A stretch of DNA of 64,000 bases from contig NZ_QVMN01000003.1 of NCBI RefSeq assembly GCF_010501075.1, positions 262,292 through 326,291 on the forward strand. Direction: 5' to 3'. The translations under genes were made by a program, and so were the position numbers. The notes below the pieces were generated by a model, which saw nothing but the letters and a program-made list of their open reading frames with translations, was not told where the DNA came from and did no database searches. Below, one piece after another: positions 1-64,000 of the stretch. The first letter of the stretch is position 1, and each line of letters begins with the position of its first letter. The stretch comes from Dysgonomonas sp. 25 (lineage in GTDB: Bacteria; Bacteroidota; Bacteroidia; Bacteroidales; Dysgonomonadaceae).

Positions 1-684
1 TTGCCCCGTATTTAGCATAAATACCGTTTGTGCGACACCTAAGAATACCCGAAGCAGCAGGATTACAATCATACCGATACTCATAAGATTGAGTAAATTG
101 GTATTTCCCCCAACTAATACGTAATCGGTTATTTTCCCTATATATATGGACGTAGATAAACCCAATACAGTATAAAGAATCGCACCGACTAAGCATTGTA
201 TTAAAATGCTTTTATGAGGTTTAAGCAAGAAGAAAAAACGACTGATATTGGATATTTTTTCGTCCTTCGCCTGAAAATCTTCACTTGGTATTAACAGGAT
301 AAGAACACCTGTCCATATTTTTTCAAATTCGTTGATAGGTAATGTGTGTATTTTGCCATCCTCTGGGTCTAAATAGGTAATGTTTTTTTGCGATACTTTA
401 TAGATAACAACATAATGTCGAAGCATATCACGCACAATAACATGCGCTATCGCAGGAAGTGGCATTTCTGATAAAAAATCAATTTTTCCCTCAAATGCTT
501 TAGCTTCAAAACCCAGCTTCTCGGCAGCTTGAATCATTCCTTTAATAGTAGTCCCTTTTCGGTCTGTTCCGGCAATCTGCCTTATTTTTGAAACAGGCAT
601 TTTTAGTTTGTAATGTTCTGCTACGGAAGCCAAACACGCTGCGCCGCAATCTGTTATATCCCGTTGTTTTATTTTAATTCCCAT
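1..684 (-). CDS. Peptidase-containing ABC exporter, N-terminal part (C39 domain)
   Basis: This is the first 228 residues of a protein that runs off the left edge. I read it directly from the minus strand. A C39 double-glycine leader peptidase domain fills about residues 1-125: Gln7, Cys13 in a DCGAACLA motif, His90 in LRHYVVI and Asp106 in YLDPEDG form the expected catalytic set. Hydrophobic segments from about residue 160 begin the ABC membrane domain; the ATPase part is outside the window. By family, such proteins cleave a GG-type leader and export the peptide. The ATG overlaps the end of the upstream HlyD gene by 11 bp, so translation is probably coupled. No precursor peptide with a GG leader is visible nearby. 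Confidence 0.88.
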   Translation of the reverse strand, partial: MGIKIKQRDITDCGAACLASVAEHYKLKMPVSKIRQIAGTDRKGTTIKGMIQAAEKLGFEAKAFEGKIDFLSEMPLPAIAHVIVRDMLRHYVVIYKVSQKNITYLDPEDGKIHTLPINEFEKIWTGVLILLIPSEDFQAKDEKISNISRFFFLLKPHKSILIQCLVGAILYTVLGLSTSIYIGKITDYVLVGGNTNLLNLMSIGMIVILLLRVFLGVAQTVFMLNTGQ

Positions 685-1822
685 TTGTAATAATTTTTGG
701 ATTTATCCAATCGTCTATTCTATCAAATAATAATTGAGCGAGGCTTCTTTCGGTCAGATAGAATCTGCCTGTCAGGGACATCCCTTTCTTTAGAGTCCCT
801 TTATAACCATTCGGCAATTCCAGATAATCTTTATTCAGCGAACAGCGTACCCTAAAAAACGATTGATTTTCCATTTGTGCCACATCGGATATTATGTCAA
901 TGACTTCTCCTTCCAAAAGTCCCCATTGTTGATAGTCATAGGCATCCACTTGAAACTTGACGTTTTGCCCTTTATAGATATAGCCTATATCATTAGGATT
1001 TACATAACATTCGACTAAAAGGCTGTCACCTGTCGTTATCAAAGCAATTGGTTGTGAAGGGGAGAGGAAATTTCCTGCTTTCAAACCTGTATATTGAACG
1101 ATATTTCCACTTACGGGGGCGGTTATACAATATTGTGTTTTTCGCTTTTCTAATTGAAATACTTCCGATTGTAAGTTCCTGTTTTCATGTTCAAGGCGGG
1201 TTTTCTCCGCTTGCCATGTGTTAATTTGTTGCTGTTTCAGGGAGCTTAACAGTGATTGTTCGCTTTGGTATTTACTTTCAACCTGTTCAAAGTCAAATTT
1301 TGATTCTACACCTCTTTCATATAGCGTTTTAGAAACCTGATATTCTTTCTTTGCTTGATTTAGTGACACGGTACGTTCGGATAATTTAGCCTTATATTGG
1401 GCGTACTCACTTTTGTATTTGGGGCTAATGAGATTGTTTCTACCTGATATTAGATTGGATAAATCACTAATGAACTCATTATTTTCAATTTGCTTTTGTC
1501 TGTTCCGTGTAATCTGTTCCTCTAATTCATCGCTCCTCAAACAAATTAGGGTATCGCCTATGCTAACAGGTTTATTTTCATAAATATTGATAGAAGTTAT
1601 TTCTCCGTAAATAGCAGATTGGAGTGTGTTGTTTTCATGTGGTGTTCGTATAATCCCCCTGCTTTGCGAAGATATATCTACATATATAAATGGAAGGCTT
1701 ATGCAGACTAACAAAAGCACAATTATTACTACCAGATATATTATCTTGGATTTACTGTGTCTCTTGACGTAAAGGTTCTGTACAGTATTATGCTGTATCT
1801 CGACCGGAAATAGTTGTTTCAT
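674..1822 (-). CDS. HlyD-family periplasmic adaptor of the peptide exporter
   Basis: A 382-aa membrane fusion protein. One transmembrane segment lies at about residues 28-50, then a split lipoyl-like region (IYGEITSINIYENKPVSIGD), a long alpha-helical coiled coil at roughly 100-230 and a C-terminal beta-barrel region. This is the usual order for adaptors that join a C39 ABC exporter to an outer-membrane TolC-type channel. It is the first gene of a leftward operon; its last codons overlap the exporter start. A minus-strand -7 element lies 46 bases upstream of the ATG. No TolC-like gene is seen in the window, so the outer-membrane partner is elsewhere. Confidence 0.88.
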   Translation of the reverse strand: MKQLFPVEIQHNTVQNLYVKRHSKSKIIYLVVIIVLLLVCISLPFIYVDISSQSRGIIRTPHENNTLQSAIYGEITSINIYENKPVSIGDTLICLRSDELEEQITRNRQKQIENNEFISDLSNLISGRNNLISPKYKSEYAQYKAKLSERTVSLNQAKKEYQVSKTLYERGVESKFDFEQVESKYQSEQSLLSSLKQQQINTWQAEKTRLEHENRNLQSEVFQLEKRKTQYCITAPVSGNIVQYTGLKAGNFLSPSQPIALITTGDSLLVECYVNPNDIGYIYKGQNVKFQVDAYDYQQWGLLEGEVIDIISDVAQMENQSFFRVRCSLNKDYLELPNGYKGTLKKGMSLTGRFYLTERSLAQLLFDRIDDWINPKIITNGN

Positions 1823-1867
1823 AAAGTTTGTCTCTACTTCTAATTAGTAGTTCGGATAACAGGGGCA

Positions 1868-1875
1868 CAAATTTA
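1868..1875 (-). promoter_or_regulatory. Bacteroidetes -7 element upstream of the HlyD/exporter operon
   Basis: Read on the minus strand this is TAAATTTG, an exact TAnnTTTG match, 46 bases before the HlyD start codon. I see no clear TTTG -33 box at 19-21 bp, so the promoter call rests on the -7 box and position only. Confidence 0.45.
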
Positions 1876-1951
1876 TCAAATAGATGAGATAAATGTTGGG
1901 TTAAAAGAGGCGTGCACAGTTTTTATTTAAAACGTTCCTTGTGTGTCAAGT

Positions 1952-1974
1952 GTTTATGTCCTCAAAACATAAAC
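1952..1974 (+). terminator. Hairpin with T-tract, plus-strand orientation
   Basis: GTTTATG (1952-1958) pairs with CATAAAC (1968-1974) and is followed by a run of T on the plus strand. No plus-strand gene ends here, so it may instead be a structure at the end of the leftward resolvase-like gene or chance. Confidence 0.25.
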
Positions 1975-2012
1975 TTTTTTTTGATTTGTCTCAAAAACAG
2001 ATGGGTTAAAAT

Positions 2013-2576
2013 TCAAAATTTCCTCCTACAATACTCAGCCATAAGCATAGCATCCACAATCCCGTCATGTGCTTTTACGGCTCGCTCCGACCTCCTTAAA
2101 TCTTCGTTCGGGAACAACCGTTTTGCGGCCAACAATGAAGTCGCTTTCGTATCAATTGCCTTTCCTGATTTATATATGGGCGATATTCCCTGCCACATTT
2201 CTTTCTGCCACTCCTTCGGAGCCACTTTCGTATAAGCTATTCCCATACCCGCAAGCATCCCCTCCAGTATGCCGAGTGACCAACCGAAATTAAAAGTAGA
2301 TTTTGCCGAAGCTCCGAAGATAGCATGTACATCTTCCACTACGACATGGCAATTATCGCAGTCAAATTCAGCTAATAATATCTTTCGGATTTCCTGTAAA
2401 TCTATTTGATTCCCTATGGTTGGTATTACTCCCTTATATACTAATTTTTCCTCCCGAAAAATAACAATAGCCCCATCTTTTCCGACATCGAAAGCGGCTC
2501 TTATTTTCAAAGTATAGTTTGTGTTATGGTTTCTATAAATGTAATTCTTTTCTGTCAATAACACAAATTGCATCAT
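2013..2576 (-). CDS. RuvC-like Holliday-junction resolvase family protein
   Basis: A 187-aa protein with the RNase H-fold pattern of RuvC-like resolvases found on phages and mobile elements. Asp30 in AAFDVGKDGA ends strand 1, Glu81 lies in VVVEDVHA, and Asp171/Asp175 lie in the C-terminal HDGIVDAMLMA motif, giving the acidic metal-binding set. By family it would cut branched DNA during replication or recombination. The first 26 residues before the AFDVG motif are longer than usual, so the true start may lie further in. It faces away from the two small plus-strand genes on its right and probably serves the element. Confidence 0.7.
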   Translation of the reverse strand: MMQFVLLTEKNYIYRNHNTNYTLKIRAAFDVGKDGAIVIFREEKLVYKGVIPTIGNQIDLQEIRKILLAEFDCDNCHVVVEDVHAIFGASAKSTFNFGWSLGILEGMLAGMGIAYTKVAPKEWQKEMWQGISPIYKSGKAIDTKATSLLAAKRLFPNEDLRRSERAVKAHDGIVDAMLMAEYCRRKF

Positions 2577-2638
2577 CCAGATTTATATATTACATTTATT
2601 TGACATTATTTTTCCACGTCAACAAAACGCATCAATTT

Positions 2639-3037
2639 ATGAGTAACAAACCAAGTAAATTAAAATCCAATAAAGGGAAATTTACACAAATCGGAAATTT
2701 TCTTGTATCATTCGAGAAAGGACAATTTCAGTCAGTCAAGATAATGGCAGCTTCGGGTAACTGGAACATTCGCTTTAGAGAGGACAATTCTCTTTATCAA
2801 TGGATTTTAAACCAGATTAAATCCGAAGAAGGACAAAAGATACTTCAATATGTTTTTGCTGCCTACTATGCTGTATGTAGTGGAGTTCCCGACAATATCT
2901 TTTTCGAAGATATATTGAAAGCCTACCAAAATAGTATAGACCGCATCTCTGCTGCTAATCAGGAATTATCTGAAAATGACGATTGGCAGATTATTAACGA
3001 AGAAAGAGAAAAGTATAACCTATTTAAGAGACAATAA
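2639..3037 (+). CDS. Hypothetical element protein
   Basis: A 132-aa soluble protein that I do not recognise. It begins MSNKPSKLKSNKGKF and has a basic N-terminus, a mixed alpha/beta middle (NWNIRFREDNSLYQWI) and an acidic helical C-terminus. I chose the ATG at 2639 because an upstream -7-like box TACATTTA lies in the divergent gap; a longer frame from 2519 would run back through the gap into the resolvase gene. The stop is 2 bases before the next gene, so the two are probably one transcript. No signal peptide or known motif is visible. Confidence 0.6.
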   Translation: MSNKPSKLKSNKGKFTQIGNFLVSFEKGQFQSVKIMAASGNWNIRFREDNSLYQWILNQIKSEEGQKILQYVFAAYYAVCSGVPDNIFFEDILKAYQNSIDRISAANQELSENDDWQIINEEREKYNLFKRQ

Positions 3038-3039
3038 TT

Positions 3040-3285
3040 ATGACACTTCAAACGCAATTCAACGAAGGAGATACAGTTTGGCTAATAAATCCCAAAACAG
3101 GGCGAGTCGTAGAACGGGAAATCGCAGGGCTTCGTACCCAATCCATCAATCAGGAACAAAAAACCATTTATTGCTTTATCAAAGATTGGTGTTTAAAAAA
3201 AGAGAACCCTACACTTGAAGATTGCTTTTGGGTATCAGAGGGTAAAATTTATAGTTCAAAACAACAATTGATTGCAAGTTTGTGA
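3040..3285 (+). CDS. Small hypothetical element protein
   Basis: An 81-aa protein starting MTLQTQFNEGDTVWLIN. The spacing, with GDTVWLINPKTGRVVEREIAGL followed by short hydrophobic strands, suggests a small SH3-like beta barrel of the kind seen in many element proteins, but this is inference from the pattern. It starts 2 bases after the stop of the preceding gene and likely shares its transcript. There is no membrane segment or catalytic motif. Confidence 0.6.
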   Translation: MTLQTQFNEGDTVWLINPKTGRVVEREIAGLRTQSINQEQKTIYCFIKDWCLKKENPTLEDCFWVSEGKIYSSKQQLIASL

Positions 3286-3345
3286 TAGTTTTCGGATTTA
3301 CGAAAACTTACTATTCTGCAATTCGGTTTGTCAGCATAAGACATA

Positions 3346-3353
3346 TAAATTTG
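3346..3353 (+). promoter_or_regulatory. -7 element for a possible small RNA
   Basis: TAAATTTG is an exact TAnnTTTG box. A TTTG lies at 3327-3330, but the 15-bp spacing is shorter than the usual 19-21 bp, so the -33 assignment is doubtful. Confidence 0.4.
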
Positions 3354-3359
3354 TACTAA

Positions 3360-3520
3360 TCCAACGCAGGAAGTGTACGATAACCTGATAATTATTGTCG
3401 TGAGACAAGAAAAGGTGCTACAATTTCTTTGTAACACCTTCTGTAAGGGCAACTCATAGGCTACCGTAATCACTTATGAGTTTGCACCAGAAGGGGAACA
3501 ATTCAGTTCCCCTTCATTTT
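3360..3520 (+). ncRNA. Candidate structured small RNA
   Basis: Between the 81-aa gene and the convergent PAAR-like gene there is no plausible ORF, but three successive hairpins: AAGGTGCTACA (3412-3422) with TGTAACACCTT (3430-3440); CTCATA (3453-3458) with TATGAG (3475-3480); and AAGGGGAAC (3491-3499) with GTTCCCCTT (3506-3514) before a T-run. A -7 box at 3346-3353 would start a transcript of about 160 nt. I know no family that it matches. It could also be only the 3' end of the upstream mRNA with a complex terminator. Confidence 0.35.
3491..3514 (+). terminator. Intrinsic terminator
   Basis: A perfect 9-bp GC-rich stem with a 6-base loop, followed by CATTTTTTA. It sits between convergent gene sets and, having A-rich sequence on its left, may work mainly for plus-strand transcripts. 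Confidence 0.7.
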
Positions 3521-3577
3521 TTATTCTAACAAATGTAATTACTTTTTGTTAGATGGTCGCTTGAAGTATAAAACATC

Positions 3578-3922
3578 TTATTTTGTTTCCACATGATTAT
3601 TGCTTCCTGTATCTACAAATGTGATTTTTCCTCCATTGGCACACATGCAGAATGATTCTTGTGTAAGGCTCTTGTTGCCATTGATGCTGTGGATAAGCGA
3701 TGTCTTTAACCAAGCTATTGGGCTGGGAACACATGGGGGATTGGGTGACGCACATTTACAAGCTCCGAATGTAGGGACGTTTGCCATTGGTGCTTTATCC
3801 GCTTCGGTAGCAACTATACCGCCATTTATTTTTACAAAGGTTTGGCTTGTCACTATTATTGGCACTGGCGATGCGCCAAGAGTACATTCCATTTTTGCCC
3901 CGTTTGTTATTATTTTTGACAT
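3578..3922 (-). CDS. DUF4280 PAAR-like protein
   Basis: A 114-aa protein beginning MSKIITNGAKMECTLGASP, with the DUF4280 pattern: small, rich in Gly, Ala and Cys, with CTLG, CKCASPNPPC and CMCANGGK repeats. Members are PAAR-like and by family cap contractile-injection spikes or carry toxins. It is the last gene of the leftward vgrG cassette, 65 bases after the second exported paralogue. It lacks any C-terminal toxin extension, so it may act as a separate tip or chaperone for the 855-aa protein. The cassette order supports a type VI-like role; the structural genes are not in the window. Confidence 0.72.
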   Translation of the reverse strand: MSKIITNGAKMECTLGASPVPIIVTSQTFVKINGGIVATEADKAPMANVPTFGACKCASPNPPCVPSPIAWLKTSLIHSINGNKSLTQESFCMCANGGKITFVDTGSNNHVETK

Positions 3923-3987
3923 AATGATTATTTATACAATTAAAAAATATAAGACAAACAAATGCCTATTGTTTTGTTATTAATACC

Positions 3988-4767
3988 CTAATAGTTACTA
4001 AAATCATTACTTATTTTGTGTGCTTTCGACACTCTGTAAGGAATCCAACCTATTTCATCCCGTATAAAAATGGCAAAGTCATAAGTATTGTTGTTCATTT
4101 TGAAAACCATAAAAGCATATTTGTAATCTTCATCGAATACAGGTATTGACATCTTTATTCGAATAGGACGATTCGCTTTATCCATTGACCATAAAAAATT
4201 CTTATATTCTTCCTTTTTAGCTTTAGCCATATTTTTATCTAATATAAAATCGTAATATTTATGATTAGAACGGGTCAGCCATTCTTCTCCTAATTCGGCA
4301 GCATTCCATTTCCTTATTGGAACTGTATATTGAGTAGTAGAGTCGGATGCCGCTAATATCATTTTAAGCAAGGTTGGGAACGGGATTTTTTTATTACTAT
4401 CATCTTTATAAAGTGACTCTGAAAAATTTAAAAGAGATACTTTCTTTACTTTTTCGATAATGGTATCATAAGGTATCGGTTCATCTTCAACCTCAAAAAA
4501 AACAAGTCTTTTCTCTATCGGTTTAAATGGGCGAGATTGAAAAAAGCTATATACTGAGTCAGTATTAAAAATCATTTGCTCCAAACAATCATGTTCTGAT
4601 AAGTTTTCATCTTCTAAGGAGTGAACAGCTAAAATCGTATATATCTGCTCCGAACTATCAGATTTTTCGAGTGGGTTCTCTTGGTTATAATCCCCTATGG
4701 TTAATTGACTATAACAATTATATATTGTCAAGAAAAATATTATTCCTATCATTAGTCTCTTTTTCAT
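3988..4767 (-). CDS. Exported protein, second immunity candidate
   Basis: A 259-aa protein with a clear signal peptide (MKKRLMIGIIFFLTIYNCYSQ). It is a paralogue of the neighbouring 242-aa protein: both share FNTDSVYSFFQS, FEVEDEP, DSTTQYTVPI, KWN.AELGE.WL and PIRIKMSIPVFDEDY. The family is unknown to me. Lying directly after a metalloprotease-like gene in a vgrG cassette and being secreted to the periplasm, it fits an immunity protein, but that is inference from context. It starts 32 bases after the stop of its paralogue. The Cys in NCYSQ could be a weak lipobox. Confidence 0.7.
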   Translation of the reverse strand: MKKRLMIGIIFFLTIYNCYSQLTIGDYNQENPLEKSDSSEQIYTILAVHSLEDENLSEHDCLEQMIFNTDSVYSFFQSRPFKPIEKRLVFFEVEDEPIPYDTIIEKVKKVSLLNFSESLYKDDSNKKIPFPTLLKMILAASDSTTQYTVPIRKWNAAELGEEWLTRSNHKYYDFILDKNMAKAKKEEYKNFLWSMDKANRPIRIKMSIPVFDEDYKYAFMVFKMNNNTYDFAIFIRDEIGWIPYRVSKAHKISNDFSNY

Positions 4768-4799
4768 TCTAATATATTTTGGAGTTCTTTTACTAAGTT

Positions 4800-5528
4800 T
4801 TATCGCATGATTTTTTCACAAGGACTAAAGTCTTTGTCTATTCTTCCCGTTCGCTTACATTTAGATACTAATATTGGCTTCCAACCCTCTTCTTTTCGCT
4901 CAAATAATGCAAAGTTAGCATAAGATTCACCATACATTCTAAAAACCATAAAAGCATATCTGTAATCTTCATCGAATACAGGTATTGACATCTTTATTCG
5001 AATAGGTGAATTAGCTTCTCCATAAGTCCACATAAAGTTTTCATATTTCTTTTTATTAGATTCCATCATTCTTTTATCTAATAAAATATCATAATATTGC
5101 TTATTCGATTTTGTCAGCCAGTCCTCTCCCAACTCAGCACAATTCCATTTCTTTATCGGGACAGTATATTGAGTCGTAGAGTCCATTATTGCTGAAAGCA
5201 TTTTTTTTAAAGTCTTGGAAGGTATTATTTCATTATCTTCCATATAGTACCGATATAATGAAAATAACATATACTGCTTTTCGATTTCCATTATTACAGT
5301 ATCACAAGGCATCGGTTCATCTTCAACTTCAAAAGAAACATATCCTTTTTTGAAGATAGGGCTTGATTGAAAAAAGCTATATATCGAATCTGTATTAAAT
5401 GTTTGTCTCGGACACCAACATTCTTCTAATAGCCTAATACGTTTTTCATCTTCTGGACTATTCCTGTGTTGTCCATTGCAATAAGCAGCAAAAACTATAA
5501 ATAAACTTACTAATACTAATCGTCTCAT
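4800..5528 (-). CDS. Exported protein, first immunity candidate
   Basis: A 242-aa protein with a signal peptide (MRRLVLVSLFIVFAAYCNGQ). It carries the same conserved blocks as its downstream paralogue, the longest being PIRIKMSIPVFDEDY, but has more cysteines (ECWC near residue 38 and CxxT near the end). Its ATG overlaps the stop of the metalloprotease-like gene in a TAATG junction, so the two products are probably made together. That is typical of effector-immunity pairs. The function is not established from sequence; a periplasmic inhibitor of the upstream protein is the simplest reading. Confidence 0.72.
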   Translation of the reverse strand: MRRLVLVSLFIVFAAYCNGQHRNSPEDEKRIRLLEECWCPRQTFNTDSIYSFFQSSPIFKKGYVSFEVEDEPMPCDTVIMEIEKQYMLFSLYRYYMEDNEIIPSKTLKKMLSAIMDSTTQYTVPIKKWNCAELGEDWLTKSNKQYYDILLDKRMMESNKKKYENFMWTYGEANSPIRIKMSIPVFDEDYRYAFMVFRMYGESYANFALFERKEEGWKPILVSKCKRTGRIDKDFSPCEKIMR

Positions 5529-8095
5529 TATCCTAATATATTTTGAAGTTTTTTTGCTAATTTCTTTAAATTTTCTTCTGAGTTAATGCCATATACTTTT
5601 GATAAATCTTCTGTTAATCCATAATCATAACCACTTGGAATGGTTACTTTGTACGATTTTTTCTTTATATTCTCTATCATTTTTAACCATTGCCATTTAA
5701 CAAACTGTGTCCGCTTAAACAACGTATTTTTATTACTATCATTTGACAATGTTGCATAATCCATTATATTAGTATGAGTAGCAGCGTAAGCCTCAGAATC
5801 ATCATCTTTAGTTGCATCTTTTAGACTCTTTTTAAATACTATTTTGTTGTTCCAGTCAGAAGAATTAAACCAGACACTATCGGGAAACATCGGGCAGTCG
5901 GCATGGAACGTATGTTGAAGTCCAAGTGTATGCCCTAATTCATGGGGTAGGGTATCTTCCCATGAATTGATACCATTACCAAACATAACGACACCATTAT
6001 ATCCCAATGAAGCATAAGCTGCTGTAAATGTCGAATTATTGTCTCTTTCTGCTACCAAATCATTTATCATAAATACAACACAGGTATTTTCCACAACAAA
6101 ATCTGTTATTGCTTTTGCTCTTTCCCTAAGTAATTTGGCATCATGGACTTTACGGTTCTTGAATATCCCCTGTTCAATTTTTTGAGGGAACAACTCAGGG
6201 AAAGAATCTATTATACTATTATATTTAGGACTTGTTGGTACACTGCCATTTGGCAAGATATAATCTTTTTCCCAAAAATTAGCATCTGAAATTACACTTT
6301 TATCATACAGGTCGTTATTCATCAGGTATTTTCTAAATAACAGCTTCAATTGCCCAAGTAAACCTCCTTTATCACTTTCTCCTTGCGCTAAATAGTTTTC
6401 GTCAAGTATAAAATCCGTTCCAGCAACCCTCAGAACCGTTTTTTCATTTACTCGGCGGTCATTATCGCTATGATTTCTGTATTTAATCTTAAATACTTCC
6501 AATTCCGTACATAGCCGATTCTTCGTTAGGCTGAAACTTATATTTGCTGATACAAAATAGTCATTAATTTTCGTCACAATACTCCTATAATCAGTAGGAG
6601 GTTCCCAATTTCTTGAAGTTGGAGCTATATCAAAACTACCATCATTTCTCTGGTTTACATCTTTTACCCGAATTTTCACAAAATGTATAGGCATCGGGTT
6701 AAAAAGCATTTCAATAGTACGATGTTCTGTTACATCCTCTAATGGAACACTTTTGTAATAATCGCCAGCTAATATATTGACCTGTCCGACAATAATCTCC
6801 CGTTTTACCTTCTCTTTCTTTTTCGTACCATTTTCGTCCGTTACTTCTATTTCTTCATCTCTTTTACAAAAGGCGATAAGGGCGGCATTTCTATTTAATG
6901 GCTTTTTCTTGTCATCCATTTTATTTTTTAGTGTTATCTTAAATTCCTTTTCGGAATTAGTGGCTGTTCTGAAATGAAAGTCGAAGTAATCTTGGCTGTC
7001 AATACTCAAATATTCATCTTTCTCTCTGAAACTATTTTCTTCGGCTATTTCAGCTTCTATTTTATCAACAGAAGTTTTCTTTTGTGCCAATTCTTTTTCA
7101 ACTTTATCTAAAGCTGTCTTTTTTTGTTTTAACTCGCCCTCTTTTGTTGTTTTCTTATTCCCTATTGTAACTAAACTTTTATTAATAGTTTCTATATCAC
7201 CATTAAGTTTTACTATTTCCGTATATCCCGCTTCATCCGACCTAAATGTCGTTTTTGAACTGGGATATCCATGTTCTTTTTTAGCATCATTGAACTCTGT
7301 AATTTTCTTTTTCCTCTTTGCATCTTCCTGTACTCTTTGAGCTTCCAAATTGTCAATAGACTTTTGTATTGTTATTGCTTCGCTTTTTAGTCTTTCAACA
7401 TCTGCTTTCAGATTCTCTATTTCAGCCTTTTTATTCGGCAAAGTATTACGTTTTTCTTGTTGTTCTTTAGTTAATTCTAATTCCTGTGCAATCCCAAAAT
7501 ATTGGGAACTTCCTTTTTTTATTTCAATAGGTTTCCAATCTTTTGTAACCTTCACCAATTTGAAGAAGATTTTTTCAATGTCCTTATTTTCGGTATCTAA
7601 ATCCTTATACCTGATAAACTCATCTTTTGGCGATATTTCCGTATGTGGGTCAGGGTAGTTTACTAATACGAATAAATCCATTGTTTCTTTTACAGGGTTC
7701 AACCATTGATAATAGTATTCATATTCAAAACCGTTTTTTATCGTTCCCAATGTTCGTGTTGTGCCGTGAACTATCTCATGCACTGGAGGATATACACAAA
7801 TCTTTGACTCATTATTATTCTCATCAATTGCTGTATATCCCGATACGATTATGTCACTTTTTTTGTATTCCTCTCTTAATTTATCTTTCACCCCATATAG
7901 TTTAGGTATATAGGTATCAAATCCAAATTGAGGGATTCCAATGCTATCATCACTTCCATATTTTCCTTCCCGTTGTTCTTGTGAATGATAAAAAGTCACA
8001 ACGCCCGGAAATCGCCCCAATGATTTCGGTTTGGTTTTTACTTCTTGTGATGTATCTTTTGTATCGCATGCTATTATTTCAAGTCCTTTTTCCAT
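5528..8095 (-). CDS. Metzincin-like zinc metalloprotease, putative VgrG-linked effector
   Basis: An 855-aa protein without a signal peptide. Near residues 718-729 it has HELGHTLGLQH, a full HExxHxxGxxH zinc motif, and near residue 777 NIMDYA, a Met-turn. Together these mark an active metzincin-like peptidase. Residues about 205-355 are a long Lys/Glu-rich coiled coil; the N-terminal 200 residues and the middle (380-640) are unrecognised. The gene lies 34 bases after vgrG and is coupled to two exported paralogues that could protect the producer. Delivery by the VgrG is inferred from this order. It might instead act on the host surface, but the missing signal peptide argues for contact-dependent delivery. 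Confidence 0.75.
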   Translation of the reverse strand: MEKGLEIIACDTKDTSQEVKTKPKSLGRFPGVVTFYHSQEQREGKYGSDDSIGIPQFGFDTYIPKLYGVKDKLREEYKKSDIIVSGYTAIDENNNESKICVYPPVHEIVHGTTRTLGTIKNGFEYEYYYQWLNPVKETMDLFVLVNYPDPHTEISPKDEFIRYKDLDTENKDIEKIFFKLVKVTKDWKPIEIKKGSSQYFGIAQELELTKEQQEKRNTLPNKKAEIENLKADVERLKSEAITIQKSIDNLEAQRVQEDAKRKKKITEFNDAKKEHGYPSSKTTFRSDEAGYTEIVKLNGDIETINKSLVTIGNKKTTKEGELKQKKTALDKVEKELAQKKTSVDKIEAEIAEENSFREKDEYLSIDSQDYFDFHFRTATNSEKEFKITLKNKMDDKKKPLNRNAALIAFCKRDEEIEVTDENGTKKKEKVKREIIVGQVNILAGDYYKSVPLEDVTEHRTIEMLFNPMPIHFVKIRVKDVNQRNDGSFDIAPTSRNWEPPTDYRSIVTKINDYFVSANISFSLTKNRLCTELEVFKIKYRNHSDNDRRVNEKTVLRVAGTDFILDENYLAQGESDKGGLLGQLKLLFRKYLMNNDLYDKSVISDANFWEKDYILPNGSVPTSPKYNSIIDSFPELFPQKIEQGIFKNRKVHDAKLLRERAKAITDFVVENTCVVFMINDLVAERDNNSTFTAAYASLGYNGVVMFGNGINSWEDTLPHELGHTLGLQHTFHADCPMFPDSVWFNSSDWNNKIVFKKSLKDATKDDDSEAYAATHTNIMDYATLSNDSNKNTLFKRTQFVKWQWLKMIENIKKKSYKVTIPSGYDYGLTEDLSKVYGINSEENLKKLAKKLQNILG

Positions 8096-8129
8096 AATTA
8101 ATGTTTATTCTGTCCTGTATTATTTGTGT

Positions 8130-10313
8130 TCAATTATAACGTTTCTTTGATTTTGCAACATGATGCTCTTTCTTTTTCACCGATGTTTTCAAAATATAAT
8201 CATTTGTTGGGATAAAGAAATCTCCTAAATGAACATCTTCATTAGTTTCTTTATCTTTCAACTTCAATTCGATTGTTCGTCCAGCCATATCCTTAGTTTC
8301 TACTTCCACATTTGTAGAACGGGACAGAAATTCAGTCTCTTGTCCGCTATTATCAAATAATTTAATGGAAACTATCTGCGGATTCTTGCCTTGTTCCTCT
8401 ACATTCGTTTCTTCTGGTAAGATTTCACTTTCCAATATGCTTTGCGGGGCAGGAGTGAAAGCAATCATGTTCCTTGCTTCTGCCGGAGCTTTCGGGCTTT
8501 GCGCACTGCCTCCCATATCCAGATTAATAGCACTGCCTTTTATATCCACGTTGTTACCCGATATGATTTCCGTATTGCTTGTAGAGGATTGGGTATAGTT
8601 ATTGGATTTTAGTTTCTGCTCGTTGGCTTCGACTTTGTAAGTACCTTCGGTCAGTATTTCGTGTTCTTTTCCATGTTCGGCGATTTTACTGCCGATAAGA
8701 TTCAGTTCCTCTGTGGCGTTAATTGTGATTTTCTTTGAGTTTAGTATTATTTCCTCTACTGCCGATACTTCTATTTTATTATCTTTCGAATTTATATGTA
8801 AGAGATTCTTATTCTTATCATAAAGGGCGATACCCCAACCGTCTTTGCCGTCATTAAATTCCAGTGTATGTCCTGATGTGGTTCTTAGACTTTTGATGTA
8901 ATTGTTTTCTTTTCCTCCCTCTCTGTTCTTACCATGAAACAAAGCTCCTGCGATGTAAGGAAAATTCGGATTACCCATTTCGAAGCCGACTATAACCTGT
9001 GTGCCTTTTTCGGGTACGAAGATTAATCCCCTGTTCACTTCTTTATCTTCCGTCAACCCTGCATCGAGTGTCATTACTCTTAGCCATGCCCGTGATACAT
9101 CTTCCAATAAGGGAAATTCCACTTGTACCCGTCCTTTATTATCGGGGTCGTCCGTGCTGGTTACTATGCCTCGTAAAGAGTTGGCGACAGGTCTTTCGGG
9201 TTCATCTATGGGTATATATTTCAGGGATGCGGGGATACCTTCAAATTCATTCCTGTAAACATGGTTTGAATCAATTATATGTTTTGATTTTGTAACTCTG
9301 AAAGTTCCTAAACTACTCTCATCGGAGATAATCTGTATAGGTCTGCCGATAGTAGTCCAGTAAGATTTGGATTCTCCGCTAACATAAACAGTTTTTCCGG
9401 CAATACGGGATTCTTCAATTTCGATTCGCTCTCCCCCGTCTGCATATCCTGCATTGAGTGTAGTAAAAGGTTGTTGAGCTATGTATTTCGAGGCAAACTT
9501 TTTATTGGTGTCTGCTGCAAAATCTAAATATTTATTGCGAAAGGATTGTGATTGCCCTGTCTCTTTTTCCATTTGGTAATCGGTCAGGGGGTCATAACCG
9601 ATATACTTGTATTGGTTAGGGATTAATCGAGTGCCGAATGAGAGCCTTGATATATCTGCTCCGTTTACATAACTTTGTCGTTTCCATTCTTCTGGATTTC
9701 CGATAAATAATTGAGAGCCTGTGAAGTACATGTTTATTCCGTATTCGTAGCATAGCCTTTTGATAAACTCCCAGTCGCTTTCGTTGTATTGAATGGCTAT
9801 ATCTAAAGAGGGGGTATCTTCAAAGTCATGCACAATACTCAAATTCTGTTCTAAATATAGATAGCCCCTTTCTATTTGAGCAAGAATCCCTTTAAGCGTC
9901 CAGCCTGAATAAACGGCATAACGCTTCCCTGAATCCAAGAGTACCGTCCTGCTTTTGCCTCTGATAAGGATAAATCCGTCCGTACCATCAACGCTGTTCA
10001 GTTCGACATGGGTAACAATGCCTTTGAAGGCATAGTCATCCTTAATATCGTCCCCTTTCTGAAAAGTGATTAATACTTTCTTCCCTACCAGTTCAAAGAT
10101 TTCGGAGATTTTATTCATAAACAGTTCCTTTTTCAAAATATTGAAAGGGACATCTACGGTGAAAGAGTGATGTTCTCCATAGGGCTGTTCAACTGATAGC
10201 TCCCTGAATTGAATCTCTTTACCATCTATTTGCAAAAATGCTTTCGTAAGTCTACGTGTATCAATAAACGGATACGACCGACTATTTTCTTTTGAGGTTT
10301 TAACAATAGCCAT
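8130..10313 (-). CDS. vgrG: VgrG-type spike protein
   Basis: A 727-aa protein. Residues 1 to about 370 resemble the gp27-like phage GPD domain. Residues about 385-475 form the gp5-like OB fold (LRGIVTSTDDPDNKGRVQVE, GLIFVPEKGTQVIVGFEMGN, ALFHG). Then comes a stretch of short beta repeats (IEVSAVEEIILNSKKITINA) expected in the spike needle. The C-terminal 110 residues are an extension that probably binds cargo. It leads a leftward cassette with a metalloprotease, two exported paralogues and a PAAR-like protein. No sheath, tube or baseplate genes are here, so it may use an apparatus encoded elsewhere. Confidence 0.9.
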   Translation of the reverse strand: MAIVKTSKENSRSYPFIDTRRLTKAFLQIDGKEIQFRELSVEQPYGEHHSFTVDVPFNILKKELFMNKISEIFELVGKKVLITFQKGDDIKDDYAFKGIVTHVELNSVDGTDGFILIRGKSRTVLLDSGKRYAVYSGWTLKGILAQIERGYLYLEQNLSIVHDFEDTPSLDIAIQYNESDWEFIKRLCYEYGINMYFTGSQLFIGNPEEWKRQSYVNGADISRLSFGTRLIPNQYKYIGYDPLTDYQMEKETGQSQSFRNKYLDFAADTNKKFASKYIAQQPFTTLNAGYADGGERIEIEESRIAGKTVYVSGESKSYWTTIGRPIQIISDESSLGTFRVTKSKHIIDSNHVYRNEFEGIPASLKYIPIDEPERPVANSLRGIVTSTDDPDNKGRVQVEFPLLEDVSRAWLRVMTLDAGLTEDKEVNRGLIFVPEKGTQVIVGFEMGNPNFPYIAGALFHGKNREGGKENNYIKSLRTTSGHTLEFNDGKDGWGIALYDKNKNLLHINSKDNKIEVSAVEEIILNSKKITINATEELNLIGSKIAEHGKEHEILTEGTYKVEANEQKLKSNNYTQSSTSNTEIISGNNVDIKGSAINLDMGGSAQSPKAPAEARNMIAFTPAPQSILESEILPEETNVEEQGKNPQIVSIKLFDNSGQETEFLSRSTNVEVETKDMAGRTIELKLKDKETNEDVHLGDFFIPTNDYILKTSVKKKEHHVAKSKKRYN

Positions 10314-10746
10314 ACTTTAATGTGTAATAATGTATTTATAAGAACTTATTTAGGTCGTGGGTCAATTAGTTTTCTCTCTATATTGTGCTGCTTAAATTAA
10401 GCCAAATGCCCACTCTGGGTAACAAACGTTTTGTAATTTGTTAAAGCAAATGTATCAAAATTTACAAAAACACTGTAAAGATATTCTGTTTTAACTTAAA
10501 ATTAACATACCCCTTTTTTCCAAAAGTATATATACAACAAATATAGGATTGGTGTACCACTTTTCGAATATGAATTGAGATAAGAAAAAACTGTGTTTTG
10601 TCAAAGAGTAACGAAAGTCAATCACCTATGTATAAGCACTGTAAATAATTCTCTATGATAAAAAAACTATATAACATTTGTCAATACACCCTTTTGGGGC
10701 GAAAAAAACATATTTTTACATTTCAATACCTAAAAATTCATTATTT
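10314..10746. other. Divergent intergenic region between vgrG and the DUF3244 gene
   Basis: The 433 bases are strongly AT-rich and hold promoters for both directions. The only good match I find is the rightward one at 10693-10724. I see no ORF, tRNA or strong hairpin. Confidence 0.6.
10693..10724 (+). promoter_or_regulatory. Promoter of the DUF3244 gene
   Basis: TTTG (10693-10696), a 20-bp spacer and TACATTTC (10717-10724) match the Bacteroidetes -33/-7 pattern except for the last base. The start codon follows at 10747. Confidence 0.5.
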
Positions 10747-11145
10747 ATGAAAAAAATTGTACTACTATTGGCAATAAGCTTCACCCTCACCAATGCCTCA
10801 GCTTCCGTTTCTCTATATGGTGAAACTTTATCACTATATAATGACGGTACTGGAGGTGCAAGTCCCGGAACAAGACCAAGAATGAAAATGTTTTCTGTCC
10901 CATTTGTGAACGCTACCATTGAATCCAATAAATATATTGATGTAATTTTCCAATTAAACGGAGTCGTGGAAATAGAAATTACAGACAGTATGGGTTTTGT
11001 AAGAGACAGACAAGTTATTGATACAGTAGAGACAGGTTGCCAATTACGTATTGATATTTCTACTTTATCAAATGGAGAATACAAAATTAAGTTTAAGAAA
11101 AAAGCGAGTGGCGAAATTCTTTCTGCAAATTTCTTCATCAATTAA
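10747..11145 (+). CDS. DUF3244-like small secreted protein
   Basis: A 132-aa protein with a signal peptide (MKKIVLLLAISFTLTNASA) and one compact beta-sandwich-like domain, with VEIEITDSMGFVRDRQVI and LSNGEYKIKFKK strands as in DUF3244 proteins. These are exported Bacteroidales proteins of unknown role. The ATG at 10747 is chosen because the signal peptide starts there; upstream in-frame sequence lies inside the promoter. It is followed by a terminator and then by a TPR-HTH regulator in the same direction, a pairing that suggests a link, though this is not proven. Confidence 0.7.
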   Translation: MKKIVLLLAISFTLTNASASVSLYGETLSLYNDGTGGASPGTRPRMKMFSVPFVNATIESNKYIDVIFQLNGVVEIEITDSMGFVRDRQVIDTVETGCQLRIDISTLSNGEYKIKFKKKASGEILSANFFIN

Positions 11146-11164
11146 TCATATTACTTAATACACA

Positions 11165-11190
11165 AAGGTTCGGTACTTTTCCCGAACCTT
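11165..11190 (+). terminator. Terminator after the DUF3244 gene
   Basis: AAGGTTCGG (11165-11173) pairs perfectly with CCGAACCTT (11182-11190), followed by a T-rich tail. Confidence 0.7.
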
Positions 11191-11221
11191 CCTTTATTTT
11201 ATATTAAAAGACTCAAGCAAA

Positions 11222-12874
11222 ATGTATAGATTCAATTCCTTATACACGATTACTATTCTGGCTACACTACTATTTTTTTCATGTAAAGACCGAGGACAAA
11301 CGCCAGATGAACTGAAGCAAGCCCTTAGTATTTTAGAAAATGACCCTCAAAAAGCAAAAGAGCTTCTAAATAATATCCCGAACCCTGACAATATGGTTGA
11401 AGCGGATTATATGCAATACCAACTGGCTTATATAGAAGCGAAAGACAGGACGTATGACGATATTAAAAATGATTCTATTATTCTGCGAATAAGTAGTTAT
11501 TATGACCAAGAAGGAAATATAGAGAAAGGAGCTTATGCCCATTTTTATACAGGAGCATACTATTATGACAATAAGCAATATGATAAAGCCCTCGAATCCT
11601 ATTTAATGGCAAATTACAAGGCTGCTAAATCTAAGAATCTGCTACTGACGGGTAAAAGTCAACATGGTATCGGAGTAATATATTTCTATCAGGGTTTATC
11701 TGACAGCGCAACTGTTTATTATGATAAAGCTATCGAGGTATATAAAGCCTGTCCCAATACCCAAGATATGCAAATGAGTCTCCTAAACTCAATGGCATTG
11801 CTACATTATAAGGATAGTGACTATGATACAGCTATAAATCTTTATCAGCAAGCTGCATCAATGGCGAGTCAGCAAAATAATAATAAGCTATTAGCCGAAT
11901 TTCTGAATAATATAGGTTCGGTATATTGTGATGCCACCGACTATACTCAGTCGAAGCATTATCTTTACAAAGCATTGCCCTTAGCTACTAATAGTGCGGA
12001 TTCGATAAGGCTATATCTGAATTTGGCACGGGTATATAATAGCACAAATAAGCTTGATTCGGTACAATATTTTTCCAAAATTGTCACGAATAATGCTAAG
12101 AATGTGACCTATAAGCCTACTTTACGGCTAATATACCGTTTGGTATCAGAATACAATACCAAAATCGGCAACCATGAGGAATCACGACGTTATATGGAAC
12201 TTCGTAATCAAATAAATGATGAAATACTTAATGAGCAGAGTGCAGATAAGCTAATAGATGCCAATGCAAGATTTACACTAATCCTACAAGAAGAAGCTCT
12301 GACACGTCAAAGAATCTGGACGTGTGCTTTATTGTTGGTTGCTCTATTAGTTATTATCGGCATAATAATGTATTTCAAACATAAAAAAAGACAGGTTGAG
12401 TTGGAAAATAAATTATTGACCAAAGAAAAGATGCGTTTCAAGCTGGAAAATGAATTAATCCAACAACAGTGTGTAAGTTTACGAACAACGCTTAATACTT
12501 ATGAAGATATATTCAAGAGTCGTAAAGAGATTTGGAATGCGATATATAATGAAAAAGAGAGAAAAAAAATTGATGAACTTTTCGAAAAAATACGAAAAAA
12601 TGCGGATGAACTTTTTGATGAATGGTTAAAAAATCATTTGAAAACGCATCCATGCAGCAACAATATTATGTTTTCTCTTTCCAATGAAGAACTACGGATT
12701 ATGCACCTTGCTTTTTTGGAAAATCCTCCTGAAATCATTGCCAATATGCTCGGCTTTGAGTATAATGAAGAAGATATGCAATATCGCATAGCAACGATTC
12801 GTGATAAATTGTCAGTTGCAGGAATGTCACCTATCGAAATCAATACTATTTTTAAAGAAAAATCTAATCAATAA
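11222..12874 (+). CDS. TPR lipoprotein-like membrane regulator with C-terminal HTH
   Basis: A 550-aa protein. It has a lipobox-like N-terminus (LLFFSCKD), about six TPR-type repeats over residues 60-340 (for example AYYYDNKQYDKALESYLMA), a transmembrane helix at about 364-384, a basic coiled coil, and a C-terminal domain with NEELRIMHLAFLENPPEIIA that looks like a degenerate LuxR/sigma-like HTH. Such proteins are common single-chain membrane regulators in Bacteroidales: periplasmic repeats sense and the cytoplasmic part acts on DNA. Both a lipobox and an internal TM are present, so whether the N-terminus is lipidated is uncertain. Its targets are unknown. Confidence 0.75.
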   Translation: MYRFNSLYTITILATLLFFSCKDRGQTPDELKQALSILENDPQKAKELLNNIPNPDNMVEADYMQYQLAYIEAKDRTYDDIKNDSIILRISSYYDQEGNIEKGAYAHFYTGAYYYDNKQYDKALESYLMANYKAAKSKNLLLTGKSQHGIGVIYFYQGLSDSATVYYDKAIEVYKACPNTQDMQMSLLNSMALLHYKDSDYDTAINLYQQAASMASQQNNNKLLAEFLNNIGSVYCDATDYTQSKHYLYKALPLATNSADSIRLYLNLARVYNSTNKLDSVQYFSKIVTNNAKNVTYKPTLRLIYRLVSEYNTKIGNHEESRRYMELRNQINDEILNEQSADKLIDANARFTLILQEEALTRQRIWTCALLLVALLVIIGIIMYFKHKKRQVELENKLLTKEKMRFKLENELIQQQCVSLRTTLNTYEDIFKSRKEIWNAIYNEKERKKIDELFEKIRKNADELFDEWLKNHLKTHPCSNNIMFSLSNEELRIMHLAFLENPPEIIANMLGFEYNEEDMQYRIATIRDKLSVAGMSPIEINTIFKEKSNQ

Positions 12875-12898
12875 CGGGGCAATTTTATACTTTGAACC

Positions 12899-12957
12899 GC
12901 AATAGTTAAGTCCATATTTCCAAAAGGGGTTTTCGGTTAAATGGGCTTAATTATTGC
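12899..12957 (+). terminator. Long imperfect hairpin after the TPR regulator
   Basis: GCAATAGTTAAGTCC and GGGCTTAATTATTGC form a 15-bp arm with two mismatches around a loop that holds a smaller CCAAAAGG/CCGAAAAC-type structure. It lies between convergent genes and could end transcription both ways. Confidence 0.4.
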
Positions 12958-12988
12958 AATATTCATAAAGTAATATTAATTATTTATT

Positions 12989-13267
12989 TCAATTATCTTT
13001 TCTTGGCGTAATTTCGGTATCGTCTCTACATTCATCCTCCATCTTTCTATGAAACATTAAAACATCGACAAAAATATGTCTTTCATAATCTGTAAGTTCT
13101 TTGCCTGACATGATTTTCTCCTTCATCACATCAAGAAATTCCTTATCACTAAAACCTTTGTAGCTTTTATGTATAATTTCAAGTACCCGTCCTACTAAAA
13201 TATCTTTTCCCTTAATTGGTTCATTATTAGATATTGCTTTCGTCAAAGTGTCGTCTATATTTTCCAT
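12989..13267 (-). CDS. Small hypothetical protein downstream of the RepL-like gene
   Basis: A 92-aa, mostly helical, charged protein (GKDILVGRVLEIIHKSYKGF, LTDYERHIFVDVLMFHRKM). I do not recognise it and see no signal peptide. It lies 39 bases downstream of the RepL-like gene on the same strand, so it probably shares its transcript and may help replication or its control; that is inference from position. Confidence 0.55.
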   Translation of the reverse strand: MENIDDTLTKAISNNEPIKGKDILVGRVLEIIHKSYKGFSDKEFLDVMKEKIMSGKELTDYERHIFVDVLMFHRKMEDECRDDTEITPRKDN

Positions 13268-13306
13268 AGTATAAAATTATTTCTAAACCTAAAGATAAAG
13301 ATATTA

Positions 13307-13771
13307 TTATAAAAATAATTTTAGCCTGTTTCCTCTGTAAAACATAGTAGGATTTATATAATAAATTCCATTCCGATAAGCATTAGCTAATACATTATGT
13401 TTTTTTAGTTCTGATATAGCACGATAGATTGCCGCATCACTTTTATAACCTGTTTCTTTTTTTGCCTTCGCCATATTTAGTGTTATTATATCATCATAGC
13501 CCATGTGGTCGATGATAAACAATAAAATCCTTGTAGCTGCCGCACTGAGCTTCGGTAATACCTTTCTTCCCGCAGCATACATCTTTACAAAGCGTTCCGA
13601 ATCATATTGCTTCTCTCTGATAACAGCATTATAGCCATGCCCTCTTATCTCTCCTGTATCTTCATCTACCATTGAGACAGTATTACCTCTGGCACAAACC
13701 GCAGTTCTTGTTCCCAACTTTAGGCTATCCAAATAACCAATAAAAGGATTATTCTCATTAAACTTTTTCAT
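13307..13771 (-). CDS. RepL-like replication protein
   Basis: A 154-aa protein with a winged-helix region: LPKLSAAATRILLFIIDHMG, then AIYRAISELKKHNVLANAYR, ending with YYINPTMFYRGNRLKLF. The last motif is typical of RepL/firmicute-plasmid replication proteins. By family it would bind an origin and start replication. In an integrated element it suggests an excised, replicating form. It lies beside a terminase-like gene and a 1-kb non-coding block that could hold the origin. No primase or helicase is seen, so host proteins would be needed. Confidence 0.68.
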   Translation of the reverse strand: MKKFNENNPFIGYLDSLKLGTRTAVCARGNTVSMVDEDTGEIRGHGYNAVIREKQYDSERFVKMYAAGRKVLPKLSAAATRILLFIIDHMGYDDIITLNMAKAKKETGYKSDAAIYRAISELKKHNVLANAYRNGIYYINPTMFYRGNRLKLFL

Positions 13772-14167
13772 GTCACTCAGGTTTTATGCTCATTTTGTAG
13801 AGCTAACATGTACAAACCAAGCATATTTTAAACATGCATATAATTGTTTATCAATAAATTACATTTTTCTTATATATATCTTAATAAAGAGAACATACTA
13901 TATACATGCCATTAATCTGTACTATCACAGTTTATCTATATTTTTAACATTTTACATTGGAAAAATAAATGGGTAAAATCTAAAGGAATTTCTCCCAGAA
14001 AAAAACCAAAAAAATTTAGCTACATCGAAATGGGATTTTGGCTCATTTCGTTAGGGGGTGGGGGCTACCCTTTGCGCCGCTTTTCGGTTGGGGTTGCTCC
14101 CTGTCCTTTTGTCTCTTTCCTTCCCTCGCTTATACATATAAGCAAGGATAAACAGTAAATCAATTAT
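13772..14167. other. Non-coding region between the RepL-like and terS-like genes
   Basis: The left half is very AT-rich. The right half has CGAAATG (14026-14032) pairing with CATTTCG (14044-14050), a G-run with a nearby CTACCC, and GCTTAT (14128-14133) pairing with ATAAGC (14138-14143). The structures would suit an origin, a transfer site or terminators; I cannot choose among these. Confidence 0.4.
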
Positions 14168-14737
14168 TTAACTATTTGCCTGTTGTTTTTTCTCCTGTGC
14201 AGCCTTGTAAAGTGAGCAAACATTGCATCTTAACGGCAGATAGTATCTTATTGTATTGTCGTCTGTCTGTTCCTTTTCCTTCTTCCACCCTTCCAAGTCT
14301 GATATTTTTAACAGTATTTCAGCTTTCAATTTTGCATCGTGTGTATTATCGGCAAGTTTATTTAATTCGCTTATCGTTTCGGTCTTTGTGCGGTTTGTTT
14401 CCTGTGTGTTGTTTCCCTGTTCCGTTCCTGCTCCGTTCCCTTCGTTCTGGGTTGTGCTGTGTCGGTTCTGGTCGGTTGCAAATAGTTCGTTTTTTCGTTC
14501 CTCTATATAGAACTTGCATTTATCCGCATTTATCCAATTTCGAGCTTGTGTATATATGCTTTGTCGGTTGGCTTGGCTGTTGCTCGGTCTGCTCTGCTCG
14601 TATGCAATTACAACTTTTTTGCTTGTTGGTAACTTACTAACTATATAAGCATCTAAACAAAAACGCTCTAATATAGAAAGCTTCTCTATTTCCTTTTGTC
14701 GCTCCTGTGCTGTCTTTGGAATTTTAATATTTGCCAT
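14168..14737 (-). CDS. Phage small-terminase-like protein
   Basis: A 189-aa protein. Residues about 20-85 have the HTH-containing pattern of small terminase subunits (ERFCLDAYIV, SIYTQARNWINADKCKFYIE). A Gln/Asn/Thr-rich linker (90-120) follows, then the typical C-terminal helix pair (ISELNKLADNTHDAKLKAEI) and RYYLPLRCNVCSLY with a CxxC. By family it would select DNA for packaging. No large terminase, portal or capsid gene is visible, so the element could be a phage satellite that redirects a helper, or the gene could be a leftover. The family call is by pattern recognition only. Confidence 0.5.
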   Translation of the reverse strand: MANIKIPKTAQERQKEIEKLSILERFCLDAYIVSKLPTSKKVVIAYEQSRPSNSQANRQSIYTQARNWINADKCKFYIEERKNELFATDQNRHSTTQNEGNGAGTEQGNNTQETNRTKTETISELNKLADNTHDAKLKAEILLKISDLEGWKKEKEQTDDNTIRYYLPLRCNVCSLYKAAQEKKQQANS

Positions 14738-14783
14738 CTGTGTTTCTTATTTGGTTTGTGTTGTTTGGGCTATTAACGAATAA

Positions 14784-14819
14784 AGCCCGAAACGGTGCAT
14801 TTATGCATCATTTCGGGCT
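14784..14819 (-). promoter_or_regulatory. Leader hairpin upstream of the terS-like gene
   Basis: AGCCCGAAA (14784-14792) pairs perfectly with TTTCGGGCT (14811-14819), with a second inner stem TGCAT/ATGCA. It lies 47 bases before the minus-strand ATG and could be a 5' leader structure or a terminator. Confidence 0.45.
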
Positions 14820-14997
14820 GCGTGCCTCTTTAGTATTAAACAAAGATAGTTCTTTCTGTGGTGGCTTGCAAGGGGGCTTATTTGGCTTGTTTCGGGCTAT
14901 TCTCGTGCATTGCTTACTTGCTCATTATCAAGAAAATACCACATTGTTAAGAAATATTAAATACAGATTATTTCTCTAAAAACCCCCAACGAAATCG

Positions 14998-15029
14998 TTT
15001 GGGTTGTTCGGGTTTATGTTGTATCTTTA
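14998..15029 (+). promoter_or_regulatory. Promoter at the head of the 15-kb non-coding block
   Basis: TTTG (14998-15001), a 20-bp spacer and TATCTTTA (15022-15029) match the -33/-7 pattern with one change at the last base. It would start transcription near 15036, in front of no ORF but of many helices. Confidence 0.6.
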
Positions 15030-15035
15030 TATTAT

Positions 15036-15400
15036 CAAAATGAGAGAGTTACACGGTTGTAACTGATGAAAACAAAGTCCGTTTTAAAGGTACATATAAC
15101 GTCAAAAAACCTTTCAGGCTGTGCGACCTGCCAAGCACGTTAAAACCAGTTACACTCTCATGTCGGACTATTCGAGCAATAGACTGAAAAAAACGGATTG
15201 AACCGTTTATCCTCCGTGAAGGTTAGCGTTATTTATCGTATTGGGCGGAATATAAGCAGATAAACAGACCACCGCATCTGGCTCGTATCGTTAAGTGAGA
15301 AATATTAACGGCTCGTATGTAGAAAGAACAACGGGGGGGACTAACAACTCTAAAAAGCGAGGGCAAAGCGACTTATTTTGTGTGTTTAGGTTGCTTTAGT
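15036..15400 (+). ncRNA. Candidate large structured RNA of the element
   Basis: No credible ORF is present. Helices seen by eye: ATGAGAG (15040-15046) with CTCTCAT (15155-15161) and GTAACTG (15059-15065) with CAGTTAC (15147-15153), closing a 120-nt domain; AAAGG/CCTTT (15086-15114); CTATT/AATAG (15168-15182); AAACGG/CCGTTT (15191-15208); CAGAT/ATCTG (15257-15280); CGTTAA/TTAACG (15289-15310). GTAACT can also pair locally with AGTTAC (15047-15052), a possible switch. A direct repeat GGCTCGTAT (15280-15288, 15310-15318) flanks the last helix. The 3' end is not defined. It may alternatively be an origin region. I match it to no known RNA family. Confidence 0.45.
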
Positions 15401-15643
15401 CAAAACGTATAAGTAAACATCTTACAAATGTAACGACTTATAACGGAACAAAATACACATTTAACTATTTGAACTATTATAAATACATGCTATCAAAATA
15501 CAAACGACTGGCAACGTTTATGATTATAGGGTATTGTATTTTTTAAATATTGCCAATATGCAGCATTAAAAACTCCTTTGTTTAAGTCTTTTTGTTCTGG
15601 CTTGTGATGAACAACCGAACGACTAAAAAGCGACAAAACGACT
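15368..15643 (+). repeat. Iteron-like CGACT repeats
   Basis: Six short (A/G)CGAC(T) units occur at 15368, 15433, 15504, 15619, 15630 and 15638, two followed by TTAT. The last three lie inside a palindrome AAGCGA (15628-15633) / TCGCTT (15651-15656). They could be Rep-binding sites; the unit is short and spacing irregular. Confidence 0.25.
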
Positions 15644-15709
15644 TTTTAAATCGCTTGCCTCCCTTCTGTTATTGGTTTAACATTGGGGAACAAATAAAAG
15701 ATAAAAAAA

Positions 15710-15744
15710 GCAGGGTTGCGAAGTTTGGCGACTGTCAACCCTGC
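15710..15744 (+). terminator. Strong hairpin before the small-gene run
   Basis: GCAGGGTTG (15710-15718) pairs perfectly with CAACCCTGC (15736-15744) around a 17-base loop. It has no clear T-run, so it may be a leader structure of the genes that follow rather than a terminator. Confidence 0.4.
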
Positions 15745-15763
15745 GAAAGCTATTAACTTTCAT

Positions 15764-15797
15764 GTAAGGGAAAAACGAGTCTCCGCCTTACACGGAG
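15764..15797 (+). promoter_or_regulatory. Alternative leader hairpins upstream of the 125-aa gene
   Basis: GTAAGG (15764-15769) can pair with CCTTAC (15786-15791), while CTCCG (15781-15785) can pair with CGGAG (15793-15797). The two overlap and exclude each other, 8 bases before the ATG, so they could control translation. Confidence 0.35.
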
Positions 15798-15804
15798 CAA
15801 ATTT

Positions 15805-16182
15805 ATGCAAAATTCTACCAATTTAAAAACTTCCGACATAATTACTTCATTGACAAACGAAGTATATCGAATAGCCAACAACAACCCTTCTGGCTTTACC
15901 CTCAATTTAAAAACAATGCAGCTTGTCAATACTGGCTTTGTGGCTGCCTATAAAGAAACACAAAATAGTTTTGGAGTATCAGGGCTTCAAAACGTTATAA
16001 AATACGCTTTGTTAATTGGTGCTTCTGTTATCGGTGGATGGTACAACACAGATAACGGACAATATTATTTTGATTGTTCGCAAGTATTTGAGAACCTTAA
16101 CGATGCAGCAATTTTCGGAGTAAATAACGAACAATTAGCAATATTCGACTTAAACACATCTACCGAAATAAAACTTTCTTAA
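15805..16182 (+). CDS. Hypothetical element protein, head of the small-gene run
   Basis: A 125-aa soluble protein with no motif that I recognise. It has the look of an alpha/beta protein: FTLNLKTMQLVNTGFVAAYK, then YALLIGASVIGGWYNTDNGQYYFDCSQVF and an acidic C-terminus. The segment around ALLIGASVIGGWY is hydrophobic but too short and too mixed for a membrane helix. It follows two competing hairpins and precedes two more small genes with gaps of 15 and -8 bases, so the three form one transcript ending at the hairpin at 16638-16670. Confidence 0.6.
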   Translation: MQNSTNLKTSDIITSLTNEVYRIANNNPSGFTLNLKTMQLVNTGFVAAYKETQNSFGVSGLQNVIKYALLIGASVIGGWYNTDNGQYYFDCSQVFENLNDAAIFGVNNEQLAIFDLNTSTEIKLS

Positions 16183-16197
16183 ATCTAACATACTGTA

Positions 16198-16437
16198 ATG
16201 AAACTAAAAATAATCAAAGGTTATCATCTTACGGCGGCCGAACGAAAATCAATAACAAAAATGCTCGAAAGAGGATGGACGAAAGCAATCAATCTACCCA
16301 AAACAAAAAGCTACAAAATAACCAATCGAACACCTGAACAAATTGACGTAAAAATAGGTACGAAAGCCGTTTGGACGATTGGGGACGTGGCAAAGTGGAA
16401 ATATCAATATCTAACAATCGAATATAAAAATGAATAA
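16198..16437 (+). CDS. Small basic hypothetical protein
   Basis: A 79-aa Lys-rich protein (MKLKIIKGYHLTAAERKSIT, ending WTIGDVAKWKYQYLTIEYKN). The basic character suggests nucleic-acid binding, but nothing more specific can be said. It overlaps the next gene by 8 bases, which indicates translational coupling. Confidence 0.55.
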   Translation: MKLKIIKGYHLTAAERKSITKMLERGWTKAINLPKTKSYKITNRTPEQIDVKIGTKAVWTIGDVAKWKYQYLTIEYKNE

Positions 16438-16630
16438 AGGGATTAAATATTACAAACGAGAAAAAACTCCCAACGGTTTTACAAAATGGGAAGAAATTGA
16501 AAATTTGCCTTCCGATATATTTTGTGTGAACGCAAATAATAATTGGATGCAGGCGATGACAATAGACGGAAAAGGATTTCTATACACTAATAAAGATTCA
16601 ATTATTCAATACTACAAATCATATATTTAA
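16430..16630 (+). CDS. Small hypothetical protein
   Basis: A 66-aa protein (MNKGIKYYKREKTPNGFTKW) with a predicted beta-rich pattern, ending YYKSYI. It is the third gene of the 15.8-16.6 kb set and is followed within 8 bases by a strong terminator whose loop holds the first copy of the AACCCGACCAAA motif. Confidence 0.55.
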   Translation: MNKGIKYYKREKTPNGFTKWEEIENLPSDIFCVNANNNWMQAMTIDGKGFLYTNKDSIIQYYKSYI

Positions 16631-16637
16631 ACAAACA

Positions 16638-16670
16638 AGGTGCGCAAACCCGACCAAAGGAAGCGCACCT
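16638..16670 (+). terminator. Terminator with the repeated motif in its loop
   Basis: AGGTGCGC (16638-16645) pairs perfectly with GCGCACCT (16663-16670), followed by CTTTTATT. The 17-base loop is the motif AAACCCGACCAAA plus GGAA. Confidence 0.75.
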
Positions 16671-16823
16671 CTTTTATTAACTAACTAACCCGACCAAAAC
16701 GAATTAATTAATTAAGACAAAGTTATAAAAAAAAGATTTCGTAATTCCGAAAACTTCCATTTTGAAAAATATTTGCAAAAATAGCAATGGAGTAACATTG
16801 TCATAACAATAAACAATAAAACG

Positions 16824-17196
16824 ATGAATACATATTTTGTAAACACAGCCGATGGAATTATCAAAGCGTCAGTACAATTCAATCCATTATGGGGCAAATA
16901 TCAGGCAATTATTGACGGCACAGTCTACGGACAATTTGAGCCAGAAAGAGAAGCCGATGCAATCGAGTATATTAAAAATTCTTTCCTTACAGAGAATATA
17001 ATCGTTCCCGACTGCACACTGCTAATCAGTGATGAAAGCCCTTTATCCAATCAGGTTAAAAAAAATCACTGGCGACAATTACAACACCACTGATTTTGAA
17101 GATTTGTACAAATCAACATTGATAAAGCATAGAAAATCAGGCTTAATCATCCGAACAATCTCAAAAAGAGAGATTAAAGAACAACTCGAAAAATAA
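16824..17196 (+). pseudogene. Frameshifted (or slippage-expressed) small element gene
   Basis: The frame from 16824 ends at 17093 after 89 aa with SNQVKKNHWRQLQHH. Removing one A from the A8 run at 17058-17065 opens the frame onward as KKITGDNYNTTDFEDLYKS to a TAA at 17194-17196, giving about 124 aa. That fills the otherwise empty 120 bases before the next motif. The N-terminal part (MNTYFVNTADGIIKASVQFN) is unrecognised. The run could be a real mutation, a sequencing slip or a programmed slippage site. An upstream leader ACAATAAAACGATG recurs before the 58-aa gene at 21729. Confidence 0.6.
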
Positions 17197-17216
17197 TAAA
17201 CTAAAAACCCGACCAA

Positions 17217-17687
17217 ATGACATTAGATGAATATTGCAATCAAACCGAACCACTACCAAACCCAAAAGTAGTATTGAAAAAATCAGAGTACACAAAACAC
17301 CTGACAAGAAAAGAAAAGGGATATTGGTATTCAAATATCGTTATCCCGAAACTGGAACAACGTTTCGGGATAACTGATACCTATATCCAAATGAACGACA
17401 GTAAGCACCTTTGGTCAAGACACCCCGACACTGGAAACCTCCACAAATTAAGCGTTTTCCACTTGCCCGAAGAAGATGATGAACCGCAGGAAATAACCCT
17501 GTACCGTGAATTTCTGGAGGAAAATTTAAAATTTATAAGCGATTGGAGAGAGAAACACCCGCACCCGAAAAACTTGGAGGAACACAACGCCGAATATATT
17601 AAGCAATATACCGCATTTATCCATTCTGTAAAAGAAAAATATTATCTGGACGAATCCGATATTAAATTCTGGCTAACATTCAAATAA
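17217..17687 (+). CDS. Hypothetical protein of the motif-led array
   Basis: A 156-aa acidic, helix-rich protein of unknown family (MTLDEYCNQTEPLPNPKVV; RKEKGYWYSNIVIPKLEQRF; HNAEYIKQYTAFIHSVKEKY). It has no signal peptide or membrane segment. The ATG shares its A with the end of a motif copy (17206-17217), so the motif takes the place where a ribosome-binding site would lie. Next-gene gap is 22 bases. It is probably co-transcribed with the other array genes. Confidence 0.6.
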   Translation: MTLDEYCNQTEPLPNPKVVLKKSEYTKHLTRKEKGYWYSNIVIPKLEQRFGITDTYIQMNDSKHLWSRHPDTGNLHKLSVFHLPEEDDEPQEITLYREFLEENLKFISDWREKHPHPKNLEEHNAEYIKQYTAFIHSVKEKYYLDESDIKFWLTFK

Positions 17688-17709
17688 CCAACAAAACCCC
17701 GACCAAATT

Positions 17710-18516
17710 ATGAAAAAGATAACATACAAAGAATTATTAGCAGCCTCCGACAGCTTTAGAAAAACAGTTGAACAATATATCGAAAGCAAACAATATTATG
17801 AGGATAAAAAAATCCTCTGCAACAAGATATTAGACGCTATCAACGAAAAAAGCAAAGCTGACAAGCAACTCAGGATAGAAGCATATAAATACTTCATCTG
17901 CCAATCAGATTATAAGACAATAAAACTTCGGGAAATATGCAAAGCAGCAGGATATGATTTCTGGGCTGACAAAAACAGTGATTTAAGTATATCAAATGCG
18001 ATAAACACCATTGATACAGCACACGTTTATCACGAAATAAATCTGTACAAAGAAACATTCACATTGCAAAAGCTATCCAAATATGAAGTTAAAGACGGCG
18101 ATGTAGCTTTGAAAACGGGATATGCAGGAATCACAGTTCAAAACTTTTTAGAAAATTACCTGAAAGAAAAAGGTTATAACCTGACAATGACACAATTATA
18201 CCGTGTCAATTTTAAAGATAATGAAACCTGTACAACTTGGAGAAATGCAGATATTAATCCTGTTACAGTTGACATTTTGGCTATCGAACTCAATTACAGG
18301 TATGTATCTATTATTGCCGACTTAGGAGACGGAGCAATGCCTATCGCTCTCGACATGAGGGAAGGTGGAAATGTAGTTGTAACTCCTGTATATAATAATT
18401 ACGATTGGATAAAAGAGGCGACTTATTACCAACTACAAGCCATCTGCGATGTCGTTGCCGAACGCTTCGAGGATAGTAAAAACGAATTATTATCACTAAA
18501 ACCAAAGGTTAAATAA
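17710..18516 (+). CDS. Hypothetical protein of the motif-led array
   Basis: A 268-aa protein that I cannot assign. The N-terminal 100 residues are basic and helical (SFRKTVEQYIESKQYYEDKK), the middle includes KTGYAGITVQNFLENYLKEKG, and the C-terminal part is beta-rich with VDILAIELNYRYVSIIADLG. It is soluble, without Cys clusters or NTPase motifs. A motif copy with an extra C lies at 17696-17707, two bases before the ATG. It is one of the longer unknown genes of the array and a good target for structure prediction. Confidence 0.6.
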   Translation: MKKITYKELLAASDSFRKTVEQYIESKQYYEDKKILCNKILDAINEKSKADKQLRIEAYKYFICQSDYKTIKLREICKAAGYDFWADKNSDLSISNAINTIDTAHVYHEINLYKETFTLQKLSKYEVKDGDVALKTGYAGITVQNFLENYLKEKGYNLTMTQLYRVNFKDNETCTTWRNADINPVTVDILAIELNYRYVSIIADLGDGAMPIALDMREGGNVVVTPVYNNYDWIKEATYYQLQAICDVVAERFEDSKNELLSLKPKVK

Positions 18517-18545
18517 TTATTAATCAATAAAAACCCGACCAAAAA

Positions 18546-19430
18546 ATGAAAACAATTCAAGATTTAAAACAATTAGCGTATGACGCTCACAGAGGTACTT
18601 ACTCAAATCCCGAATACACTTCGACCAAATTTGTAGAGGATTATACGAACGACCTGAACGACTTACTCGAACAAATCCCTTCCGATTACCATTCGTGGGT
18701 AAGAGAAAAGTATATTTCGTTGCTGAGTAAGTGGTTAAGCTCACAAACTTCTATCTTTTCCCCTTTCATTTCGGGACGTTCCAATTATCCTGCCAAAAGG
18801 ATGCAGAAACTAAACGGATGGGCTGACAATCATTACAAAAACTTTTCCGATTGGCGTGAAAACATTGTCAAACGTGTAAAACGATGGGAGAAAAAGAAAA
18901 ACTACTCCCTCAGTTCCGAGATAGAAGAAAAACATGAAAAGCTATCCGAGCTTCAAGATTGGCAAGAAAAAATGAAGGCAATCAATAAGATTGTGCGAAG
19001 CAAAAAGCTGTCTGAGATTGAGATTAACGAAGAACTGACAGTTTTATATGGGCTTTCCGAACAAACTATCCATAAACTTCTCAATCCTCGCTATTCATAC
19101 GAGAAAAAAGGCTTTCAGGGTTGGCAACTGTCAAACAACAATGCCACAATCAGGAACACCAAAGCCCGTATCAAAGAACTCGAACGCAGATTGGAAGCCG
19201 AAGGACAAGACAACGAAGAATACGAAGTTAAAGGCGTTCGGGTAGAACTTGATATTGCCGAAAACCGTGTAAAACTATTCTTTCCTCGTAAACCTGTAAA
19301 GGAAAACAGGCGGGAACTAAGCAACAACGGTTTCAGGTGGTCATACAACAACGATTGTTGGCAAGCATATATGTCAGCAGAGCCGAGAGTTAAAGCCATG
19401 CTCGAAAATATGGATATACGGTACGAATAA
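18546..19430 (+). CDS. Array protein with a C-terminal GFRWS-type domain
   Basis: A 294-aa protein. Residues 1-215 are charged and mostly helical (WADNHYKNFSDWRENIVKRV, with a coiled coil around 115-150). The last 75 residues hold a motif that I recognise from Bacteroidetes mobile-element proteins: VELDIAENRVKLFFPRKP, then LSNNGFRWSYNNDCWQAYM, usually written NGFRWSP..WQR. In other proteins this domain follows DUF3560/DUF1738-like parts; its function is not known. A motif copy ends 2 bases before the ATG. Confidence 0.65.
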   Translation: MKTIQDLKQLAYDAHRGTYSNPEYTSTKFVEDYTNDLNDLLEQIPSDYHSWVREKYISLLSKWLSSQTSIFSPFISGRSNYPAKRMQKLNGWADNHYKNFSDWRENIVKRVKRWEKKKNYSLSSEIEEKHEKLSELQDWQEKMKAINKIVRSKKLSEIEINEELTVLYGLSEQTIHKLLNPRYSYEKKGFQGWQLSNNNATIRNTKARIKELERRLEAEGQDNEEYEVKGVRVELDIAENRVKLFFPRKPVKENRRELSNNGFRWSYNNDCWQAYMSAEPRVKAMLENMDIRYE

Positions 19431-19552
19431 TAATAGAACGATTCAGAACCAACAGTCATAGACACGGCAGACAATTTAAAATAACTAACCATAGAGATTG
19501 CTTTCTGCCTAACAGTCTGGGTATTGGTACTGAATTTATAATACAAAATATA

Positions 19553-19795
19553 ATGGAAGTAAAATTGAAAGATTCAGATATGACAAAAATGAACAATCTG
19601 AACGAAAAAAACAAATGGGCTATTTCTAAAGAAGAAATAATCGAACTAACTCGAAAGCATAAAATAGCGAATGAGTACGATAAAGCATTAATTGAATACC
19701 GATTAACCGACATTAATTTTCATACTTATGTTGGTCTATTGTATCATAGGAAATATGAGGAACTGGAAAAATTGATAGAAGAAGATTTTGAATAA
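19553..19795 (+). CDS. Small hypothetical protein without the motif
   Basis: An 80-aa charged helical protein (SKEEIIELTRKHKIANEYDK). It is the one gene inside the array region that lacks the AACCCGACCAAA leader; its 122-base upstream gap instead holds AT-rich sequence with no clear promoter. It may have entered the array separately. Confidence 0.5.
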   Translation: MEVKLKDSDMTKMNNLNEKNKWAISKEEIIELTRKHKIANEYDKALIEYRLTDINFHTYVGLLYHRKYEELEKLIEEDFE

Positions 19796-19817
19796 AATAC
19801 TATAAAAACCCGACCAA

Positions 19818-20630
19818 ATGAAGCAATTAAATATCGAAGTCGTCCTCCGATACGAAGTCCCTTACTATCCAAGTAAGAGACACAAATATCAACATACCCA
19901 AATACAGGAGGAAAAGCTAAAAGTTAGTATTCCTATTGTAGAAAAAGGCGAAGAAAAAATAGCCTTTATTGTAAAAGGCAGCAGAGGAAAAGAAAGCTAT
20001 TACTCGCACAATGAGCAACTTTGGCGAAAAATTAAATGGCACGAAAAGCATCACAGTAAAAATGGCTATTATCCCTTAAAAGAACTGATATGGTATGTAC
20101 AACACACCGCCCGGACACTTCCTTATTATGCTGAACATGGCAGAGTCCTTCGCAATGACAGCGATATACTTTGCGACAAGGCTTATCAAATGAAAGCATT
20201 ACAGGAATATATAAGCAACTATCTGATTATCGACAAATATGTTTGCCAACCTGTCGGAGAACCACGATATGTAATTAATACTTTCGGATTAGGTCACAAT
20301 CACGGTGGTACATCATTGTCTGTCACAAATTGGTATAATTCCAATATCCGAAATACCTCTTATTTCCCTGCCAATAAACGCAAAGAAGCGATAGCCTACG
20401 GCAAAAAGGTAGCCAAAGGTAGGGGCGATACCGAATCAGTAAGAACGATTGGCAAATGGTATGATATAAAAATCCTCATGCCCGAATGTGTTACCTGTGA
20501 CCCGATGAACGAACACGGAGAAGGCGACCCCTTCTTAAATCGACTAAATGGAATAATTAACAGTACAGAATCAAAAAACGAAGCAGGGCTTATGGTAATG
20601 TTAGCCACTGCAAGCGAATTAAATAAATAA
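19818..20630 (+). CDS. Hypothetical protein of the motif-led array
   Basis: A 270-aa protein, unrecognised. The N-terminal part is beta-rich (MKQLNIEVVLRYEVPYYPSK), then come a His/Tyr-rich region (KWHEKHHSKNGYYPLKELIW), NTFGLGHNHGGTSLSVTNWY and a C-terminal CVTC. The HNH-like clusters of His and Asn might bind metal, but no full nuclease motif is present. The ATG overlaps the motif copy at 19807-19818, and two more copies follow its stop at 20629 and 20656. Confidence 0.6.
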   Translation: MKQLNIEVVLRYEVPYYPSKRHKYQHTQIQEEKLKVSIPIVEKGEEKIAFIVKGSRGKESYYSHNEQLWRKIKWHEKHHSKNGYYPLKELIWYVQHTARTLPYYAEHGRVLRNDSDILCDKAYQMKALQEYISNYLIIDKYVCQPVGEPRYVINTFGLGHNHGGTSLSVTNWYNSNIRNTSYFPANKRKEAIAYGKKVAKGRGDTESVRTIGKWYDIKILMPECVTCDPMNEHGEGDPFLNRLNGIINSTESKNEAGLMVMLATASELNK

Positions 20631-20668
20631 CCCGACCAATTTTATTAATTTTTTAAACCCGACCAAAA

Positions 20669-21376
20669 ATGGTAACAAAAACATTCAATCCAGTAAAAAA
20701 GAAGTATGCACTGAACAATTCGTATTTCAAAGGTAACTATGGAGGCTATTCTCAACGCCCTGTTACTCCTTACGAAGTATTGTTGTATTACAAACAACAT
20801 GGAGAACTGCCGTTCGCTTACAATGGCGATAATTGGCTTTATGACTGCTATTGCGAGTATCAGAAACGAAACGGTGTATATCATTCGCAATTCTTTACAC
20901 CCGATGCCACCGCAGAGCGAATGGCTGAAATAGCTTTTGATTATTTTGACGAAGAAAAGCCCGTCCTCGATGCCTGTTGCGGTTTCGGACAATTAACAAG
21001 GGCATTGCTTAAAGAGGGCTTTCAGGCTTATGGCTATGATTTTTCTTACGAAATGGTAGAATTATTCAAAGAATACACCAAATGCGATGCAGCCCACACT
21101 GACTTCCAGAGCTTCAATGTGAAGTACAAAAATATTATGTCGAATCCTCCGTATGAAGTGCCATTGCTTACCGAGTTTCTTGAGTGTACATACAATATTC
21201 TGGAGGACGATGGTACACTAATCCTGCTTATCCCGAACGGTTTTATTGATAAAACCCGACCCAAAAGAACAGCCGATATATTGGCAAAATATAGGCTATT
21301 ATACAGCGAGCCAATGACCGAAGAATTTTTAAGGACAAAAGTTCATTGTGAAATCGTTGTCCTCGAAAAACGATAA
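20669..21376 (+). CDS. Orphan NPPY-type DNA methyltransferase-like protein
   Basis: A 235-aa class I SAM-dependent methyltransferase. Motif I is LDACCGFGQLTRALL (Asp101, Gly105, Gly107) and motif IV is NPPY at 159-162, which points to adenine-N6 (or cytosine-N4) methylation of DNA. Residues 75-95 (QFFTPDATAERMAEIAFDYF) resemble the start of the type I/IIG fold. No endonuclease is nearby, so it is an orphan, as often found on mobile elements to protect DNA or set regulation. It has the last motif copy 1 base before its ATG. Confidence 0.75.
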   Translation: MVTKTFNPVKKKYALNNSYFKGNYGGYSQRPVTPYEVLLYYKQHGELPFAYNGDNWLYDCYCEYQKRNGVYHSQFFTPDATAERMAEIAFDYFDEEKPVLDACCGFGQLTRALLKEGFQAYGYDFSYEMVELFKEYTKCDAAHTDFQSFNVKYKNIMSNPPYEVPLLTEFLECTYNILEDDGTLILLIPNGFIDKTRPKRTADILAKYRLLYSEPMTEEFLRTKVHCEIVVLEKR

Positions 21377-21386
21377 TCATTAATCC

Positions 21387-21408
21387 GAAGGGCGAGAAAT
21401 CGCCCTTC
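21387..21408 (+). terminator. Hairpin with GAAA tetraloop after the methyltransferase
   Basis: GAAGGGCGA and TCGCCCTTC form a perfect 9-bp stem closed by GAAA. The downstream sequence is AT-rich but lacks a long T-run; it probably ends the motif-led transcript. Confidence 0.6.
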
Positions 21409-21422
21409 ATAAATATAAAATT

Positions 21423-21716
21423 ATGCCACAATTCAATTTTTATCAAGATAGAAAATTAATCATCTGGGAACGTACCCACTTTACAATAGAAGCAGAAAAC
21501 GAAGAAGAAGCAATTAAGAAGTTCGAAAGCGAAAATGCTGTTTACATCGAAAATATGAACGAAACAGAAAAAGGAAAAAGTGAGATACTTTCCGAACGAA
21601 CCGAAATACTAACGATGGACGATAACAACGGCTTCGCTACTATTGAAATCTATATTGACAATAATAGCTCCGACAACCTAATTTATCATAACGGAATAGA
21701 TATTGAGGACAGATAA
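21423..21716 (+). CDS. Small acidic hypothetical protein
   Basis: A 97-aa very acidic protein (FTIEAENEEEAIKKFESENA; IDNNSSDNLIYHNGIDIEDR). Acidity of this kind suggests a DNA-mimic or antirestriction-like role, but no family is recognised and the idea is weak. It lies just after the hairpin at 21387-21408 and 12 bases before the next small gene. Confidence 0.55.
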   Translation: MPQFNFYQDRKLIIWERTHFTIEAENEEEAIKKFESENAVYIENMNETEKGKSEILSERTEILTMDDNNGFATIEIYIDNNSSDNLIYHNGIDIEDR

Positions 21717-21728
21717 AACAATAAAACG

Positions 21729-21905
21729 ATGTGGGAAATAATAGATAACAACGGCACTATCCATTCAGGAAGTGAGGAAGAAATGCGACTTGCATTTGAT
21801 ATAATGACCGACAACGAAGCCTATTCGGAAGAAGAAGTTGCACAATGGGCTTGCGGTTGGGACGGCGACTTACGATTGATACAAATACACGCTATATCAC
21901 ATTAA
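21729..21905 (+). CDS. Small conserved-looking element protein (58 aa)
   Basis: A short gene read directly: it starts MWEIIDNNGTIHSGSEEEMR and ends DGDLRLIQIHAISH, with a TAA at 21903-21905. The pattern WEIID..GTIHSGSE...W.GDLRLIQIH is one I associate with small proteins of Bacteroidales conjugative elements; function unknown. It has the leader ACAATAAAACGATG, identical to that of the gene at 16824. It is acidic and soluble. Confidence 0.6.
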   Translation: MWEIIDNNGTIHSGSEEEMRLAFDIMTDNEAYSEEEVAQWACGWDGDLRLIQIHAISH

Positions 21906-21916
21906 ACCGAACGATT

Positions 21917-22189
21917 ATGACTTACTTCGAATTTATAAAAGAAAAACCAACCCTATACGGCTCAACAACCGACCAGAACTATAAACAACGAATCGGAACA
22001 TATCAGCCATGCTTCAATAAGTACACCAATACAATGTGTTATTTCTTTATGGCTAAGAACGGACGGAAAACCCAATACGGCTTTACCCTGAAACGAGCCT
22101 TCCACCTCTTTCGCTTTGGTAAACTATCTACTAACCCCGAAAAAGGCAACCCAGACAACTATATTAGCTATGATAAATCCCCTCCGTAA
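21917..22189 (+). CDS. Small hypothetical protein
   Basis: A 90-aa basic protein (MTYFEFIKEKPTLYGSTTDQ; GRKTQYGFTLKRAFHLFRFG). I chose the ATG at 21917, after the stop of the 58-aa gene, rather than the longer frame from 21845 that would overlap it. The family is unknown. A 112-base regulatory-looking gap with repeats follows. Confidence 0.55.
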   Translation: MTYFEFIKEKPTLYGSTTDQNYKQRIGTYQPCFNKYTNTMCYFFMAKNGRKTQYGFTLKRAFHLFRFGKLSTNPEKGNPDNYISYDKSPP

Positions 22190-22210
22190 AAGAATATCTG
22201 AAATAACTTT

Positions 22211-22298
22211 GCTAAATTTACGGAAGAAAATAAACAAAATGGCTTACCTTAAAACATTGTAAGCTAAATTTTTACCAACAACTTTTCGTAAATTTTTA
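22211..22298 (+). promoter_or_regulatory. Operator-like repeats before the HTH-recombinase pair
   Basis: GCTAAATTTACGG (22211-22223), GCTAAATTTTTACC (22263-22276) and CGTAAATTTTTA (22287-22298) share a TAAATTT core; CTTAC and GTAAG flank the middle part. They could be binding sites of the HTH protein encoded next. Confidence 0.4.
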
Positions 22299-22301
22299 AT
22301 T

Positions 22302-22586
22302 ATGAGGAAAATAGAACTTAACTTTGACGAAGCATGGCAATACTTGAAATTCTTATGCGATATGGGATTACAGAAATCTCAAATAGCAGAATTTGTAGGT
22401 TGTAGCCGTAGGGATATATCCGCAGCAATGAACGGAATCATAGAAGCTAAGACCAACAAGCCAATTAAATTGCCAGAAAAATATCATCCGAAAATTATTG
22501 AATTAGTACAAGTTCTCCAACTGGAAACTTGGCGAAAACAAATGAAAACAAATGAAAACAAAAATATCATTCAAAGACGCATTTAA
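22302..22586 (+). CDS. Small HTH DNA-binding protein
   Basis: A 94-aa protein with a helix-turn-helix: MGLQKSQIAEFVGCSRRDIS, residues about 25-45, as in Cro/excisionase-like regulators. Its 3' end overlaps the recombinase gene by 35 bases in another frame, so the two are coupled. It may be a recombination directionality factor or an autoregulator acting on the repeats just upstream; both are inference. Confidence 0.6.
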   Translation: MRKIELNFDEAWQYLKFLCDMGLQKSQIAEFVGCSRRDISAAMNGIIEAKTNKPIKLPEKYHPKIIELVQVLQLETWRKQMKTNENKNIIQRRI

Positions 22587-23400
22587 TCGGAAATTCTCTC
22601 GTGAGAAATATATACTCGACCATATAAAAAAATTCAATAATAATAAACATGCCGAATGGTGTGATTTTACGAGAGTTTTCCTAATTGAATTAGTAGAATA
22701 TTTTAAAGAAACATTATCACCCAACTCCGCACGAACATATTGTGCGAACCTAAAAAGCCTCCTGAACAAATACTCGGAAGAAATCGAAATCCCCTGTAAA
22801 GATTATGCTCCATTACTCTCGCTGAAAAAGACAGGTGTAATCAATACTTACCTCACACCCGAAGAAATACAACAAATTATCGACTATCTACCTGAAAGCG
22901 AAATGGAACACGCTATCAGGAATCAATTTCTTCTTTCCTGCCTCACAGGTATGCGGTTCTCCGATGTGATAAATTTGGACGCTACCAATCTGAACAATTC
23001 AGAAATCGTTTATGTAGCAATAAAAACAAAGACCGCCGTAACAACCATAAGTAGTCCCGTAACCGAATTTCTGATAGCAGAACAAGAAAACACATACTAT
23101 CCCGCATGGAAATTCAACGAACAAATTAAGATTATCTGCAAAAAAGCAGGAATCAATAGCAAGGTGAAAGTAGTTCGAGGTGGAGAAACAGAAACAGGCG
23201 AGAAGTGGGAATTTGTTTCCAGTCATACAGCACGGCGTTCCTTTGCAACCAACATATACCTGAAAACATTAGACCTCTTTCTCGTATCTACGCTGATGGG
23301 GCATAGCGATGTCAAAATTACACAAGGCTATCTATGTTGTGCTTTCAGGAAGAACAATCTGGCTATGGACTATGTAAATCAGTTCCAAATAGCTATATAA
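22552..23400 (+). CDS. Short tyrosine recombinase (XerC/D-like)
   Basis: A 282-aa recombinase with a SAM-like N-terminal domain (EYFKETLSPNSARTYCANLK) and a full catalytic set: Arg135 (TGMRFSD), His225 and Arg228 (SSHTARRSF), His251 (MGHSD) and Tyr260 (QGYL). It has no arm-binding domain, so it resembles Xer-type or inversion/resolution recombinases more than the tRNA-targeting integrase at 24202. Being next to an array with identical short repeats it could act there, but nothing shows this directly. Dimer resolution of an excised replicating form is another option. Confidence 0.8.
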   Translation: MKTKISFKDAFNRKFSREKYILDHIKKFNNNKHAEWCDFTRVFLIELVEYFKETLSPNSARTYCANLKSLLNKYSEEIEIPCKDYAPLLSLKKTGVINTYLTPEEIQQIIDYLPESEMEHAIRNQFLLSCLTGMRFSDVINLDATNLNNSEIVYVAIKTKTAVTTISSPVTEFLIAEQENTYYPAWKFNEQIKIICKKAGINSKVKVVRGGETETGEKWEFVSSHTARRSFATNIYLKTLDLFLVSTLMGHSDVKITQGYLCCAFRKNNLAMDYVNQFQIAI

Positions 23401-23482
23401 ACAATCCCTTCATGGTACTAAAGGATAATTAAGCAGCCGAGAATCAAACTCGATATATATTAAAAAATTTAAACGAATTATT

Positions 23483-24082
23483 ATGGGTATGGAAAACCAA
23501 AACGAAAGAACAGGTAACATTGCATTTGATAATGTAATTGAAAGTGTAAAGCTATTACACGAGTACATACAGGCAAATGACGATGAAACTACATTTTCGA
23601 TAGTTTTAGGTGGTGCTTTAAAAGACGAAACTACGATGCACTGTATTAATGTTGTAGTCGGCGACCTGAACAATCCCCCAATATTTGACTCAGCTATGCA
23701 ATCACTTGTAAATACCATGAAGGAAAGCGAATTGATTGCCAAGCTCATTTTTACAGCGTATCACACTTATAATACAAATAAAAACGTCAAAGTCGTAAAG
23801 CTATCGGTGGACTCCCCATTAGATGCACTATACCTATTGAAAAATATAATTAGCAACAATATTGATATTCAGAATTTAGACGACTTACCACCAGATTTAC
23901 TAAACGAAATAATACAAAATATGCCCTCCGACTTGAAAAAGAAATTTATGGAGAGGGATTTTTGTGACGACCCCGACTGTCCGACATGCAAGTTACGGCG
24001 CAAACTAATACTTAATGACATGAATATTGACTTTAATAATTTTTTCTTCGGAAATAGCCCAGACCAAGAAAAAGGTAATTAG
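23483..24082 (+). CDS. Hypothetical element protein
   Basis: A 199-aa acidic protein of unknown family. The N-terminal half is alpha/beta (TFSIVLGGALKDETTMHCIN). The C-terminal half has a DLPPDLLNEIIQNMPSDLKK helix and a CDDPDCPTCKLRR cluster (Cys at about 171, 175 and 178) that could bind a metal. It is the last plus-strand gene before the integrase, ending in a bidirectional terminator. Confidence 0.6.
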   Translation: MGMENQNERTGNIAFDNVIESVKLLHEYIQANDDETTFSIVLGGALKDETTMHCINVVVGDLNNPPIFDSAMQSLVNTMKESELIAKLIFTAYHTYNTNKNVKVVKLSVDSPLDALYLLKNIISNNIDIQNLDDLPPDLLNEIIQNMPSDLKKKFMERDFCDDPDCPTCKLRRKLILNDMNIDFNNFFFGNSPDQEKGN

Positions 24083-24140
24083 CTGTAAAAATCCTTGTCC
24101 GACATCGAAGTATGCAAATACATTACTATTCCCAATAAAA

Positions 24141-24165
24141 AAGGAGAGCAAAATATGCTCTCCTT
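24141..24165. terminator. Bidirectional terminator between convergent genes
   Basis: AAGGAGAGCA pairs perfectly with TGCTCTCCTT; an A-run precedes and T-rich sequence follows, so it can serve both the 199-aa gene and the integrase. Confidence 0.75.
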
Positions 24166-24201
24166 ACTTGTTATTTTGTATTCATTTATATCTACATAAT
24201 A

Positions 24202-25464
24202 TTATGCGACTTTCTTAGCCTTTTTCATTATTATTTCACTCCCTCCAGTCTTAGCTCCCCCTATTTCTTCCTGTCTTTCCTCCTTCGGACTAAATATCGC
24301 ATCCAAAACTTGATTATTCAGTTCATCAATAGGGCTAAAGTCCACATCAATATATATTCGACTTGTTCTATGCGCCGAAGCATGATTCAGACAAAAGCCT
24401 ATTAATTCATCAGAAGCCTTACATTTTCTATGTGCTACTGTTGCCCATGTATGACGTAATGTGTAGGTAGTCATTTTTTCAATATTCGCAATCTCGCAAA
24501 GTCTCTTTAGTCCTTTGTTTATTGCTTTCACAAAATCTTGTTCATCAGAATATCTTTCCTTGAAATCGAATAAGTAATCACTTTCCTCTTTTCCCTTATA
24601 TTTCTCAAATAAATCAATTATTTCGGGTTTTATACTTATTTCATAATAAGCCTTATCCTCTCTGGTAGAAGTTGTTTTGTGCCGGAAATAACAAAGTTTT
24701 CCCTCTTTTAAGTGCATCTTTTCCATGTAATATAAATCCACAGCATTTATTCCAACTAAATATATCATAATTTTAGCTACATCTTTTGCAAATACAGACC
24801 TTTTCGTGTCAGGAGTAGTTGAAAATAATACCCTTAATTTATCGACATCTACTGACCTTTTTGGAGGAATATCGGCTTTCGGTATCTTTATACCATGAAA
24901 AGGTCGGTTTGAGAATCGAATCCTGCCGCTATCGTAATCATTATATTCTTCATCCCCTGCCATAAACATTGATTTTATGTTTGTAGGATATTTCTGTTTA
25001 GCCCTTGCGCTGTCCTTTAAGGATTCAATCCATTTTTTTATTTTTGCGGAAGTTAAATCTTGAAAAGCAATATCCTCACCAAAAAATTTTCTAAACGATG
25101 TTAAGGCATCTCTATACCCATCCGCAGTCCTTTCCCTTCCCTGATTTCTCAGACCTTGTATAAATCCTTCACAGAAAGTTGTAAAAGAGATGGTTTCTTT
25201 TTCCAACGTTATAAATTCCACGACTTCTTTCACTGTCCATCTTTCAATTTCTTTGGCATTTAGTTTATCCAAATACCCTTTAATTTTTATACCACATTGA
25301 GCTAATACCATTTGGTCGATAATTTCCCCATTTTTGTAACTACGGTCATGTACATACATATCCGTTCTTATAAATGCTATCTTTCGGTTATGAGTCACAC
25401 GAATATACACAGGGTAAGTTCCATCACTACGCTTTGTTTTCACATCAGCTTTAAAAGTTGCCAT
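24202..25464 (-). CDS. tRNA-proximal tyrosine integrase of the element
   Basis: A 420-aa integrase in the three-domain layout of Bacteroidetes elements: arm-binding domain (residues 1-85, MATFKADVKTKRSDGTYPVY), SAM-like core-binding domain (95-175) and catalytic domain. Lys263, Arg337 (TLRHTW), His361 and Tyr371 are present. The usual first Arg (GxRxxD) is replaced: the site reads GINAVDL at 238-244. IntDOT-type integrases are known to lack that Arg too. It points away from the tRNA-Val, with GTAAAC repeats between, as for an enzyme that inserts at the tRNA 3' end. The C-terminal tail after 390 is Lys/Gly-rich. Confidence 0.88.
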   Translation of the reverse strand: MATFKADVKTKRSDGTYPVYIRVTHNRKIAFIRTDMYVHDRSYKNGEIIDQMVLAQCGIKIKGYLDKLNAKEIERWTVKEVVEFITLEKETISFTTFCEGFIQGLRNQGRERTADGYRDALTSFRKFFGEDIAFQDLTSAKIKKWIESLKDSARAKQKYPTNIKSMFMAGDEEYNDYDSGRIRFSNRPFHGIKIPKADIPPKRSVDVDKLRVLFSTTPDTKRSVFAKDVAKIMIYLVGINAVDLYYMEKMHLKEGKLCYFRHKTTSTREDKAYYEISIKPEIIDLFEKYKGKEESDYLFDFKERYSDEQDFVKAINKGLKRLCEIANIEKMTTYTLRHTWATVAHRKCKASDELIGFCLNHASAHRTSRIYIDVDFSPIDELNNQVLDAIFSPKEERQEEIGGAKTGGSEIIMKKAKKVA

Positions 25465-25501
25465 AATTTTTAGAATTAAATTTTACAATAAATAATTATT
25501 T

Positions 25502-25640
25502 GTAAACTTCTAAATCGACTGTAAACTATTAGTTATTCCAGAACTTTATTGGTAAACTATTGGTAAACATTTCTGCTCAACCCACCTTAGAATAGCTTAG
25601 AATAGGGTGTGCATCATGTGTCAACAGATAGGGTGTAAAC
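25502..25640. repeat. GTAAAC arm-type repeats next to the integrase
   Basis: GTAAAC occurs at 25502, 25521, 25552, 25563 and 25635, several as TTGGTAAAC or CTGTAAAC. A direct repeat CTTAGAATAG lies between (about 25586-25605). Position between integrase and tRNA fits integrase arm or accessory-factor sites. Confidence 0.5.
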
Positions 25641-25647
25641 ACAAAAA

Positions 25648-25675
25648 AAGTGATTACTTATTATTGTAATCACTT
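25648..25675 (-). terminator. Terminator behind tRNA-Val
   Basis: AAGTGATTAC and GTAATCACTT form a perfect 10-bp stem with an 8-base loop. On the minus strand it follows the tRNA and is trailed by a T-run (the A-run before the stem on the plus strand). Confidence 0.7.
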
Positions 25676-25694
25676 AACTATCATTGTTTTATCT

Positions 25695-25772
25695 TGGTGG
25701 GCGTTGACGGATTCGAACCGCCGACCCTCTGCTTGTAAGGCAGATGCTCTGAACCAGCTGAGCTAAACGCCC
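25695..25772 (-). tRNA. tRNA-Val(UAC), insertion target of the element
   Basis: Read on the minus strand it begins GGGCGTTTAGCTCAGC and ends TTCGAATC..CGCCCACCA. The anticodon stem TCTGC/GCAGA closes a CTTACAA loop with anticodon TAC. The acceptor stem is GGGCGTT/AACGCCC and CCA is encoded (25695-25697). The element lies on its 3' side, the usual place for integration. I see no second copy of its 3' end in the window. Confidence 0.95.
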
Positions 25773-25981
25773 TTGTTTTTGAATTGTTGCATTTTCTCTC
25801 AAATGCGTGGCAAAGGTAAGCGAATTTTTTATATACGCAAAAGATTCCGATAAAAATTTCAAAAAAATATTTTGTCGATATATACCATGCCTAATTTAAT
25901 ATCTTAATTTTTATCAATTTGCAGATATATATTGCAAAGAATTAACTAATTTCGCAACTTTGGAATATTATATATTATAAC

Positions 25982-26416
25982 ATGAAAATCAAAATTATCA
26001 ATCATTCACGACATAATTTGCCGGAATACGCTACCCCATATTCGGCAGGAATGGATTTAAGAGCGAATATAGATACACCTATTGTGCTGAAACCCCTCGA
26101 GCGGGCAATGGTGCCGACAGGTTTATTCATCGAATTGCCGCAGGGATACGAAGCGCAAATACGCCCTCGTAGCGGATTGGCTGCCAAGCATGGACTAACT
26201 GTACTTAATTCTCCGGGAACGATTGATGCGGATTACAGAGGCGAGATTCGGGTGATTCTCGTCAACTTATCTAATGATGAATTTGTTATTAACGACGGCG
26301 AACGTATTTGTCAGATGGTAATAGCAGAACATGCCCAGGTAGAATGGGAGCAGGTTGACGAATTGAATGAAACCGAGCGCGGAGCCGGAGGTTTCGGGCA
26401 TACAGGAAAACAATAA
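25982..26416 (+). CDS. dut: dUTP diphosphatase
   Basis: A 144-aa trimeric-type dUTPase that hydrolyses dUTP to dUMP and pyrophosphate, keeping uracil out of DNA and feeding dTMP synthesis. Motifs in order: AGMDLRANI (motif 1), [12 protein letters not shown] (motif 2), [20 protein letters not shown] (motif 3, catalytic Asp), GERICQMVI (motif 4) and [11 protein letters not shown] (motif 5, P-loop-like). Length is normal for the family. It is the first gene of a compact operon with a TPR lipoprotein 26 bases later, an order that I recall as common in Bacteroidales. Confidence 0.97.
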
Positions 26417-26442
26417 ATTTATTGTTCATATAACAAATTGAA

Positions 26443-28206
26443 ATGTATAATTTTAGAAAAACTACATATTTATTCTGTGCTATAATTGTTTTTCTCACAA
26501 TCTCTTGTGAGGTGCTTAATGCGCAGGAAAACTGTACACAAACAAAAGAAAAGCGCAAATTCGACTATTACTTCTATGAAGCGATGAATGCCAAAGCTCA
26601 AGGCAACTACGAAGCTTCATTCGACTTACTGAACCATTGCTTGTCTATCGACTCTACCAATGCCAACGTATTTTACGAATTAGGGAGTTATTATAATACG
26701 CTCAAGAAGAAAAATATGGCTATGGATTGCTTTCGCAAATCCACAGAACTCGATAAGGATAATTTCTATTATGCGATGACATATGCCACCTATTGCCTCG
26801 AGTTTAAGCAATATGATGAAGCGGTTGAAATATATGAAGAACTGACACTCAAATATCCCGAAAATTCCGAGTTGTACCTTTATCTTGCGCAGACATACCG
26901 CCAGCAAGGAAACCTCAATCGGGCGGTGGAGACATTAGACCGTTTGGAGAAAGTAATGGGGTTGAACGAAAAGGTAAGCCTGCAAAAATATTCGCTCTAT
27001 TCTGCTATAGGGAAAGAGGAGAAAGGATTTGCCGAGATACAGAAGTTTATAGACAAATACCCGCACGAAATCAAGTATTATATTCTTATGGGTAATTTGT
27101 ATCTTCAGGCAGGAAAGAATAAAGAAGCCCTTCAGACCTATGAAAAAGCGAAGATGCTCGATCCGCAAGATCCGTATTTAATATCTTCGATGGCTGAATA
27201 CTACCAGAAAACAAATAATGGTGCGGCTGCTGAAAATGAATTGTATGCAGCGCTTATCAGCCCCAAAATGGATGTGGAAACTAAACTCTCTATTCTGACA
27301 CAGTATATAGGAACACTTTATCAGACAAAAAAGAATACAGAAGCAGCGAATGCCCTGTTCGATACATTGATGGTACAACATCCGCAAGAACCACAGCTGA
27401 ACCTGATGTATGGTAATTTGCTGATGTTGCAGCAAAAAAAGGATGAAGCCCGTTTTCAATTCCAGCTCTTTGCCGATGCCAACCCGACTAACCCTACAGG
27501 GTGGGAGCAGATGTTGAGTACAACCTTCCCGGATAGCCTCAAGCTTTCGAAAGAGATATGCGAAAAAGCAATCTCATATATTCCTGACCAGCCGGTATTT
27601 TATTTCTATTTAGGAATTACGGAATATATGGAGCAGGAATATACTACCGCTCTGGAAACCTTGAAAAAAGGTATTTCCTATGTCGATGACGAACAGCCGG
27701 GATTATTATCTAACTTTTACGGGCAGATAGGCGACCTTTATTACCGTTTAGAGAAGAATGACAGTGCATTTATCTCTTACGATAAAGCTCTCCGTTACGA
27801 TCCCAATAATCTGGGAGTGTTGAATAATTACAGTTATTATCTTTCCCTCGAAAAACAAGACTTGGATAAGGCGGAACAGATGAGTAGCCTGACGGTGAAA
27901 GCCGAACCATTGAACTCTACTTATCTCGATACATACGGGTGGGTTCTTTTCCAGCAAGGCGCTTACGTTATGGCTAAGATATACATCGAAAATGCCGTTA
28001 AATACAGCCAGGAGAATGGCGGGAAAGTAAGCTCTGAGGTGTGGGAACATTATGGGGATGTGCTGTACCTGACGGGTGAGGAAGAAAAGGCTCTCGAGTC
28101 ATGGGTAAAGGCGAAAGAAGCAGAATCGACAGAAGATCCTGCCGAGCATCGCAAATCGCCTACATTAGATAAAAAAATAGAGACTAAAACGTATATTGCT
28201 CAATGA
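26443..28206 (+). CDS. TPR repeat lipoprotein
   Basis: A 587-aa exported protein (signal with LTISCE, possible lipidation at Cys22) made almost wholly of TPR repeats from residue 40 to 570, for example AGKNKEALQTYEKAKMLDPQ and RLEKNDSAFISYDKALRYDP. It probably scaffolds an envelope complex in the periplasm. It ends in an ATGATG junction overlapping the DUF4292 gene by 4 bases, so the two are tightly coupled. No enzyme motif is visible. Confidence 0.8.
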   Translation: MYNFRKTTYLFCAIIVFLTISCEVLNAQENCTQTKEKRKFDYYFYEAMNAKAQGNYEASFDLLNHCLSIDSTNANVFYELGSYYNTLKKKNMAMDCFRKSTELDKDNFYYAMTYATYCLEFKQYDEAVEIYEELTLKYPENSELYLYLAQTYRQQGNLNRAVETLDRLEKVMGLNEKVSLQKYSLYSAIGKEEKGFAEIQKFIDKYPHEIKYYILMGNLYLQAGKNKEALQTYEKAKMLDPQDPYLISSMAEYYQKTNNGAAAENELYAALISPKMDVETKLSILTQYIGTLYQTKKNTEAANALFDTLMVQHPQEPQLNLMYGNLLMLQQKKDEARFQFQLFADANPTNPTGWEQMLSTTFPDSLKLSKEICEKAISYIPDQPVFYFYLGITEYMEQEYTTALETLKKGISYVDDEQPGLLSNFYGQIGDLYYRLEKNDSAFISYDKALRYDPNNLGVLNNYSYYLSLEKQDLDKAEQMSSLTVKAEPLNSTYLDTYGWVLFQQGAYVMAKIYIENAVKYSQENGGKVSSEVWEHYGDVLYLTGEEEKALESWVKAKEAESTEDPAEHRKSPTLDKKIETKTYIAQ

Positions 28207-29054
28207 TGAAAAATATTGAAAGCAAATTATTATTAGCCATTTTGCTATTGATTCTTACAACCTCGCTGATAGGCTGTAAATCGAAAAAAAGGACTATCGA
28301 TGGAAGCGTAACCAAAGAATGGGAGTTTAATAATGCTCTGAATGATGTGCTGCAAAACGAATTGCAATACACAACTCTGTCGGCAAAAGGTGGTTTCGAA
28401 TTGAGAGCCGGAGGACAATCGGGGAAGAAGGTGACTGCTGTATACAAAATTATCAAGGACAGCATCATGCAGATATCTATTCGTGTGCCTTTGTTGGGTG
28501 AGGTTGTCTGCATAAACCTGACGCCGGACTCGGCTGTCATTATCGATCGGCTGAAAGGAAGGTATGCTTCGGAAATGTATAGTAAGTCGGATTTTATGAA
28601 ATCTATCGATTTCAATTATTATAACCTCCAATCCTTGTTGACTAACAAGCTGTTTGTTCCGGGGAAACAAACGATACAGCCTGCCGATTATTCCCGTTTC
28701 AAGTTGTCGAAGGTTACGGATGTTCTGATGTTGCAGACTTCGGGTGAGCCGGATATTGCCTATAATTTCGCGGTGGATGGTACGGAGAAAATCGTTTCGG
28801 TATTGATTGCGAAGAAAGATCTGGACTCTACGCTGCAATTTACATACAGCGATTTTATAAAAGATTCGGAGCAAGTATATCCTACTGTAATAGAAGGTGC
28901 ACTGTCGACGGAGAAGTATAAATTAGGTTTTGCGGTCACCTATCCTTCGCTCGAAATAGATAAAAAGAATATGAGAGTGGATACGAATATCCCGCGTAAA
29001 TATACTAAAGTAAGTATTCAGGAATTGCTTGAACCGTATTTCAATACGAAATGA
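28203..29054 (+). CDS. DUF4292 lipoprotein
   Basis: A 283-aa lipoprotein: signal peptide with lipobox LIGC, then a beta-rich domain of the DUF4292 family, resembling LolB/LolA-like half-barrels (STLSAKGGFELRAGG-type strands; SVLIAKKDLDSTLQFTYSDF). By fold it may bind a lipid or lipoprotein; the function is not known. It overlaps both neighbours by 4 bases, upstream with the TPR lipoprotein and downstream with the EnvC-like gene, so the three are one unit. Confidence 0.75.
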   Translation: MMKNIESKLLLAILLLILTTSLIGCKSKKRTIDGSVTKEWEFNNALNDVLQNELQYTTLSAKGGFELRAGGQSGKKVTAVYKIIKDSIMQISIRVPLLGEVVCINLTPDSAVIIDRLKGRYASEMYSKSDFMKSIDFNYYNLQSLLTNKLFVPGKQTIQPADYSRFKLSKVTDVLMLQTSGEPDIAYNFAVDGTEKIVSVLIAKKDLDSTLQFTYSDFIKDSEQVYPTVIEGALSTEKYKLGFAVTYPSLEIDKKNMRVDTNIPRKYTKVSIQELLEPYFNTK

Positions 29055-30289
29055 AAAAACTGATTCTTCTTTTTGTCCTTAGCCTGATTGTTATTTCATC
29101 CTTTGCCCAGAACGATAAAAAAATCAAAGAACTGGAACAGCAAAGGAAGCAGATGCTGCTTGAAATATCTAATACGGACAAAATGCTCCGCGACATGAAG
29201 AAGAATACAAATACGATACTCAGCCGTATCAAATTGATTAATGCCCAGATAGATTCGCGCAAGAAGGTGGTCGGCTTGCTTGGCGAAGAGGTGACGGCTA
29301 TCGATGTTCAACAAAAGGGGATAGAGCAGGAAATCGGGCAGTTGGAAGTCGAGTTGAAAGAAAAGCGGGAGAGCTATGCCAAGGCGGTAGATGCAGTGAT
29401 GCGCAACCGTAAGAGCGAAAATAAACTGCTGTTTGTGCTTTCCGGTCGATCGTTGACCGAGACATACAGGCGCTTGCGTTATTTACGCGATTACTCCGAA
29501 TACAGAAGCAATCAGGCGGCCGAAATACTGGAAAAACAGGCGGTACTGAAAGCTAAAAAAGATACCCTGATACAGACGAAAGCCGAAAAGACTGCCTTGC
29601 TGAAACAACGCGAAATAGAGCAGGAAAACCTGAAAAAAGAAGAGGCTACCCAACAGTCGAGTGTAAAAGAGGCGCAGAAAAAGCAAAAAGATCTACAAAA
29701 GATACTCAACCAGAAAAAGCAACAAGCAAAGAAATTGAACGGTCAGATAGAAAAGCTGATAGCCGAAGATATTGCCCGACAGGAAAAGAAGGCGAAAGAG
29801 GAGGCAAGCAAAGGGACAGGTAAAACAACAACTTCGGGCGGTAAGACTATGACAAACGAAGACGTCAAATTATCCGGCTCATTCGCTGCGAACAAAGGAA
29901 AATTGCCAATGCCGGTGACAGGCCAATATACCATCACTACCCGCTTTGGTAAGCAAAAGAATCAACAGTGGAAGGCAGTGGAAACCACCAGTAACGGTAT
30001 CGACATACAGGCCAAAGCCGGAGCGGATGCCCGTGCCGTATTCGACGGCGAAGTGACGTTGGTAGCGGCATTCCCGGGATACAATAATTATGTTATTGTC
30101 CGCCACGGTGATTACTATACATTCTATGCCAACATTCATACGCTGAAAGTAAAAAAAGGTGATAAAGTGAAAACCAACCAATCGTTGGGGCAACTATTCA
30201 CCGATCCTGATACGGGAGCCTCCGAGCTTCATTTTCAACTCTGGAAAGGTACGACCAAACAGAATCCCGAGCCATGGCTACGCCGATAA
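29051..30289 (+). CDS. EnvC-like murein hydrolase activator (degenerate LytM)
   Basis: A 412-aa periplasmic protein: signal peptide (residues 1-19), long coiled coil at 21-245, a Lys/Gly/Thr linker and a C-terminal LytM/M23 domain from about 285. The zinc ligands are degenerate: the HxxxD site reads SNGID and the HxH site reads YANIH, though the final LHFQL His remains. That is the EnvC pattern, a non-catalytic activator of amidases that split the septum. Overlaps of 4 bases upstream and 16 downstream show co-translation. No amidase partner lies in the operon. Confidence 0.85.
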   Translation: MKKLILLFVLSLIVISSFAQNDKKIKELEQQRKQMLLEISNTDKMLRDMKKNTNTILSRIKLINAQIDSRKKVVGLLGEEVTAIDVQQKGIEQEIGQLEVELKEKRESYAKAVDAVMRNRKSENKLLFVLSGRSLTETYRRLRYLRDYSEYRSNQAAEILEKQAVLKAKKDTLIQTKAEKTALLKQREIEQENLKKEEATQQSSVKEAQKKQKDLQKILNQKKQQAKKLNGQIEKLIAEDIARQEKKAKEEASKGTGKTTTSGGKTMTNEDVKLSGSFAANKGKLPMPVTGQYTITTRFGKQKNQQWKAVETTSNGIDIQAKAGADARAVFDGEVTLVAAFPGYNNYVIVRHGDYYTFYANIHTLKVKKGDKVKTNQSLGQLFTDPDTGASELHFQLWKGTTKQNPEPWLRR

Positions 30290-31191
30290 AAGAAGAAGCT
30301 GAATACAGGGAACGCATGATAGAGCTTCCCCGTATAATCGATCGTCGCGGCAACCTGTCGGTGATCGAGGCGCAGAAGCATATTCCATTCGGCATATCCC
30401 GCGTATACTGGATCTATGACGTTCCCGGTGGGCAGAAGCGGGGAAGTCATGCCTTTCGCTCCCAACACGAGATAATTATAGCCCTTTCGGGGAGCTTCGA
30501 CGTCACCCTCGACGATGGCAAATCCCGTCGGAAATATACACTCAACAGAGCCTATCAGGGATTATATGTGCCGAATATGACATGGCGCACACTGGATAAC
30601 TTTTCTACCAATTCGGTTTGCTTGGTGCTTTCGTCCGGGGATTATGACGAAGCCGATTATATCCGAAGCTATAAAAGATTTAAAGATGAAGTTCGTGGTA
30701 GTCAGCCTGCTGTCTTGTCGCTAACTACGGCTGGAGAAGCAGAAGGCTTTTTGCCCGAACCGGAATATAATACGGTATATGATTGTTCGTTGATCGAATT
30801 TCCTGTGATTAAAAACCGTGCAGGGAATATCACTCCCGTACATGGAGCCGAGAATATCCCTTTTGATATAAAACGTGTCTTTTTTATATACGATATTCCT
30901 TGTGCCTCTCAACGGGGGATGCATGCACACAAACATTGCCACGAAATACTGATTGCCACGAGTGGGAGTTTCGATGTAGAGTTGGATGACGGAACAAATA
31001 AAAAGACAATAACCCTCAATCGTCCGATGTCGGGATTGCATATCCCGCCGGGACTGTGGGCTACCGAAAAGAATTACTCATCGGGCGCCGTTTGTTTAGC
31101 CTTGACCTCGGAGCATTACGATAGCGAAGACTATATCAATACCTATATCGAATTCAAAAAATACCGGCAGGATGAGAATCGAGCTATATAA
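30274..31191 (+). CDS. Tandem FdtA/WxcM-type sugar 3,4-ketoisomerase
   Basis: A 305-aa protein with two cupin domains of the FdtA/WxcM C-terminal family (residues about 15-135 and 170-295), each with RGNL/AGNI..ENIPF, Y/F..YD(V/I)P and H.........GSFDV.LDDG. The second copy keeps HAH (217-219); the first reads HAF (59-61), so one domain may be inactive or altered. The family converts dTDP-4-keto-6-deoxyglucose to its 3-keto isomer for amino-sugar glycans. The ATG overlaps envC by 16 bases; a start at 30316 (MIELPRIID) is also possible. The next gene is an acyltransferase-like partner. Confidence 0.82.
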   Translation: MATPIKEEAEYRERMIELPRIIDRRGNLSVIEAQKHIPFGISRVYWIYDVPGGQKRGSHAFRSQHEIIIALSGSFDVTLDDGKSRRKYTLNRAYQGLYVPNMTWRTLDNFSTNSVCLVLSSGDYDEADYIRSYKRFKDEVRGSQPAVLSLTTAGEAEGFLPEPEYNTVYDCSLIEFPVIKNRAGNITPVHGAENIPFDIKRVFFIYDIPCASQRGMHAHKHCHEILIATSGSFDVELDDGTNKKTITLNRPMSGLHIPPGLWATEKNYSSGAVCLALTSEHYDSEDYINTYIEFKKYRQDENRAI

Positions 31192-32116
31192 AGAAACGGA
31201 TAAAGCGCTTTGGGATGATTTCGTCCGTCAATCGAAGAACGGGACATTCCTTTTCTACCGCGATTTTATCGAATATCATGGGGCGAGGTTCAACGACTAC
31301 TCATTGATGTTTTTCGACAAAAAGGAGCTTGTCGCCCTGATGCCCGGACATATCTCGGACAAAACTTATTATAGTCACCAAGGGCTGACCTACGGGGGGC
31401 TTGTGATGGGCAAAAGCGCTACAATGGTGAAGGTGTTGGAGATTTTCGACCATCTTTGTGTTACATTCCGCCAACAGGGGCTGGAAAGCATTATATACAA
31501 GGCGGTGCCTCATATCTACCATAAATCCCCTGCCGAAGAAGATTTATATGCGTTGTTCCGTTGTAGGGCTACACTCGTGGAGCGCAGCATATCTTCCGCA
31601 TTTCTGCTTTCGGATGAGGTTTCCTATTCCGAACTGCGGAGGAGGGGAGTGAACAAAGCCCTGAAAAACGGGCTTCTCTTCGAAAAATCTGCCGAAATAG
31701 CGCTGTTCTGGGAAATATTAGATGAGAATCTGACGGCCAAATATAATGTGCATCCCGTGCATAATCTGGAAGAAATTACCTATTTGATGCAAACCTTTCC
31801 GCAAAATATACACTTGTTTACAGTGAAGTCGGCTGATGGTGCACTTCTTGCGGGTTGTATGATATTCGAAACCGATACCGTAGCGCACGTGCAATATGTG
31901 GCGTCGAACGAAAAAGGCAGGGAAAATGGTGCTGTCGATTTGCTGATTAGTCGGATTTTGGAATTTTATAAAGGGAAAAAAGTTAAATATTTTGATTACG
32001 GTATATCTACTGAAAACAATGGCTCATCTTTGAATGAGAGCCTGATACAGCAGAAGGAAGGCTTTGGTCTTCGAGGAATAATATATGATAAATATGTCAT
32101 TAACCTAAAATTGTAA
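31172..32116 (+). CDS. FemAB/GNAT-type acyltransferase
   Basis: A 314-aa soluble protein of the FemAB-like GNAT superfamily: N-terminal half with FVRQSKNGTFLFYRDFIEYH, second half with GALLAGCMIFETDTVAHVQY and YVASNEKGRENGAVDLLISRI, the usual acyl-CoA or aminoacyl-tRNA binding region. It overlaps the sugar ketoisomerase gene by 20 bases, so acylation of an amino sugar made in the same pathway is a natural guess. An aminotransferase for the step between is not present here. No RBS is visible, as usual in this phylum. Confidence 0.75.
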   Translation: MRIELYKETDKALWDDFVRQSKNGTFLFYRDFIEYHGARFNDYSLMFFDKKELVALMPGHISDKTYYSHQGLTYGGLVMGKSATMVKVLEIFDHLCVTFRQQGLESIIYKAVPHIYHKSPAEEDLYALFRCRATLVERSISSAFLLSDEVSYSELRRRGVNKALKNGLLFEKSAEIALFWEILDENLTAKYNVHPVHNLEEITYLMQTFPQNIHLFTVKSADGALLAGCMIFETDTVAHVQYVASNEKGRENGAVDLLISRILEFYKGKKVKYFDYGISTENNGSSLNESLIQQKEGFGLRGIIYDKYVINLKL

Positions 32117-32129
32117 AAGAAAAATCGGT

Positions 32130-32137
32130 ATATTTGC
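32130..32137 (+). promoter_or_regulatory. -7 element upstream of the first large lipoprotein
   Basis: TATATTTG, an exact TAnnTTTG box followed by CA, 75 bases before the ATG at 32212. A TTG lies about 15-16 bp upstream, closer than usual. Confidence 0.45.
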
Positions 32138-32211
32138 AAAAATTTTGTGCACAAGGGCAATTTACTTTATTACAATAGAAGTAATTTATAAGTATCACAG
32201 CTTTGATTATT

Positions 32212-34824
32212 ATGAAGATAACAAAAAACAAAACAAACTCAAAACTTGCAAACTTAGCATCCATACCTCTACTGATTGCATTTATTCTTTTGGTTGCTAT
32301 TTCATGTTCGTCTCACTCGGTACGTGATGTACGGGCGACGAAAGGCGGAAAGAAGTCAAAAAAGAGCAAGACTACTTCTACTACAGCGGCCTACGAACCC
32401 CGCAAGCTTTCGAAGGAAGAATTGAAAAGGAACATGGATGAGATGCGTCAGCTCTTCATGCTGAGAGAAACGGTCAATGTCGATATGCCCGATATGAGAG
32501 GTTTAGGGCTTGATTCGGTAGGGACGCTTGTCGTCGACCCTAACGCTATTATAGCTAATTGGGAGAAAAACCGTACAGCTGCGGCATTGGAAGAAGTACT
32601 TCCTATTGATACACTTCCGGCGATAGATACTTTAGCAGATACTTCGTTGGAAGCAGACTTGTTGTCTATGGATACTTCGTTGGAAAGCGATTCTATAGGC
32701 AATGATTCGTTGATTGTGGATTCGCTGATCGTGGACGGAGGAGATATGCTGGTGACAGATTCGTTAGACCTTGCTGTAGAGCCATTACAATCGGATACAA
32801 TTGCTGTAACGGATGATTTGGATTTGTATGCAGACGACAATGAAGATATTTACGCGACTGCTCCCGAAGGCGAAACAACCTACAGCAGCTATGTGGATGA
32901 AGGTCCTGTATCTCTGTCGGAGATTGTTGCGAAATCGAAAAACAGATATATCCCTGAACGTAACAGAAAAATTAATACCGGATTCGTAATTTATGTGCCG
33001 AAGGCGTTAATATCTCCATCGTGGAGAATGACGATTACGCCTAAGTTTATCATGAATGATTCGGTTCGTACTCTACCTGAAGTTGTGTTGAAGGGCTCTA
33101 AATTCCTCGATAATCAAAAATTATCATATCAGGATTACGAAGATTTCCAGAATTCTATTGTCTCAAAAGACGATTATGATAATCAATTCCTCGACTATGA
33201 CGGCATTAAGTCGGATATGAAAGCTCGTCAGGATATGTATTATGATAAATACTACGAAGCATGGAAGTTGCAGGTAGACTACGAAAAGTGGAAAAACAGA
33301 TGGTCTGATGACCGTGCTTTCGAAGCAGCACTGAAAGTTGCCGAGAGAAAAGAATTATATCATCAGGCGCAACGCGCGGCGCGTGACGAGAAATTTAAAT
33401 TGCTTGCTGCCGGACGCGATACGGCCGGAGTATATGCCGAACACATGAAACGCTTTACGAAGAAATCGAAAAAACTTCCTGAAGTATTTGAAAAGCCTGT
33501 CTTGACAGTTAATGATGTGCCTAAGAAATATAGAAGATTGTTCATCGAGAACAGAAAGATAGAGCATATCAGGAATGCTGTATTGACAGAAGCGGATTCG
33601 ATAGAAATATCCAAGCACCACTATCTGGTGGATGAAATTGCGATGAACGAGTTTAAAGACTCTACGCGCGAATATCATCGTCAGTTGATTATCCCGTTCC
33701 CTTACGAACAAGGAACACGTGTAGATACAATTGTTGATGGAAGCGAAGATTTCTTGTATTACTATCCTCAGGAAACAATCATTGATGACGGAAAATTTGA
33801 TTTTCGTTTGGTGACAGAAAGCAAAATCGAGAATTTCGGAATGAATACATTCCATTTCCCACAAAAAGATACAATGGAATATCAGGTTACATCGTTGGTA
33901 GACCTTATCAATCCTGACCTTTATATCAAGGAAACGACGATAAACCGTAATATGTATCACCTCGATATCTTGTATCCTAAGTTCGAAAGTGAAAAATGGG
34001 ATTTCAAGATTGGTTACCAGGATAATAAAAGTGTAGTACAGGCTTTTATGGATGACTACCAGAAATATGTGCTGGATAAAGGTTTCATATTAGATAGTGC
34101 TTACGTTGAAGTATCTACTTCGCTCGATGGTTCTTGGAATTTCAATGCTCAATTGACCATAAACAGAGCGAATGCTTTGAGAGACTACCTGATGAAAAAG
34201 GAATTCCCTCAATTGAATGAAGGTTTGTTTGATGCCGTACCTCGCGGTGAAGACTGGAATACCTTTGTAAGGTTGCTTCAACAAAGAGATGATATGCCAA
34301 ACAAAGAAGCTATCATCGAAATGATAGAAAATATGGTAGACCCGGATGAAACGGAACGTTCTATCAGACGCACATATAAGCGCGACTATAAAATAATGCA
34401 GGATTCGATTTATCCTAAATTGAAAAAAGCTGTGCTTGCGGTGTTCTTCCACCGTCCGAATATGGATACAGAGACAGCTATACAGCGCGACGAAATACCG
34501 GGCTATCAGGAAGCGCTGCAGATGATGAGAGAACGCAGGTATAATGATGCTGTTAAATCGGGTGCATTGACCATACATCCTGATTATAATACGGCTCTTC
34601 TCCTCACATGTATGGGAGACTTTGAACAAGCATATTCGCTATTGAACTTCCTTGCCCCTGATGCCGATATCTATTATCTGATGGCTATTGTGGCATATCA
34701 TCTTGGCAAAGAAGAAGAAGCGGTGGAACATTTGAAATCTGCAATCGACATAGATCCGGATAAGGCCAAACGAGTGCCGATGGATCCTGAGATGGTATTG
34801 CTGGTAGAGAAATATAACCTCTGA
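32212..34824 (+). CDS. Large OmpA-like/TPR lipoprotein, first paralogue
   Basis: An 870-aa lipoprotein (lipobox LVAISCSS). After a Lys/Ser-rich stretch comes an acidic Asp/Ser/Leu-rich low-complexity region at about 95-235 (repeats such as NDSLIVDSLIVDG), then a globular part shared with the next gene. A late segment (VEVSTSLDGSWNFNAQLTIN, followed by RANALRDYL) resembles an OmpA-like peptidoglycan-binding motif, and the end has two TPR-like units. I start at the ATG at 32212; a TTG 9 bases upstream is less likely. It may tether the outer membrane or act in a gliding/adhesion complex; this is inference. Confidence 0.7.
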   Translation: MKITKNKTNSKLANLASIPLLIAFILLVAISCSSHSVRDVRATKGGKKSKKSKTTSTTAAYEPRKLSKEELKRNMDEMRQLFMLRETVNVDMPDMRGLGLDSVGTLVVDPNAIIANWEKNRTAAALEEVLPIDTLPAIDTLADTSLEADLLSMDTSLESDSIGNDSLIVDSLIVDGGDMLVTDSLDLAVEPLQSDTIAVTDDLDLYADDNEDIYATAPEGETTYSSYVDEGPVSLSEIVAKSKNRYIPERNRKINTGFVIYVPKALISPSWRMTITPKFIMNDSVRTLPEVVLKGSKFLDNQKLSYQDYEDFQNSIVSKDDYDNQFLDYDGIKSDMKARQDMYYDKYYEAWKLQVDYEKWKNRWSDDRAFEAALKVAERKELYHQAQRAARDEKFKLLAAGRDTAGVYAEHMKRFTKKSKKLPEVFEKPVLTVNDVPKKYRRLFIENRKIEHIRNAVLTEADSIEISKHHYLVDEIAMNEFKDSTREYHRQLIIPFPYEQGTRVDTIVDGSEDFLYYYPQETIIDDGKFDFRLVTESKIENFGMNTFHFPQKDTMEYQVTSLVDLINPDLYIKETTINRNMYHLDILYPKFESEKWDFKIGYQDNKSVVQAFMDDYQKYVLDKGFILDSAYVEVSTSLDGSWNFNAQLTINRANALRDYLMKKEFPQLNEGLFDAVPRGEDWNTFVRLLQQRDDMPNKEAIIEMIENMVDPDETERSIRRTYKRDYKIMQDSIYPKLKKAVLAVFFHRPNMDTETAIQRDEIPGYQEALQMMRERRYNDAVKSGALTIHPDYNTALLLTCMGDFEQAYSLLNFLAPDADIYYLMAIVAYHLGKEEEAVEHLKSAIDIDPDKAKRVPMDPEMVLLVEKYNL

Positions 34825-34945
34825 AAATAAAGTAAAACAAAACAATATAGAGTTGTACAATATATTTAGAATTAAGTATTTATGTAATATTGTAAAAAAT
34901 AGAAATTGTTCAAGGGCATATAGGGCGACTTTGGAAAATTTCATA

Positions 34946-34953
34946 TAAATTTG
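34946..34953 (+). promoter_or_regulatory. -7 element upstream of the second large lipoprotein
   Basis: TAAATTTG followed by CA is an exact -7 box, 45 bases before the ATG at 34998; no well-spaced TTTG box is seen. Confidence 0.45.
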
Positions 34954-34997
34954 CACTTATTATATTACTTACTATTTATCAATGACAAAGTAGAAGT

Positions 34998-37511
34998 ATG
35001 AAAAAAAATCATTTGAATACAAAATCAACCCTTACTACACTATTTTACATCCCTACCGTAGTAGCTGCACTATTGCTATTGACTTATTCTTGTTCGTCCA
35101 GTAAGGTCGATCCTGCGACGGATTTTTCTCATAAATCGCAATTTCAATATAAGTCTAAGAAGCCTGTTTCGATGAATCTTTTCATGCAGGCCAAAAGGGC
35201 GAATCTTCAGACGACGACCAATAACGACTTTGCCGATATGTACGGTATATATCGTGATTCGACAAAAGCAATCCGAGTGGTGTTGCCCGAAGACGATTAC
35301 TTGTTGAGATATGTCGATTTCTCGGAATTTGACAAGAAACCGGAGGAAATAGCTGCCGATACGTTGAAGAAGCAGGTAGATATGAAACTTAGTCAGGTAG
35401 AAAATCTGGCTGAAGTTGTTGCTACTGCTAAAGCCCAATACGCAGCCGAAAGAAACGGTAATGTTAAGTTAGATTTTGTAGTAACAGTACCGAAAGAGTT
35501 ACTCTCTAAAAAATGGAGAGTATTACTCAGCCCGTCATTGATCGTTGCAGACTCTGTACAGGCTATGCCTGAAATGATGATAAGAGGAGAGGAATTCTAT
35601 AACAAGCAGGTTACTGACGAAGAGAATTACCAGAAATTCCTGAACTCATTGGTAGAAGAGAAAGACTATGATCAAGTAATGGTTGATCGCAAGCAAATCA
35701 GAAAAAGCCTGAAGAATCTTCAGAATTTCTATTGGAAAAACTACAATGCGGACTGGAACAGACAAGTCGATTACGAAAAATGGAAATTCGAGCGTGGAGA
35801 CGTAAATGCATTCCTTTCGGCTAAAGAAATAGCTTATAATGAAAAGAAATATCACGAAAATGCCCGTAAAGCATTAGACCGTGTAGCAAGAGACTATGTA
35901 GACGGAAAAGATACTGTCGGTCTTTTTGCCAGATATATGGCTGAATTCGAGGCGAAAACGAATAAGCGAAAAAATATCAACAAATCAGCCGAGCAAGTAA
36001 GCGAGAAAGAAGTTCCGAAGAAATTCCGCGATTTGCATCAGTCGGGAAGGACTGTTAATGATGTGAAGAATATCGCAGTTACCATAGAAGACTCGCTGCG
36101 TATTGCCAGCCATAGCTTCTTCTACGATGATATTGCCCTGAATGAAATGGCTATTCTCCGTAAAGAAATCATTCGCAAGGAGATTGTTAAATATCCGATG
36201 GATGAATATACAGGATTGGAACTCGATACAGTATTGTTAAATACAGATGGCGACTTCGAATACCGCTATTCAAAAACATATCCGGTGACTGATGATGTGC
36301 AGAAACTGCAAATTGCTATGTCCGGAAAGATCGACGCAGTCGACTTGAGTGGATATACAATGGCTGACAGTGATACACTGAAATATTATGTATCTACCCT
36401 TTCGCAGCTGATAGATTCTACATTGGCGGGAAGAGAGATTCAAATATTCCGTAACGTATTCGACGAAGTATCCGTACGTCCAAAATATCGTGCCGGAAAA
36501 GCTAATTTCGATATTGACTTCGAAGACAACCGCGCACAGGTTGAAATTATCAAAGAGGCTTATAACCGTAACCGTTATGAAAGAGGTTTGATAATCGACA
36601 GCGTTGTGTTGAGAGCTTCTTCATCATTGGAAGGAACTTACGATATGAACCTCGACCTCTCGCGCAAGAGAAGTATCGGGATGAAAGAATTCCTCACAAC
36701 TTACATGCCATCCGAAGTTGATGTAGAGAATACCTTCAAGGCTCTTTATATCGGAGAAGATTGGACAAGTGCGATAAAAGAGGTGGAAAATAATCCGAAC
36801 ATTCAAAATAAAGAAGCTATTGTTGAAATGTTGAGCAATGCCGTTTTCTTGGATGAAGTAGAGCAACAGATGAAAATCAAATATCCTGCCGATTACCGGA
36901 TTATCTACCGTGATATATATCCTACTCTGCGCAAGATTGATATTATATTTAATATGAGCCGCCCATATATGGGAGTAGCGGATTCTACTTATATCAAAGT
37001 CAATCCAGACTATATGGCTGGTATCACCCACCTCAAGAACAGAGACTACAGAAATGCCCTCCGTTCTTTGTTGGAGCACCAGGATTACAATACAGCGCTT
37101 TGCTATGCTTGTATGGGACAAAATGCAAGAGCTTATAACTTGCTGAAAAAGCTTCCAGTGACAGCTAACAGCGAATACCTGTTTGCGATAGTAGCTTACA
37201 ACGTAGACCGTAAAGAGGAAGCTGTGCAACACTTGTTGAATGCATGTAATTCCGATCCGAATAAAGCATATCGTATCCCGCTCGATAATGAGATAACCCA
37301 ATTAGTCGAAGAATATGATCTGACAGGGCAGATACACGATATCCTGAAAGCGAAAGAAGAAAGAGATGCTGAAGAAGCACGCCTGAAAGCAGAAGAAGCT
37401 GCAGGTAAAAAAGCTCAAACAGTCAGAGAAAGAGATGAACCATACGATCCGGAAGAAGAAGATATGAGGATTGGTGTTAGCATCGATGACGATGAAGTAA
37501 TACTTGAATAA
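34998..37511 (+). CDS. Large OmpA-like/TPR lipoprotein, second paralogue
   Basis: An 837-aa lipoprotein (lipobox LLTYSCSS), paralogous to the preceding gene over most of its length: shared LDFVVTVPKELLSKKWRV-type block, VDYEKWK, NFDIDFEDNRAQVEIIKEAY, ASSSLEGTYDMNLDLSRKRS (OmpA-like), and C-terminal TPRs ending NSDPNKAYRIPLDNEITQLV. It lacks the long acidic repeat of its partner and has instead a Glu/Asp-rich tail. The two genes have separate promoters. The pair suggests a duplicated envelope component; the role is unknown. Confidence 0.7.
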   Translation: MKKNHLNTKSTLTTLFYIPTVVAALLLLTYSCSSSKVDPATDFSHKSQFQYKSKKPVSMNLFMQAKRANLQTTTNNDFADMYGIYRDSTKAIRVVLPEDDYLLRYVDFSEFDKKPEEIAADTLKKQVDMKLSQVENLAEVVATAKAQYAAERNGNVKLDFVVTVPKELLSKKWRVLLSPSLIVADSVQAMPEMMIRGEEFYNKQVTDEENYQKFLNSLVEEKDYDQVMVDRKQIRKSLKNLQNFYWKNYNADWNRQVDYEKWKFERGDVNAFLSAKEIAYNEKKYHENARKALDRVARDYVDGKDTVGLFARYMAEFEAKTNKRKNINKSAEQVSEKEVPKKFRDLHQSGRTVNDVKNIAVTIEDSLRIASHSFFYDDIALNEMAILRKEIIRKEIVKYPMDEYTGLELDTVLLNTDGDFEYRYSKTYPVTDDVQKLQIAMSGKIDAVDLSGYTMADSDTLKYYVSTLSQLIDSTLAGREIQIFRNVFDEVSVRPKYRAGKANFDIDFEDNRAQVEIIKEAYNRNRYERGLIIDSVVLRASSSLEGTYDMNLDLSRKRSIGMKEFLTTYMPSEVDVENTFKALYIGEDWTSAIKEVENNPNIQNKEAIVEMLSNAVFLDEVEQQMKIKYPADYRIIYRDIYPTLRKIDIIFNMSRPYMGVADSTYIKVNPDYMAGITHLKNRDYRNALRSLLEHQDYNTALCYACMGQNARAYNLLKKLPVTANSEYLFAIVAYNVDRKEEAVQHLLNACNSDPNKAYRIPLDNEITQLVEEYDLTGQIHDILKAKEERDAEEARLKAEEAAGKKAQTVRERDEPYDPEEEDMRIGVSIDDDEVILE

Positions 37512-37531
37512 GCAAGAAACGATATATCATA

Positions 37532-37565
37532 AGAATTACCTCCGGAACTATTCGGGGGTAATTCT
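37532..37565 (+). terminator. Terminator before rlmB
   Basis: AGAATTACC (37532-37540) pairs with GGTAATTCT (37557-37565), with an inner CCG/CGG, followed by GTCTT. Confidence 0.6.
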
Positions 37566-37587
37566 GTCTTAAAGAAGAAGATAACAG

Positions 37588-38325
37588 ATGAAAGAAAAAG
37601 AGATGATTTTCGGTATACGGGCTGTGATAGAAGCTGTCGAAGCCGGGAAAGAGATAGATAAAATAATCGTCAGGAAAGACCTGCAAGGAGAGTTGGCAAA
37701 AGAACTGTTTGCTATCCTCAATTCTAATAACATTCCCGTTCAACGGGTTCCTGTCGAACGTCTCGATCGTTATACCCGCAAAAATCATCAGGGCGTTATC
37801 GCCTTTCTTTCCGCTATTACCTACGAGCGGATCGAGGATATTGTACCTTTCCTCTACGAGAATGGGAAAATACCCTTTATCATCTTACTGGATGGCATAA
37901 CCGATGTTCGCAATTTCGGTGCCATTGCCCGTACGTGTGAGGTCGCAGGAGCGGATGCTATCGTTATCCCTGCGCGTGGCAGTGTGAGTGTGAATGCCGA
38001 TGCCGTAAAAACATCCGCAGGCGCTTTGCTCAAAATCCCTGTCTGTAAGGAACAAAGCCTTACAGCGACAATAAAATACCTCAAGGATTGCGGGATAAAA
38101 GTCGTGGCAGCCACCGAAAAGGCTGAAAAGACATACACCGAAGGTACCTACACCGAACCTGTTGCCATTGTGATGGGTGCGGAGGATATGGGCGTTTCTA
38201 TCGAGAATATCCGCATTGCCGACGAGTTGGTGCGTATCCCTCAATTCGGGACAATCGCTTCCCTGAATGTGTCGGTTGCCGCAGGTGTTTTGATGTATGA
38301 GGTTGTTCGCCAACGTAATTTGTAG
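37588..38325 (+). CDS. rlmB: 23S rRNA (guanosine-2'-O-)-methyltransferase, RlmB/SpoU family
   Basis: A 245-aa SpoU-family methyltransferase. The N-terminal domain (MIFGIRAVIEAVEAGKEIDK) binds the RNA substrate. The knotted SPOUT domain has the three motifs: NFGAIARTCEVAGADAIV, AIVMGAEDMGVS and RIPQFGTIASLNVSVAAGVL. By homology it methylates the 2'-O of G2251 in 23S rRNA, in the cytoplasm during ribosome assembly. It is preceded by a terminator and is followed after 4 bases by a TonB-C-like gene. Close paralogues (TrmH-type) modify tRNA, so the exact target is inferred. Confidence 0.88.
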   Translation: MKEKEMIFGIRAVIEAVEAGKEIDKIIVRKDLQGELAKELFAILNSNNIPVQRVPVERLDRYTRKNHQGVIAFLSAITYERIEDIVPFLYENGKIPFIILLDGITDVRNFGAIARTCEVAGADAIVIPARGSVSVNADAVKTSAGALLKIPVCKEQSLTATIKYLKDCGIKVVAATEKAEKTYTEGTYTEPVAIVMGAEDMGVSIENIRIADELVRIPQFGTIASLNVSVAAGVLMYEVVRQRNL

Positions 38326-38329
38326 TCGT

Positions 38330-38728
38330 ATGAATGTTTTGCGTATCTTGATTCTTCCTCTGCTATTGTTGCCGATGCTTTTATCCGCACAGGAAAAGGA
38401 TATGGCAAAAGATTCGACGATTTATACTACAGTGGAGCAAATGCCGCAATTCCCCGGAGGAGAAGCCGAGATGAACAAATATATAAGAGATAATCTCCGC
38501 TTTTCAAACGACTCAACATGCTCTTCATTCATAAGGGTTACAGCCCGTTTTGTAGTAGAAAAGGATGGCTCTATAAAAGATATTAAGATATTACGCGGCG
38601 TATGCCCATCACACGATAGGGCCGTTGTCGATCTGGTAAAAGGAATGCCGTACTGGATTCCCGGAAAGCAGAACGGGAGAGAAGCTCGCGTTTATTATAC
38701 ATTGCCAATACGTATTTGTTTCAGATAA
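38330..38728 (+). CDS. Secreted TonB C-terminal-domain-like protein
   Basis: A 132-aa protein with a signal peptide (MNVLRILILPLLLLPMLLSA) and a domain like the C-terminal part of energy-transducer TonB: MPQFPGGEAEMNKYIRDNL, then VTARFVVEKDGSIKDIKIL and VKGMPYWIPGKQNGREARV. There is no membrane-anchored N-terminal arm, so it is not a full TonB; many such stand-alone domains occur in Bacteroidetes. The start at 38330 is chosen for the signal peptide and lies 4 bases after the rlmB stop. Confidence 0.75.
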   Translation: MNVLRILILPLLLLPMLLSAQEKDMAKDSTIYTTVEQMPQFPGGEAEMNKYIRDNLRFSNDSTCSSFIRVTARFVVEKDGSIKDIKILRGVCPSHDRAVVDLVKGMPYWIPGKQNGREARVYYTLPIRICFR

Positions 38729-38740
38729 TATAAATCACTT

Positions 38741-39118
38741 ATGAAAAAAGTAATCGCATCAAAAGAAGCTCCGGCCGCAATAGGACCGTACAGCCAGGCA
38801 ATAGAAGTTAACGGAATGCTTTTCATTTCGGGACAATTACCTATCGACGCATCGACTGGCGAATTCCCTGCCGGAGGCATCAAAGAGCAAACAGCACAAT
38901 CGTTTGCCAATATCAAAGCTATCCTGAAAGAAGCGGGTATGACCACCGATAATATCGTCAAAACAACTGTATTGTTGGCTGATATAGCTGATTTTGCAGG
39001 GATGAACGAGGTATATGCTACCCAGTTCGGGACAACGTTTCCGGCTCGTTCGGCTTTTGCCGTAAAAGACCTGCCTAAAGGCGCATTGGTAGAAATAGAA
39101 GTAATAGCAGCCAAATAA
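38741..39118 (+). CDS. ridA: RidA family reactive-intermediate deaminase
   Basis: A 125-aa RidA/YjgF/UK114 protein. Family motifs: APAAIGPYSQAIEVNGMLFI, SGQLPIDASTGEF, DIADFAGMNEVYATQFG, PARSAFAVKDLPKGALVEIE with the conserved Arg and Glu of the active site. It hydrolyses reactive enamine/imine intermediates made by PLP enzymes and forms cytoplasmic trimers. It lies 12 bases after the TonB-C-like gene and before ribD; there is no clear functional link to these. Confidence 0.93.
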   Translation: MKKVIASKEAPAAIGPYSQAIEVNGMLFISGQLPIDASTGEFPAGGIKEQTAQSFANIKAILKEAGMTTDNIVKTTVLLADIADFAGMNEVYATQFGTTFPARSAFAVKDLPKGALVEIEVIAAK

Positions 39119-39208
39119 TCATTGCAGGAAATGTGAAATAATGCCGGATAGATAAAATAATCATCCGGCATCTTCGTTTTTGTGTATGATGAGAAGAGCA
39201 AAACGCCT

Positions 39209-40264
39209 ATGACTACCGACGAAAAATACATGTACAGATGCCTCCAATTAGCCCGGAAGGGATTGGGGCATGTATCACCTAACCCTATGGTGGGGGCTGT
39301 GATAGTGCATGAGGGTAGGATAATAGGGGAAGGTTATCATCGTTGTTACGGAGAATCGCACGCCGAAGTGAATGCTATCGCCTCCGTGAAGGATAAAAGC
39401 AAGCTGAAAGAGTCTACCATATATGTTTCGCTCGAACCGTGCTCCCATTATGGAAAAACGCCTCCTTGTGCCGAACTGATTGTTCGCCATGAGATTCCGC
39501 GGGTGGTGGTGGCCTGCTTAGATCCTTATCCTTCGGTAGCCGGTAGAGGTATTGCTATCCTACGGGATGCCGGAATCACGGTTGAAGTTGGCGTTCTCGA
39601 GAATGAAGCGTTGGAGCTGAACAAAGAATTTATTACTCTTCAGACGAAACAGCGTCCCTATATCTACTTGAAATGGGCACAAAGCAAAGATGGCTTTATC
39701 GCCCGGAGAGATGCCGATGGAAAAAGCATGCCTGTTATCCTTTCCAACCCTTTTACCCAGCTATTGGTGCATAAGATGCGGTCGGAAATCGATGCTATTA
39801 TGATCGGTACAAATACTGCCGTATCGGATAATCCGCAGCTATCCACCCGCTTGTGGAGCGGAAAAAATCCTGTGCGGGTAGTATTGGATAGAACCGGACG
39901 CATCCCGCAGGATTATAAATTGCTGGATAATACGATAGAAACTATTGTTTTTACCGAAGCTATGGCAGAGGAAAAAAAGCAAGGCAAAATATCTTTCGTC
40001 CCTGTCAGGTTTGATGAGCAGCTTTTGAACGAGATATTTAAAATACTGGCAGAAAGAAATATTGCCTCCGTTATGGTGGAGGGAGGTAGCCACTTGCTTC
40101 AGTCGCTGATAGACAGTGATTTGTGGGATGAGGTATACGTAGAAGTGGCTGATGCCGAACTCGGTAGCGGGCTGAAAGCTCCCGAGGTAAAAGGACGAAG
40201 GGCTAAAATCCATTCCTGGTATCGCTCAAACCAGTACCATCTAAAGCCATTACAACAAACATAA
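39209..40264 (+). CDS. ribD: Bifunctional riboflavin biosynthesis deaminase/reductase
   Basis: A 351-aa RibD from the ATG at 39209 (a GTG 27 bases upstream is possible). The N-terminal deaminase has HAEVNA and PCSHYGKTPPC zinc motifs; the C-terminal half is the pyrimidine reductase domain (KWAQSKDGFIA, DAIMIGTNTAVSDNPQLSTR, VMVEGGSHL). It carries out steps two and three of riboflavin synthesis. ribH, the lumazine synthase, is 18 kb to the right and not in the same operon. The length is typical. Confidence 0.93.
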   Translation: MTTDEKYMYRCLQLARKGLGHVSPNPMVGAVIVHEGRIIGEGYHRCYGESHAEVNAIASVKDKSKLKESTIYVSLEPCSHYGKTPPCAELIVRHEIPRVVVACLDPYPSVAGRGIAILRDAGITVEVGVLENEALELNKEFITLQTKQRPYIYLKWAQSKDGFIARRDADGKSMPVILSNPFTQLLVHKMRSEIDAIMIGTNTAVSDNPQLSTRLWSGKNPVRVVLDRTGRIPQDYKLLDNTIETIVFTEAMAEEKKQGKISFVPVRFDEQLLNEIFKILAERNIASVMVEGGSHLLQSLIDSDLWDEVYVEVADAELGSGLKAPEVKGRRAKIHSWYRSNQYHLKPLQQT

Positions 40265-40286
40265 AATATTATAAATATTGGAATTA

Positions 40287-40319
40287 TTGGTTAACAAGCC
40301 GAAATTCTTCCTATTTTTG
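40287..40319 (+). promoter_or_regulatory. Promoter of the DUF6242 lipoprotein gene
   Basis: TTGG at 40287-40290 and TATTTTTG at 40312-40319 with a 21-22 bp spacer resemble the -33/-7 pair; the ATG follows at 40351. Confidence 0.5.
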
Positions 40320-40350
40320 CAAATTAAATATTGAACAAATAAATAAGTAA

Positions 40351-41727
40351 ATGAATTTGAAACATATCGCATACACTGTTATCACAATACTTATTTCAGT
40401 ATTAGCCTATTCATGTAATGATAGCGAAACAGATACAACATATTCGTATTCGAACAATAGTATGATATATTCCTTTTCGCTGAAAGGAACTCCCTATACC
40501 GGGCACGATACTGCTGCGTATGCTGTTTTGGAAAAGACGGTGTTTGCAATCGACCAGCGCAATAACCTGATATACAACCCGGACTCGTTGCCGTATAAAA
40601 CGCGCCTTACTAAATTTATGCCTACCATCTCTTTCGAGAGTGGTTCTACGGCAAAGGTAGAGGTGATAGAGCCCGATTCGACATGGACATGGTCGAGCAG
40701 CGATTCTATCAATTTCGCCAATAATATCGATTTGCTTGTCACGCCTCCAAGTGGCGAAATGCCTCGCCGTTACGGAATAAAGCTGAATATTCATCAGATA
40801 GATCCCGATACGATTGCCTGGAAACAGGTACTTCCGTCGCTGGCTAATCCTGCGGGAAGTAAAATAAAAGCGCTTGTAAACGACGACGATCTATTCGTTT
40901 ATATCAAGACCGCTTCGGCTATTACAGTCTATACATCCAACAAAAACACTATCAGCTGGACTTCGACTGCTGCTGTCGGATTGCCTCCGGCTACTACGAA
41001 ACTGGAATCGTTGATATTATTTAATAATACGCTCTATATCCTCGATGATGCAGGGCTGGCCTATTCTTCTCCTGTAACAGACGGTGTCAATTGGACGTCG
41101 ACAGGAAATGCAACACCTATCTACAGCATTCTGGGTATATTGCCTGAACCGACGGCAGCGACAGATTCGCTACTTGTCCTTTATGCTAACGGGGCGAATT
41201 ACAGTTTTGCTAAGTCGATAGATATGGCAGCACTCAATCCTGTTGCGAAGATAAAAGGATTTGCTGCAAACGTTGCTCCGCAGAACTTCCCGTCTACAGG
41301 CTTTTCTACCTCTACCAATTATGCAAGGGATGATGCTTCGCAGAATCTGCTCCTTGTTTCGGGAGGGAAGACTTTTGCCGGCGAGCTTTCGGCTACGACA
41401 TGGATTATCAACAAAGGACAAAATAATATCCTCGAAGTAAACGAGACGACCAATACATCGGTAAGCCCGTTTGATATAGCAGCCGATTTCAAAACGACCT
41501 TGTACGATAATTCCGTTTATGGATTTACCAACGATTCGATATATATCAGCAAATGGGGTGCCAATTGGTCTAAAGCTCCTGAAAAACAATTGTTCAATGT
41601 CAATATGAAAACATCGGAAAACCAGTCGATATTTGTCGATAAGAACAATTATATATGGGTAGTCGGAGGAGCTAACGGGGCTAATTATGATATCTGGAAA
41701 GGGCAATTGAACAGATTGAGGAAATAA
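40351..41727 (+). CDS. DUF6242-type beta-propeller lipoprotein
   Basis: A 458-aa lipoprotein (lipobox LAYSCND, Cys22). The N-terminal 150 residues form a beta domain (MIYSFSLKGTPYTGHDTAAY); the rest shows repeated short strands with WTSTAAVGLPPATTK and ESLILFNNTLYILDDAG, as in kelch/propeller-like proteins of the DUF6242 group. It is predicted at the cell surface or periplasm; no ligand is known. It heads a set that runs into the beta-barrel gene, uppS and bamA, though a 68-base gap follows it. Confidence 0.65.
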   Translation: MNLKHIAYTVITILISVLAYSCNDSETDTTYSYSNNSMIYSFSLKGTPYTGHDTAAYAVLEKTVFAIDQRNNLIYNPDSLPYKTRLTKFMPTISFESGSTAKVEVIEPDSTWTWSSSDSINFANNIDLLVTPPSGEMPRRYGIKLNIHQIDPDTIAWKQVLPSLANPAGSKIKALVNDDDLFVYIKTASAITVYTSNKNTISWTSTAAVGLPPATTKLESLILFNNTLYILDDAGLAYSSPVTDGVNWTSTGNATPIYSILGILPEPTAATDSLLVLYANGANYSFAKSIDMAALNPVAKIKGFAANVAPQNFPSTGFSTSTNYARDDASQNLLLVSGGKTFAGELSATTWIINKGQNNILEVNETTNTSVSPFDIAADFKTTLYDNSVYGFTNDSIYISKWGANWSKAPEKQLFNVNMKTSENQSIFVDKNNYIWVVGGANGANYDIWKGQLNRLRK

Positions 41728-41795
41728 ATTTGAGTATCGATTATACTTTATATATAAAAAACAGCGTTTAAAGGAGAAACAAGAAATATCAGATA

Positions 41796-42494
41796 ATGAA
41801 AAAAAGTACATCTGTCGTTATACTTTTGCTCCTTATCCTCTCACTCCTTTCTTCTGCAAAGTTAAGTGCTCAGGATTATAAATACGAAATAGGAGGAATG
41901 GCCGGAACATCGTTCTATATGGGCGATGCCAACAAAGGCCAACTCTACAAAGATGCCAGTCTGGCTGGCGGGATTATATTCCGGTATAATCAGGACTTTC
42001 GCTGGAGTGTGAGAGGTAACCTGGCTGTCGGACATATTACAGGCGATACTAATAAATCGGGCGATGCTTTCCCCAATAATTCGCAGGTACGTTTTAGCCG
42101 TAACTTTTATGAATTGGGAGGGCAGGTCGAGTTTAATTTTTTTAATTTCAGTAATAAATACAATTATCTCGATACTAAGCCGCTTACGCCTTACGTTTTT
42201 GTCGGAATCGGCTGTACGTATGCATCGGGAGAAAAAACTTTTACCGGCGTAAATGTGCCTATAGGGATAGGGCTGAAATATAAACTCAGGGACAGGGTAA
42301 ATATCGGTTTCGAGTTTTCGCTCCGTAAATTATTTGGTGACGACTTCGATGTCACATCCAAAAACGGATTCAACCTGAACGATCCTTATCAGACAAACGA
42401 TAGCTGGATAAAGAATAAAGACTGGTATTCGCTTACGATGTTCAGTGTCACATGGGACTTTGGAGCACGATGTAAGCCTTGCTTGAACTATTAA
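41796..42494 (+). CDS. Outer-membrane beta-barrel protein (DUF6089-like)
   Basis: A 232-aa protein with a signal peptide (cleavage after KLSAQ) and alternating amphipathic strands ending in an aromatic C-terminus (SVTWDFGARCKPCLNY, a short tail after the last strand). The pattern YEIGGMAGTSFYMGDANKGQ is typical of DUF6089 proteins found just before uppS and bamA in Bacteroidetes. That position suggests an accessory role in outer-membrane biogenesis, but it is not known. It is 24 bases before uppS. Confidence 0.75.
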   Translation: MKKSTSVVILLLLILSLLSSAKLSAQDYKYEIGGMAGTSFYMGDANKGQLYKDASLAGGIIFRYNQDFRWSVRGNLAVGHITGDTNKSGDAFPNNSQVRFSRNFYELGGQVEFNFFNFSNKYNYLDTKPLTPYVFVGIGCTYASGEKTFTGVNVPIGIGLKYKLRDRVNIGFEFSLRKLFGDDFDVTSKNGFNLNDPYQTNDSWIKNKDWYSLTMFSVTWDFGARCKPCLNY

Positions 42495-42518
42495 TTAAAA
42501 AAACATATACGATAAGAA

Positions 42519-43283
42519 ATGTCTTATTTCGATCAAATAGATAAAAACAGGATACCTGAGCATATTGCCATCATTATGGATGGAAATGGGCGTTGGGCGA
42601 AACGGCAGGGGCTGGATCGCACCGAGGGGCATAAAGAGGGTTTGGCAGCTGTGAAAAGAACAATAGAAGCAGCTTCTAAACTGAATGCTTCGTATGTTAC
42701 GCTTTATACCTTCTCGCTCGAAAACTGGAAGCGTCCGAAAGAGGAAGTCGATGCCCTGATGATGCTTATGATAAAAGCTGTGGCGGACGAAACAGCTAAT
42801 ATGATCGAGAATAATGTTCAGCTGAAAGCTATCGGAAACCTCGATATGCTGCCTCCTAAAACGAGGGCTGCCCTCGACAAATGTATCGAAGATACCTCTG
42901 TCAGTACGGGACCTTCTATTATCTTGGCGCTTAGCTATTCCTCAAAATGGGAACTGGCGAATGCGGCGAAAGAAATAGCCGTTGAACTGAAAAATGGAAA
43001 AATAAAAGAAGAAGATATTAACGAGGACTTAATGGCCGCACATCTGACGACAAAGGCTTTCCCTGATCCGGACTTGTTAATCCGCACGGGAGGCGAATTG
43101 CGCATCAGCAACTTTCTCTTATGGCAGTTGGCTTATGCCGAATTTTACTTTACAGACGAGCTTTGGCCTGAATTTAACGGTGAATCGCTTTATAAGGCGA
43201 TAGTCGATTATCAGAATCGCGAACGCCGTTATGGAAAGACAAGCGAACAAATATCTACCGAAAGAAAACAAGAAATTAACTAA
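42519..43283 (+). CDS. uppS: Isoprenyl (undecaprenyl) diphosphate synthase
   Basis: A 254-aa cis-prenyltransferase. It has the catalytic-Asp motif IIMDGNGRWAKRQGL, the HKEGLAAVKR and TLYTFSLENWKRP regions, and the C-terminal DPDLLIRTGGELRISNFLLW and ELWPEF. It builds the C55 carrier lipid used for peptidoglycan and O-antigen at the inner face of the membrane. It is 5 bases before bamA, the standard order in the phylum, and about 8 kb before a sugar-1-phosphate transferase that uses the carrier. Confidence 0.96.
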   Translation: MSYFDQIDKNRIPEHIAIIMDGNGRWAKRQGLDRTEGHKEGLAAVKRTIEAASKLNASYVTLYTFSLENWKRPKEEVDALMMLMIKAVADETANMIENNVQLKAIGNLDMLPPKTRAALDKCIEDTSVSTGPSIILALSYSSKWELANAAKEIAVELKNGKIKEEDINEDLMAAHLTTKAFPDPDLLIRTGGELRISNFLLWQLAYAEFYFTDELWPEFNGESLYKAIVDYQNRERRYGKTSEQISTERKQEIN

Positions 43284-43288
43284 TTAGC

Positions 43289-45970
43289 ATGTTGAAAAAA
43301 AGGTTATTTATACTCTCTGTTATCCTGTGTTCTGCTATTATGAGCCTTGTGGCGCAAGTGACAGAAAATACCACAGCACCAGAAGTTGTTGCTACATCTA
43401 TAGCTATCAATACCGATACTGTCCCCTACGAAGTGCCTACCGTATCGTATAATTATCCTAAAAAATATACGATCGAGGATATTAAAGTTTCCGGGGTAAA
43501 GAATCCGATGTACGAGGATTATGTGCTTATCGGGGTATCGGAACTATCGGTGGGCGATGTGATAGAAATACCGGGTAATGAGATAACGAATGCCGTAAAG
43601 AAATACTGGAAAATAGGACTTTTCTCGGATGTCAGCATCGAGATAGCACGGGAAGACGGAAATAAAGCCTGGTTGGAAATAAAGCTGAAAGAACGTCCCC
43701 GCATCTCGGATATCCAAATCACAGGAGTGAAGAAAAGCGAACGCCAGGACATCGAAATGCAAAACAGTTTGGTGAAGAACCTGCAAATTACACCGAGCCA
43801 GATAGATAAAACACGCAACAGAATTAAGAAATACTTCAACGAAAAAGGCTTTAATAACGCCGAAGTTAAAGTTGTTACAGAAGATGACCTTTCGAAAGAG
43901 AATTATGTAATCCTCAAAATCGACGTCATCAAGAAGAACAGGACACATGTCAACAATATAACCATCGTGGGGAATGAAGAGGTAAAAGCTTCTACACTCG
44001 AAAAAGCGATGAAGAAGACGCGCCACAAACATAATCTGGGCGCTAAGATCCGTAACTTCCTGCGTTCGACTAAATATACACCGGAAGGATACGAAGAAGA
44101 TAAAATGAACCTGATAGAGAAATATAACGAACTGGGCTATCGTGACGCAATGATTCTGGCCGATACGGTTTTCTCTGCGGCAACCGAAGGGAAGCCGGAT
44201 AAGGTAAATGTTGAGCTAAGGGTGGAAGAAGGCCCTAAATACTATATCCGCGACATCAAATGGGTGGGTAATACCAAATATAATACAGCCCAATTGCAGC
44301 AGGTGCTGATGATGAAACCGGGGGATATATATAATCAAAAGAAACTGATGGAACGTCTCGTGGTAGATGATGATGCCGTATCATCATATTTCTACCAGAA
44401 TAACGGTTATCTTTTTGCCAAAATCGATCCGATAGAAGCCAATATCGTAAACGATTCCATCGACTTGGAAATGCGTGTCAGCGAAGGGCCTCAGGCTACA
44501 ATTCGTAAAGTATCTATTTCGGGTAACGACCGTTTGTACGAAGATGTTATCCGCCGCGAATTGCGTATTCGCCCGGGAGCGCTTTATAGCAAGGAGAATA
44601 TTGTCCGTTCACTTCGTGAGATCGCACAGATGGGACACTTCGATCCGGAGCAGTTGAGCAACCCGCAAATCAATCCGGACATTGAGTCGGGGACAGTAGA
44701 TATTGGCCTGCCATTGGTGTCGAAAGCCAATGACCAGATTGAGTTTTCTGCCGGATGGGGAAATACAGGTTTGATTGGTAAGTTGAGTCTTAAATTCTCA
44801 AACTTCTCTATCAAGAATCTCTTATATCCAAGTACCTATAAAGGGATAATCCCTCAGGGAGACGGTCAGACATTGACGCTGAGCGCGCAAACGAATGCCC
44901 GTTACTACCAGTCCTATTCAATATCTTTCTTCGATCCTTGGTTTGGAGGAAAAAGACCTAATTCACTTTCGGTAGGACTTTACTATTCGAAACAAACAGA
45001 CATCAATAGTAACTATCTCTCTAATGCCTATGGCGGATATGGTTACAACTACGGATACAATTATGGTTATGGCAGCAATTACGGAGACTATTCTATCGCA
45101 CTCGACCCTAACAAGTCGATACAGATGTTCGGAGCATCTATCGGGTACGGAAAACGTCTGACCTGGCCGGATGACTATTTCACTTTCCAGGCCGAATTGT
45201 CTTACCAGATGTATAAGATGAGAGACTGGGCTTACTTTGTCGTGCGCAACGGTACAAGTAGTGATTTGAGCATGAACCTGACACTCAGACGTTCGTCGAT
45301 TGACAACCCGATGTTTACACGCCGTGGTTCCGACTTCTCGCTGAGTTTGCAGTTTACGCCACCGTTCTCGGCATGGGACGGAAAAGACTATAAGTCGATG
45401 CAACGTGACAAACAAGGTTACGAATCAGGCAAAAAATATCGTTGGGTAGAATACCATAAATGGAAATTCAAAGCCCGTACATTTACGCCATTACTCCAGA
45501 TAACCAAAACACCGGTATTGATGACGCGCGTGGAATATGGTATCCTCGGCTATTACAATAAGCACAAGAGATCACCGTTCGGAACATTCTATGTCGGAGG
45601 AGATGGTATGTCAGGATATTCGAGTACGTACGCTACCGAAACAATTGGTCTCCGCGGTTACGAAAACGGTTCGTTGGCCAGCGAAGCCAGTGCCTACACC
45701 CGTTTATCTATGGAATTGCGCTATCCTATAATCCTCGAACCGTCGTCTACTATTTATGCGTTGGGCTTTGTTGAAGCCGGTAATGCATGGTCTGACCTGG
45801 GCGATATCAATCCATTCGAATTGAAACGTTCTGCCGGAGTCGGTGTTCGTATCATCTTGCCGATGATTGGTCTGATGGGTATCGACTGGGCTTACGGGTT
45901 CGATAAAGTTAACGGTAGCCGAAGCGATAGTGGAAGCCAGATTCACTTTATTCTGGGACAAGAATTCTAA
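43289..45970 (+). CDS. bamA: Outer-membrane protein assembly factor BamA
   Basis: An 893-aa Omp85 protein: signal peptide, five POTRA domains (about residues 55-480) and a C-terminal 16-strand barrel ending in GSQIHFILGQEF with a terminal Phe. The barrel has the conserved IGLRGY motif (VRGF/Y-type, in YATETIGLRGYENG). It inserts beta-barrel proteins in the outer membrane. An odd Gly/Tyr-rich loop lies at about residues 580-601 (GGYGYNYGYNYGYGSNYG), between barrel strands and probably on the surface. uppS lies 5 bases upstream and two OmpH/Skp genes follow. Confidence 0.96.
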   Translation: MLKKRLFILSVILCSAIMSLVAQVTENTTAPEVVATSIAINTDTVPYEVPTVSYNYPKKYTIEDIKVSGVKNPMYEDYVLIGVSELSVGDVIEIPGNEITNAVKKYWKIGLFSDVSIEIAREDGNKAWLEIKLKERPRISDIQITGVKKSERQDIEMQNSLVKNLQITPSQIDKTRNRIKKYFNEKGFNNAEVKVVTEDDLSKENYVILKIDVIKKNRTHVNNITIVGNEEVKASTLEKAMKKTRHKHNLGAKIRNFLRSTKYTPEGYEEDKMNLIEKYNELGYRDAMILADTVFSAATEGKPDKVNVELRVEEGPKYYIRDIKWVGNTKYNTAQLQQVLMMKPGDIYNQKKLMERLVVDDDAVSSYFYQNNGYLFAKIDPIEANIVNDSIDLEMRVSEGPQATIRKVSISGNDRLYEDVIRRELRIRPGALYSKENIVRSLREIAQMGHFDPEQLSNPQINPDIESGTVDIGLPLVSKANDQIEFSAGWGNTGLIGKLSLKFSNFSIKNLLYPSTYKGIIPQGDGQTLTLSAQTNARYYQSYSISFFDPWFGGKRPNSLSVGLYYSKQTDINSNYLSNAYGGYGYNYGYNYGYGSNYGDYSIALDPNKSIQMFGASIGYGKRLTWPDDYFTFQAELSYQMYKMRDWAYFVVRNGTSSDLSMNLTLRRSSIDNPMFTRRGSDFSLSLQFTPPFSAWDGKDYKSMQRDKQGYESGKKYRWVEYHKWKFKARTFTPLLQITKTPVLMTRVEYGILGYYNKHKRSPFGTFYVGGDGMSGYSSTYATETIGLRGYENGSLASEASAYTRLSMELRYPIILEPSSTIYALGFVEAGNAWSDLGDINPFELKRSAGVGVRIILPMIGLMGIDWAYGFDKVNGSRSDSGSQIHFILGQEF

Positions 45971-46067
45971 AAACCGGAACCGGTTATTAACATAATTTAC
46001 CAAAAACGGAGTAAACTAATTTGATAAACCGTCGTCTTACTATAAAGAAACATAAAATAAATTGCTT

Positions 46068-46583
46068 ATGAAAAGGTTAATTGTAGCCATGATCCTATTT
46101 GCAGGTATTGCTTGCGGATCATATGCGCAGAAATATGCGCTCGTCGATATGGAATACATTTTGGATAATGTAAGTAGTTACGAAACGGCTAACGAACAAT
46201 TGGATGTCATATCTAAGAAATGGCAGAGCGAAGTGGATAAGGTGCAGCAGGAAGCCCAGAATATGTATAAATCTTATCAGTCGGACTTAGCATTTTTGTC
46301 TCCCGACCAAAAGACAAAAAGAGAAACCGAAATAGTAGAGAAAGAGAAAGAGTTACAGGAACTGAAACGCAAGTATTTCGGGCCGGAAGGTGAATTGTTC
46401 AAGAAAAGAGAGGCACTCATTAAGCCTATACAAGACGAGATATACGAAGCCATTAAAGAAATATCCGAAGCTAAAGGTTATTCTGTCGTAGTAGACAGAG
46501 CTTCAGCAACAAGTATTATATTTGCTTCGCCCAAGATAGATATAAGCAATGAAGTCCTTGCTAAGCTTGGATATACAAAATAA
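46068..46583 (+). CDS. OmpH/Skp-family periplasmic chaperone, first copy
   Basis: A 171-aa protein with a signal peptide (MKRLIVAMILFAGIACGSYA) and a KYALVDMEYILDN start of the mature part, then a long charged helical arm (46-120) and a C-terminal IDISNEVLAKLGY. This is the Skp/OmpH layout: a trimer that holds unfolded outer-membrane proteins for BamA. I start at the ATG at 46068; a TTG 6 bases upstream is less likely. It is 97 bases after bamA and 57 before its paralogue. Confidence 0.88.
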   Translation: MKRLIVAMILFAGIACGSYAQKYALVDMEYILDNVSSYETANEQLDVISKKWQSEVDKVQQEAQNMYKSYQSDLAFLSPDQKTKRETEIVEKEKELQELKRKYFGPEGELFKKREALIKPIQDEIYEAIKEISEAKGYSVVVDRASATSIIFASPKIDISNEVLAKLGYTK

Positions 46584-46640
46584 TGTACTATATTTGTCGA
46601 AGAAATTGAAATAACTGACATATAAATTAAACTTATAATT

Positions 46641-47144
46641 ATGTTGAAAAAACTACTATTAGTATTGCTGATATTCGCTCCGGTAGCAATGTTTGCGCAA
46701 GATAAAATTGCATATCTGAATGCTCAGGAAATATTTGCTCAAATGCCTGAGATGCTTGAAGCAAGAAATAAACTGGCTGAAAAAGAAAAGGAAATTCAGA
46801 CACGTGCACAGGCTATCGAGAATGAGTATATGCAAAAGGTGGAAGAGTTTAGTAAAACGCCAACTGATGAACTTAAAGATCAGGCTATTATTCTTGATCG
46901 TCAAAAGCAATTAGACCAATTGCAGGAAAGATATCAAAGCTATGTGCAAACAAGTCAGGCTGCTTACGAAAAAGAAAGAGAAGCCATTGTAACTCCGATT
47001 CAAGAAAAATTGGTGAAAGCTATTCAGGCAGTTGGGGAAGAAAACGGATATACTTATATCCTCGACCGTGCTGCAATGCTCTACGTTGGACCGAATGCAG
47101 TAGATGCAAGTGCCAAAGTGAAAGCTAAATTAGGTATCAACTAA
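46641..47144 (+). CDS. OmpH/Skp-family periplasmic chaperone, second copy
   Basis: A 167-aa protein, paralogue of the gene before it: signal peptide (MLKKLLLVLLIFAPVAMFAQ), DKIAYLNAQEIFAQMPE, a helical arm rich in Glu/Gln/Lys and a C-terminal YTYILDRAAMLYVG followed by AKVKAKLGIN. It probably acts with BamA as a holding chaperone. Tandem skp genes behind bamA are common in Bacteroidetes. A strong terminator follows. Confidence 0.88.
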   Translation: MLKKLLLVLLIFAPVAMFAQDKIAYLNAQEIFAQMPEMLEARNKLAEKEKEIQTRAQAIENEYMQKVEEFSKTPTDELKDQAIILDRQKQLDQLQERYQSYVQTSQAAYEKEREAIVTPIQEKLVKAIQAVGEENGYTYILDRAAMLYVGPNAVDASAKVKAKLGIN

Positions 47145-47167
47145 GAAAACCTATTCTAAGATATATT

Positions 47168-47194
47168 AAAAGGAAACCAAAACGGTTTCCTTTT
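47168..47194 (+). terminator. Terminator of the bamA-skp block
   Basis: AAAAGGAAACC pairs perfectly with GGTTTCCTTTT around a 5-base loop, running into a T-tract. Confidence 0.85.
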
Positions 47195-47228
47195 TTCTGT
47201 TTCGCCCCCATCATATAGAAAAAAGCTA

Positions 47229-47236
47229 TATCTTTG
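47229..47236 (+). promoter_or_regulatory. -7 element upstream of fhs
   Basis: TATCTTTG is an exact TAnnTTTG box followed by CC, 42 bases before the fhs ATG; the -33 box is not clear. Confidence 0.5.
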
Positions 47237-47278
47237 CCTATCGAAAAATACGACTAAAAAGAGTTATAAACAACGACA

Positions 47279-48946
47279 ATGAAAACCGACATCGAAATAG
47301 CCAGAAGCGTAGCCCTGAAAGACATTACAGACATAGCTGCGCAAATAAACATCGCGAGTGAAGACTTGTACCGTTATGGTAATCACATAGCCAAAGTACC
47401 TCAAGGAAAGATAAATGAAACCAAGATAAAAGAAAGCAACCTTATCTTGGTTACCGCTATTACTCCCACAAAAGCCGGAGTGGGTAAAACGACCATGTCG
47501 ATAGGCTTGGCGCTCGGGCTGAATAAGATTGGGAAGAAAGCTATTGTCGCTCTGCGCGAACCTTCGCTCGGACCATGTTTCGGGATGAAAGGCGGAGCTG
47601 CCGGAGGCGGTTATGCACAAGTCTTGCCGATGGAAGATATCAATCTCCATTTCACGGGAGACTTTCATGCTATTACCTCTGCGCACAATATGATAACCGC
47701 TTTGCTCGATAATTATCAATATCAGAACAGGTCGACCGACAAAGTATTGAAAGAGGTTGTTTGGAAACGTGTGCTCGATGTCAACGACCGCAGCCTGCGC
47801 TACATTGTAACCGGATTGAACGGTACAGTAAACGGCATCCCGTCGGAATCGGGTTTCGAGATTACTCCCGCATCCGAGATTATGGCTATACTTTGTCTGG
47901 CGAAAGACATAGATGACCTGAAAAAACGAATAGAGAAGATTATATTAGGATATACCATTGCCGGAGAGCCTTTTACCGTTAAGGATTTAGGCGTAGCCGG
48001 TGCTATTACTGTATTATTGAAAGATGCGATCAATCCGAACTTAGTGCAGACAACTGAGTATACGCCGGCATTTGTTCATGGAGGGCCTTTCGCTAACATT
48101 GCACATGGATGTAACTCTATAATAGCCACTAAGATGGCGATGTCTTATGCCGATTATGTCGTGACCGAAGCCGGATTCGGCGCAGACTTAGGAGCGGAAA
48201 AATTCTTCAATATCAAATGCCGGAAGGCGGGTATCGCTCCTAAGGTAACCGTGATTGTGGTCACTACGCAAGCGCTTAAAATGCATGGTGGCGTGCCGGT
48301 AGAGGATATTAAGAAAGAGAACATAGAAGGCCTGAAAAAAGGCTTCGAGAACTTGGATAAGCATATCGAGAATATGAAATCGTTCGGACAAAATGTAGTT
48401 GTCGTTCTCAACCACTTTGCAAACGATTCGGCGGAAGAAGTGAAACTGATTCGGCAGCATTGCGAGGTCAGCAACGTTCGTTTTGCAACAAATGAAGCCT
48501 TTGTCAAGGGTGGAGAAGGAGCTGTCGACTTTGCCCGTGTGGTCGTGGAAGCCATCGAGCAATCGCCTTCCGAACCTTTAAGATATACCTATGCCGATCA
48601 GGATACGATTAAGCAGAAGATAGAGAAAGTGGCTAAACAGATATACGGAGCAGCATCAGTCAAGCTGTCTGATAAGGCTAAGAAGAAACTAAGCCAAATT
48701 GCTAAGCTCGGACTGAACCACTATCCTGTATGTATTGCCAAGACGCAGTACTCGTTTTCCGACGATGCCTCTTCGTATGGGGTAGCTAAGGATTTTGACT
48801 TCACGGTGAATGATATTGTCATCAATAACGGTGCGGAATTTATCGTGGCAATAGCCGGAAGCATTATGCGTATGCCGGGCTTACCTAAAGCCCCTCAGGC
48901 AAACTATATCGACATAGTAGACGGGCTGATCGAAGGTTTGAGCTAA
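47279..48946 (+). CDS. fhs: Formate-tetrahydrofolate ligase
   Basis: A 555-aa enzyme that joins formate and tetrahydrofolate with ATP to give 10-formyl-THF for purine and Met-tRNA formylation. It has the nucleotide-binding [56 protein letters not shown], and the C-terminal PGLPKAPQA. Length is normal. It has its own -7 box and is followed after 17 bases by the DUF1460 gene, though the two functions are not obviously linked. Confidence 0.97.
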
Positions 48947-48963
48947 TCATTGCATTTGGGAAG

Positions 48964-49830
48964 ATGAAAACGATTGTATCTCTTATTACTATCCTTGTCT
49001 TTTTAGCCGCTTTGCCGCTAAGGGCCTCGGATATTGAGGTAGTAGGGGAGACAAAGCAGGTTTTCGCAGAGTATATAAAGAGCGTATCGCCTCAACGGGA
49101 CAAGCCGGTCAATGAATTGCTTATTAAGACGGCAAAGTTTTTTGTTGGCAAGCCTTATATCGCTTCGGCTTTGGATAAGAGTCCCGAGGAGAAATTGGTT
49201 GTCGACCTGACAGGTTTCGATTGTACCACATTCGTCGAGAATTGTATAGCCCTGTCGCTTGCGCTTAAATCAGATGCTCCAGATGATGACTTATTCGACG
49301 TATATTGTTCCTACCTTCGGAAAATCCGCTACAGAAACGGAGTCATAGATGGTTATCCTTCGCGCCTGCACTACATGACGGACTGGGCTTATGATAATGA
49401 GGCGAAAGGGCTATTGGAGAATATAACCCCAACTCTGGGAGGTGCGACTGTCGATAAGACGATTGATTTCATGTCTACCCATCCCCAATCTTATAAACAT
49501 CTATCCGCTGATAGAGCCAATCTGGAAAAAATCGCCGAAATAGAAAAAAATATTAAAACCCGGAATAATTATACAATAATTCTAAAAAAGGACCTTCCCG
49601 ATGTTAATAGTGCAATAAATAGCGGGGATATTCTTATATTTGCTACTGCAATTGAAGGACTGGATTATTCGCATGTGGGAATTGCATATAAAAAAGCCAA
49701 TACCGTGCATTTCATACATGCGTCGACCAAATCTATGAAGGTGAAAATAGAAGAGCAGCCGTTACAGAATTATTGCCTGAAATCTAAACACTGCACAGGA
49801 GTTACTGTGCTTCGCCTTCAGCAAATGTGA
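48964..49830 (+). CDS. DUF1460 amidase-like lipoprotein/periplasmic protein
   Basis: A 288-aa protein with a signal peptide (ends at about RASD) and the DUF1460 fold, an NlpC/P60-like cysteine amidase: GFDCTTFVENCIALSLAL holds the catalytic Cys and YSHVGIAYKKANTVHFIHAS the His. Family members cleave N-acetylmuramoyl-L-alanine bonds in peptidoglycan fragments. It is 10 bases before the CPBP gene and in the same transcript. Confidence 0.85.
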   Translation: MKTIVSLITILVFLAALPLRASDIEVVGETKQVFAEYIKSVSPQRDKPVNELLIKTAKFFVGKPYIASALDKSPEEKLVVDLTGFDCTTFVENCIALSLALKSDAPDDDLFDVYCSYLRKIRYRNGVIDGYPSRLHYMTDWAYDNEAKGLLENITPTLGGATVDKTIDFMSTHPQSYKHLSADRANLEKIAEIEKNIKTRNNYTIILKKDLPDVNSAINSGDILIFATAIEGLDYSHVGIAYKKANTVHFIHASTKSMKVKIEEQPLQNYCLKSKHCTGVTVLRLQQM

Positions 49831-49840
49831 TACTGTTATT

Positions 49841-50728
49841 ATGACCTATTTGAAGACATTTAGAAGTATGGGCAACTGGTCCCAATTGTTCTTCTTATGC
49901 TTTTTTGCATTCGGAGGATTCATATTGGGTATTTTCCTGAGCCTTATTCTCGGAGCAGTTATGCAAGAGGATATTACTAATCCTGCCTCTTACAGCCTGT
50001 CTTTCATGCGGATATCGCAAATCGTTTCGCTTGTTTGCTGGCTTCTTGTATCGGCCTTCTTGTTTTTGGCCCTTTTCAAAGAAGCTCCCCGATCTTATCT
50101 CAAGACGGACACGAAGGTCTCCTGGCTGTATATCCCCTTGGTAATCCTGTTGGTAGTAGCTGTCCAGCCTCTTGTCGAGTTGTCCGGCTATTTGAACGAA
50201 CAGATATCTTTTCCTCAACCATTAGAGAATTACTTTCAGCACCAAAAAGAAATAAGTGAAGCATTCCTCAATCGCTTTGTCGCTGATACATCCATAATAG
50301 GCATCATCCTCAATATTTTCGTCATTGCTGTGACGGCGGCAGTCGTCGAAGAAATCTTTTTTCGGGGCTGCATGCAACAAATCTTCGTTAAGATTGTTAA
50401 GAATAAACACGTGGGGGTATGGATTACGGCGATTATTTTTAGTGCCATCCATATGGAATTTTATGCCTTTATCCCTCGTGTGTTATTAGGAGCGATGCTC
50501 GGATATATATACCTCTGGTCGGGAAGTTTGTGGATGCCTATGCTGGCGCATTTCCTAAACAACCTCGGAGCACTCATCATGTATGGTACGCCCGAATATG
50601 AGGAGTTGATATCTTATAACCCAGAGTCGAATGTTATATACATTGTTGCGAGCATTGTCCTGACTGTTGTTATAGGGTATCTTTTTGTAAGGCTGAACAA
50701 GCGGAAGATACCAGAAAATAAAGACTGA
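49841..50728 (+). CDS. CPBP-family intramembrane metalloprotease
   Basis: A 295-aa membrane protein with about eight hydrophobic helices. The Abi/CPBP motifs are present: EEIFFRGCMQQ (EExxxR), IFSAIHMEF (FxxxH) and MPMLAHFLNNLG (HxxxN). The family includes CAAX-type proteases and bacteriocin self-immunity proteins; the substrate is unknown here. It lies 9 bases before the sugar transferase gene, so an envelope role is possible. Confidence 0.88.
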   Translation: MTYLKTFRSMGNWSQLFFLCFFAFGGFILGIFLSLILGAVMQEDITNPASYSLSFMRISQIVSLVCWLLVSAFLFLALFKEAPRSYLKTDTKVSWLYIPLVILLVVAVQPLVELSGYLNEQISFPQPLENYFQHQKEISEAFLNRFVADTSIIGIILNIFVIAVTAAVVEEIFFRGCMQQIFVKIVKNKHVGVWITAIIFSAIHMEFYAFIPRVLLGAMLGYIYLWSGSLWMPMLAHFLNNLGALIMYGTPEYEELISYNPESNVIYIVASIVLTVVIGYLFVRLNKRKIPENKD

Positions 50729-50737
50729 TACAGAGAT

Positions 50738-52150
50738 ATGAGTAACGAAGAAAGAAGAGAAGGATACGGATATATGATTAACTGGATTATTCGAGCATTC
50801 GATTTAATCCTGCTTAATGCATTATTCCTGTCGTTTGTCTATTTTCTGTTCCGCGAGAACTATATCTTGTACCCCTCGGCACAGAATCAGATAATCCTTG
50901 TTTTGGTTATCAACTTCTCCTATTTCATTACCTCTTCGCTTGTCCAGACAAACATCTCGGAGAATGTTGTCTATTTCGACAAGGTTGTACAGAATTCGAC
51001 TCACTTTATTGTTGTCTATATTATTCTGCTCACATTGGGCATCGTTCTTTGCCGTGTATTCCATCTGACCTTGTCCATCTGGATAATGGGAAGCATATTG
51101 AATGGAACCATTTTCGTCTTGTGGCGCATTCTGCTCCGTTTGGCATTGAAGAAATACAGGGCGAGAGGCAAAAACTTCAAAGTCGTGGTGATAGTGGGAG
51201 GAACTCCTGCCGGCGCCAGTGTCTACGAACAATTGACGGGCAGCGACTACGGCTATAAAATTCTGGGCTACTTCGATGACGACCCGATGACGCAGAATGT
51301 CTTCCCTACCAAATATCTGGGGAGGACTTCCGACTTCGAAAGAGTTGTGCAATCCGAGCACATAGATGAGATATATTGCTGTTTGGTCGGAGACCGCGAA
51401 AAGCAGGTAAATGCGCTCATTACCTATGCCGAGAAGCATATGATCCGCTTCTTTCTTGTACCCGAATATTTCAAATATATTCGCCGTAGGATGACGATGC
51501 GTTTCCTGAACAATATCCCGTTGATGTCTTTGAGGAACGAACCCCTCCAGTATTCGGCAAACCGGATTTGGAAAAGGAGTTTTGATATTGTTTTCTCACT
51601 GATCATTCTGTTGACCATATTTCCGCTGATGTATATCATCTGTGGATCATTGATAAAATTATCCTCAAAAGGTCCTGTATTTTTCAAGCAGAAGCGAACA
51701 GGCATACAGGGGCATGAATTCTATTGCTACAAATTCCGCTCGATGCGGCCGAATAATGATGCTAATTTAAAGAGCGCTACTAAAGACGATCCCCGCCTCA
51801 CATGGATAGGGAAGTTTATGCGTGCAACCAGTATCGACGAGTTCCCTCAGTTTATCAATGTCCTGAAAGGGGATATGTCTATTGTCGGGCCGCGCCCGCA
51901 TATGTTGAAGCATACCGAGCTTTATTCCGAGCTTATCGGTAAGTTCATGGTTCGCCACCTCGTCAAACCGGGCATTACAGGCTGGGCACAGGTGAGCGGT
52001 TGCCGTGGCGAGATAAAATCGGTGGAAGATATGGAAAAACGTGTACAAAGAGACGTTTGGTATATCGAAAACTGGTCTATGTTTCTGGATATTAAAATTA
52101 TCTTCCTCACAGCTGTCAATATTTTCAAGGGCGAAGAAAATGCGTATTAA
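50738..52150 (+). CDS. Undecaprenyl-phosphate sugar phosphotransferase (WcaJ/WbaP type)
   Basis: A 470-aa polyprenyl glycosylphosphotransferase: four N-terminal transmembrane helices, a Rossmann-like CoA-binding-type domain (VVVIVGGTPAGASVYEQL), then a re-entrant helix and the catalytic sugar-transferase domain (KRSFDIVFSLIILLTIFPLM, PVFFKQKRTGI, YKFRSMRPN, SIVGPRPHM, KPGITGWAQVSG). It attaches the first sugar-1-phosphate to C55-P to begin a surface polysaccharide. It is the last gene of the fhs-DUF1460-CPBP run. The sugar cannot be told from sequence. Confidence 0.92.
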   Translation: MSNEERREGYGYMINWIIRAFDLILLNALFLSFVYFLFRENYILYPSAQNQIILVLVINFSYFITSSLVQTNISENVVYFDKVVQNSTHFIVVYIILLTLGIVLCRVFHLTLSIWIMGSILNGTIFVLWRILLRLALKKYRARGKNFKVVVIVGGTPAGASVYEQLTGSDYGYKILGYFDDDPMTQNVFPTKYLGRTSDFERVVQSEHIDEIYCCLVGDREKQVNALITYAEKHMIRFFLVPEYFKYIRRRMTMRFLNNIPLMSLRNEPLQYSANRIWKRSFDIVFSLIILLTIFPLMYIICGSLIKLSSKGPVFFKQKRTGIQGHEFYCYKFRSMRPNNDANLKSATKDDPRLTWIGKFMRATSIDEFPQFINVLKGDMSIVGPRPHMLKHTELYSELIGKFMVRHLVKPGITGWAQVSGCRGEIKSVEDMEKRVQRDVWYIENWSMFLDIKIIFLTAVNIFKGEENAY

Positions 52151-52265
52151 ATTATTTTTGTTTTTTTTCGCATAAATATTTTTTTTACGCTTCCATCGTT
52201 CATCCAACCGCTTCTTTATACATAGATAAAAAACTTTTTACTTCTTTACTATCTCTGCCCTATTA

Positions 52266-52296
52266 TTTGACTGTGCTGCTTTTTTTTCTAAATTTG
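52266..52296 (+). promoter_or_regulatory. Promoter of the TPR/PD40 gene
   Basis: TTTG (52266-52269), a 19-bp spacer and TAAATTTG (52289-52296) give a full consensus -33/-7 pair; the ATG follows at 52326. Confidence 0.75.
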
Positions 52297-52325
52297 CTTC
52301 TGACAACTATATAGAAGAACATGGT

Positions 52326-53774
52326 ATGAAAAAATATATATGCTCTGCAATAATCCTGTTTCTCTTATGTTTGACGCACGCCAATGCGCAAACACTGAAC
52401 GAGGCGAAAGAACTATACCTTGCCGGCGAATACGAGAAAGCTTTACCTGTATTCAAAACCGAATATGAGAAGAAACCTACGGATGCTTCGCTCAACCAAT
52501 GGTATGGCGTTTGCCTTTACGAAACGGGCGGAGACATAAACAAAGCCGAGGAATACCTGCTTGTTGCCTCCAAGAAGAAGATCCGCGATTCTTTCTTCTA
52601 TCTGGGGAGGATATATACATGGCAATACCGGATAGAGGAAGCCGAACAGATGTTTGCCACTTACCGTTCTATGCTCAAGAAGAAAGGCGATGAAGCTGCT
52701 TCTGAAAAGCTCGAGGAGAAAGAGAAAGACCTTGCCCGTATACGCCGGATGGTGAATAACACCGAGGATATACAAATAATAGATAGCGTTGTCGTACCCA
52801 AAGAGGAGTTCCTCGATGCCTATCTCTTAACTCCTTCGTCGGGAAGTCTGGACTATTTCAATAAAGTCTTCCAAGCCAATATCAAAGTCGAATCCGTAGT
52901 CTACTCCAACGAGAAAGGGACTAAGATATACTTTGCGCAACCCGATACGAGCAAGCACTACCGCCTCTATTCGATGGAGAAGCTGCTGGATAACTACGGC
53001 AACGAGAAAATCCTCTCGAGAACCAACTTCGGGCTCGATGGCGGCAATACCAACTATCCGTTTATCCTCACAGACGGCATAACCATCTACTTCTCTGCTG
53101 AAGATAAGGAATCGCTGGGAGGCTACGATTTGTTCGTCTCGCGCTACAACATGAACAACGATACCTATCTTACACCCGAACGGCTGAATATGCCATTCAA
53201 CTCACCCTACAACGACTATCTGATGGTGATAGACGAGGAAAAGGGAATAGGCTGGTTTGCTTCTGACCGCTTTCAGGAGGAGGGCGATGTATGTGTCTAT
53301 ACGTTCATCCCCAATCCTACAACCAAGATGGTCGATAGCGAAGATTCCCGCTACCTTGCTTCCCGTGCTATGATATCCTCCATCAAAGACACTTGGGGGG
53401 AAGGGAAAAGCTACTCGGACGAACTGGCTTTAGCCCGCAAAGTGCCGGAAGTCAAACAGCGTGTGAAACGCGATTTCGAGTTTGTTATCAATGACAACCA
53501 CACCTATTATACCCTTTCGGACTTTAGCAACGATGCCACCCGCGATATGTATTTCTCTGTGATACAGAAGCACTCGGAAATGAACGAGTTGGCGAAAACA
53601 GTCGATAATCAGCGCATGGAGTACCATGCAGCCAATGCCGACGATAAGCGGGTATTGTTCAACTCCATCTTTATCAACGAACGCCGGTTGGAGCAACTTC
53701 AACAGGAGATTGCCGCTCTCGAATTACAAACACGTAATGAGGAAATTAAAGCGCTGAAAGAAGCGAAGTTCTAA
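52326..53774 (+). CDS. Exported TPR and PD40 repeat protein
   Basis: A 482-aa protein with a signal peptide (ends about NANAQ). It has two to three TPR-like repeats (residues 22-120, LAGEYEKALPVFKTEYEKKP), then WD40-like PD40 strands (EKGTKIYFAQPDTSKHYRLY; GITIYFSAEDKESLGGYDLF), and a coiled-coil C-terminus. The same layout without the OmpA domain occurs in many Bacteroidetes envelope proteins, including PorE/Sov-related ones; here no OmpA part is present. Function unknown. Its promoter is consensus. Confidence 0.72.
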   Translation: MKKYICSAIILFLLCLTHANAQTLNEAKELYLAGEYEKALPVFKTEYEKKPTDASLNQWYGVCLYETGGDINKAEEYLLVASKKKIRDSFFYLGRIYTWQYRIEEAEQMFATYRSMLKKKGDEAASEKLEEKEKDLARIRRMVNNTEDIQIIDSVVVPKEEFLDAYLLTPSSGSLDYFNKVFQANIKVESVVYSNEKGTKIYFAQPDTSKHYRLYSMEKLLDNYGNEKILSRTNFGLDGGNTNYPFILTDGITIYFSAEDKESLGGYDLFVSRYNMNNDTYLTPERLNMPFNSPYNDYLMVIDEEKGIGWFASDRFQEEGDVCVYTFIPNPTTKMVDSEDSRYLASRAMISSIKDTWGEGKSYSDELALARKVPEVKQRVKRDFEFVINDNHTYYTLSDFSNDATRDMYFSVIQKHSEMNELAKTVDNQRMEYHAANADDKRVLFNSIFINERRLEQLQQEIAALELQTRNEEIKALKEAKF

Positions 53775-53781
53775 AGGTGTA

Positions 53782-54390
53782 TCAAAAATCGGAATCCTTC
53801 TTTTTCAGTTCGTCCCGCAGGATGGATGCCAATTCGTAATCTTCCCCTTTCACCGCTTCGTCGAGCATCGTCTGGAGTTCGTCTTTTTTGAGTAAGGAAT
53901 AATCGACATTCAAATTCAGGTCGCCGTTAACTTCCTGTTCCTCTTCGTTCTCCATTTTCTCCTGCGATACCGTTTTCTCGTCGAATACGATTCCCAGTGT
54001 TTGCATAATGCTCTCGGTCGTGTAAATAGGCGCATTGGCACGCAGGGCGATGCTTACGGCGTCGGACGTGCGCGATTCTATATCCACCAGTGCTTCCCCT
54101 TGCCGGAGCAGGATGCGCGAATAAAAGATGCCATCATCATACCGGTAGATGTCTATTTCGACCACTTCGATGTTGAATTGCCTGAATATGTTGTGCATCA
54201 GGTCGTGGGTCAAAGGGCGCGGCGGAGGTGTCTTTTGCAGCTGGAAAGCGATCGATTGTGCTTCGGGAGTACCGACAACAACCATTAAACGACGCAATCC
54301 ATTCTCTTCAGCCAGCACTAACCCGTACGAGCCCGTTTTGTTCTGGTTGAAAGAAAAACCTAATACCGATAACCTTACTCTACTCTCCAT
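53782..54390 (-). CDS. DUF151 bifunctional-nuclease-domain protein with UVR motif
   Basis: A 202-aa protein: DUF151 (bifunctional nuclease) domain at residues 1-130 (GVVGTPEAQSIAFQLQKTPP-like segment, PRPLTHDLMHNIFRQF, DAVSIALRANAPIYTTESIM), an acidic linker, then a UVR motif at 160-198 (LKKDELQTMLDEAVKGEDYE, LASILRDEL). Family members have been linked to RNase/DNase activity in plants; the bacterial role is not settled. The UVR part suggests contact with UvrB/C- or Clp-like partners. It is a single leftward gene, convergent with the TPR gene, 7 bases apart. Confidence 0.85.
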   Translation of the reverse strand: MESRVRLSVLGFSFNQNKTGSYGLVLAEENGLRRLMVVVGTPEAQSIAFQLQKTPPPRPLTHDLMHNIFRQFNIEVVEIDIYRYDDGIFYSRILLRQGEALVDIESRTSDAVSIALRANAPIYTTESIMQTLGIVFDEKTVSQEKMENEEEQEVNGDLNLNVDYSLLKKDELQTMLDEAVKGEDYELASILRDELKKKDSDF

Positions 54391-54951
54391 CTAATCTGAT
54401 AAATTTATACTTCAAAAGTAATGAATATAATCCGCTCCTGTATCTTTAATTTCCTTAAAAAGTCTTTCGCCTCTTATTTACCCCTCTCGCAAAAATGGGC
54501 AATCGTGTCATCTTTTTGTATTAGATTTGTCATTCCTGTCAAGTGTGTTTGTTGCTGATAATAAGTGATTTAATATCGAAAAGCTTTGCGATACATTTTT
54601 TCATGAAATGTATTTTTTGCTTTTTCAACTACGAAGAACTTCTTTACATAACTGATATAGCTGTCAAATTCTGTCAAAAACTTATTTTGCTGATAATCAG
54701 TCGAAATTTAGTTAAAACTTGACACTCTTGACATATTTGACGCGATACAGTGTTTTTTTACCCCCTCCAACCTCCCCCACAAGGGGAGATTATTATATAG
54801 ATAAAGTTGTTTTATCTTATACCCCCCCTCTTGTGGAGGGGGCAGGGGGAGGTCGTCTTTACACGTCTACTCTCTTTGTATAGATAAATATATGAGAAAA
54901 TGATAGCCGTATATTTCATTATCTTTGTACCTGTATTTTGAAACAAGATTG
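54391..54951. other. 561-base non-coding region with a large inverted repeat
   Basis: No gene is visible. A hairpin ATACATTT/AAATGTAT lies near 54591-54614. Several TTGAC(A) and TGTCAA words occur. The main feature is the inverted repeat described at 54761-54854. The promoter of the HAD gene probably lies near 54920 (ATCTTTGTAC). Confidence 0.5.
54761..54854. repeat. Large C-rich/G-rich inverted repeat
   Basis: The left arm has CCTCCAACCTCCCCCACAAG and the right arm CTTGTGGAGGGGGCAGGGGG; the centre AGATAAAGTTGTTTTATCT is itself a hairpin. The sequence is unlike its surroundings. It may be a REP/MITE-like repeat copied elsewhere in the genome, or a strong transcription block. Confidence 0.65.
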
Positions 54952-55575
54952 ATGATGAAATATAAGCACATCGTATTCGATATAGACGGCACAATGCTCG
55001 ATACCGAGCATGTATTGCTGGATGTCTTGCAACAAGTGATTTTCGAATTGCAGGGTAGGAGGGTAGAGCAATCCGAACTGCTCTTTACGTCGGGCATACC
55101 GGGAGATGTAGCGCTGCGAAAGCTGGGTTTCGAGGACGTTGCAGCTGTAAATGACTTATGGAACGAGCGTTTCAAACAACATTTCCATGCCGTGCGTCTT
55201 TTCGACGGTATAGAGGCAGTCCTGCAAAAACTCCAAGAAGCAAGCGTGACGTTAGGCATTATCACCTCTAAAACGCATGCCGAATACGAGCACGATTTCC
55301 TGCCGTTCAGCTTAGCAAAATATTTCACGACCGTCATCTGCGTGAGCGATGTCGACCATCCCAAACCTTCGCCCGATTCCATGTTGAAATATATGGAACT
55401 GACAGGCGCAAATCCCCGCGAAATCCTCTATATCGGCGACACCCAATACGATATGCAATGCGCCAAAGGTGCAGGTGCTGATTTTGCCCTTGCCCTATGG
55501 GATGCCGCTTCGCGGTACGAAGGAGCGGACTATTACTTGTCGCAGCCGGAGGAGATAGTTGCCCTGTTAGGATAA
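54952..55575 (+). CDS. HAD-family hydrolase (phosphoglycolate-phosphatase-like)
   Basis: A 207-aa HAD phosphatase: motif I DIDGTMLDTEH, motif II IITSKT, motif III HPKPSPDSM with the conserved Lys, and motif IV ILYIGDTQYDMQCAKGAGAD. The cap is the small helical C1 type, as in phosphoglycolate phosphatase and pyrophosphatases; the substrate cannot be fixed. Start at MMKYKHIVFD (54952). It stands alone between the repeat region and glyS. Confidence 0.88.
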   Translation: MMKYKHIVFDIDGTMLDTEHVLLDVLQQVIFELQGRRVEQSELLFTSGIPGDVALRKLGFEDVAAVNDLWNERFKQHFHAVRLFDGIEAVLQKLQEASVTLGIITSKTHAEYEHDFLPFSLAKYFTTVICVSDVDHPKPSPDSMLKYMELTGANPREILYIGDTQYDMQCAKGAGADFALALWDAASRYEGADYYLSQPEEIVALLG

Positions 55576-55704
55576 GGGATTTAGCCAGTGAAGAAAACGG
55601 CGGATTACCCTATTTTAGAGGGAGCAACGCGTCATATGTCAAAAAAAAGTGCTTACTTTGCAACACTTGAACTCATTAAGGTATAAAACAATAGAAAAAC
55701 TGTT

Positions 55705-57243
55705 ATGTCAGAGGATATTTTCAAGAAAATTATTTCGCATTGTAAAGAATATGGATTTGTATTTCCTTCGAGTGAAATCTACGATGGATTAGGTGCCGTA
55801 TACGATTACGGACAAATGGGTGTGGAGTTGAAAAACAACATCAAGCGTTATTGGTGGGATAGTATGGTGCTGCTCAACGAGAACGTGGTAGGTATCGACT
55901 CGGCCATCTTTATGCACCCTACCATCTGGAAAGCCTCGGGACACGTCGATGCATTCAACGATCCTTTGATTGACAACAAAGACAGCAAAAAACGCTATCG
56001 CGCCGATGTGCTCATCGAAGACCATCTGGCAAAGATAGACGATAAGATAAACAAAGAAGTCGAAAAAGCGGCTAAGCGTTTTGGCGACAGCTTCGACGAA
56101 GCGATGTTTCGCCAGACCAATCCGCGTGTGATGGAGCAACAAGCGAAGCGCGACGAGATACATGCCCGCTTTGCAAAAGCATTGAATGATGGTAATCTCG
56201 AAGAACTGCGCAACGTTATTGTTGACTGCGAAATCGTAGATCCGATAAGCGGTACGCGCAACTGGACAGACGTTCGCCAGTTCAACCTGATGTTTGCCAC
56301 CGAAATGGGATCGACTGCCGACGGCGCGATGAAAGTTTACCTTCGTCCCGAAACGGCTCAAGGTATCTTCGTTAACTTCCTCAACGTGCAAAAGACAGGG
56401 CGTATGAAAATACCGTTCGGTATCGCCCAGATAGGAAAAGCTTTCCGCAACGAGATTGTAGCCCGTCAGTTTATTTTCCGTATGCGCGAATTTGAACAAA
56501 TGGAAATGCAGTTTTTCGTTCGTCCGGGCGAGGAACTCGAATGGTTTGCCAAATGGAAAGATGTGCGTATGAAGTGGCACAAAGCCCTCGGGTTCGGCGA
56601 GAAGAAATACCGCTTCCACGACCACGACAAGTTGGCGCACTATGCCAATGCGGCAACCGACATCGAATTTGAAATGCCGTTTGGTTTCAAGGAAGTGGAA
56701 GGAATCCATTCGCGTACAGACTTCGATTTAAGCAGCCACGAAAAATTCTCGGGAAAGAAAGTACAGTATTTCGATCCCGAACTCAATAAATCATATACTC
56801 CTTACGTTATAGAAACGTCGATAGGGGTCGACCGCATGTTTTTGTCTACTATGGCGGCTTCGTATTGCGAAGAAGCGCTTGAGGGCGGCGAAACACGCGT
56901 GGTATTGAAACTGCCTGCAGCCTTAGCTCCAATCAAACTGGCTGTCTTGCCATTGGTTAAGAAAGACGGTTTGCCGGAGAAAGCAAGAGAAATTATCGAC
57001 ACATTGAAATTCGATTTCAAATGCCAATACGACGAAAAAGACAGCATCGGGAAACGCTACCGTCGTCAGGATGCCATCGGTACGCCATATTGCGTGACAG
57101 TAGATCACCAGTCGCTGGAAGACAATACCGTAACAATCCGCTATCGCGATACAATGGAGCAGGAACGTGTAGCGATAGACCGATTGCCTGAAATTATCTC
57201 GGATAAGGTAAATATGAAGAACTTACTCAAAACATTAGTATAA
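55705..57243 (+). CDS. glyS: Glycyl-tRNA synthetase (dimeric type)
   Basis: A 512-aa class II synthetase of the homodimeric type. It has motif 1 region (IYDGLGAVYDYGQMGVELKN), motif 2 (FRNEIVARQFIFRMREFEQM) and motif 3 (ETSIGVDRMFLSTM), and the anticodon-binding domain (LAVLPLVKKDG; FDFKCQYDEKDSIGKRYRRQ). It charges tRNA-Gly; a tRNA-Gly gene is 1.3 kb downstream. Length is normal. A weak TTACTTTGC box lies upstream at about 55650. Confidence 0.97.
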   Translation: MSEDIFKKIISHCKEYGFVFPSSEIYDGLGAVYDYGQMGVELKNNIKRYWWDSMVLLNENVVGIDSAIFMHPTIWKASGHVDAFNDPLIDNKDSKKRYRADVLIEDHLAKIDDKINKEVEKAAKRFGDSFDEAMFRQTNPRVMEQQAKRDEIHARFAKALNDGNLEELRNVIVDCEIVDPISGTRNWTDVRQFNLMFATEMGSTADGAMKVYLRPETAQGIFVNFLNVQKTGRMKIPFGIAQIGKAFRNEIVARQFIFRMREFEQMEMQFFVRPGEELEWFAKWKDVRMKWHKALGFGEKKYRFHDHDKLAHYANAATDIEFEMPFGFKEVEGIHSRTDFDLSSHEKFSGKKVQYFDPELNKSYTPYVIETSIGVDRMFLSTMAASYCEEALEGGETRVVLKLPAALAPIKLAVLPLVKKDGLPEKAREIIDTLKFDFKCQYDEKDSIGKRYRRQDAIGTPYCVTVDHQSLEDNTVTIRYRDTMEQERVAIDRLPEIISDKVNMKNLLKTLV

Positions 57244-57254
57244 TTATCAGAAGA

Positions 57255-57956
57255 ATGAATAAACGGTTTTATATATTAATTGCACTTGTTGCAGTATTGT
57301 CGATTGCCTTCTATTCGTGCGGAGGCAGTAGCAATTCGAATCCGTATGAAGTAGATGATGATTGGAAAGCTTATCAGAATAATATCTACAGAGAGATAGC
57401 CAACGATCCGTCCTATACAGATTTGTTGTGTATGACACAAAACGGCTATGTCTACTATAAACCTCTCACCGGAAACGAATTTCCGCCGGTCGTAGCGCCA
57501 ACATCACTCGGCATTACGCCTAAGATAACACAGAATGGCTATCCCTATTTCAATGACAGTGTTCGGGTGAGATATTTAGGTTGGTATCATTACCAAGATA
57601 CCGAAGGAAATGACAAAATTCATTACTTCGACGGAACAGAGAATGACGAAGTAAATAATCCTCCGTTGTACCAGTTTAATAATCAGGCTGACCCCAAAGA
57701 TAAAGCCCCGGGAAGAGGATTTAGAATTAGTAATAATTTAACTTCCGGTTTTGCTTCTATGCTTCAAAATATGAAAGCAGGAGACAAGGTGCAGGTGTGT
57801 ATTCCTTATAATCTGGCATATGGAGAATATGGGGAAACGAATTCAGGAACGATTAAAGGACATACTACTTTGTTTTTCAATATCTATCTTGTGCGAATAA
57901 TACCTGTCAATCTGGGTGAATTTCCGGGAGCAGACACAGGGGAAGGAAATCATTAA
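57255..57956 (+). CDS. FKBP-type peptidyl-prolyl isomerase lipoprotein
   Basis: A 233-aa lipoprotein (lipobox IAFYSCGG, Cys22) with an FKBP-type domain over residues 85-218 (VRVRYLGWYH, SGFASMLQNMKAGDKVQVCI, PYNLAYGEYG, LFFNIYLVRI). By family it speeds cis-trans isomerisation of proline in the periplasm. The usual VHYTG motif reads VRYLG and a Gly/Asn-rich insert is present. It starts 11 bases after glyS and 13 bases before ribH, so the three may be co-transcribed. Confidence 0.82.
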   Translation: MNKRFYILIALVAVLSIAFYSCGGSSNSNPYEVDDDWKAYQNNIYREIANDPSYTDLLCMTQNGYVYYKPLTGNEFPPVVAPTSLGITPKITQNGYPYFNDSVRVRYLGWYHYQDTEGNDKIHYFDGTENDEVNNPPLYQFNNQADPKDKAPGRGFRISNNLTSGFASMLQNMKAGDKVQVCIPYNLAYGEYGETNSGTIKGHTTLFFNIYLVRIIPVNLGEFPGADTGEGNH

Positions 57957-57969
57957 TTACTGATTATAG

Positions 57970-58467
57970 ATGGCAACAGCTTATCATAATTTATCGTCTT
58001 ATGATCCCGCTAAAGTTCCTGATGGGAGCGAAATGAAGATTGGTATCGTCGTTTCGGAATGGAACGATAAGATAACCAATGCCCTCCTCGACGGAGCATA
58101 TAAGACACTTGTAAAGCATGGCGTAAAAGAAGAAAATATTGTTGTGGACTTTGTACCGGGTAGCTTTGAATTAATCTTCGGAGCGAAGCATTTGGTCGAG
58201 AATAAAGGATTAGATGCCGTCATCGCATTCGGATGCGTTGTGCGTGGCGATACGCCGCATTTCGATTACGTATGCAGCGGAGTCACCCAAGGCATTGCCG
58301 ATATGAATATCCGTTACGACGTTCCATTCATATTCGGGCTGCTGACAACAGATACGATGCAGCAGGCAGAAGACCGCGCAGGCGGTAAACATGGCAACAA
58401 AGGCGACGAATGTGCAATAGCAGCAATAAAAATGATAGATTTTTATCGCAGAAATTTGTCAGAATGA
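57970..58467 (+). CDS. ribH: 6,7-dimethyl-8-ribityllumazine synthase
   Basis: A 165-aa lumazine synthase, the penultimate step of riboflavin synthesis. Motifs: [54 protein letters not shown] with the catalytic His, and [20 protein letters not shown]. It forms 60-mer shells in many species. The other riboflavin gene seen, ribD, is far upstream. The tRNA-Tyr begins 36 bases after its stop. Confidence 0.96.
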
Positions 58468-58503
58468 AAAATTGTATTACTTTTGCATTCGCCTAAGGCA
58501 ATA

Positions 58504-58589
58504 GGGCAGTTACCAAAGTGGCCAACTGGGGCTGACTGTAACTCAGCTGTCTTTCGACTTCGGAGGTTCGAATCCTTCACTGCCCACCA
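58504..58589 (+). tRNA. tRNA-Tyr(GUA)
   Basis: A class II tRNA with acceptor GGGCAGT/ACTGCCC, anticodon stem GCTGA/TCAGC with loop CTGTAAC (anticodon GTA), a long variable arm (CTTTCGACTTCGG) and T-arm GGTTCGAATCC; CCA is encoded at 58587-58589. Confidence 0.95.
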
Positions 58590-58594
58590 AAATT

Positions 58595-58667
58595 GCGGAA
58601 GTAGCTCAGTTGATAGAGCATCAGCCTTCCAAGCTGAGGGTCGCGGGTTTGAGCCCCGTCTTCCGCT
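58595..58667 (+). tRNA. tRNA-Gly(UCC)
   Basis: Acceptor GCGGAAG/CTTCCGC, anticodon stem TCAGC/GCTGA with loop CTTCCAA (anticodon TCC), T-arm GCGGGTTTGAGCCCCGT. CCA is not encoded. It is 5 bases after tRNA-Tyr, so both lie on one transcript. Confidence 0.95.
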
Positions 58668-58672
58668 CTAAG

Positions 58673-58707
58673 AAAAAGACGATTACTGAACAAGTAGTCG
58701 TCTTTTT
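58673..58707 (+). terminator. Terminator of the tRNA operon
   Basis: AAAAAGACGATTACT pairs with AGTAGTCGTCTTTTT with one wobble, followed by T. Confidence 0.8.
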
Positions 58708-58747
58708 TGTTGCTGAATTTACTGGTTTTAATGATGTGAGTTAAACC

Positions 58748-58835
58748 ATGAATGTGGTGTTATTCAAGTCAAAAACTCTCGCAAATGGCGAACGTCCTTT
58801 GATGATTCGTATCTGCAAAGACAGTAAAAAGTAAT
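58748..58835 (+). pseudogene. Remnant of a tyrosine integrase start
   Basis: MNVVLFKSKTLANGERP, followed after a one-base frameshift (TTTT run near 58798-58801) by LMIRICKDSKK and a stop, matches the arm-binding N-terminus typical of Bacteroidetes integrases. The rest of the gene is missing. It lies between tRNA-Gly and a copy of the tRNA 3' end. Confidence 0.65.
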
Positions 58836-58842
58836 GCAAGAT

Positions 58843-58864
58843 CGCGGGTTTGAGCCCCGTCTTT
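58843..58864 (+). repeat. Copy of the tRNA-Gly 3' end, likely relict att site
   Basis: TCGCGGGTTTGAGCCCCGTC plus TT is identical to 58641-58662 inside tRNA-Gly; the following bases differ. The 22-bp direct repeat at 202-bp spacing, with an integrase remnant between, fits attL/attR of an element that decayed by internal deletion. Confidence 0.75.
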
Positions 58865-58882
58865 CGTTTTTAGAAAGGAAAG

Positions 58883-58902
58883 GCAGGCATTAATGCCTGC
58901 CT
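58883..58902. terminator. Perfect palindromic terminator
   Basis: GGCAGGCATTAATGCCTGCC is a 20-bp perfect palindrome just after the stop of the leftward BtuG-like gene; it can act in both directions. Confidence 0.65.
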
Positions 58903-58921
58903 GCTCTCCATAAGACGTATT

Positions 58922-60334
58922 TTACTCTCTCACATCTACGCGTATTTCTTTTTCTGCTATTTGTCCGTTCGAAAGTGCTTTGATGGTAATTTTCGTTTTG
59001 CCGGTTTGGCTTTTTGCTTTCACCACAAGTGTGTTCTCTTCTAAGCTAACCGCTTCCAGCAAATCGTCTTCCTCCCAAGAGAAACTTTTTACGATTGTTG
59101 CCGAGGCATTGTCTGCATCTACAATCTTTTCGTTGAGGTTTATGCGTGCAGTTGCATCCGGCGCAACAATAATCTGGTTCAATAATATCTCGGGCTTGTT
59201 ATTATCCTCGAAGAATGGGACAGCCGGAAACCAGTAGTAATTGTCGTTTTCTGTGCCTTCGGCACCTGTTCCACCTTTGACTGTGATAACCTTTTCCACA
59301 TTACCAGTATTGTCCAATATATGCACCCAGTTGTACGAATAACTGTCTCCCCAACCCGAGCGATATACTGTCGCGATTACCTTATCGGTCAACGGATCTA
59401 CGCGCAAGCCTGCCCCGTAATATGCCAGTGCTTTTCCTTCATCGTCGCTCCCTAACGTATAGATAGTTGTTATTTGTTGCGTTGTTACATCCAATTTATT
59501 GATGTTCTTTCCGGTTTTCCAATACAACGCATTCTCTTGCGTGCTGGCGCAAAGCGAACCGGCATTCCACGCGAACCACGTATTTCCAATGTTTGCTGAT
59601 GATATGTCGATCGTTGCCGTTTCCAAAGTATAAGGATTTACTTTAGTCAACGTTTTAGCTGATTCATTGCTTACCCAGACATGCCCGTCTTTACTTTGTG
59701 TGATATTGCCTACACTACCTGCAACGATGGTTTCTTCCAGTTCGTCGGTCGATGCGTTAACAACTTGCACACCTACGCTCTTGTTTATGATGAATACCCG
59801 GTTGCCGGCAAGCACCATTCCTCCGCACTCTCCTGATATGCCCGAAATTGTTCCTGTCACAGAAAGCGTCTCTATATCGAATATATTAATCCCTCGGTAT
59901 GTCGATATATACGCCTTGTTTTCAGATACGCCTATAAATGCCCGTCCGTCGCTGCTAAGATCGGTAATAACAGCTTTTTTCTTCAACTCCTTGTCGGTAA
60001 CAACAAGCCTGTTGCCCATTTTCGAAACGAAGTAGATGTAATCTCCATATATAGTCGCAAATTGCGTTGTCGTCCCTAATGTTTCACCCGGATTGGCTGC
60101 ACGATAAGCGCGATAGTTGATGCTGCCCGAATTGGTGAAATAGTTTACTGTTCCTTCGTCATGTCCAAACCAATCTTCATTGGCTATATAGAAGCCATTG
60201 GATGCGACCGGCTCCGATGCCTTGGAGTCGGGGAGAACTACTTTTTTGTCCGAATCATTGTTGTCGTCACTACAACTAACTCCCATCGATACTACGCCGA
60301 GTATCAACAATAAATAAATTGAAAACTTTTTCAT
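58922..60334 (-). CDS. BtuG-like corrinoid-binding beta-propeller lipoprotein (DUF5074)
   Basis: A 470-aa lipoprotein (lipobox MGVSCSDD, Cys21). Residues about 45-380 repeat short blade units (IYFVSKMGNRLVVTDKELKK, NRVFIINKSVGVQVVNAST) as in YncE/DUF5074 seven-bladed propellers; the last 85 residues look like an Ig-type domain (VKAKSQTGKTKITIKALS). BtuG of Bacteroides is a surface propeller that captures cobalamin and hands it to BtuB. The cobalamin riboswitch just upstream strongly supports the same role. No btuB is adjacent, so it may serve a transporter encoded elsewhere. Confidence 0.78.
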   Translation of the reverse strand: MKKFSIYLLLILGVVSMGVSCSDDNNDSDKKVVLPDSKASEPVASNGFYIANEDWFGHDEGTVNYFTNSGSINYRAYRAANPGETLGTTTQFATIYGDYIYFVSKMGNRLVVTDKELKKKAVITDLSSDGRAFIGVSENKAYISTYRGINIFDIETLSVTGTISGISGECGGMVLAGNRVFIINKSVGVQVVNASTDELEETIVAGSVGNITQSKDGHVWVSNESAKTLTKVNPYTLETATIDISSANIGNTWFAWNAGSLCASTQENALYWKTGKNINKLDVTTQQITTIYTLGSDDEGKALAYYGAGLRVDPLTDKVIATVYRSGWGDSYSYNWVHILDNTGNVEKVITVKGGTGAEGTENDNYYWFPAVPFFEDNNKPEILLNQIIVAPDATARINLNEKIVDADNASATIVKSFSWEEDDLLEAVSLEENTLVVKAKSQTGKTKITIKALSNGQIAEKEIRVDVRE

Positions 60335-60420
60335 TTCTAATTGTTTGAATGATTAATAATTATGTAAGTCCATTTCAATTGAATTAAAATGACTAACAAA
60401 GGAGGAGTGAAGGTCGCAAA

Positions 60421-60447
60421 TTAGATATTGATTTCCCGGATGGGCAT
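60421..60447 (-). other. Possible mini-ORF between riboswitch and BtuG-like gene
   Basis: On the minus strand MPIREINI ends in TAA; the frame stays open upstream as IRAEEDKIGIV. It may be a leader peptide, part of the expression platform or a gene remnant. Confidence 0.25.
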
Positions 60448-60492
60448 GACGATACCAATTTTGTCTTCTTCGGCTCTAATCCTCGAAAGCCT

Positions 60493-60675
60493 CAACAATT
60501 TATCTTGGCAGGTCTTCTGACTTACTCCATCTCCGAAACGTCCTTCCCGCTTATTCAGCAGTGGTTTTGAGTATTGTACGGAGATTTTTGGCGGAGCTTA
60601 CAGCAGCGGGTCTGTTCAGGATTTTCACCTGATTCCCTTTTCATTACTATCGGGCGATGCCGAATTGTAACACCA
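60493..60675 (-). promoter_or_regulatory. Cobalamin riboswitch
   Basis: Read on the minus strand it has AAAAGGGAATCAGGTGAAAA, TCCTGAACAGACCCGCTGCT, GTAAGC, GGGAAGG and GTCAGAAGACCTGCC, the conserved B12-box and core words of the cobalamin aptamer. AATTGT near 60665 and ACAATT near 60495 can close P1. It precedes the BtuG-like gene by about 160 bases and should lower its expression when cobalamin is plentiful. Confidence 0.93.
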
Positions 60676-60744
60676 AAATCGAGTGCAAAGATGGCACTTT
60701 TTTTTAATATGACAATTTTGAAGCGGATATTTTATGCGGAAAAA

Positions 60745-62496
60745 TTAAGAAAGTTCCAGTCCGAATTCATCCTTTAGCAAAGACAAGGCATTGTTCTCTT
60801 CAGCCATTAATTTGAATTTCTCCTGTGGTGTGAAAGCCAGCTTCTTTTCGTTGTCTTCGCTGACTCTTATCTGCATTTGTATGTTCGTATTGCGTAGCTT
60901 ATGTCTCAGGTTCGATAATATATCCACACCATGATCGACTAATCGTTGCTCCTGCATAGGGTTGTTCACCACTACTTCGAATGTTGTATTATTCAGCAAG
61001 GCAGGCAAGCAATTGAGCATGGTATTTTTGAGGTGATGCTCCTCTGTCAAAGCTTCGGCAAAAGCTTTCCATTCATTGATGAGCTGGATAGGAGTGAACG
61101 TTTCATTCATGGCTTCCACCTGTACGTAGACCTCTTCTTTTTCCTCTTTATTGCCATTGGTAATAGCAGAAAGGGATACACCCCCTAAACCATTTGTTCC
61201 GCCCAAAGCAGGAGCTTTCGGTTTATTCGTCGTCGAACCCGGGCGAGGTGCTATGTTGGGTGCTGTTACCGTTCTGGGTGCGGGTGGAGTGTTTGCAGGA
61301 GATGTAGGCTGATTGCTTGCAGCCTGTGCGGGTGCAGCAGAAGCAACCGGATTAAGCGGAGCTATCTCCCGCTTTTTTTTTTGATCCTCACCTGCTGTCT
61401 GAGGCAAAGATAATTGGCATAACATTATCAGCGTTAAATCGATGAGGAGCCGCTTATTTTTGCTTGCCCTGTATTTCAGGTCTGCGTCATTGACTAACTC
61501 TATTGCTTTGTATAGAAATTCATTGCTGCACTTGGCGGCCATGTCCACATAGCGCTGTCGCATCGATGCCCCTACTTCGAACATCACGGCTGTGCGTGGA
61601 TCTTTGCATAAAAGCAGGTCGCGGAAGTGCGACGCCAGTCCGGTAATAATATTGTGTCCGTCAAAGCCTTTAGCCAGTATCTCGTTCATTACAAGAAGGC
61701 TATCCGTTACATTCCCTGTCAGGATATAATCCGTCAGGCGGAAATAATATTCGTAATCGAGCACGTTGAGGTTTTCGATAACGGCTTTGTATGTTACATT
61801 TCCTCCTGTGAAGCTGACTGCCTGGTCGAAGATGGACAAGGCATCCCGCATTCCTCCGTCAGCCTTTTGGGCAAGAACATTGAGCGCTTCGGGTTCGGTA
61901 GTGACACCTTCCTGTTGCGCAACATATTCGAGGTGGTCTACTATGTCTTTTATCGTGATGCGGCTGAAATCGTATATCTGGCATCGCGAGAGGATAGTAG
62001 GCAATATCTTATGCTTCTCGGTGGTGGCGAGGATAAAAATGGCATGCTTAGGGGGCTCTTCCAATGTTTTGAGAAAAGCATTGAAGGCCGCCTGCGAAAG
62101 CATATGCACCTCGTCGATGATATATACCTTGTATCGTCCTATTTGTGGCGGGATACGTACCTGATCGATAAGTGAGCGGATATCCTCTACCGAGTTGTTG
62201 GAGGCGGCATCCAGCTCGTGAATGTTATACGAGCGGTTCTCATTGAATGCTACGCACGATTCGCACTGGTTGCAGGCTTCACCCTCGGCAGTAGGAGTGA
62301 GGCAATTAATTGTTTTGGCAAAGATGCGGGCACAAGTCGTTTTTCCTACTCCACGCGGGCCACAGAACAAATAAGCATGTGCCAGTTTGTTCGAAGCTAT
62401 CGCATTCAGCAGGGTAGTGGTCAGTGCACGCTGCCCTATCACCGAACGAAAGGTCGATGGGCGGTATTTACGAGCCGAAACAATATAATTTTCCAT
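60745..62496 (-). CDS. dnaX: DNA polymerase III subunit gamma/tau
   Basis: A 583-aa clamp-loader ATPase. Walker A is GPRGVGKTTC, the zinc site is CLTPTAEGEACNQCESC, Walker B is DEVHM and sensor 1 lies near ILATTEKHK. The Pro/Ala/Thr linker at about 375-440 and the C-terminal tau part follow. I start at MENYIVSARKYRPSTF (62496); an ATG 12 bases upstream is possible. Poly-Lys codons at the KKKREI site (KKKR near residue 378) sit where slippage makes gamma in some species; that is only a suggestion. It is convergent with nothing and ends 70 bases before the riboswitch. Confidence 0.96.
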   Translation of the reverse strand: MENYIVSARKYRPSTFRSVIGQRALTTTLLNAIASNKLAHAYLFCGPRGVGKTTCARIFAKTINCLTPTAEGEACNQCESCVAFNENRSYNIHELDAASNNSVEDIRSLIDQVRIPPQIGRYKVYIIDEVHMLSQAAFNAFLKTLEEPPKHAIFILATTEKHKILPTILSRCQIYDFSRITIKDIVDHLEYVAQQEGVTTEPEALNVLAQKADGGMRDALSIFDQAVSFTGGNVTYKAVIENLNVLDYEYYFRLTDYILTGNVTDSLLVMNEILAKGFDGHNIITGLASHFRDLLLCKDPRTAVMFEVGASMRQRYVDMAAKCSNEFLYKAIELVNDADLKYRASKNKRLLIDLTLIMLCQLSLPQTAGEDQKKKREIAPLNPVASAAPAQAASNQPTSPANTPPAPRTVTAPNIAPRPGSTTNKPKAPALGGTNGLGGVSLSAITNGNKEEKEEVYVQVEAMNETFTPIQLINEWKAFAEALTEEHHLKNTMLNCLPALLNNTTFEVVVNNPMQEQRLVDHGVDILSNLRHKLRNTNIQMQIRVSEDNEKKLAFTPQEKFKLMAEENNALSLLKDEFGLELS

Positions 62497-62588
62497 AGGC
62501 GAAAACAAAGATAACTAAAATACTTTGTCGGTGAAAGAGGGTGAATCTTAAAAAGTGAGAAAGATATACAAGGCTGTCCGATTATTCT

Positions 62589-62596
62589 TACCTTTG
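62589..62596 (+). promoter_or_regulatory. -7 element of rnpB
   Basis: TACCTTTG, exact TAnnTTTG, 12 bases before the predicted 5' end of the RNase P RNA. Confidence 0.6.
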
Positions 62597-62608
62597 TGGC
62601 AATAAATG

Positions 62609-62964
62609 CAGTAGGCCGGTTTGTCGCTTGCCTCTCGGGGTAAGAGGAAAGTCCGGGCAACACAGAGCATCGCATTTCCTAACGGGAAGCTATCCGCGAG
62701 GGTAGAGTTGAAGGTAACAGAAAATAACCGCCTTGCCATTGGCAGGGTAAGGGTGAAAAGGCGGGGTAAGAGCCCACCGGTCTGCATAGCAATATGCGGA
62801 GCCGTACTACTTGCGAGTTGCAAGACCATGTATACCGGCGCATGTAGGGCTGCTCGTCCGATGCCGGGGGGTAGGTCGCTCGAGCTTACCGGTGACGGTA
62901 AGTTTAGATAAATGACAGACACTCCATCTTTTTGGAGCACAGAACCCGGCTTACAGGCTTACTG
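62609..62964 (+). ncRNA. rnpB: RNase P RNA (type A)
   Basis: The catalytic RNA that matures tRNA 5' ends. P1 is CAGTAGGCC (62609-62617) with GGCTTACTG (62956-62964). Conserved regions: GAGGAAAGTCCGGGC near 62644 (P4 and CR-I), ACAGAAAATAACCGCC near 62718, GGGTAAGGGTGAAAAGGCGG, GGTAAGAGCCCACCGG, and AGATAAATGACAGAC with ACAGAACCCGGCTTACAGG at the 3' end. Exact ends are from helix P1 and could shift by a few bases. Confidence 0.96.
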
Positions 62965-62987
62965 TTTTATTTTTCAAAAAAGAAGAA

Positions 62988-63012
62988 AGCCCCGGAATGG
63001 ATGTCCGAGGCT
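62988..63012 (+). terminator. Terminator behind rnpB
   Basis: AGCCCCGGA and TCCGAGGCT form a stem with one mismatch, followed by ATTTTTATT; it also lies close to the stop of the leftward lipoprotein gene. Confidence 0.7.
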
Positions 63013-63038
63013 ATTTTTATTGATTTCAGCGGAGTATA

Positions 63039-63962
63039 TTATTTCTTTCTTATGTATTTGAAAGTAATGCCGCTGTATGGGATGCTGGAAATAGGCTGTA
63101 TATGTTCCGGAAAACCGTATTCGTCATATGTGATTTCATATTCCTTCCGGTGATATCTTCCCCAAGGATCTGTAAATGACACTGCTGTCATAACGCCATC
63201 GCCTTTATTCGCCATTGTTTTCAGGTGGGCTGCTCTTGGCATGAATTCTTCGAACAAGAGGAATAGTACCCAGCTCGGAGTTTCTACATTGCGGAAAATA
63301 CCAAGTCCTTCACTATCATATTCTGTCTGAAGATCATTGTGCCCTTCGCGAGAAAAGGTACTCAATGGATCAAGTAATCTTCCGGCAGCATCGTAGGTAT
63401 AATCCACACTTCTATACACAGGGCCTGCTCTTGTGACATCTATTTTCGAAACCCATCCGTTGGCATTCAGTGTTATCGTATAATCCATTGGAGTTGCTGT
63501 CTCCACCGTTCCATCTTCGTTGTAATGAATCTCTTGATCCCAGCGAATAGTATTGCCTTCTTGGTGTAGAGGATACCCTTTTCTTGATGATGTCCTATCA
63601 CCATGCATCATTTTTTCGGAGATGGATGTAACAGTTCCGGCTTCGTTGTAATTAACCGAAAAGATGTAAACAAGGTCGGATGACTCAGATATACTTTCTT
63701 CTTTTACCGAAGCCAGACGATTCTGGTCGTCATAGGTGAAAGTATAATTCGCATTGCAAGCGAATCCTAAGAAGTCACCGAGTCTTCCTTTCATTTCGCT
63801 TGGCAAGAAGTCGTCTGCTGTTGCTGCAGGGAGTTCTGTTGATTCTTCGCCGCCACTTCCTTTGGGGCTGTTGTCATTGTTATCGTCGTCGCTACTACAA
63901 GATACTAATATGAGCGGGAGACAGATAAGTAAAGTTTGTATTACTGATTTAAATGTTCTCAT
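63039..63962 (-). CDS. DUF4595-type lipoprotein with YD-like repeats
   Basis: A 307-aa lipoprotein (lipobox LILVSCSS) with an acidic spacer and repeated strands of the YD/RHS-like kind: YTFTYDDQNRLASVKEES, DYTITLNANGWVSKIDVT, VDYTYDAAGRLLDPLS, EYEITYDEYGFPEHIQP. This is the pattern of DUF4595 proteins, which are surface or periplasmic lipoproteins of unknown role in Bacteroidales. It is a single gene whose ATG is close to the right edge. Confidence 0.75.
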   Translation of the reverse strand: MRTFKSVIQTLLICLPLILVSCSSDDDNNDNSPKGSGGEESTELPAATADDFLPSEMKGRLGDFLGFACNANYTFTYDDQNRLASVKEESISESSDLVYIFSVNYNEAGTVTSISEKMMHGDRTSSRKGYPLHQEGNTIRWDQEIHYNEDGTVETATPMDYTITLNANGWVSKIDVTRAGPVYRSVDYTYDAAGRLLDPLSTFSREGHNDLQTEYDSEGLGIFRNVETPSWVLFLLFEEFMPRAAHLKTMANKGDGVMTAVSFTDPWGRYHRKEYEITYDEYGFPEHIQPISSIPYSGITFKYIRKK

Positions 63963-64000
63963 AACTTCTTTTTAATTTGTGTATTATTTAATATATTATC

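What the first reader, a model, noticed from the sequence alone, without database searches (positions are those of the whole stretch)
16646..20667. Eight-copy intergenic motif AACCCGACCAAA placed at start codons of an unknown gene array
The same 12-base word, or a one-base variant, occurs eight times in 4 kb, always plus strand and always between genes. Five copies end 0-5 bases from, or overlap, the next ATG, where a ribosome-binding site would lie, and one sits in a terminator loop. Chance cannot explain this. Options: an element-specific translation-initiation signal; an operator on mRNA for a phage/element RNA-binding protein or small RNA that controls all array genes together; or short recombination repeats that turn each gene into a movable cassette. 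The recombinase at 22552 is a candidate for the last option.
Basis: partly seen in the sequence, partly recalled or inferred. Interest (0 to 1): 0.78.

Follow-up and report, generated by a model that had tools for sequence, protein, structure and literature searches.

The report
Prophage-private motif at start codons
A dormant virus in a bacterial genome carries the same 12-letter word in front of five neighbouring genes and in a hairpin loop, and a related virus has a different word of its own in matching places, which suggests a private switch that controls a block of viral genes together.

Summary
AACCCGACCAAA occurs six times exactly and twice with one change in 16647-20667, always plus strand; five copies touch or lie within 2 nt of a start codon and one lies in a hairpin loop. 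The rest of the 3.74-Mb genome has one exact copy, inside a 1063-aa ORF. The array belongs to the non-structural, probably early, region of a prophage. A related prophage in Dysgonomonas alginatilytica has a syntenic array with its own word, AACCTCCGACAAA (8 copies with at most one change), at start codons and in a syntenic hairpin loop and tail. Neither prophage has an array of the other's word. All 13 motif-bearing starts lie 13 nt or more behind the previous stop; 0 of 11 closer starts carry it. I found no strong encoded antisense partner and no consistent 16S pairing. Best reading: a phage-specific RNA operator or start signal read by a factor that co-evolves with it. It works like the Start-Associated Sequences of cluster K mycobacteriophages and is laid out like CsrA sites, but is a member of neither. 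The cassette option is disfavoured.

The parts
16638..16670 (+). Hairpin AGGTGCGC/GCGCACCT whose loop holds motif copy 1 (16647-16658)
   Evidence: MFE of 16631-16700 is -15.5 kcal/mol; the MFE also draws a 2-bp pair inside the loop. A syntenic hairpin AGGGTGCGT/ACGCACCCT in L140 holds that prophage's own word in its loop.
16687..16698 (+). Motif copy 2, tail copy 3' of the hairpin, predicted unpaired
   Evidence: Exact; tail copy syntenic in L140 (rc 7730)
17206..17217 (+). Motif copy 3, overlaps the ATG of gene 17217-17687 by one base
17696..17707 (+). Motif copy 4 (one mismatch), ends 2 nt before the ATG of gene 17710-18516
18532..18543 (+). Motif copy 5, ends 2 nt before the ATG of gene 18546-19430
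   Evidence: The orthologous start in L140 carries AACCTCCGACAAA.
19807..19818 (+). Motif copy 6, overlaps the ATG of gene 19818-20630 by one base
   Evidence: The orthologous start in L140 carries AACCTCCGACCAA.
20629..20640 (+). Motif copy 7 (one mismatch), overlaps the stop codon of gene 19818-20630
20656..20667 (+). Motif copy 8, ends 1 nt before the ATG of gene 20669-21376
21253..21264 (+). One-mismatch copy inside the methyltransferase gene, probably chance
16824..17196 (+). First gene after the hairpin, no motif. Reads as two frames (16824-17093 and 17029-17196) of one family, apparently frameshifted at an A-run near 17058; the homolog in L140 is one open frame. A candidate for the trans-acting factor on position only.
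17217..17687 (+). Motif-bearing gene, unknown protein
   Evidence: No Pfam, NCBIfam or PHROG match
17710..18516 (+). Motif-bearing gene, unknown protein; 58% identical homolog in L140
18546..19430 (+). Motif-bearing gene; its best named match is a phage 'primase' family (phrog_19458)
19818..20630 (+). Motif-bearing gene, unknown protein; 55-56% identical homolog in L140, distant ones in plasmids
20669..21376 (+). Motif-bearing gene, SAM-dependent methyltransferase
22552..23400 (+). Tyrosine recombinase at the end of the region. Relatives also present in phages without the array, so not tied to the motif.
24202..25464 (-). Second phage-type integrase, near tRNA-Val
15710..15797 (+). Conserved structured leader before the array: hairpin (15710-15718/15736-15744) and H-type pseudoknot (15763-15769/15786-15792 and 15781-15785/15793-15797)
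   Evidence: Three prophages, 63 of 63 cells paired, 8 of 21 pairs changed on both sides

Best explanation
The word is a phage-specific RNA element in the ribosome-landing zone of non-structural (probably early) genes of a temperate phage. It most likely acts at the mRNA level. A trans-acting factor that co-evolves with the word, most simply an RNA-binding protein made by the prophage, recognises about ten mostly single-stranded nucleotides (core CCCGACC here, CTCCGAC in the relative). It would bind best at the hairpin-loop plus tail pair and also at each start, and so set translation of the array genes together. Genes whose start lies close behind the previous stop carry no copy and would follow by translational coupling. 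SHOWN: the words, their start-codon spacing, the predicted hairpin and tail, their confinement to the array, and another word at matching places in the related prophage. INFERRED: action on RNA, the existence and nature of the factor, relative affinities, coupling, and control of translation. I lean to repression because the sites lie where initiating ribosomes bind, but activation is not excluded.
For: (1) Not chance and confined: 0 of 1000 simulations for each of two models in each of two prophages. With at most one change there are 9 copies in the 56 kb around prophage A, eight in the array and one in its last motif-bearing gene, and 8 copies of the other word in the 70 kb around prophage B, all in its array. 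(2) Start-tied: for 12 of 13 sites (B 9540 left out for its 110-nt gap) the core G lies 4-10 nt before the ATG (sd 1.9), against sd 8.8 from the upstream stop; 0 of 20,000 uniform placements were as tight and as close. (3) Matching places, different word: hairpin loop, tail, and the starts of the orthologs of 18546 and 19818 carry word A in A and word B, or a near form, in B. No array of either word showed in the other genomes scanned (101 genomes each, own included). (4) 13 of 23 starts with a gap of 13 nt or more carry the core against 0 of 11 closer starts, Fisher p = 0.0018. (5) Sites are predicted mostly unpaired: mean 0.83 (8 sites) and 0.79 (9 sites) against 0.50 and 0.56 for 100 random positions each. 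(6) Bacteroidia ribosomes fail to recognise Shine-Dalgarno sites (abstract of PMC9976891), and the motif contains none. (7) E3, 85% identical in terminase and capsid, lacks the array and has no clear homolog of the four array proteins shared by A and B (one 40-residue match to the B relative of 19818), so the words go with that gene set.
Against: No RNA-binding protein was recognised: no informative family hit, no useful fold (mean pLDDT 36 and 53), no solved relative. Only two prophages carry the array, so co-evolution rests on one comparison. Random positions reached the mean unpairedness of the sites in 4% (A) and 11% (B) of cases, and the MFE of both hairpins draws a 2-bp pair inside the loop that uses motif bases, so unpairedness alone is weak. 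Three non-coupled starts inside the arrays lack the motif (A 19553, B 7768, B 9043), as do seven further starts with gaps of 13 nt or more outside them. B also has mixed words (AACCTCCGACCAA; CCCCGACCAG). Cluster A stoperators show that DNA sites can behave similarly (one orientation, phage-specific words).
Confidence: 0.5

Rival explanations
1. Element-specific translation enhancer read by the ribosome itself or by a host factor, with no phage-made regulator.
For: It sits where a ribosome-binding site would lie, at non-coupled starts, in a group of bacteria that does not use Shine-Dalgarno pairing (abstract of PMC9976891). Word A has an 8-bp complement in its host's 16S (-16.3 kcal/mol; 0 of 100 shuffled words did as well and 1 of 100). 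By recall the segment is helix h15.
Against: Word B has no comparable partner in its own host's 16S locus (-13.5; 17 of 100 shuffles as good or better), and the segment matched by word A reads differently there. The related phages E3 and LoVEphage have no such array. The loop and tail copies are not at starts.
Confidence: 0.2
2. DNA operators of the stoperator kind: a phage repressor binds the double-stranded word in one orientation and blocks transcript elongation through the region.
For: One orientation, short intergenic placement and phage-private words match cluster A mycobacteriophage stoperators (passages of PMC6550527; intergenic placement partly recalled). A small putative DNA-binding protein (22302, weak below-cut-off HTH matches) has relatives in B and E3 (33-36% identity).
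Against: Spacing is fixed to the ATG and not to the stop. Copies are confined to one 4-7 kb block of 56-70 kb, whereas stoperators lie throughout their genomes. Two syntenic hairpins put the word in a loop. A relative of protein 22302 also occurs in E3, which has no array.
Confidence: 0.15
3. Target sites for a small antisense RNA.
For: A C-rich, accessible 10-12 nt word would suit a seed, and a hairpin-loop copy could act as a sponge.
Against: Apart from the antisense of the copies themselves, the best site for word A in 56 kb is -15.8 kcal/mol (plus strand), against -18.1 to -21.0 for the copies. For word B in 20 kb it is -15.5 (minus strand), and no plus-strand site is among the 12 best (cut at -14.5). 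A host-encoded RNA is not excluded.
Confidence: 0.08
4. Recombination repeats that make each gene a movable cassette.
For: Gene content and order differ between A and B (the orthologs of 17710 and 18546 are swapped), and a tyrosine recombinase closes the region.
Against: Orthologs carry the local word, not a travelling one. Relatives of the recombinase sit in E3 and LoVEphage, which lack the array. 12 nt is short and asymmetric for a tyrosine-recombinase core site (established knowledge).
Confidence: 0.04

Closest known systems
Start-Associated Sequences (SAS/ESAS) of cluster K mycobacteriophages (PMC3203893: section 15 part 1 of 2 and passages seen; PMC12699233: passages seen)
   Same: Short asymmetric word, nearly always in one orientation, a few nucleotides before start codons, in the non-structural region, nearly absent from the host, function unproven in the text I saw; about half of the sites have inverted repeats upstream.
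   Different: The word is unrelated and has no Shine-Dalgarno core (SAS contains AGGAG). One SAS consensus serves the subclusters described in 2011 (the ESAS repeats differ), while here the start word itself differs between two related prophages. Here one copy sits inside a hairpin loop. The host is in Bacteroidota.
Stoperators of cluster A mycobacteriophages (PMC6550527, passages seen)
   Same: One orientation; each phage has its own version of the word; repressor preference for the cognate word is shown there.
   Different: They lie throughout the genome and stop transcript elongation on DNA; here sites are locked to start codons in one block and also occur in a predicted hairpin loop.
CsrA/RsmA sites (PMC7652899, passages seen)
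   Same: [quoted passage not shown] two sites 10-63 nt apart can be bridged. Loop and tail copies here are 28 nt apart in A and 26 nt in B.
   Different: Core is CCCGACC or CTCCGAC, not GGA. No CsrA family hit among the array proteins scanned. Private to the prophage.
T4 RegA translational repressor (recalled, no call)
   Same: One phage protein acting at the starts of many early genes.
   Different: Recalled RegA sites are loosely conserved; here the word is nearly invariant within a phage.

Membership tests
Cluster K SAS | Short asymmetric repeat within a few nt upstream of start codons, one orientation | tested here: met
   (three of the eight copies are in the loop, the tail and at a stop codon)
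Cluster K SAS | Restricted to the non-structural gene region; nearly absent from host | tested here: met
Cluster K SAS | Consensus GGGATAGGAGCCC with a Shine-Dalgarno core | tested here: not met
   Words are AACCCGACCAAA and AACCTCCGACAAA
Cluster K SAS | 17-bp inverted repeats upstream of about half of the sites (ESAS) | tested here: inconclusive
   None beside a start-associated copy among the 25 longest of 76 inverted repeats shown for 14000-24000; no dedicated search was made
Shine-Dalgarno ribosome-binding site | Pairing with the 3' end of 16S rRNA | tested here: not met
   The best partner of neither word in its own host is the 3' end, and the two hosts give different partners (16S loci with flanks scanned)
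Stoperator | Sites spread over the genome, promoter and non-promoter | tested here: not met
   all copies of the own word with at most one change lie in the array region
Stoperator | Bound as DNA by a phage repressor | not testable with these tools
   Needs a binding assay
CsrA/Rsm regulon | GGA core in loop and ribosome-binding site | tested here: not met
   The core lacks GGA
CsrA/Rsm regulon | CsrA-family protein in the element | tested here: inconclusive
   No CsrA hit among the proteins scanned, but not every prophage protein was scanned and the host was not searched
Recombination cassettes | Unit gain or loss bounded by repeats that travel with the gene | tested here: not met
   Orthologs carry the local word; one comparison only

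The most novel reading that the evidence does not exclude
Temperate Bacteroidota phages can run a private translational code: a phage-made RNA-binding regulator reads one 12-nt word at the starts of a whole gene block and in a hairpin decoy, and regulator and word co-diverge so that related prophages in the same family of hosts do not cross-talk.
Probability: 0.35. Interest if true: 0.82.

Novelty: new variant of a known kind. Interest (0 to 1): 0.62.

Why it matters
Start-associated words in phages were described in 2011, and the two papers I saw in part name no reader for them. Here the word differs between two related prophages while its places stay alike, which makes the question directly testable: swap the word, or put each word in front of a reporter beside each array. 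It is also a candidate for sequence-specific control of translation starts in Bacteroidota, whose ribosomes ignore Shine-Dalgarno sites.

Tried and rejected
T6SS or conjugative-element reading (baseplate-hub gene, integrase, tRNA): rejected, because terminase, portal, capsid and tape-measure genes lie next to it. Exact-word searches in viral contigs for more arrays: 65 stretches and 47 stretches; only the two known prophages had more than one match. Protein searches for more relatives, own genome counted: 19818 in the class set 1 of 395; 18546 in the order set 9 of 393, the other eight remote; 20669 in relatives 15 of 101, at best 45% and most far weaker; 17710 in relatives 2 of 101; recombinase in the family 2 of 101 at E <= 1e-30; the 15805 family in the order set 7 of 393, the other six remote. 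The genome-contig scan, with two peptide patterns, confirmed one locus of 229 stretches, the D. alginatilytica copy. Start-word discovery found no comparable array in the seven hit loci L116-L122 (repeated words in L117 were CRISPR-like repeats, and L121 had GAAAGGAGC at three starts), nor in L142-L145, L147 and L158-L164 (L146 was only scanned for the word); ORF lists of five of L158-L164 were read by eye. LoVEphage, Dulem virus 40 and MT835533 show no such array; MT835533 shows ordinary GGAGG-type sites. 16S pairing and an encoded antisense RNA: not supported. AlphaFold of the 17710 and 16824 families: mean pLDDT 36 and 53; the fold search with the second had no hit at E <= 0.001. Attachment-site repeat near tRNA-Val: no exact 14-mer repeat in the held stretch. 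Literature: three searches aimed at such a motif gave one paper, on another subject by its listing, and none; within this library I saw no report of it in Bacteroidota.
Full report
CHECK. The finding is real. AACCCGACCAAA has 6 exact copies and 2 one-mismatch copies in 16647-20667, plus a ninth one-mismatch copy at 21253 inside a gene. Five copies touch or stop 1-2 nt short of an ATG (genes 17217, 17710, 18546, 19818, 20669). In 1000 simulations under each of two Markov models no 11-mer with at least 3 G+C reached the 7 copies seen. The whole genome has 7 exact copies: these six, and one on contig C55 inside a 1063-aa ORF. Of 101 genomes (the own and 100 relatives) 38 have an exact match, the own included; the others have at most 5, with no cluster among the places listed, and the reversed-word control gives similar numbers.

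WHAT THE ELEMENT IS. The DNA left of the window (L124) carries terminase, portal, major capsid and tape-measure genes, and window 8133-10313 is a phage baseplate hub. The array is therefore part of a prophage's non-structural region, closed by a tyrosine recombinase (22552), a second integrase (24202) and tRNA-Val. That it is expressed early is inferred. The terminase is 54% identical to that of Bacteroides LoVEphage.

THE RELATED PROPHAGE. A search of 101 genomes with protein 17710 gave one hit besides the own, 58% identical, on a contig that is Dysgonomonas alginatilytica DSM 100214. Its prophage (B) is 89% identical in terminase and 87% in capsid, and 35-73%, mostly 50-68%, in shared non-structural proteins. 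Its non-structural region (L140, reverse complement) has AACCTCCGACAAA: 4 exact copies, 4 with one change and, at the start of gene 6606, one with two, all in gene direction. Copies sit at the starts of 6606, 7108, 9540, 10063, 12497, 13346 and 13606, in a hairpin loop (7691) and in a tail (7730); gene 11974 has a variant, CCCCGACCAG. Hairpin and tail are syntenic with window 16638-16698; the stem differs but stays paired. A has no near copy of word B; B has two single-mismatch matches to word A, one inside a gene of the array (rc 8447) and one far from it. ACCTCCGACAAA is absent from the window's genome and found 6 times in D. alginatilytica, all in this array; in the other 99 of 101 family genomes it occurs at most 3 times.

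A THIRD PROPHAGE. The same D. alginatilytica genome has E3, 85% identical to A in terminase and capsid, with the same kind of leader and recombinase. It shows no homolog of 16824, 17710 or 18546 among its ORFs of 40 aa or more, and for 19818 only a 40-residue 32% match from the B protein. It has no array; one AACCCGAACCAAT precedes one start, a relative of B 9540 (42% over 65 aa). So the array of words goes with a replaceable gene set, not with the phage backbone (inference).

STATISTICS OF PLACEMENT. I listed 15 genes in A and 21 in B by hand (overlapping minor ORFs left out, two split genes counted as one each), which gives 34 starts with a measurable gap. Of 23 starts 13 nt or more behind the previous stop, 13 carry the core; of 11 closer starts, 0 do (Fisher p = 0.0018). 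The threshold was chosen after looking; 6 and 20 nt give p = 0.029 and 0.0033. Inside the core arrays the counts are 13 of 16 against 0 of 6. None of 76 ORF starts of 60 aa or more in window 26001-64000, both strands, has the core. The core G lies 4-10 nt before the ATG at all 13 starts. For the 12 sites used the spread is sd 1.9 nt to the start and 8.8 nt to the stop; 0 of 20,000 uniform placements match.

MECHANISM. RNA-level action is favoured by the lock on start codons, the hairpin loop and tail in both prophages, predicted unpairedness (0.83 and 0.79 against 0.50 and 0.56) and the single orientation. A reader that changes with the word is favoured because 12-nt words, too short for ordinary homologous recombination (established knowledge), are nearly uniform within each prophage and different between them. 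Pairing with 16S was tested on the 16S loci with flanks: word A has an 8-bp match in its host (-16.3), word B only -13.5 in its own host, and the 16S segment matched by word A differs in D. alginatilytica. As cross-controls, word B reached -12.7 in host A (29 of 100 and 22 of 100 shuffles as good) and word A -14.9 in host B, at a place downstream of the 16S 3' end (0 of 100 shuffles as good). Antisense: apart from the copies' own antisense strand nothing better than -15.8 (56 kb, A) or -15.5 (20 kb, B). The layout resembles CsrA on glgC, with a loop site and a ribosome-site copy (passages of PMC7652899), loop and tail being 28 and 26 nt apart, but the core is not GGA.

COMPARISON. Cluster K SAS (PMC3203893) is the nearest kind; its authors left open whether a host or phage RNA or protein reads it. 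This case adds an unrelated word type in Bacteroidota, a word that differs between relatives, and a loop copy. Stoperators (PMC6550527) are the nearest DNA-level kind and show that phage-private words follow their reader; they differ in being genome-wide and, in what I saw, not tied to starts.

LIMITS. Two arrays only; one comparison of words. No expression data. The IMG/VR contigs that match A and B appear to be the same genomes, not independent evidence. The element ends were not determined.

Noticed in passing
15710-15797 (A); L140 rc about 5500-5590 (B); L170 minus strand 11519-11632 (E3): A conserved structured leader ahead of the array in A and B and at the matching place in E3: hairpin with an almost invariant loop (AAGTTTGGCGAC) followed by an H-type pseudoknot and GCAAATTTATG. 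63 of 63 cells paired, 8 of 21 pairs changed on both sides, 0 of 500 shuffles (structure drawn on row A). No Rfam match at gathering and only chance-level ones below it. In E3 the first gene shows no homology to that of A and B. A candidate new cis-regulatory RNA.
   Followed up: partly
16824-17196: One gene family split over two frames at an A-run near 17058; the D. alginatilytica homolog is a single open frame. Either a pseudogene or slippage.
   Followed up: partly
L140 rc 10063-10949: The homolog of 18546 is itself split into two frames in the D. alginatilytica prophage.
   Followed up: no
13310-13771 (-): RepL-like plasmid replication protein (Pfam PF05732) beside the array; homologs in B (78%) and E3 (67%), which hints at a plasmid-like stage.
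   Followed up: no
L125 6441-8549 and L124 18534-19928: A C39-peptidase ABC exporter and a second ABC transporter gene inside or beside the prophage, a possible cargo.
   Followed up: no
22552-23400 and 24202-25464: Two tyrosine recombinases at one end of the non-structural region, an arrangement also seen in LoVEphage and B.
   Followed up: partly
L235 10858 and 11217, perhaps 12671 (LoVEphage): Two, perhaps three, genes of LoVEphage start after a similar CACCCTTTAAATTTTG stretch, which looks like a Bacteroides-type promoter close to the start (promoter consensus recalled).
   Followed up: no
L117 9792-15197: What looks like a CRISPR array with repeats of about 46 nt in an unrelated relative, met while scanning for start-associated words.
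   Followed up: no
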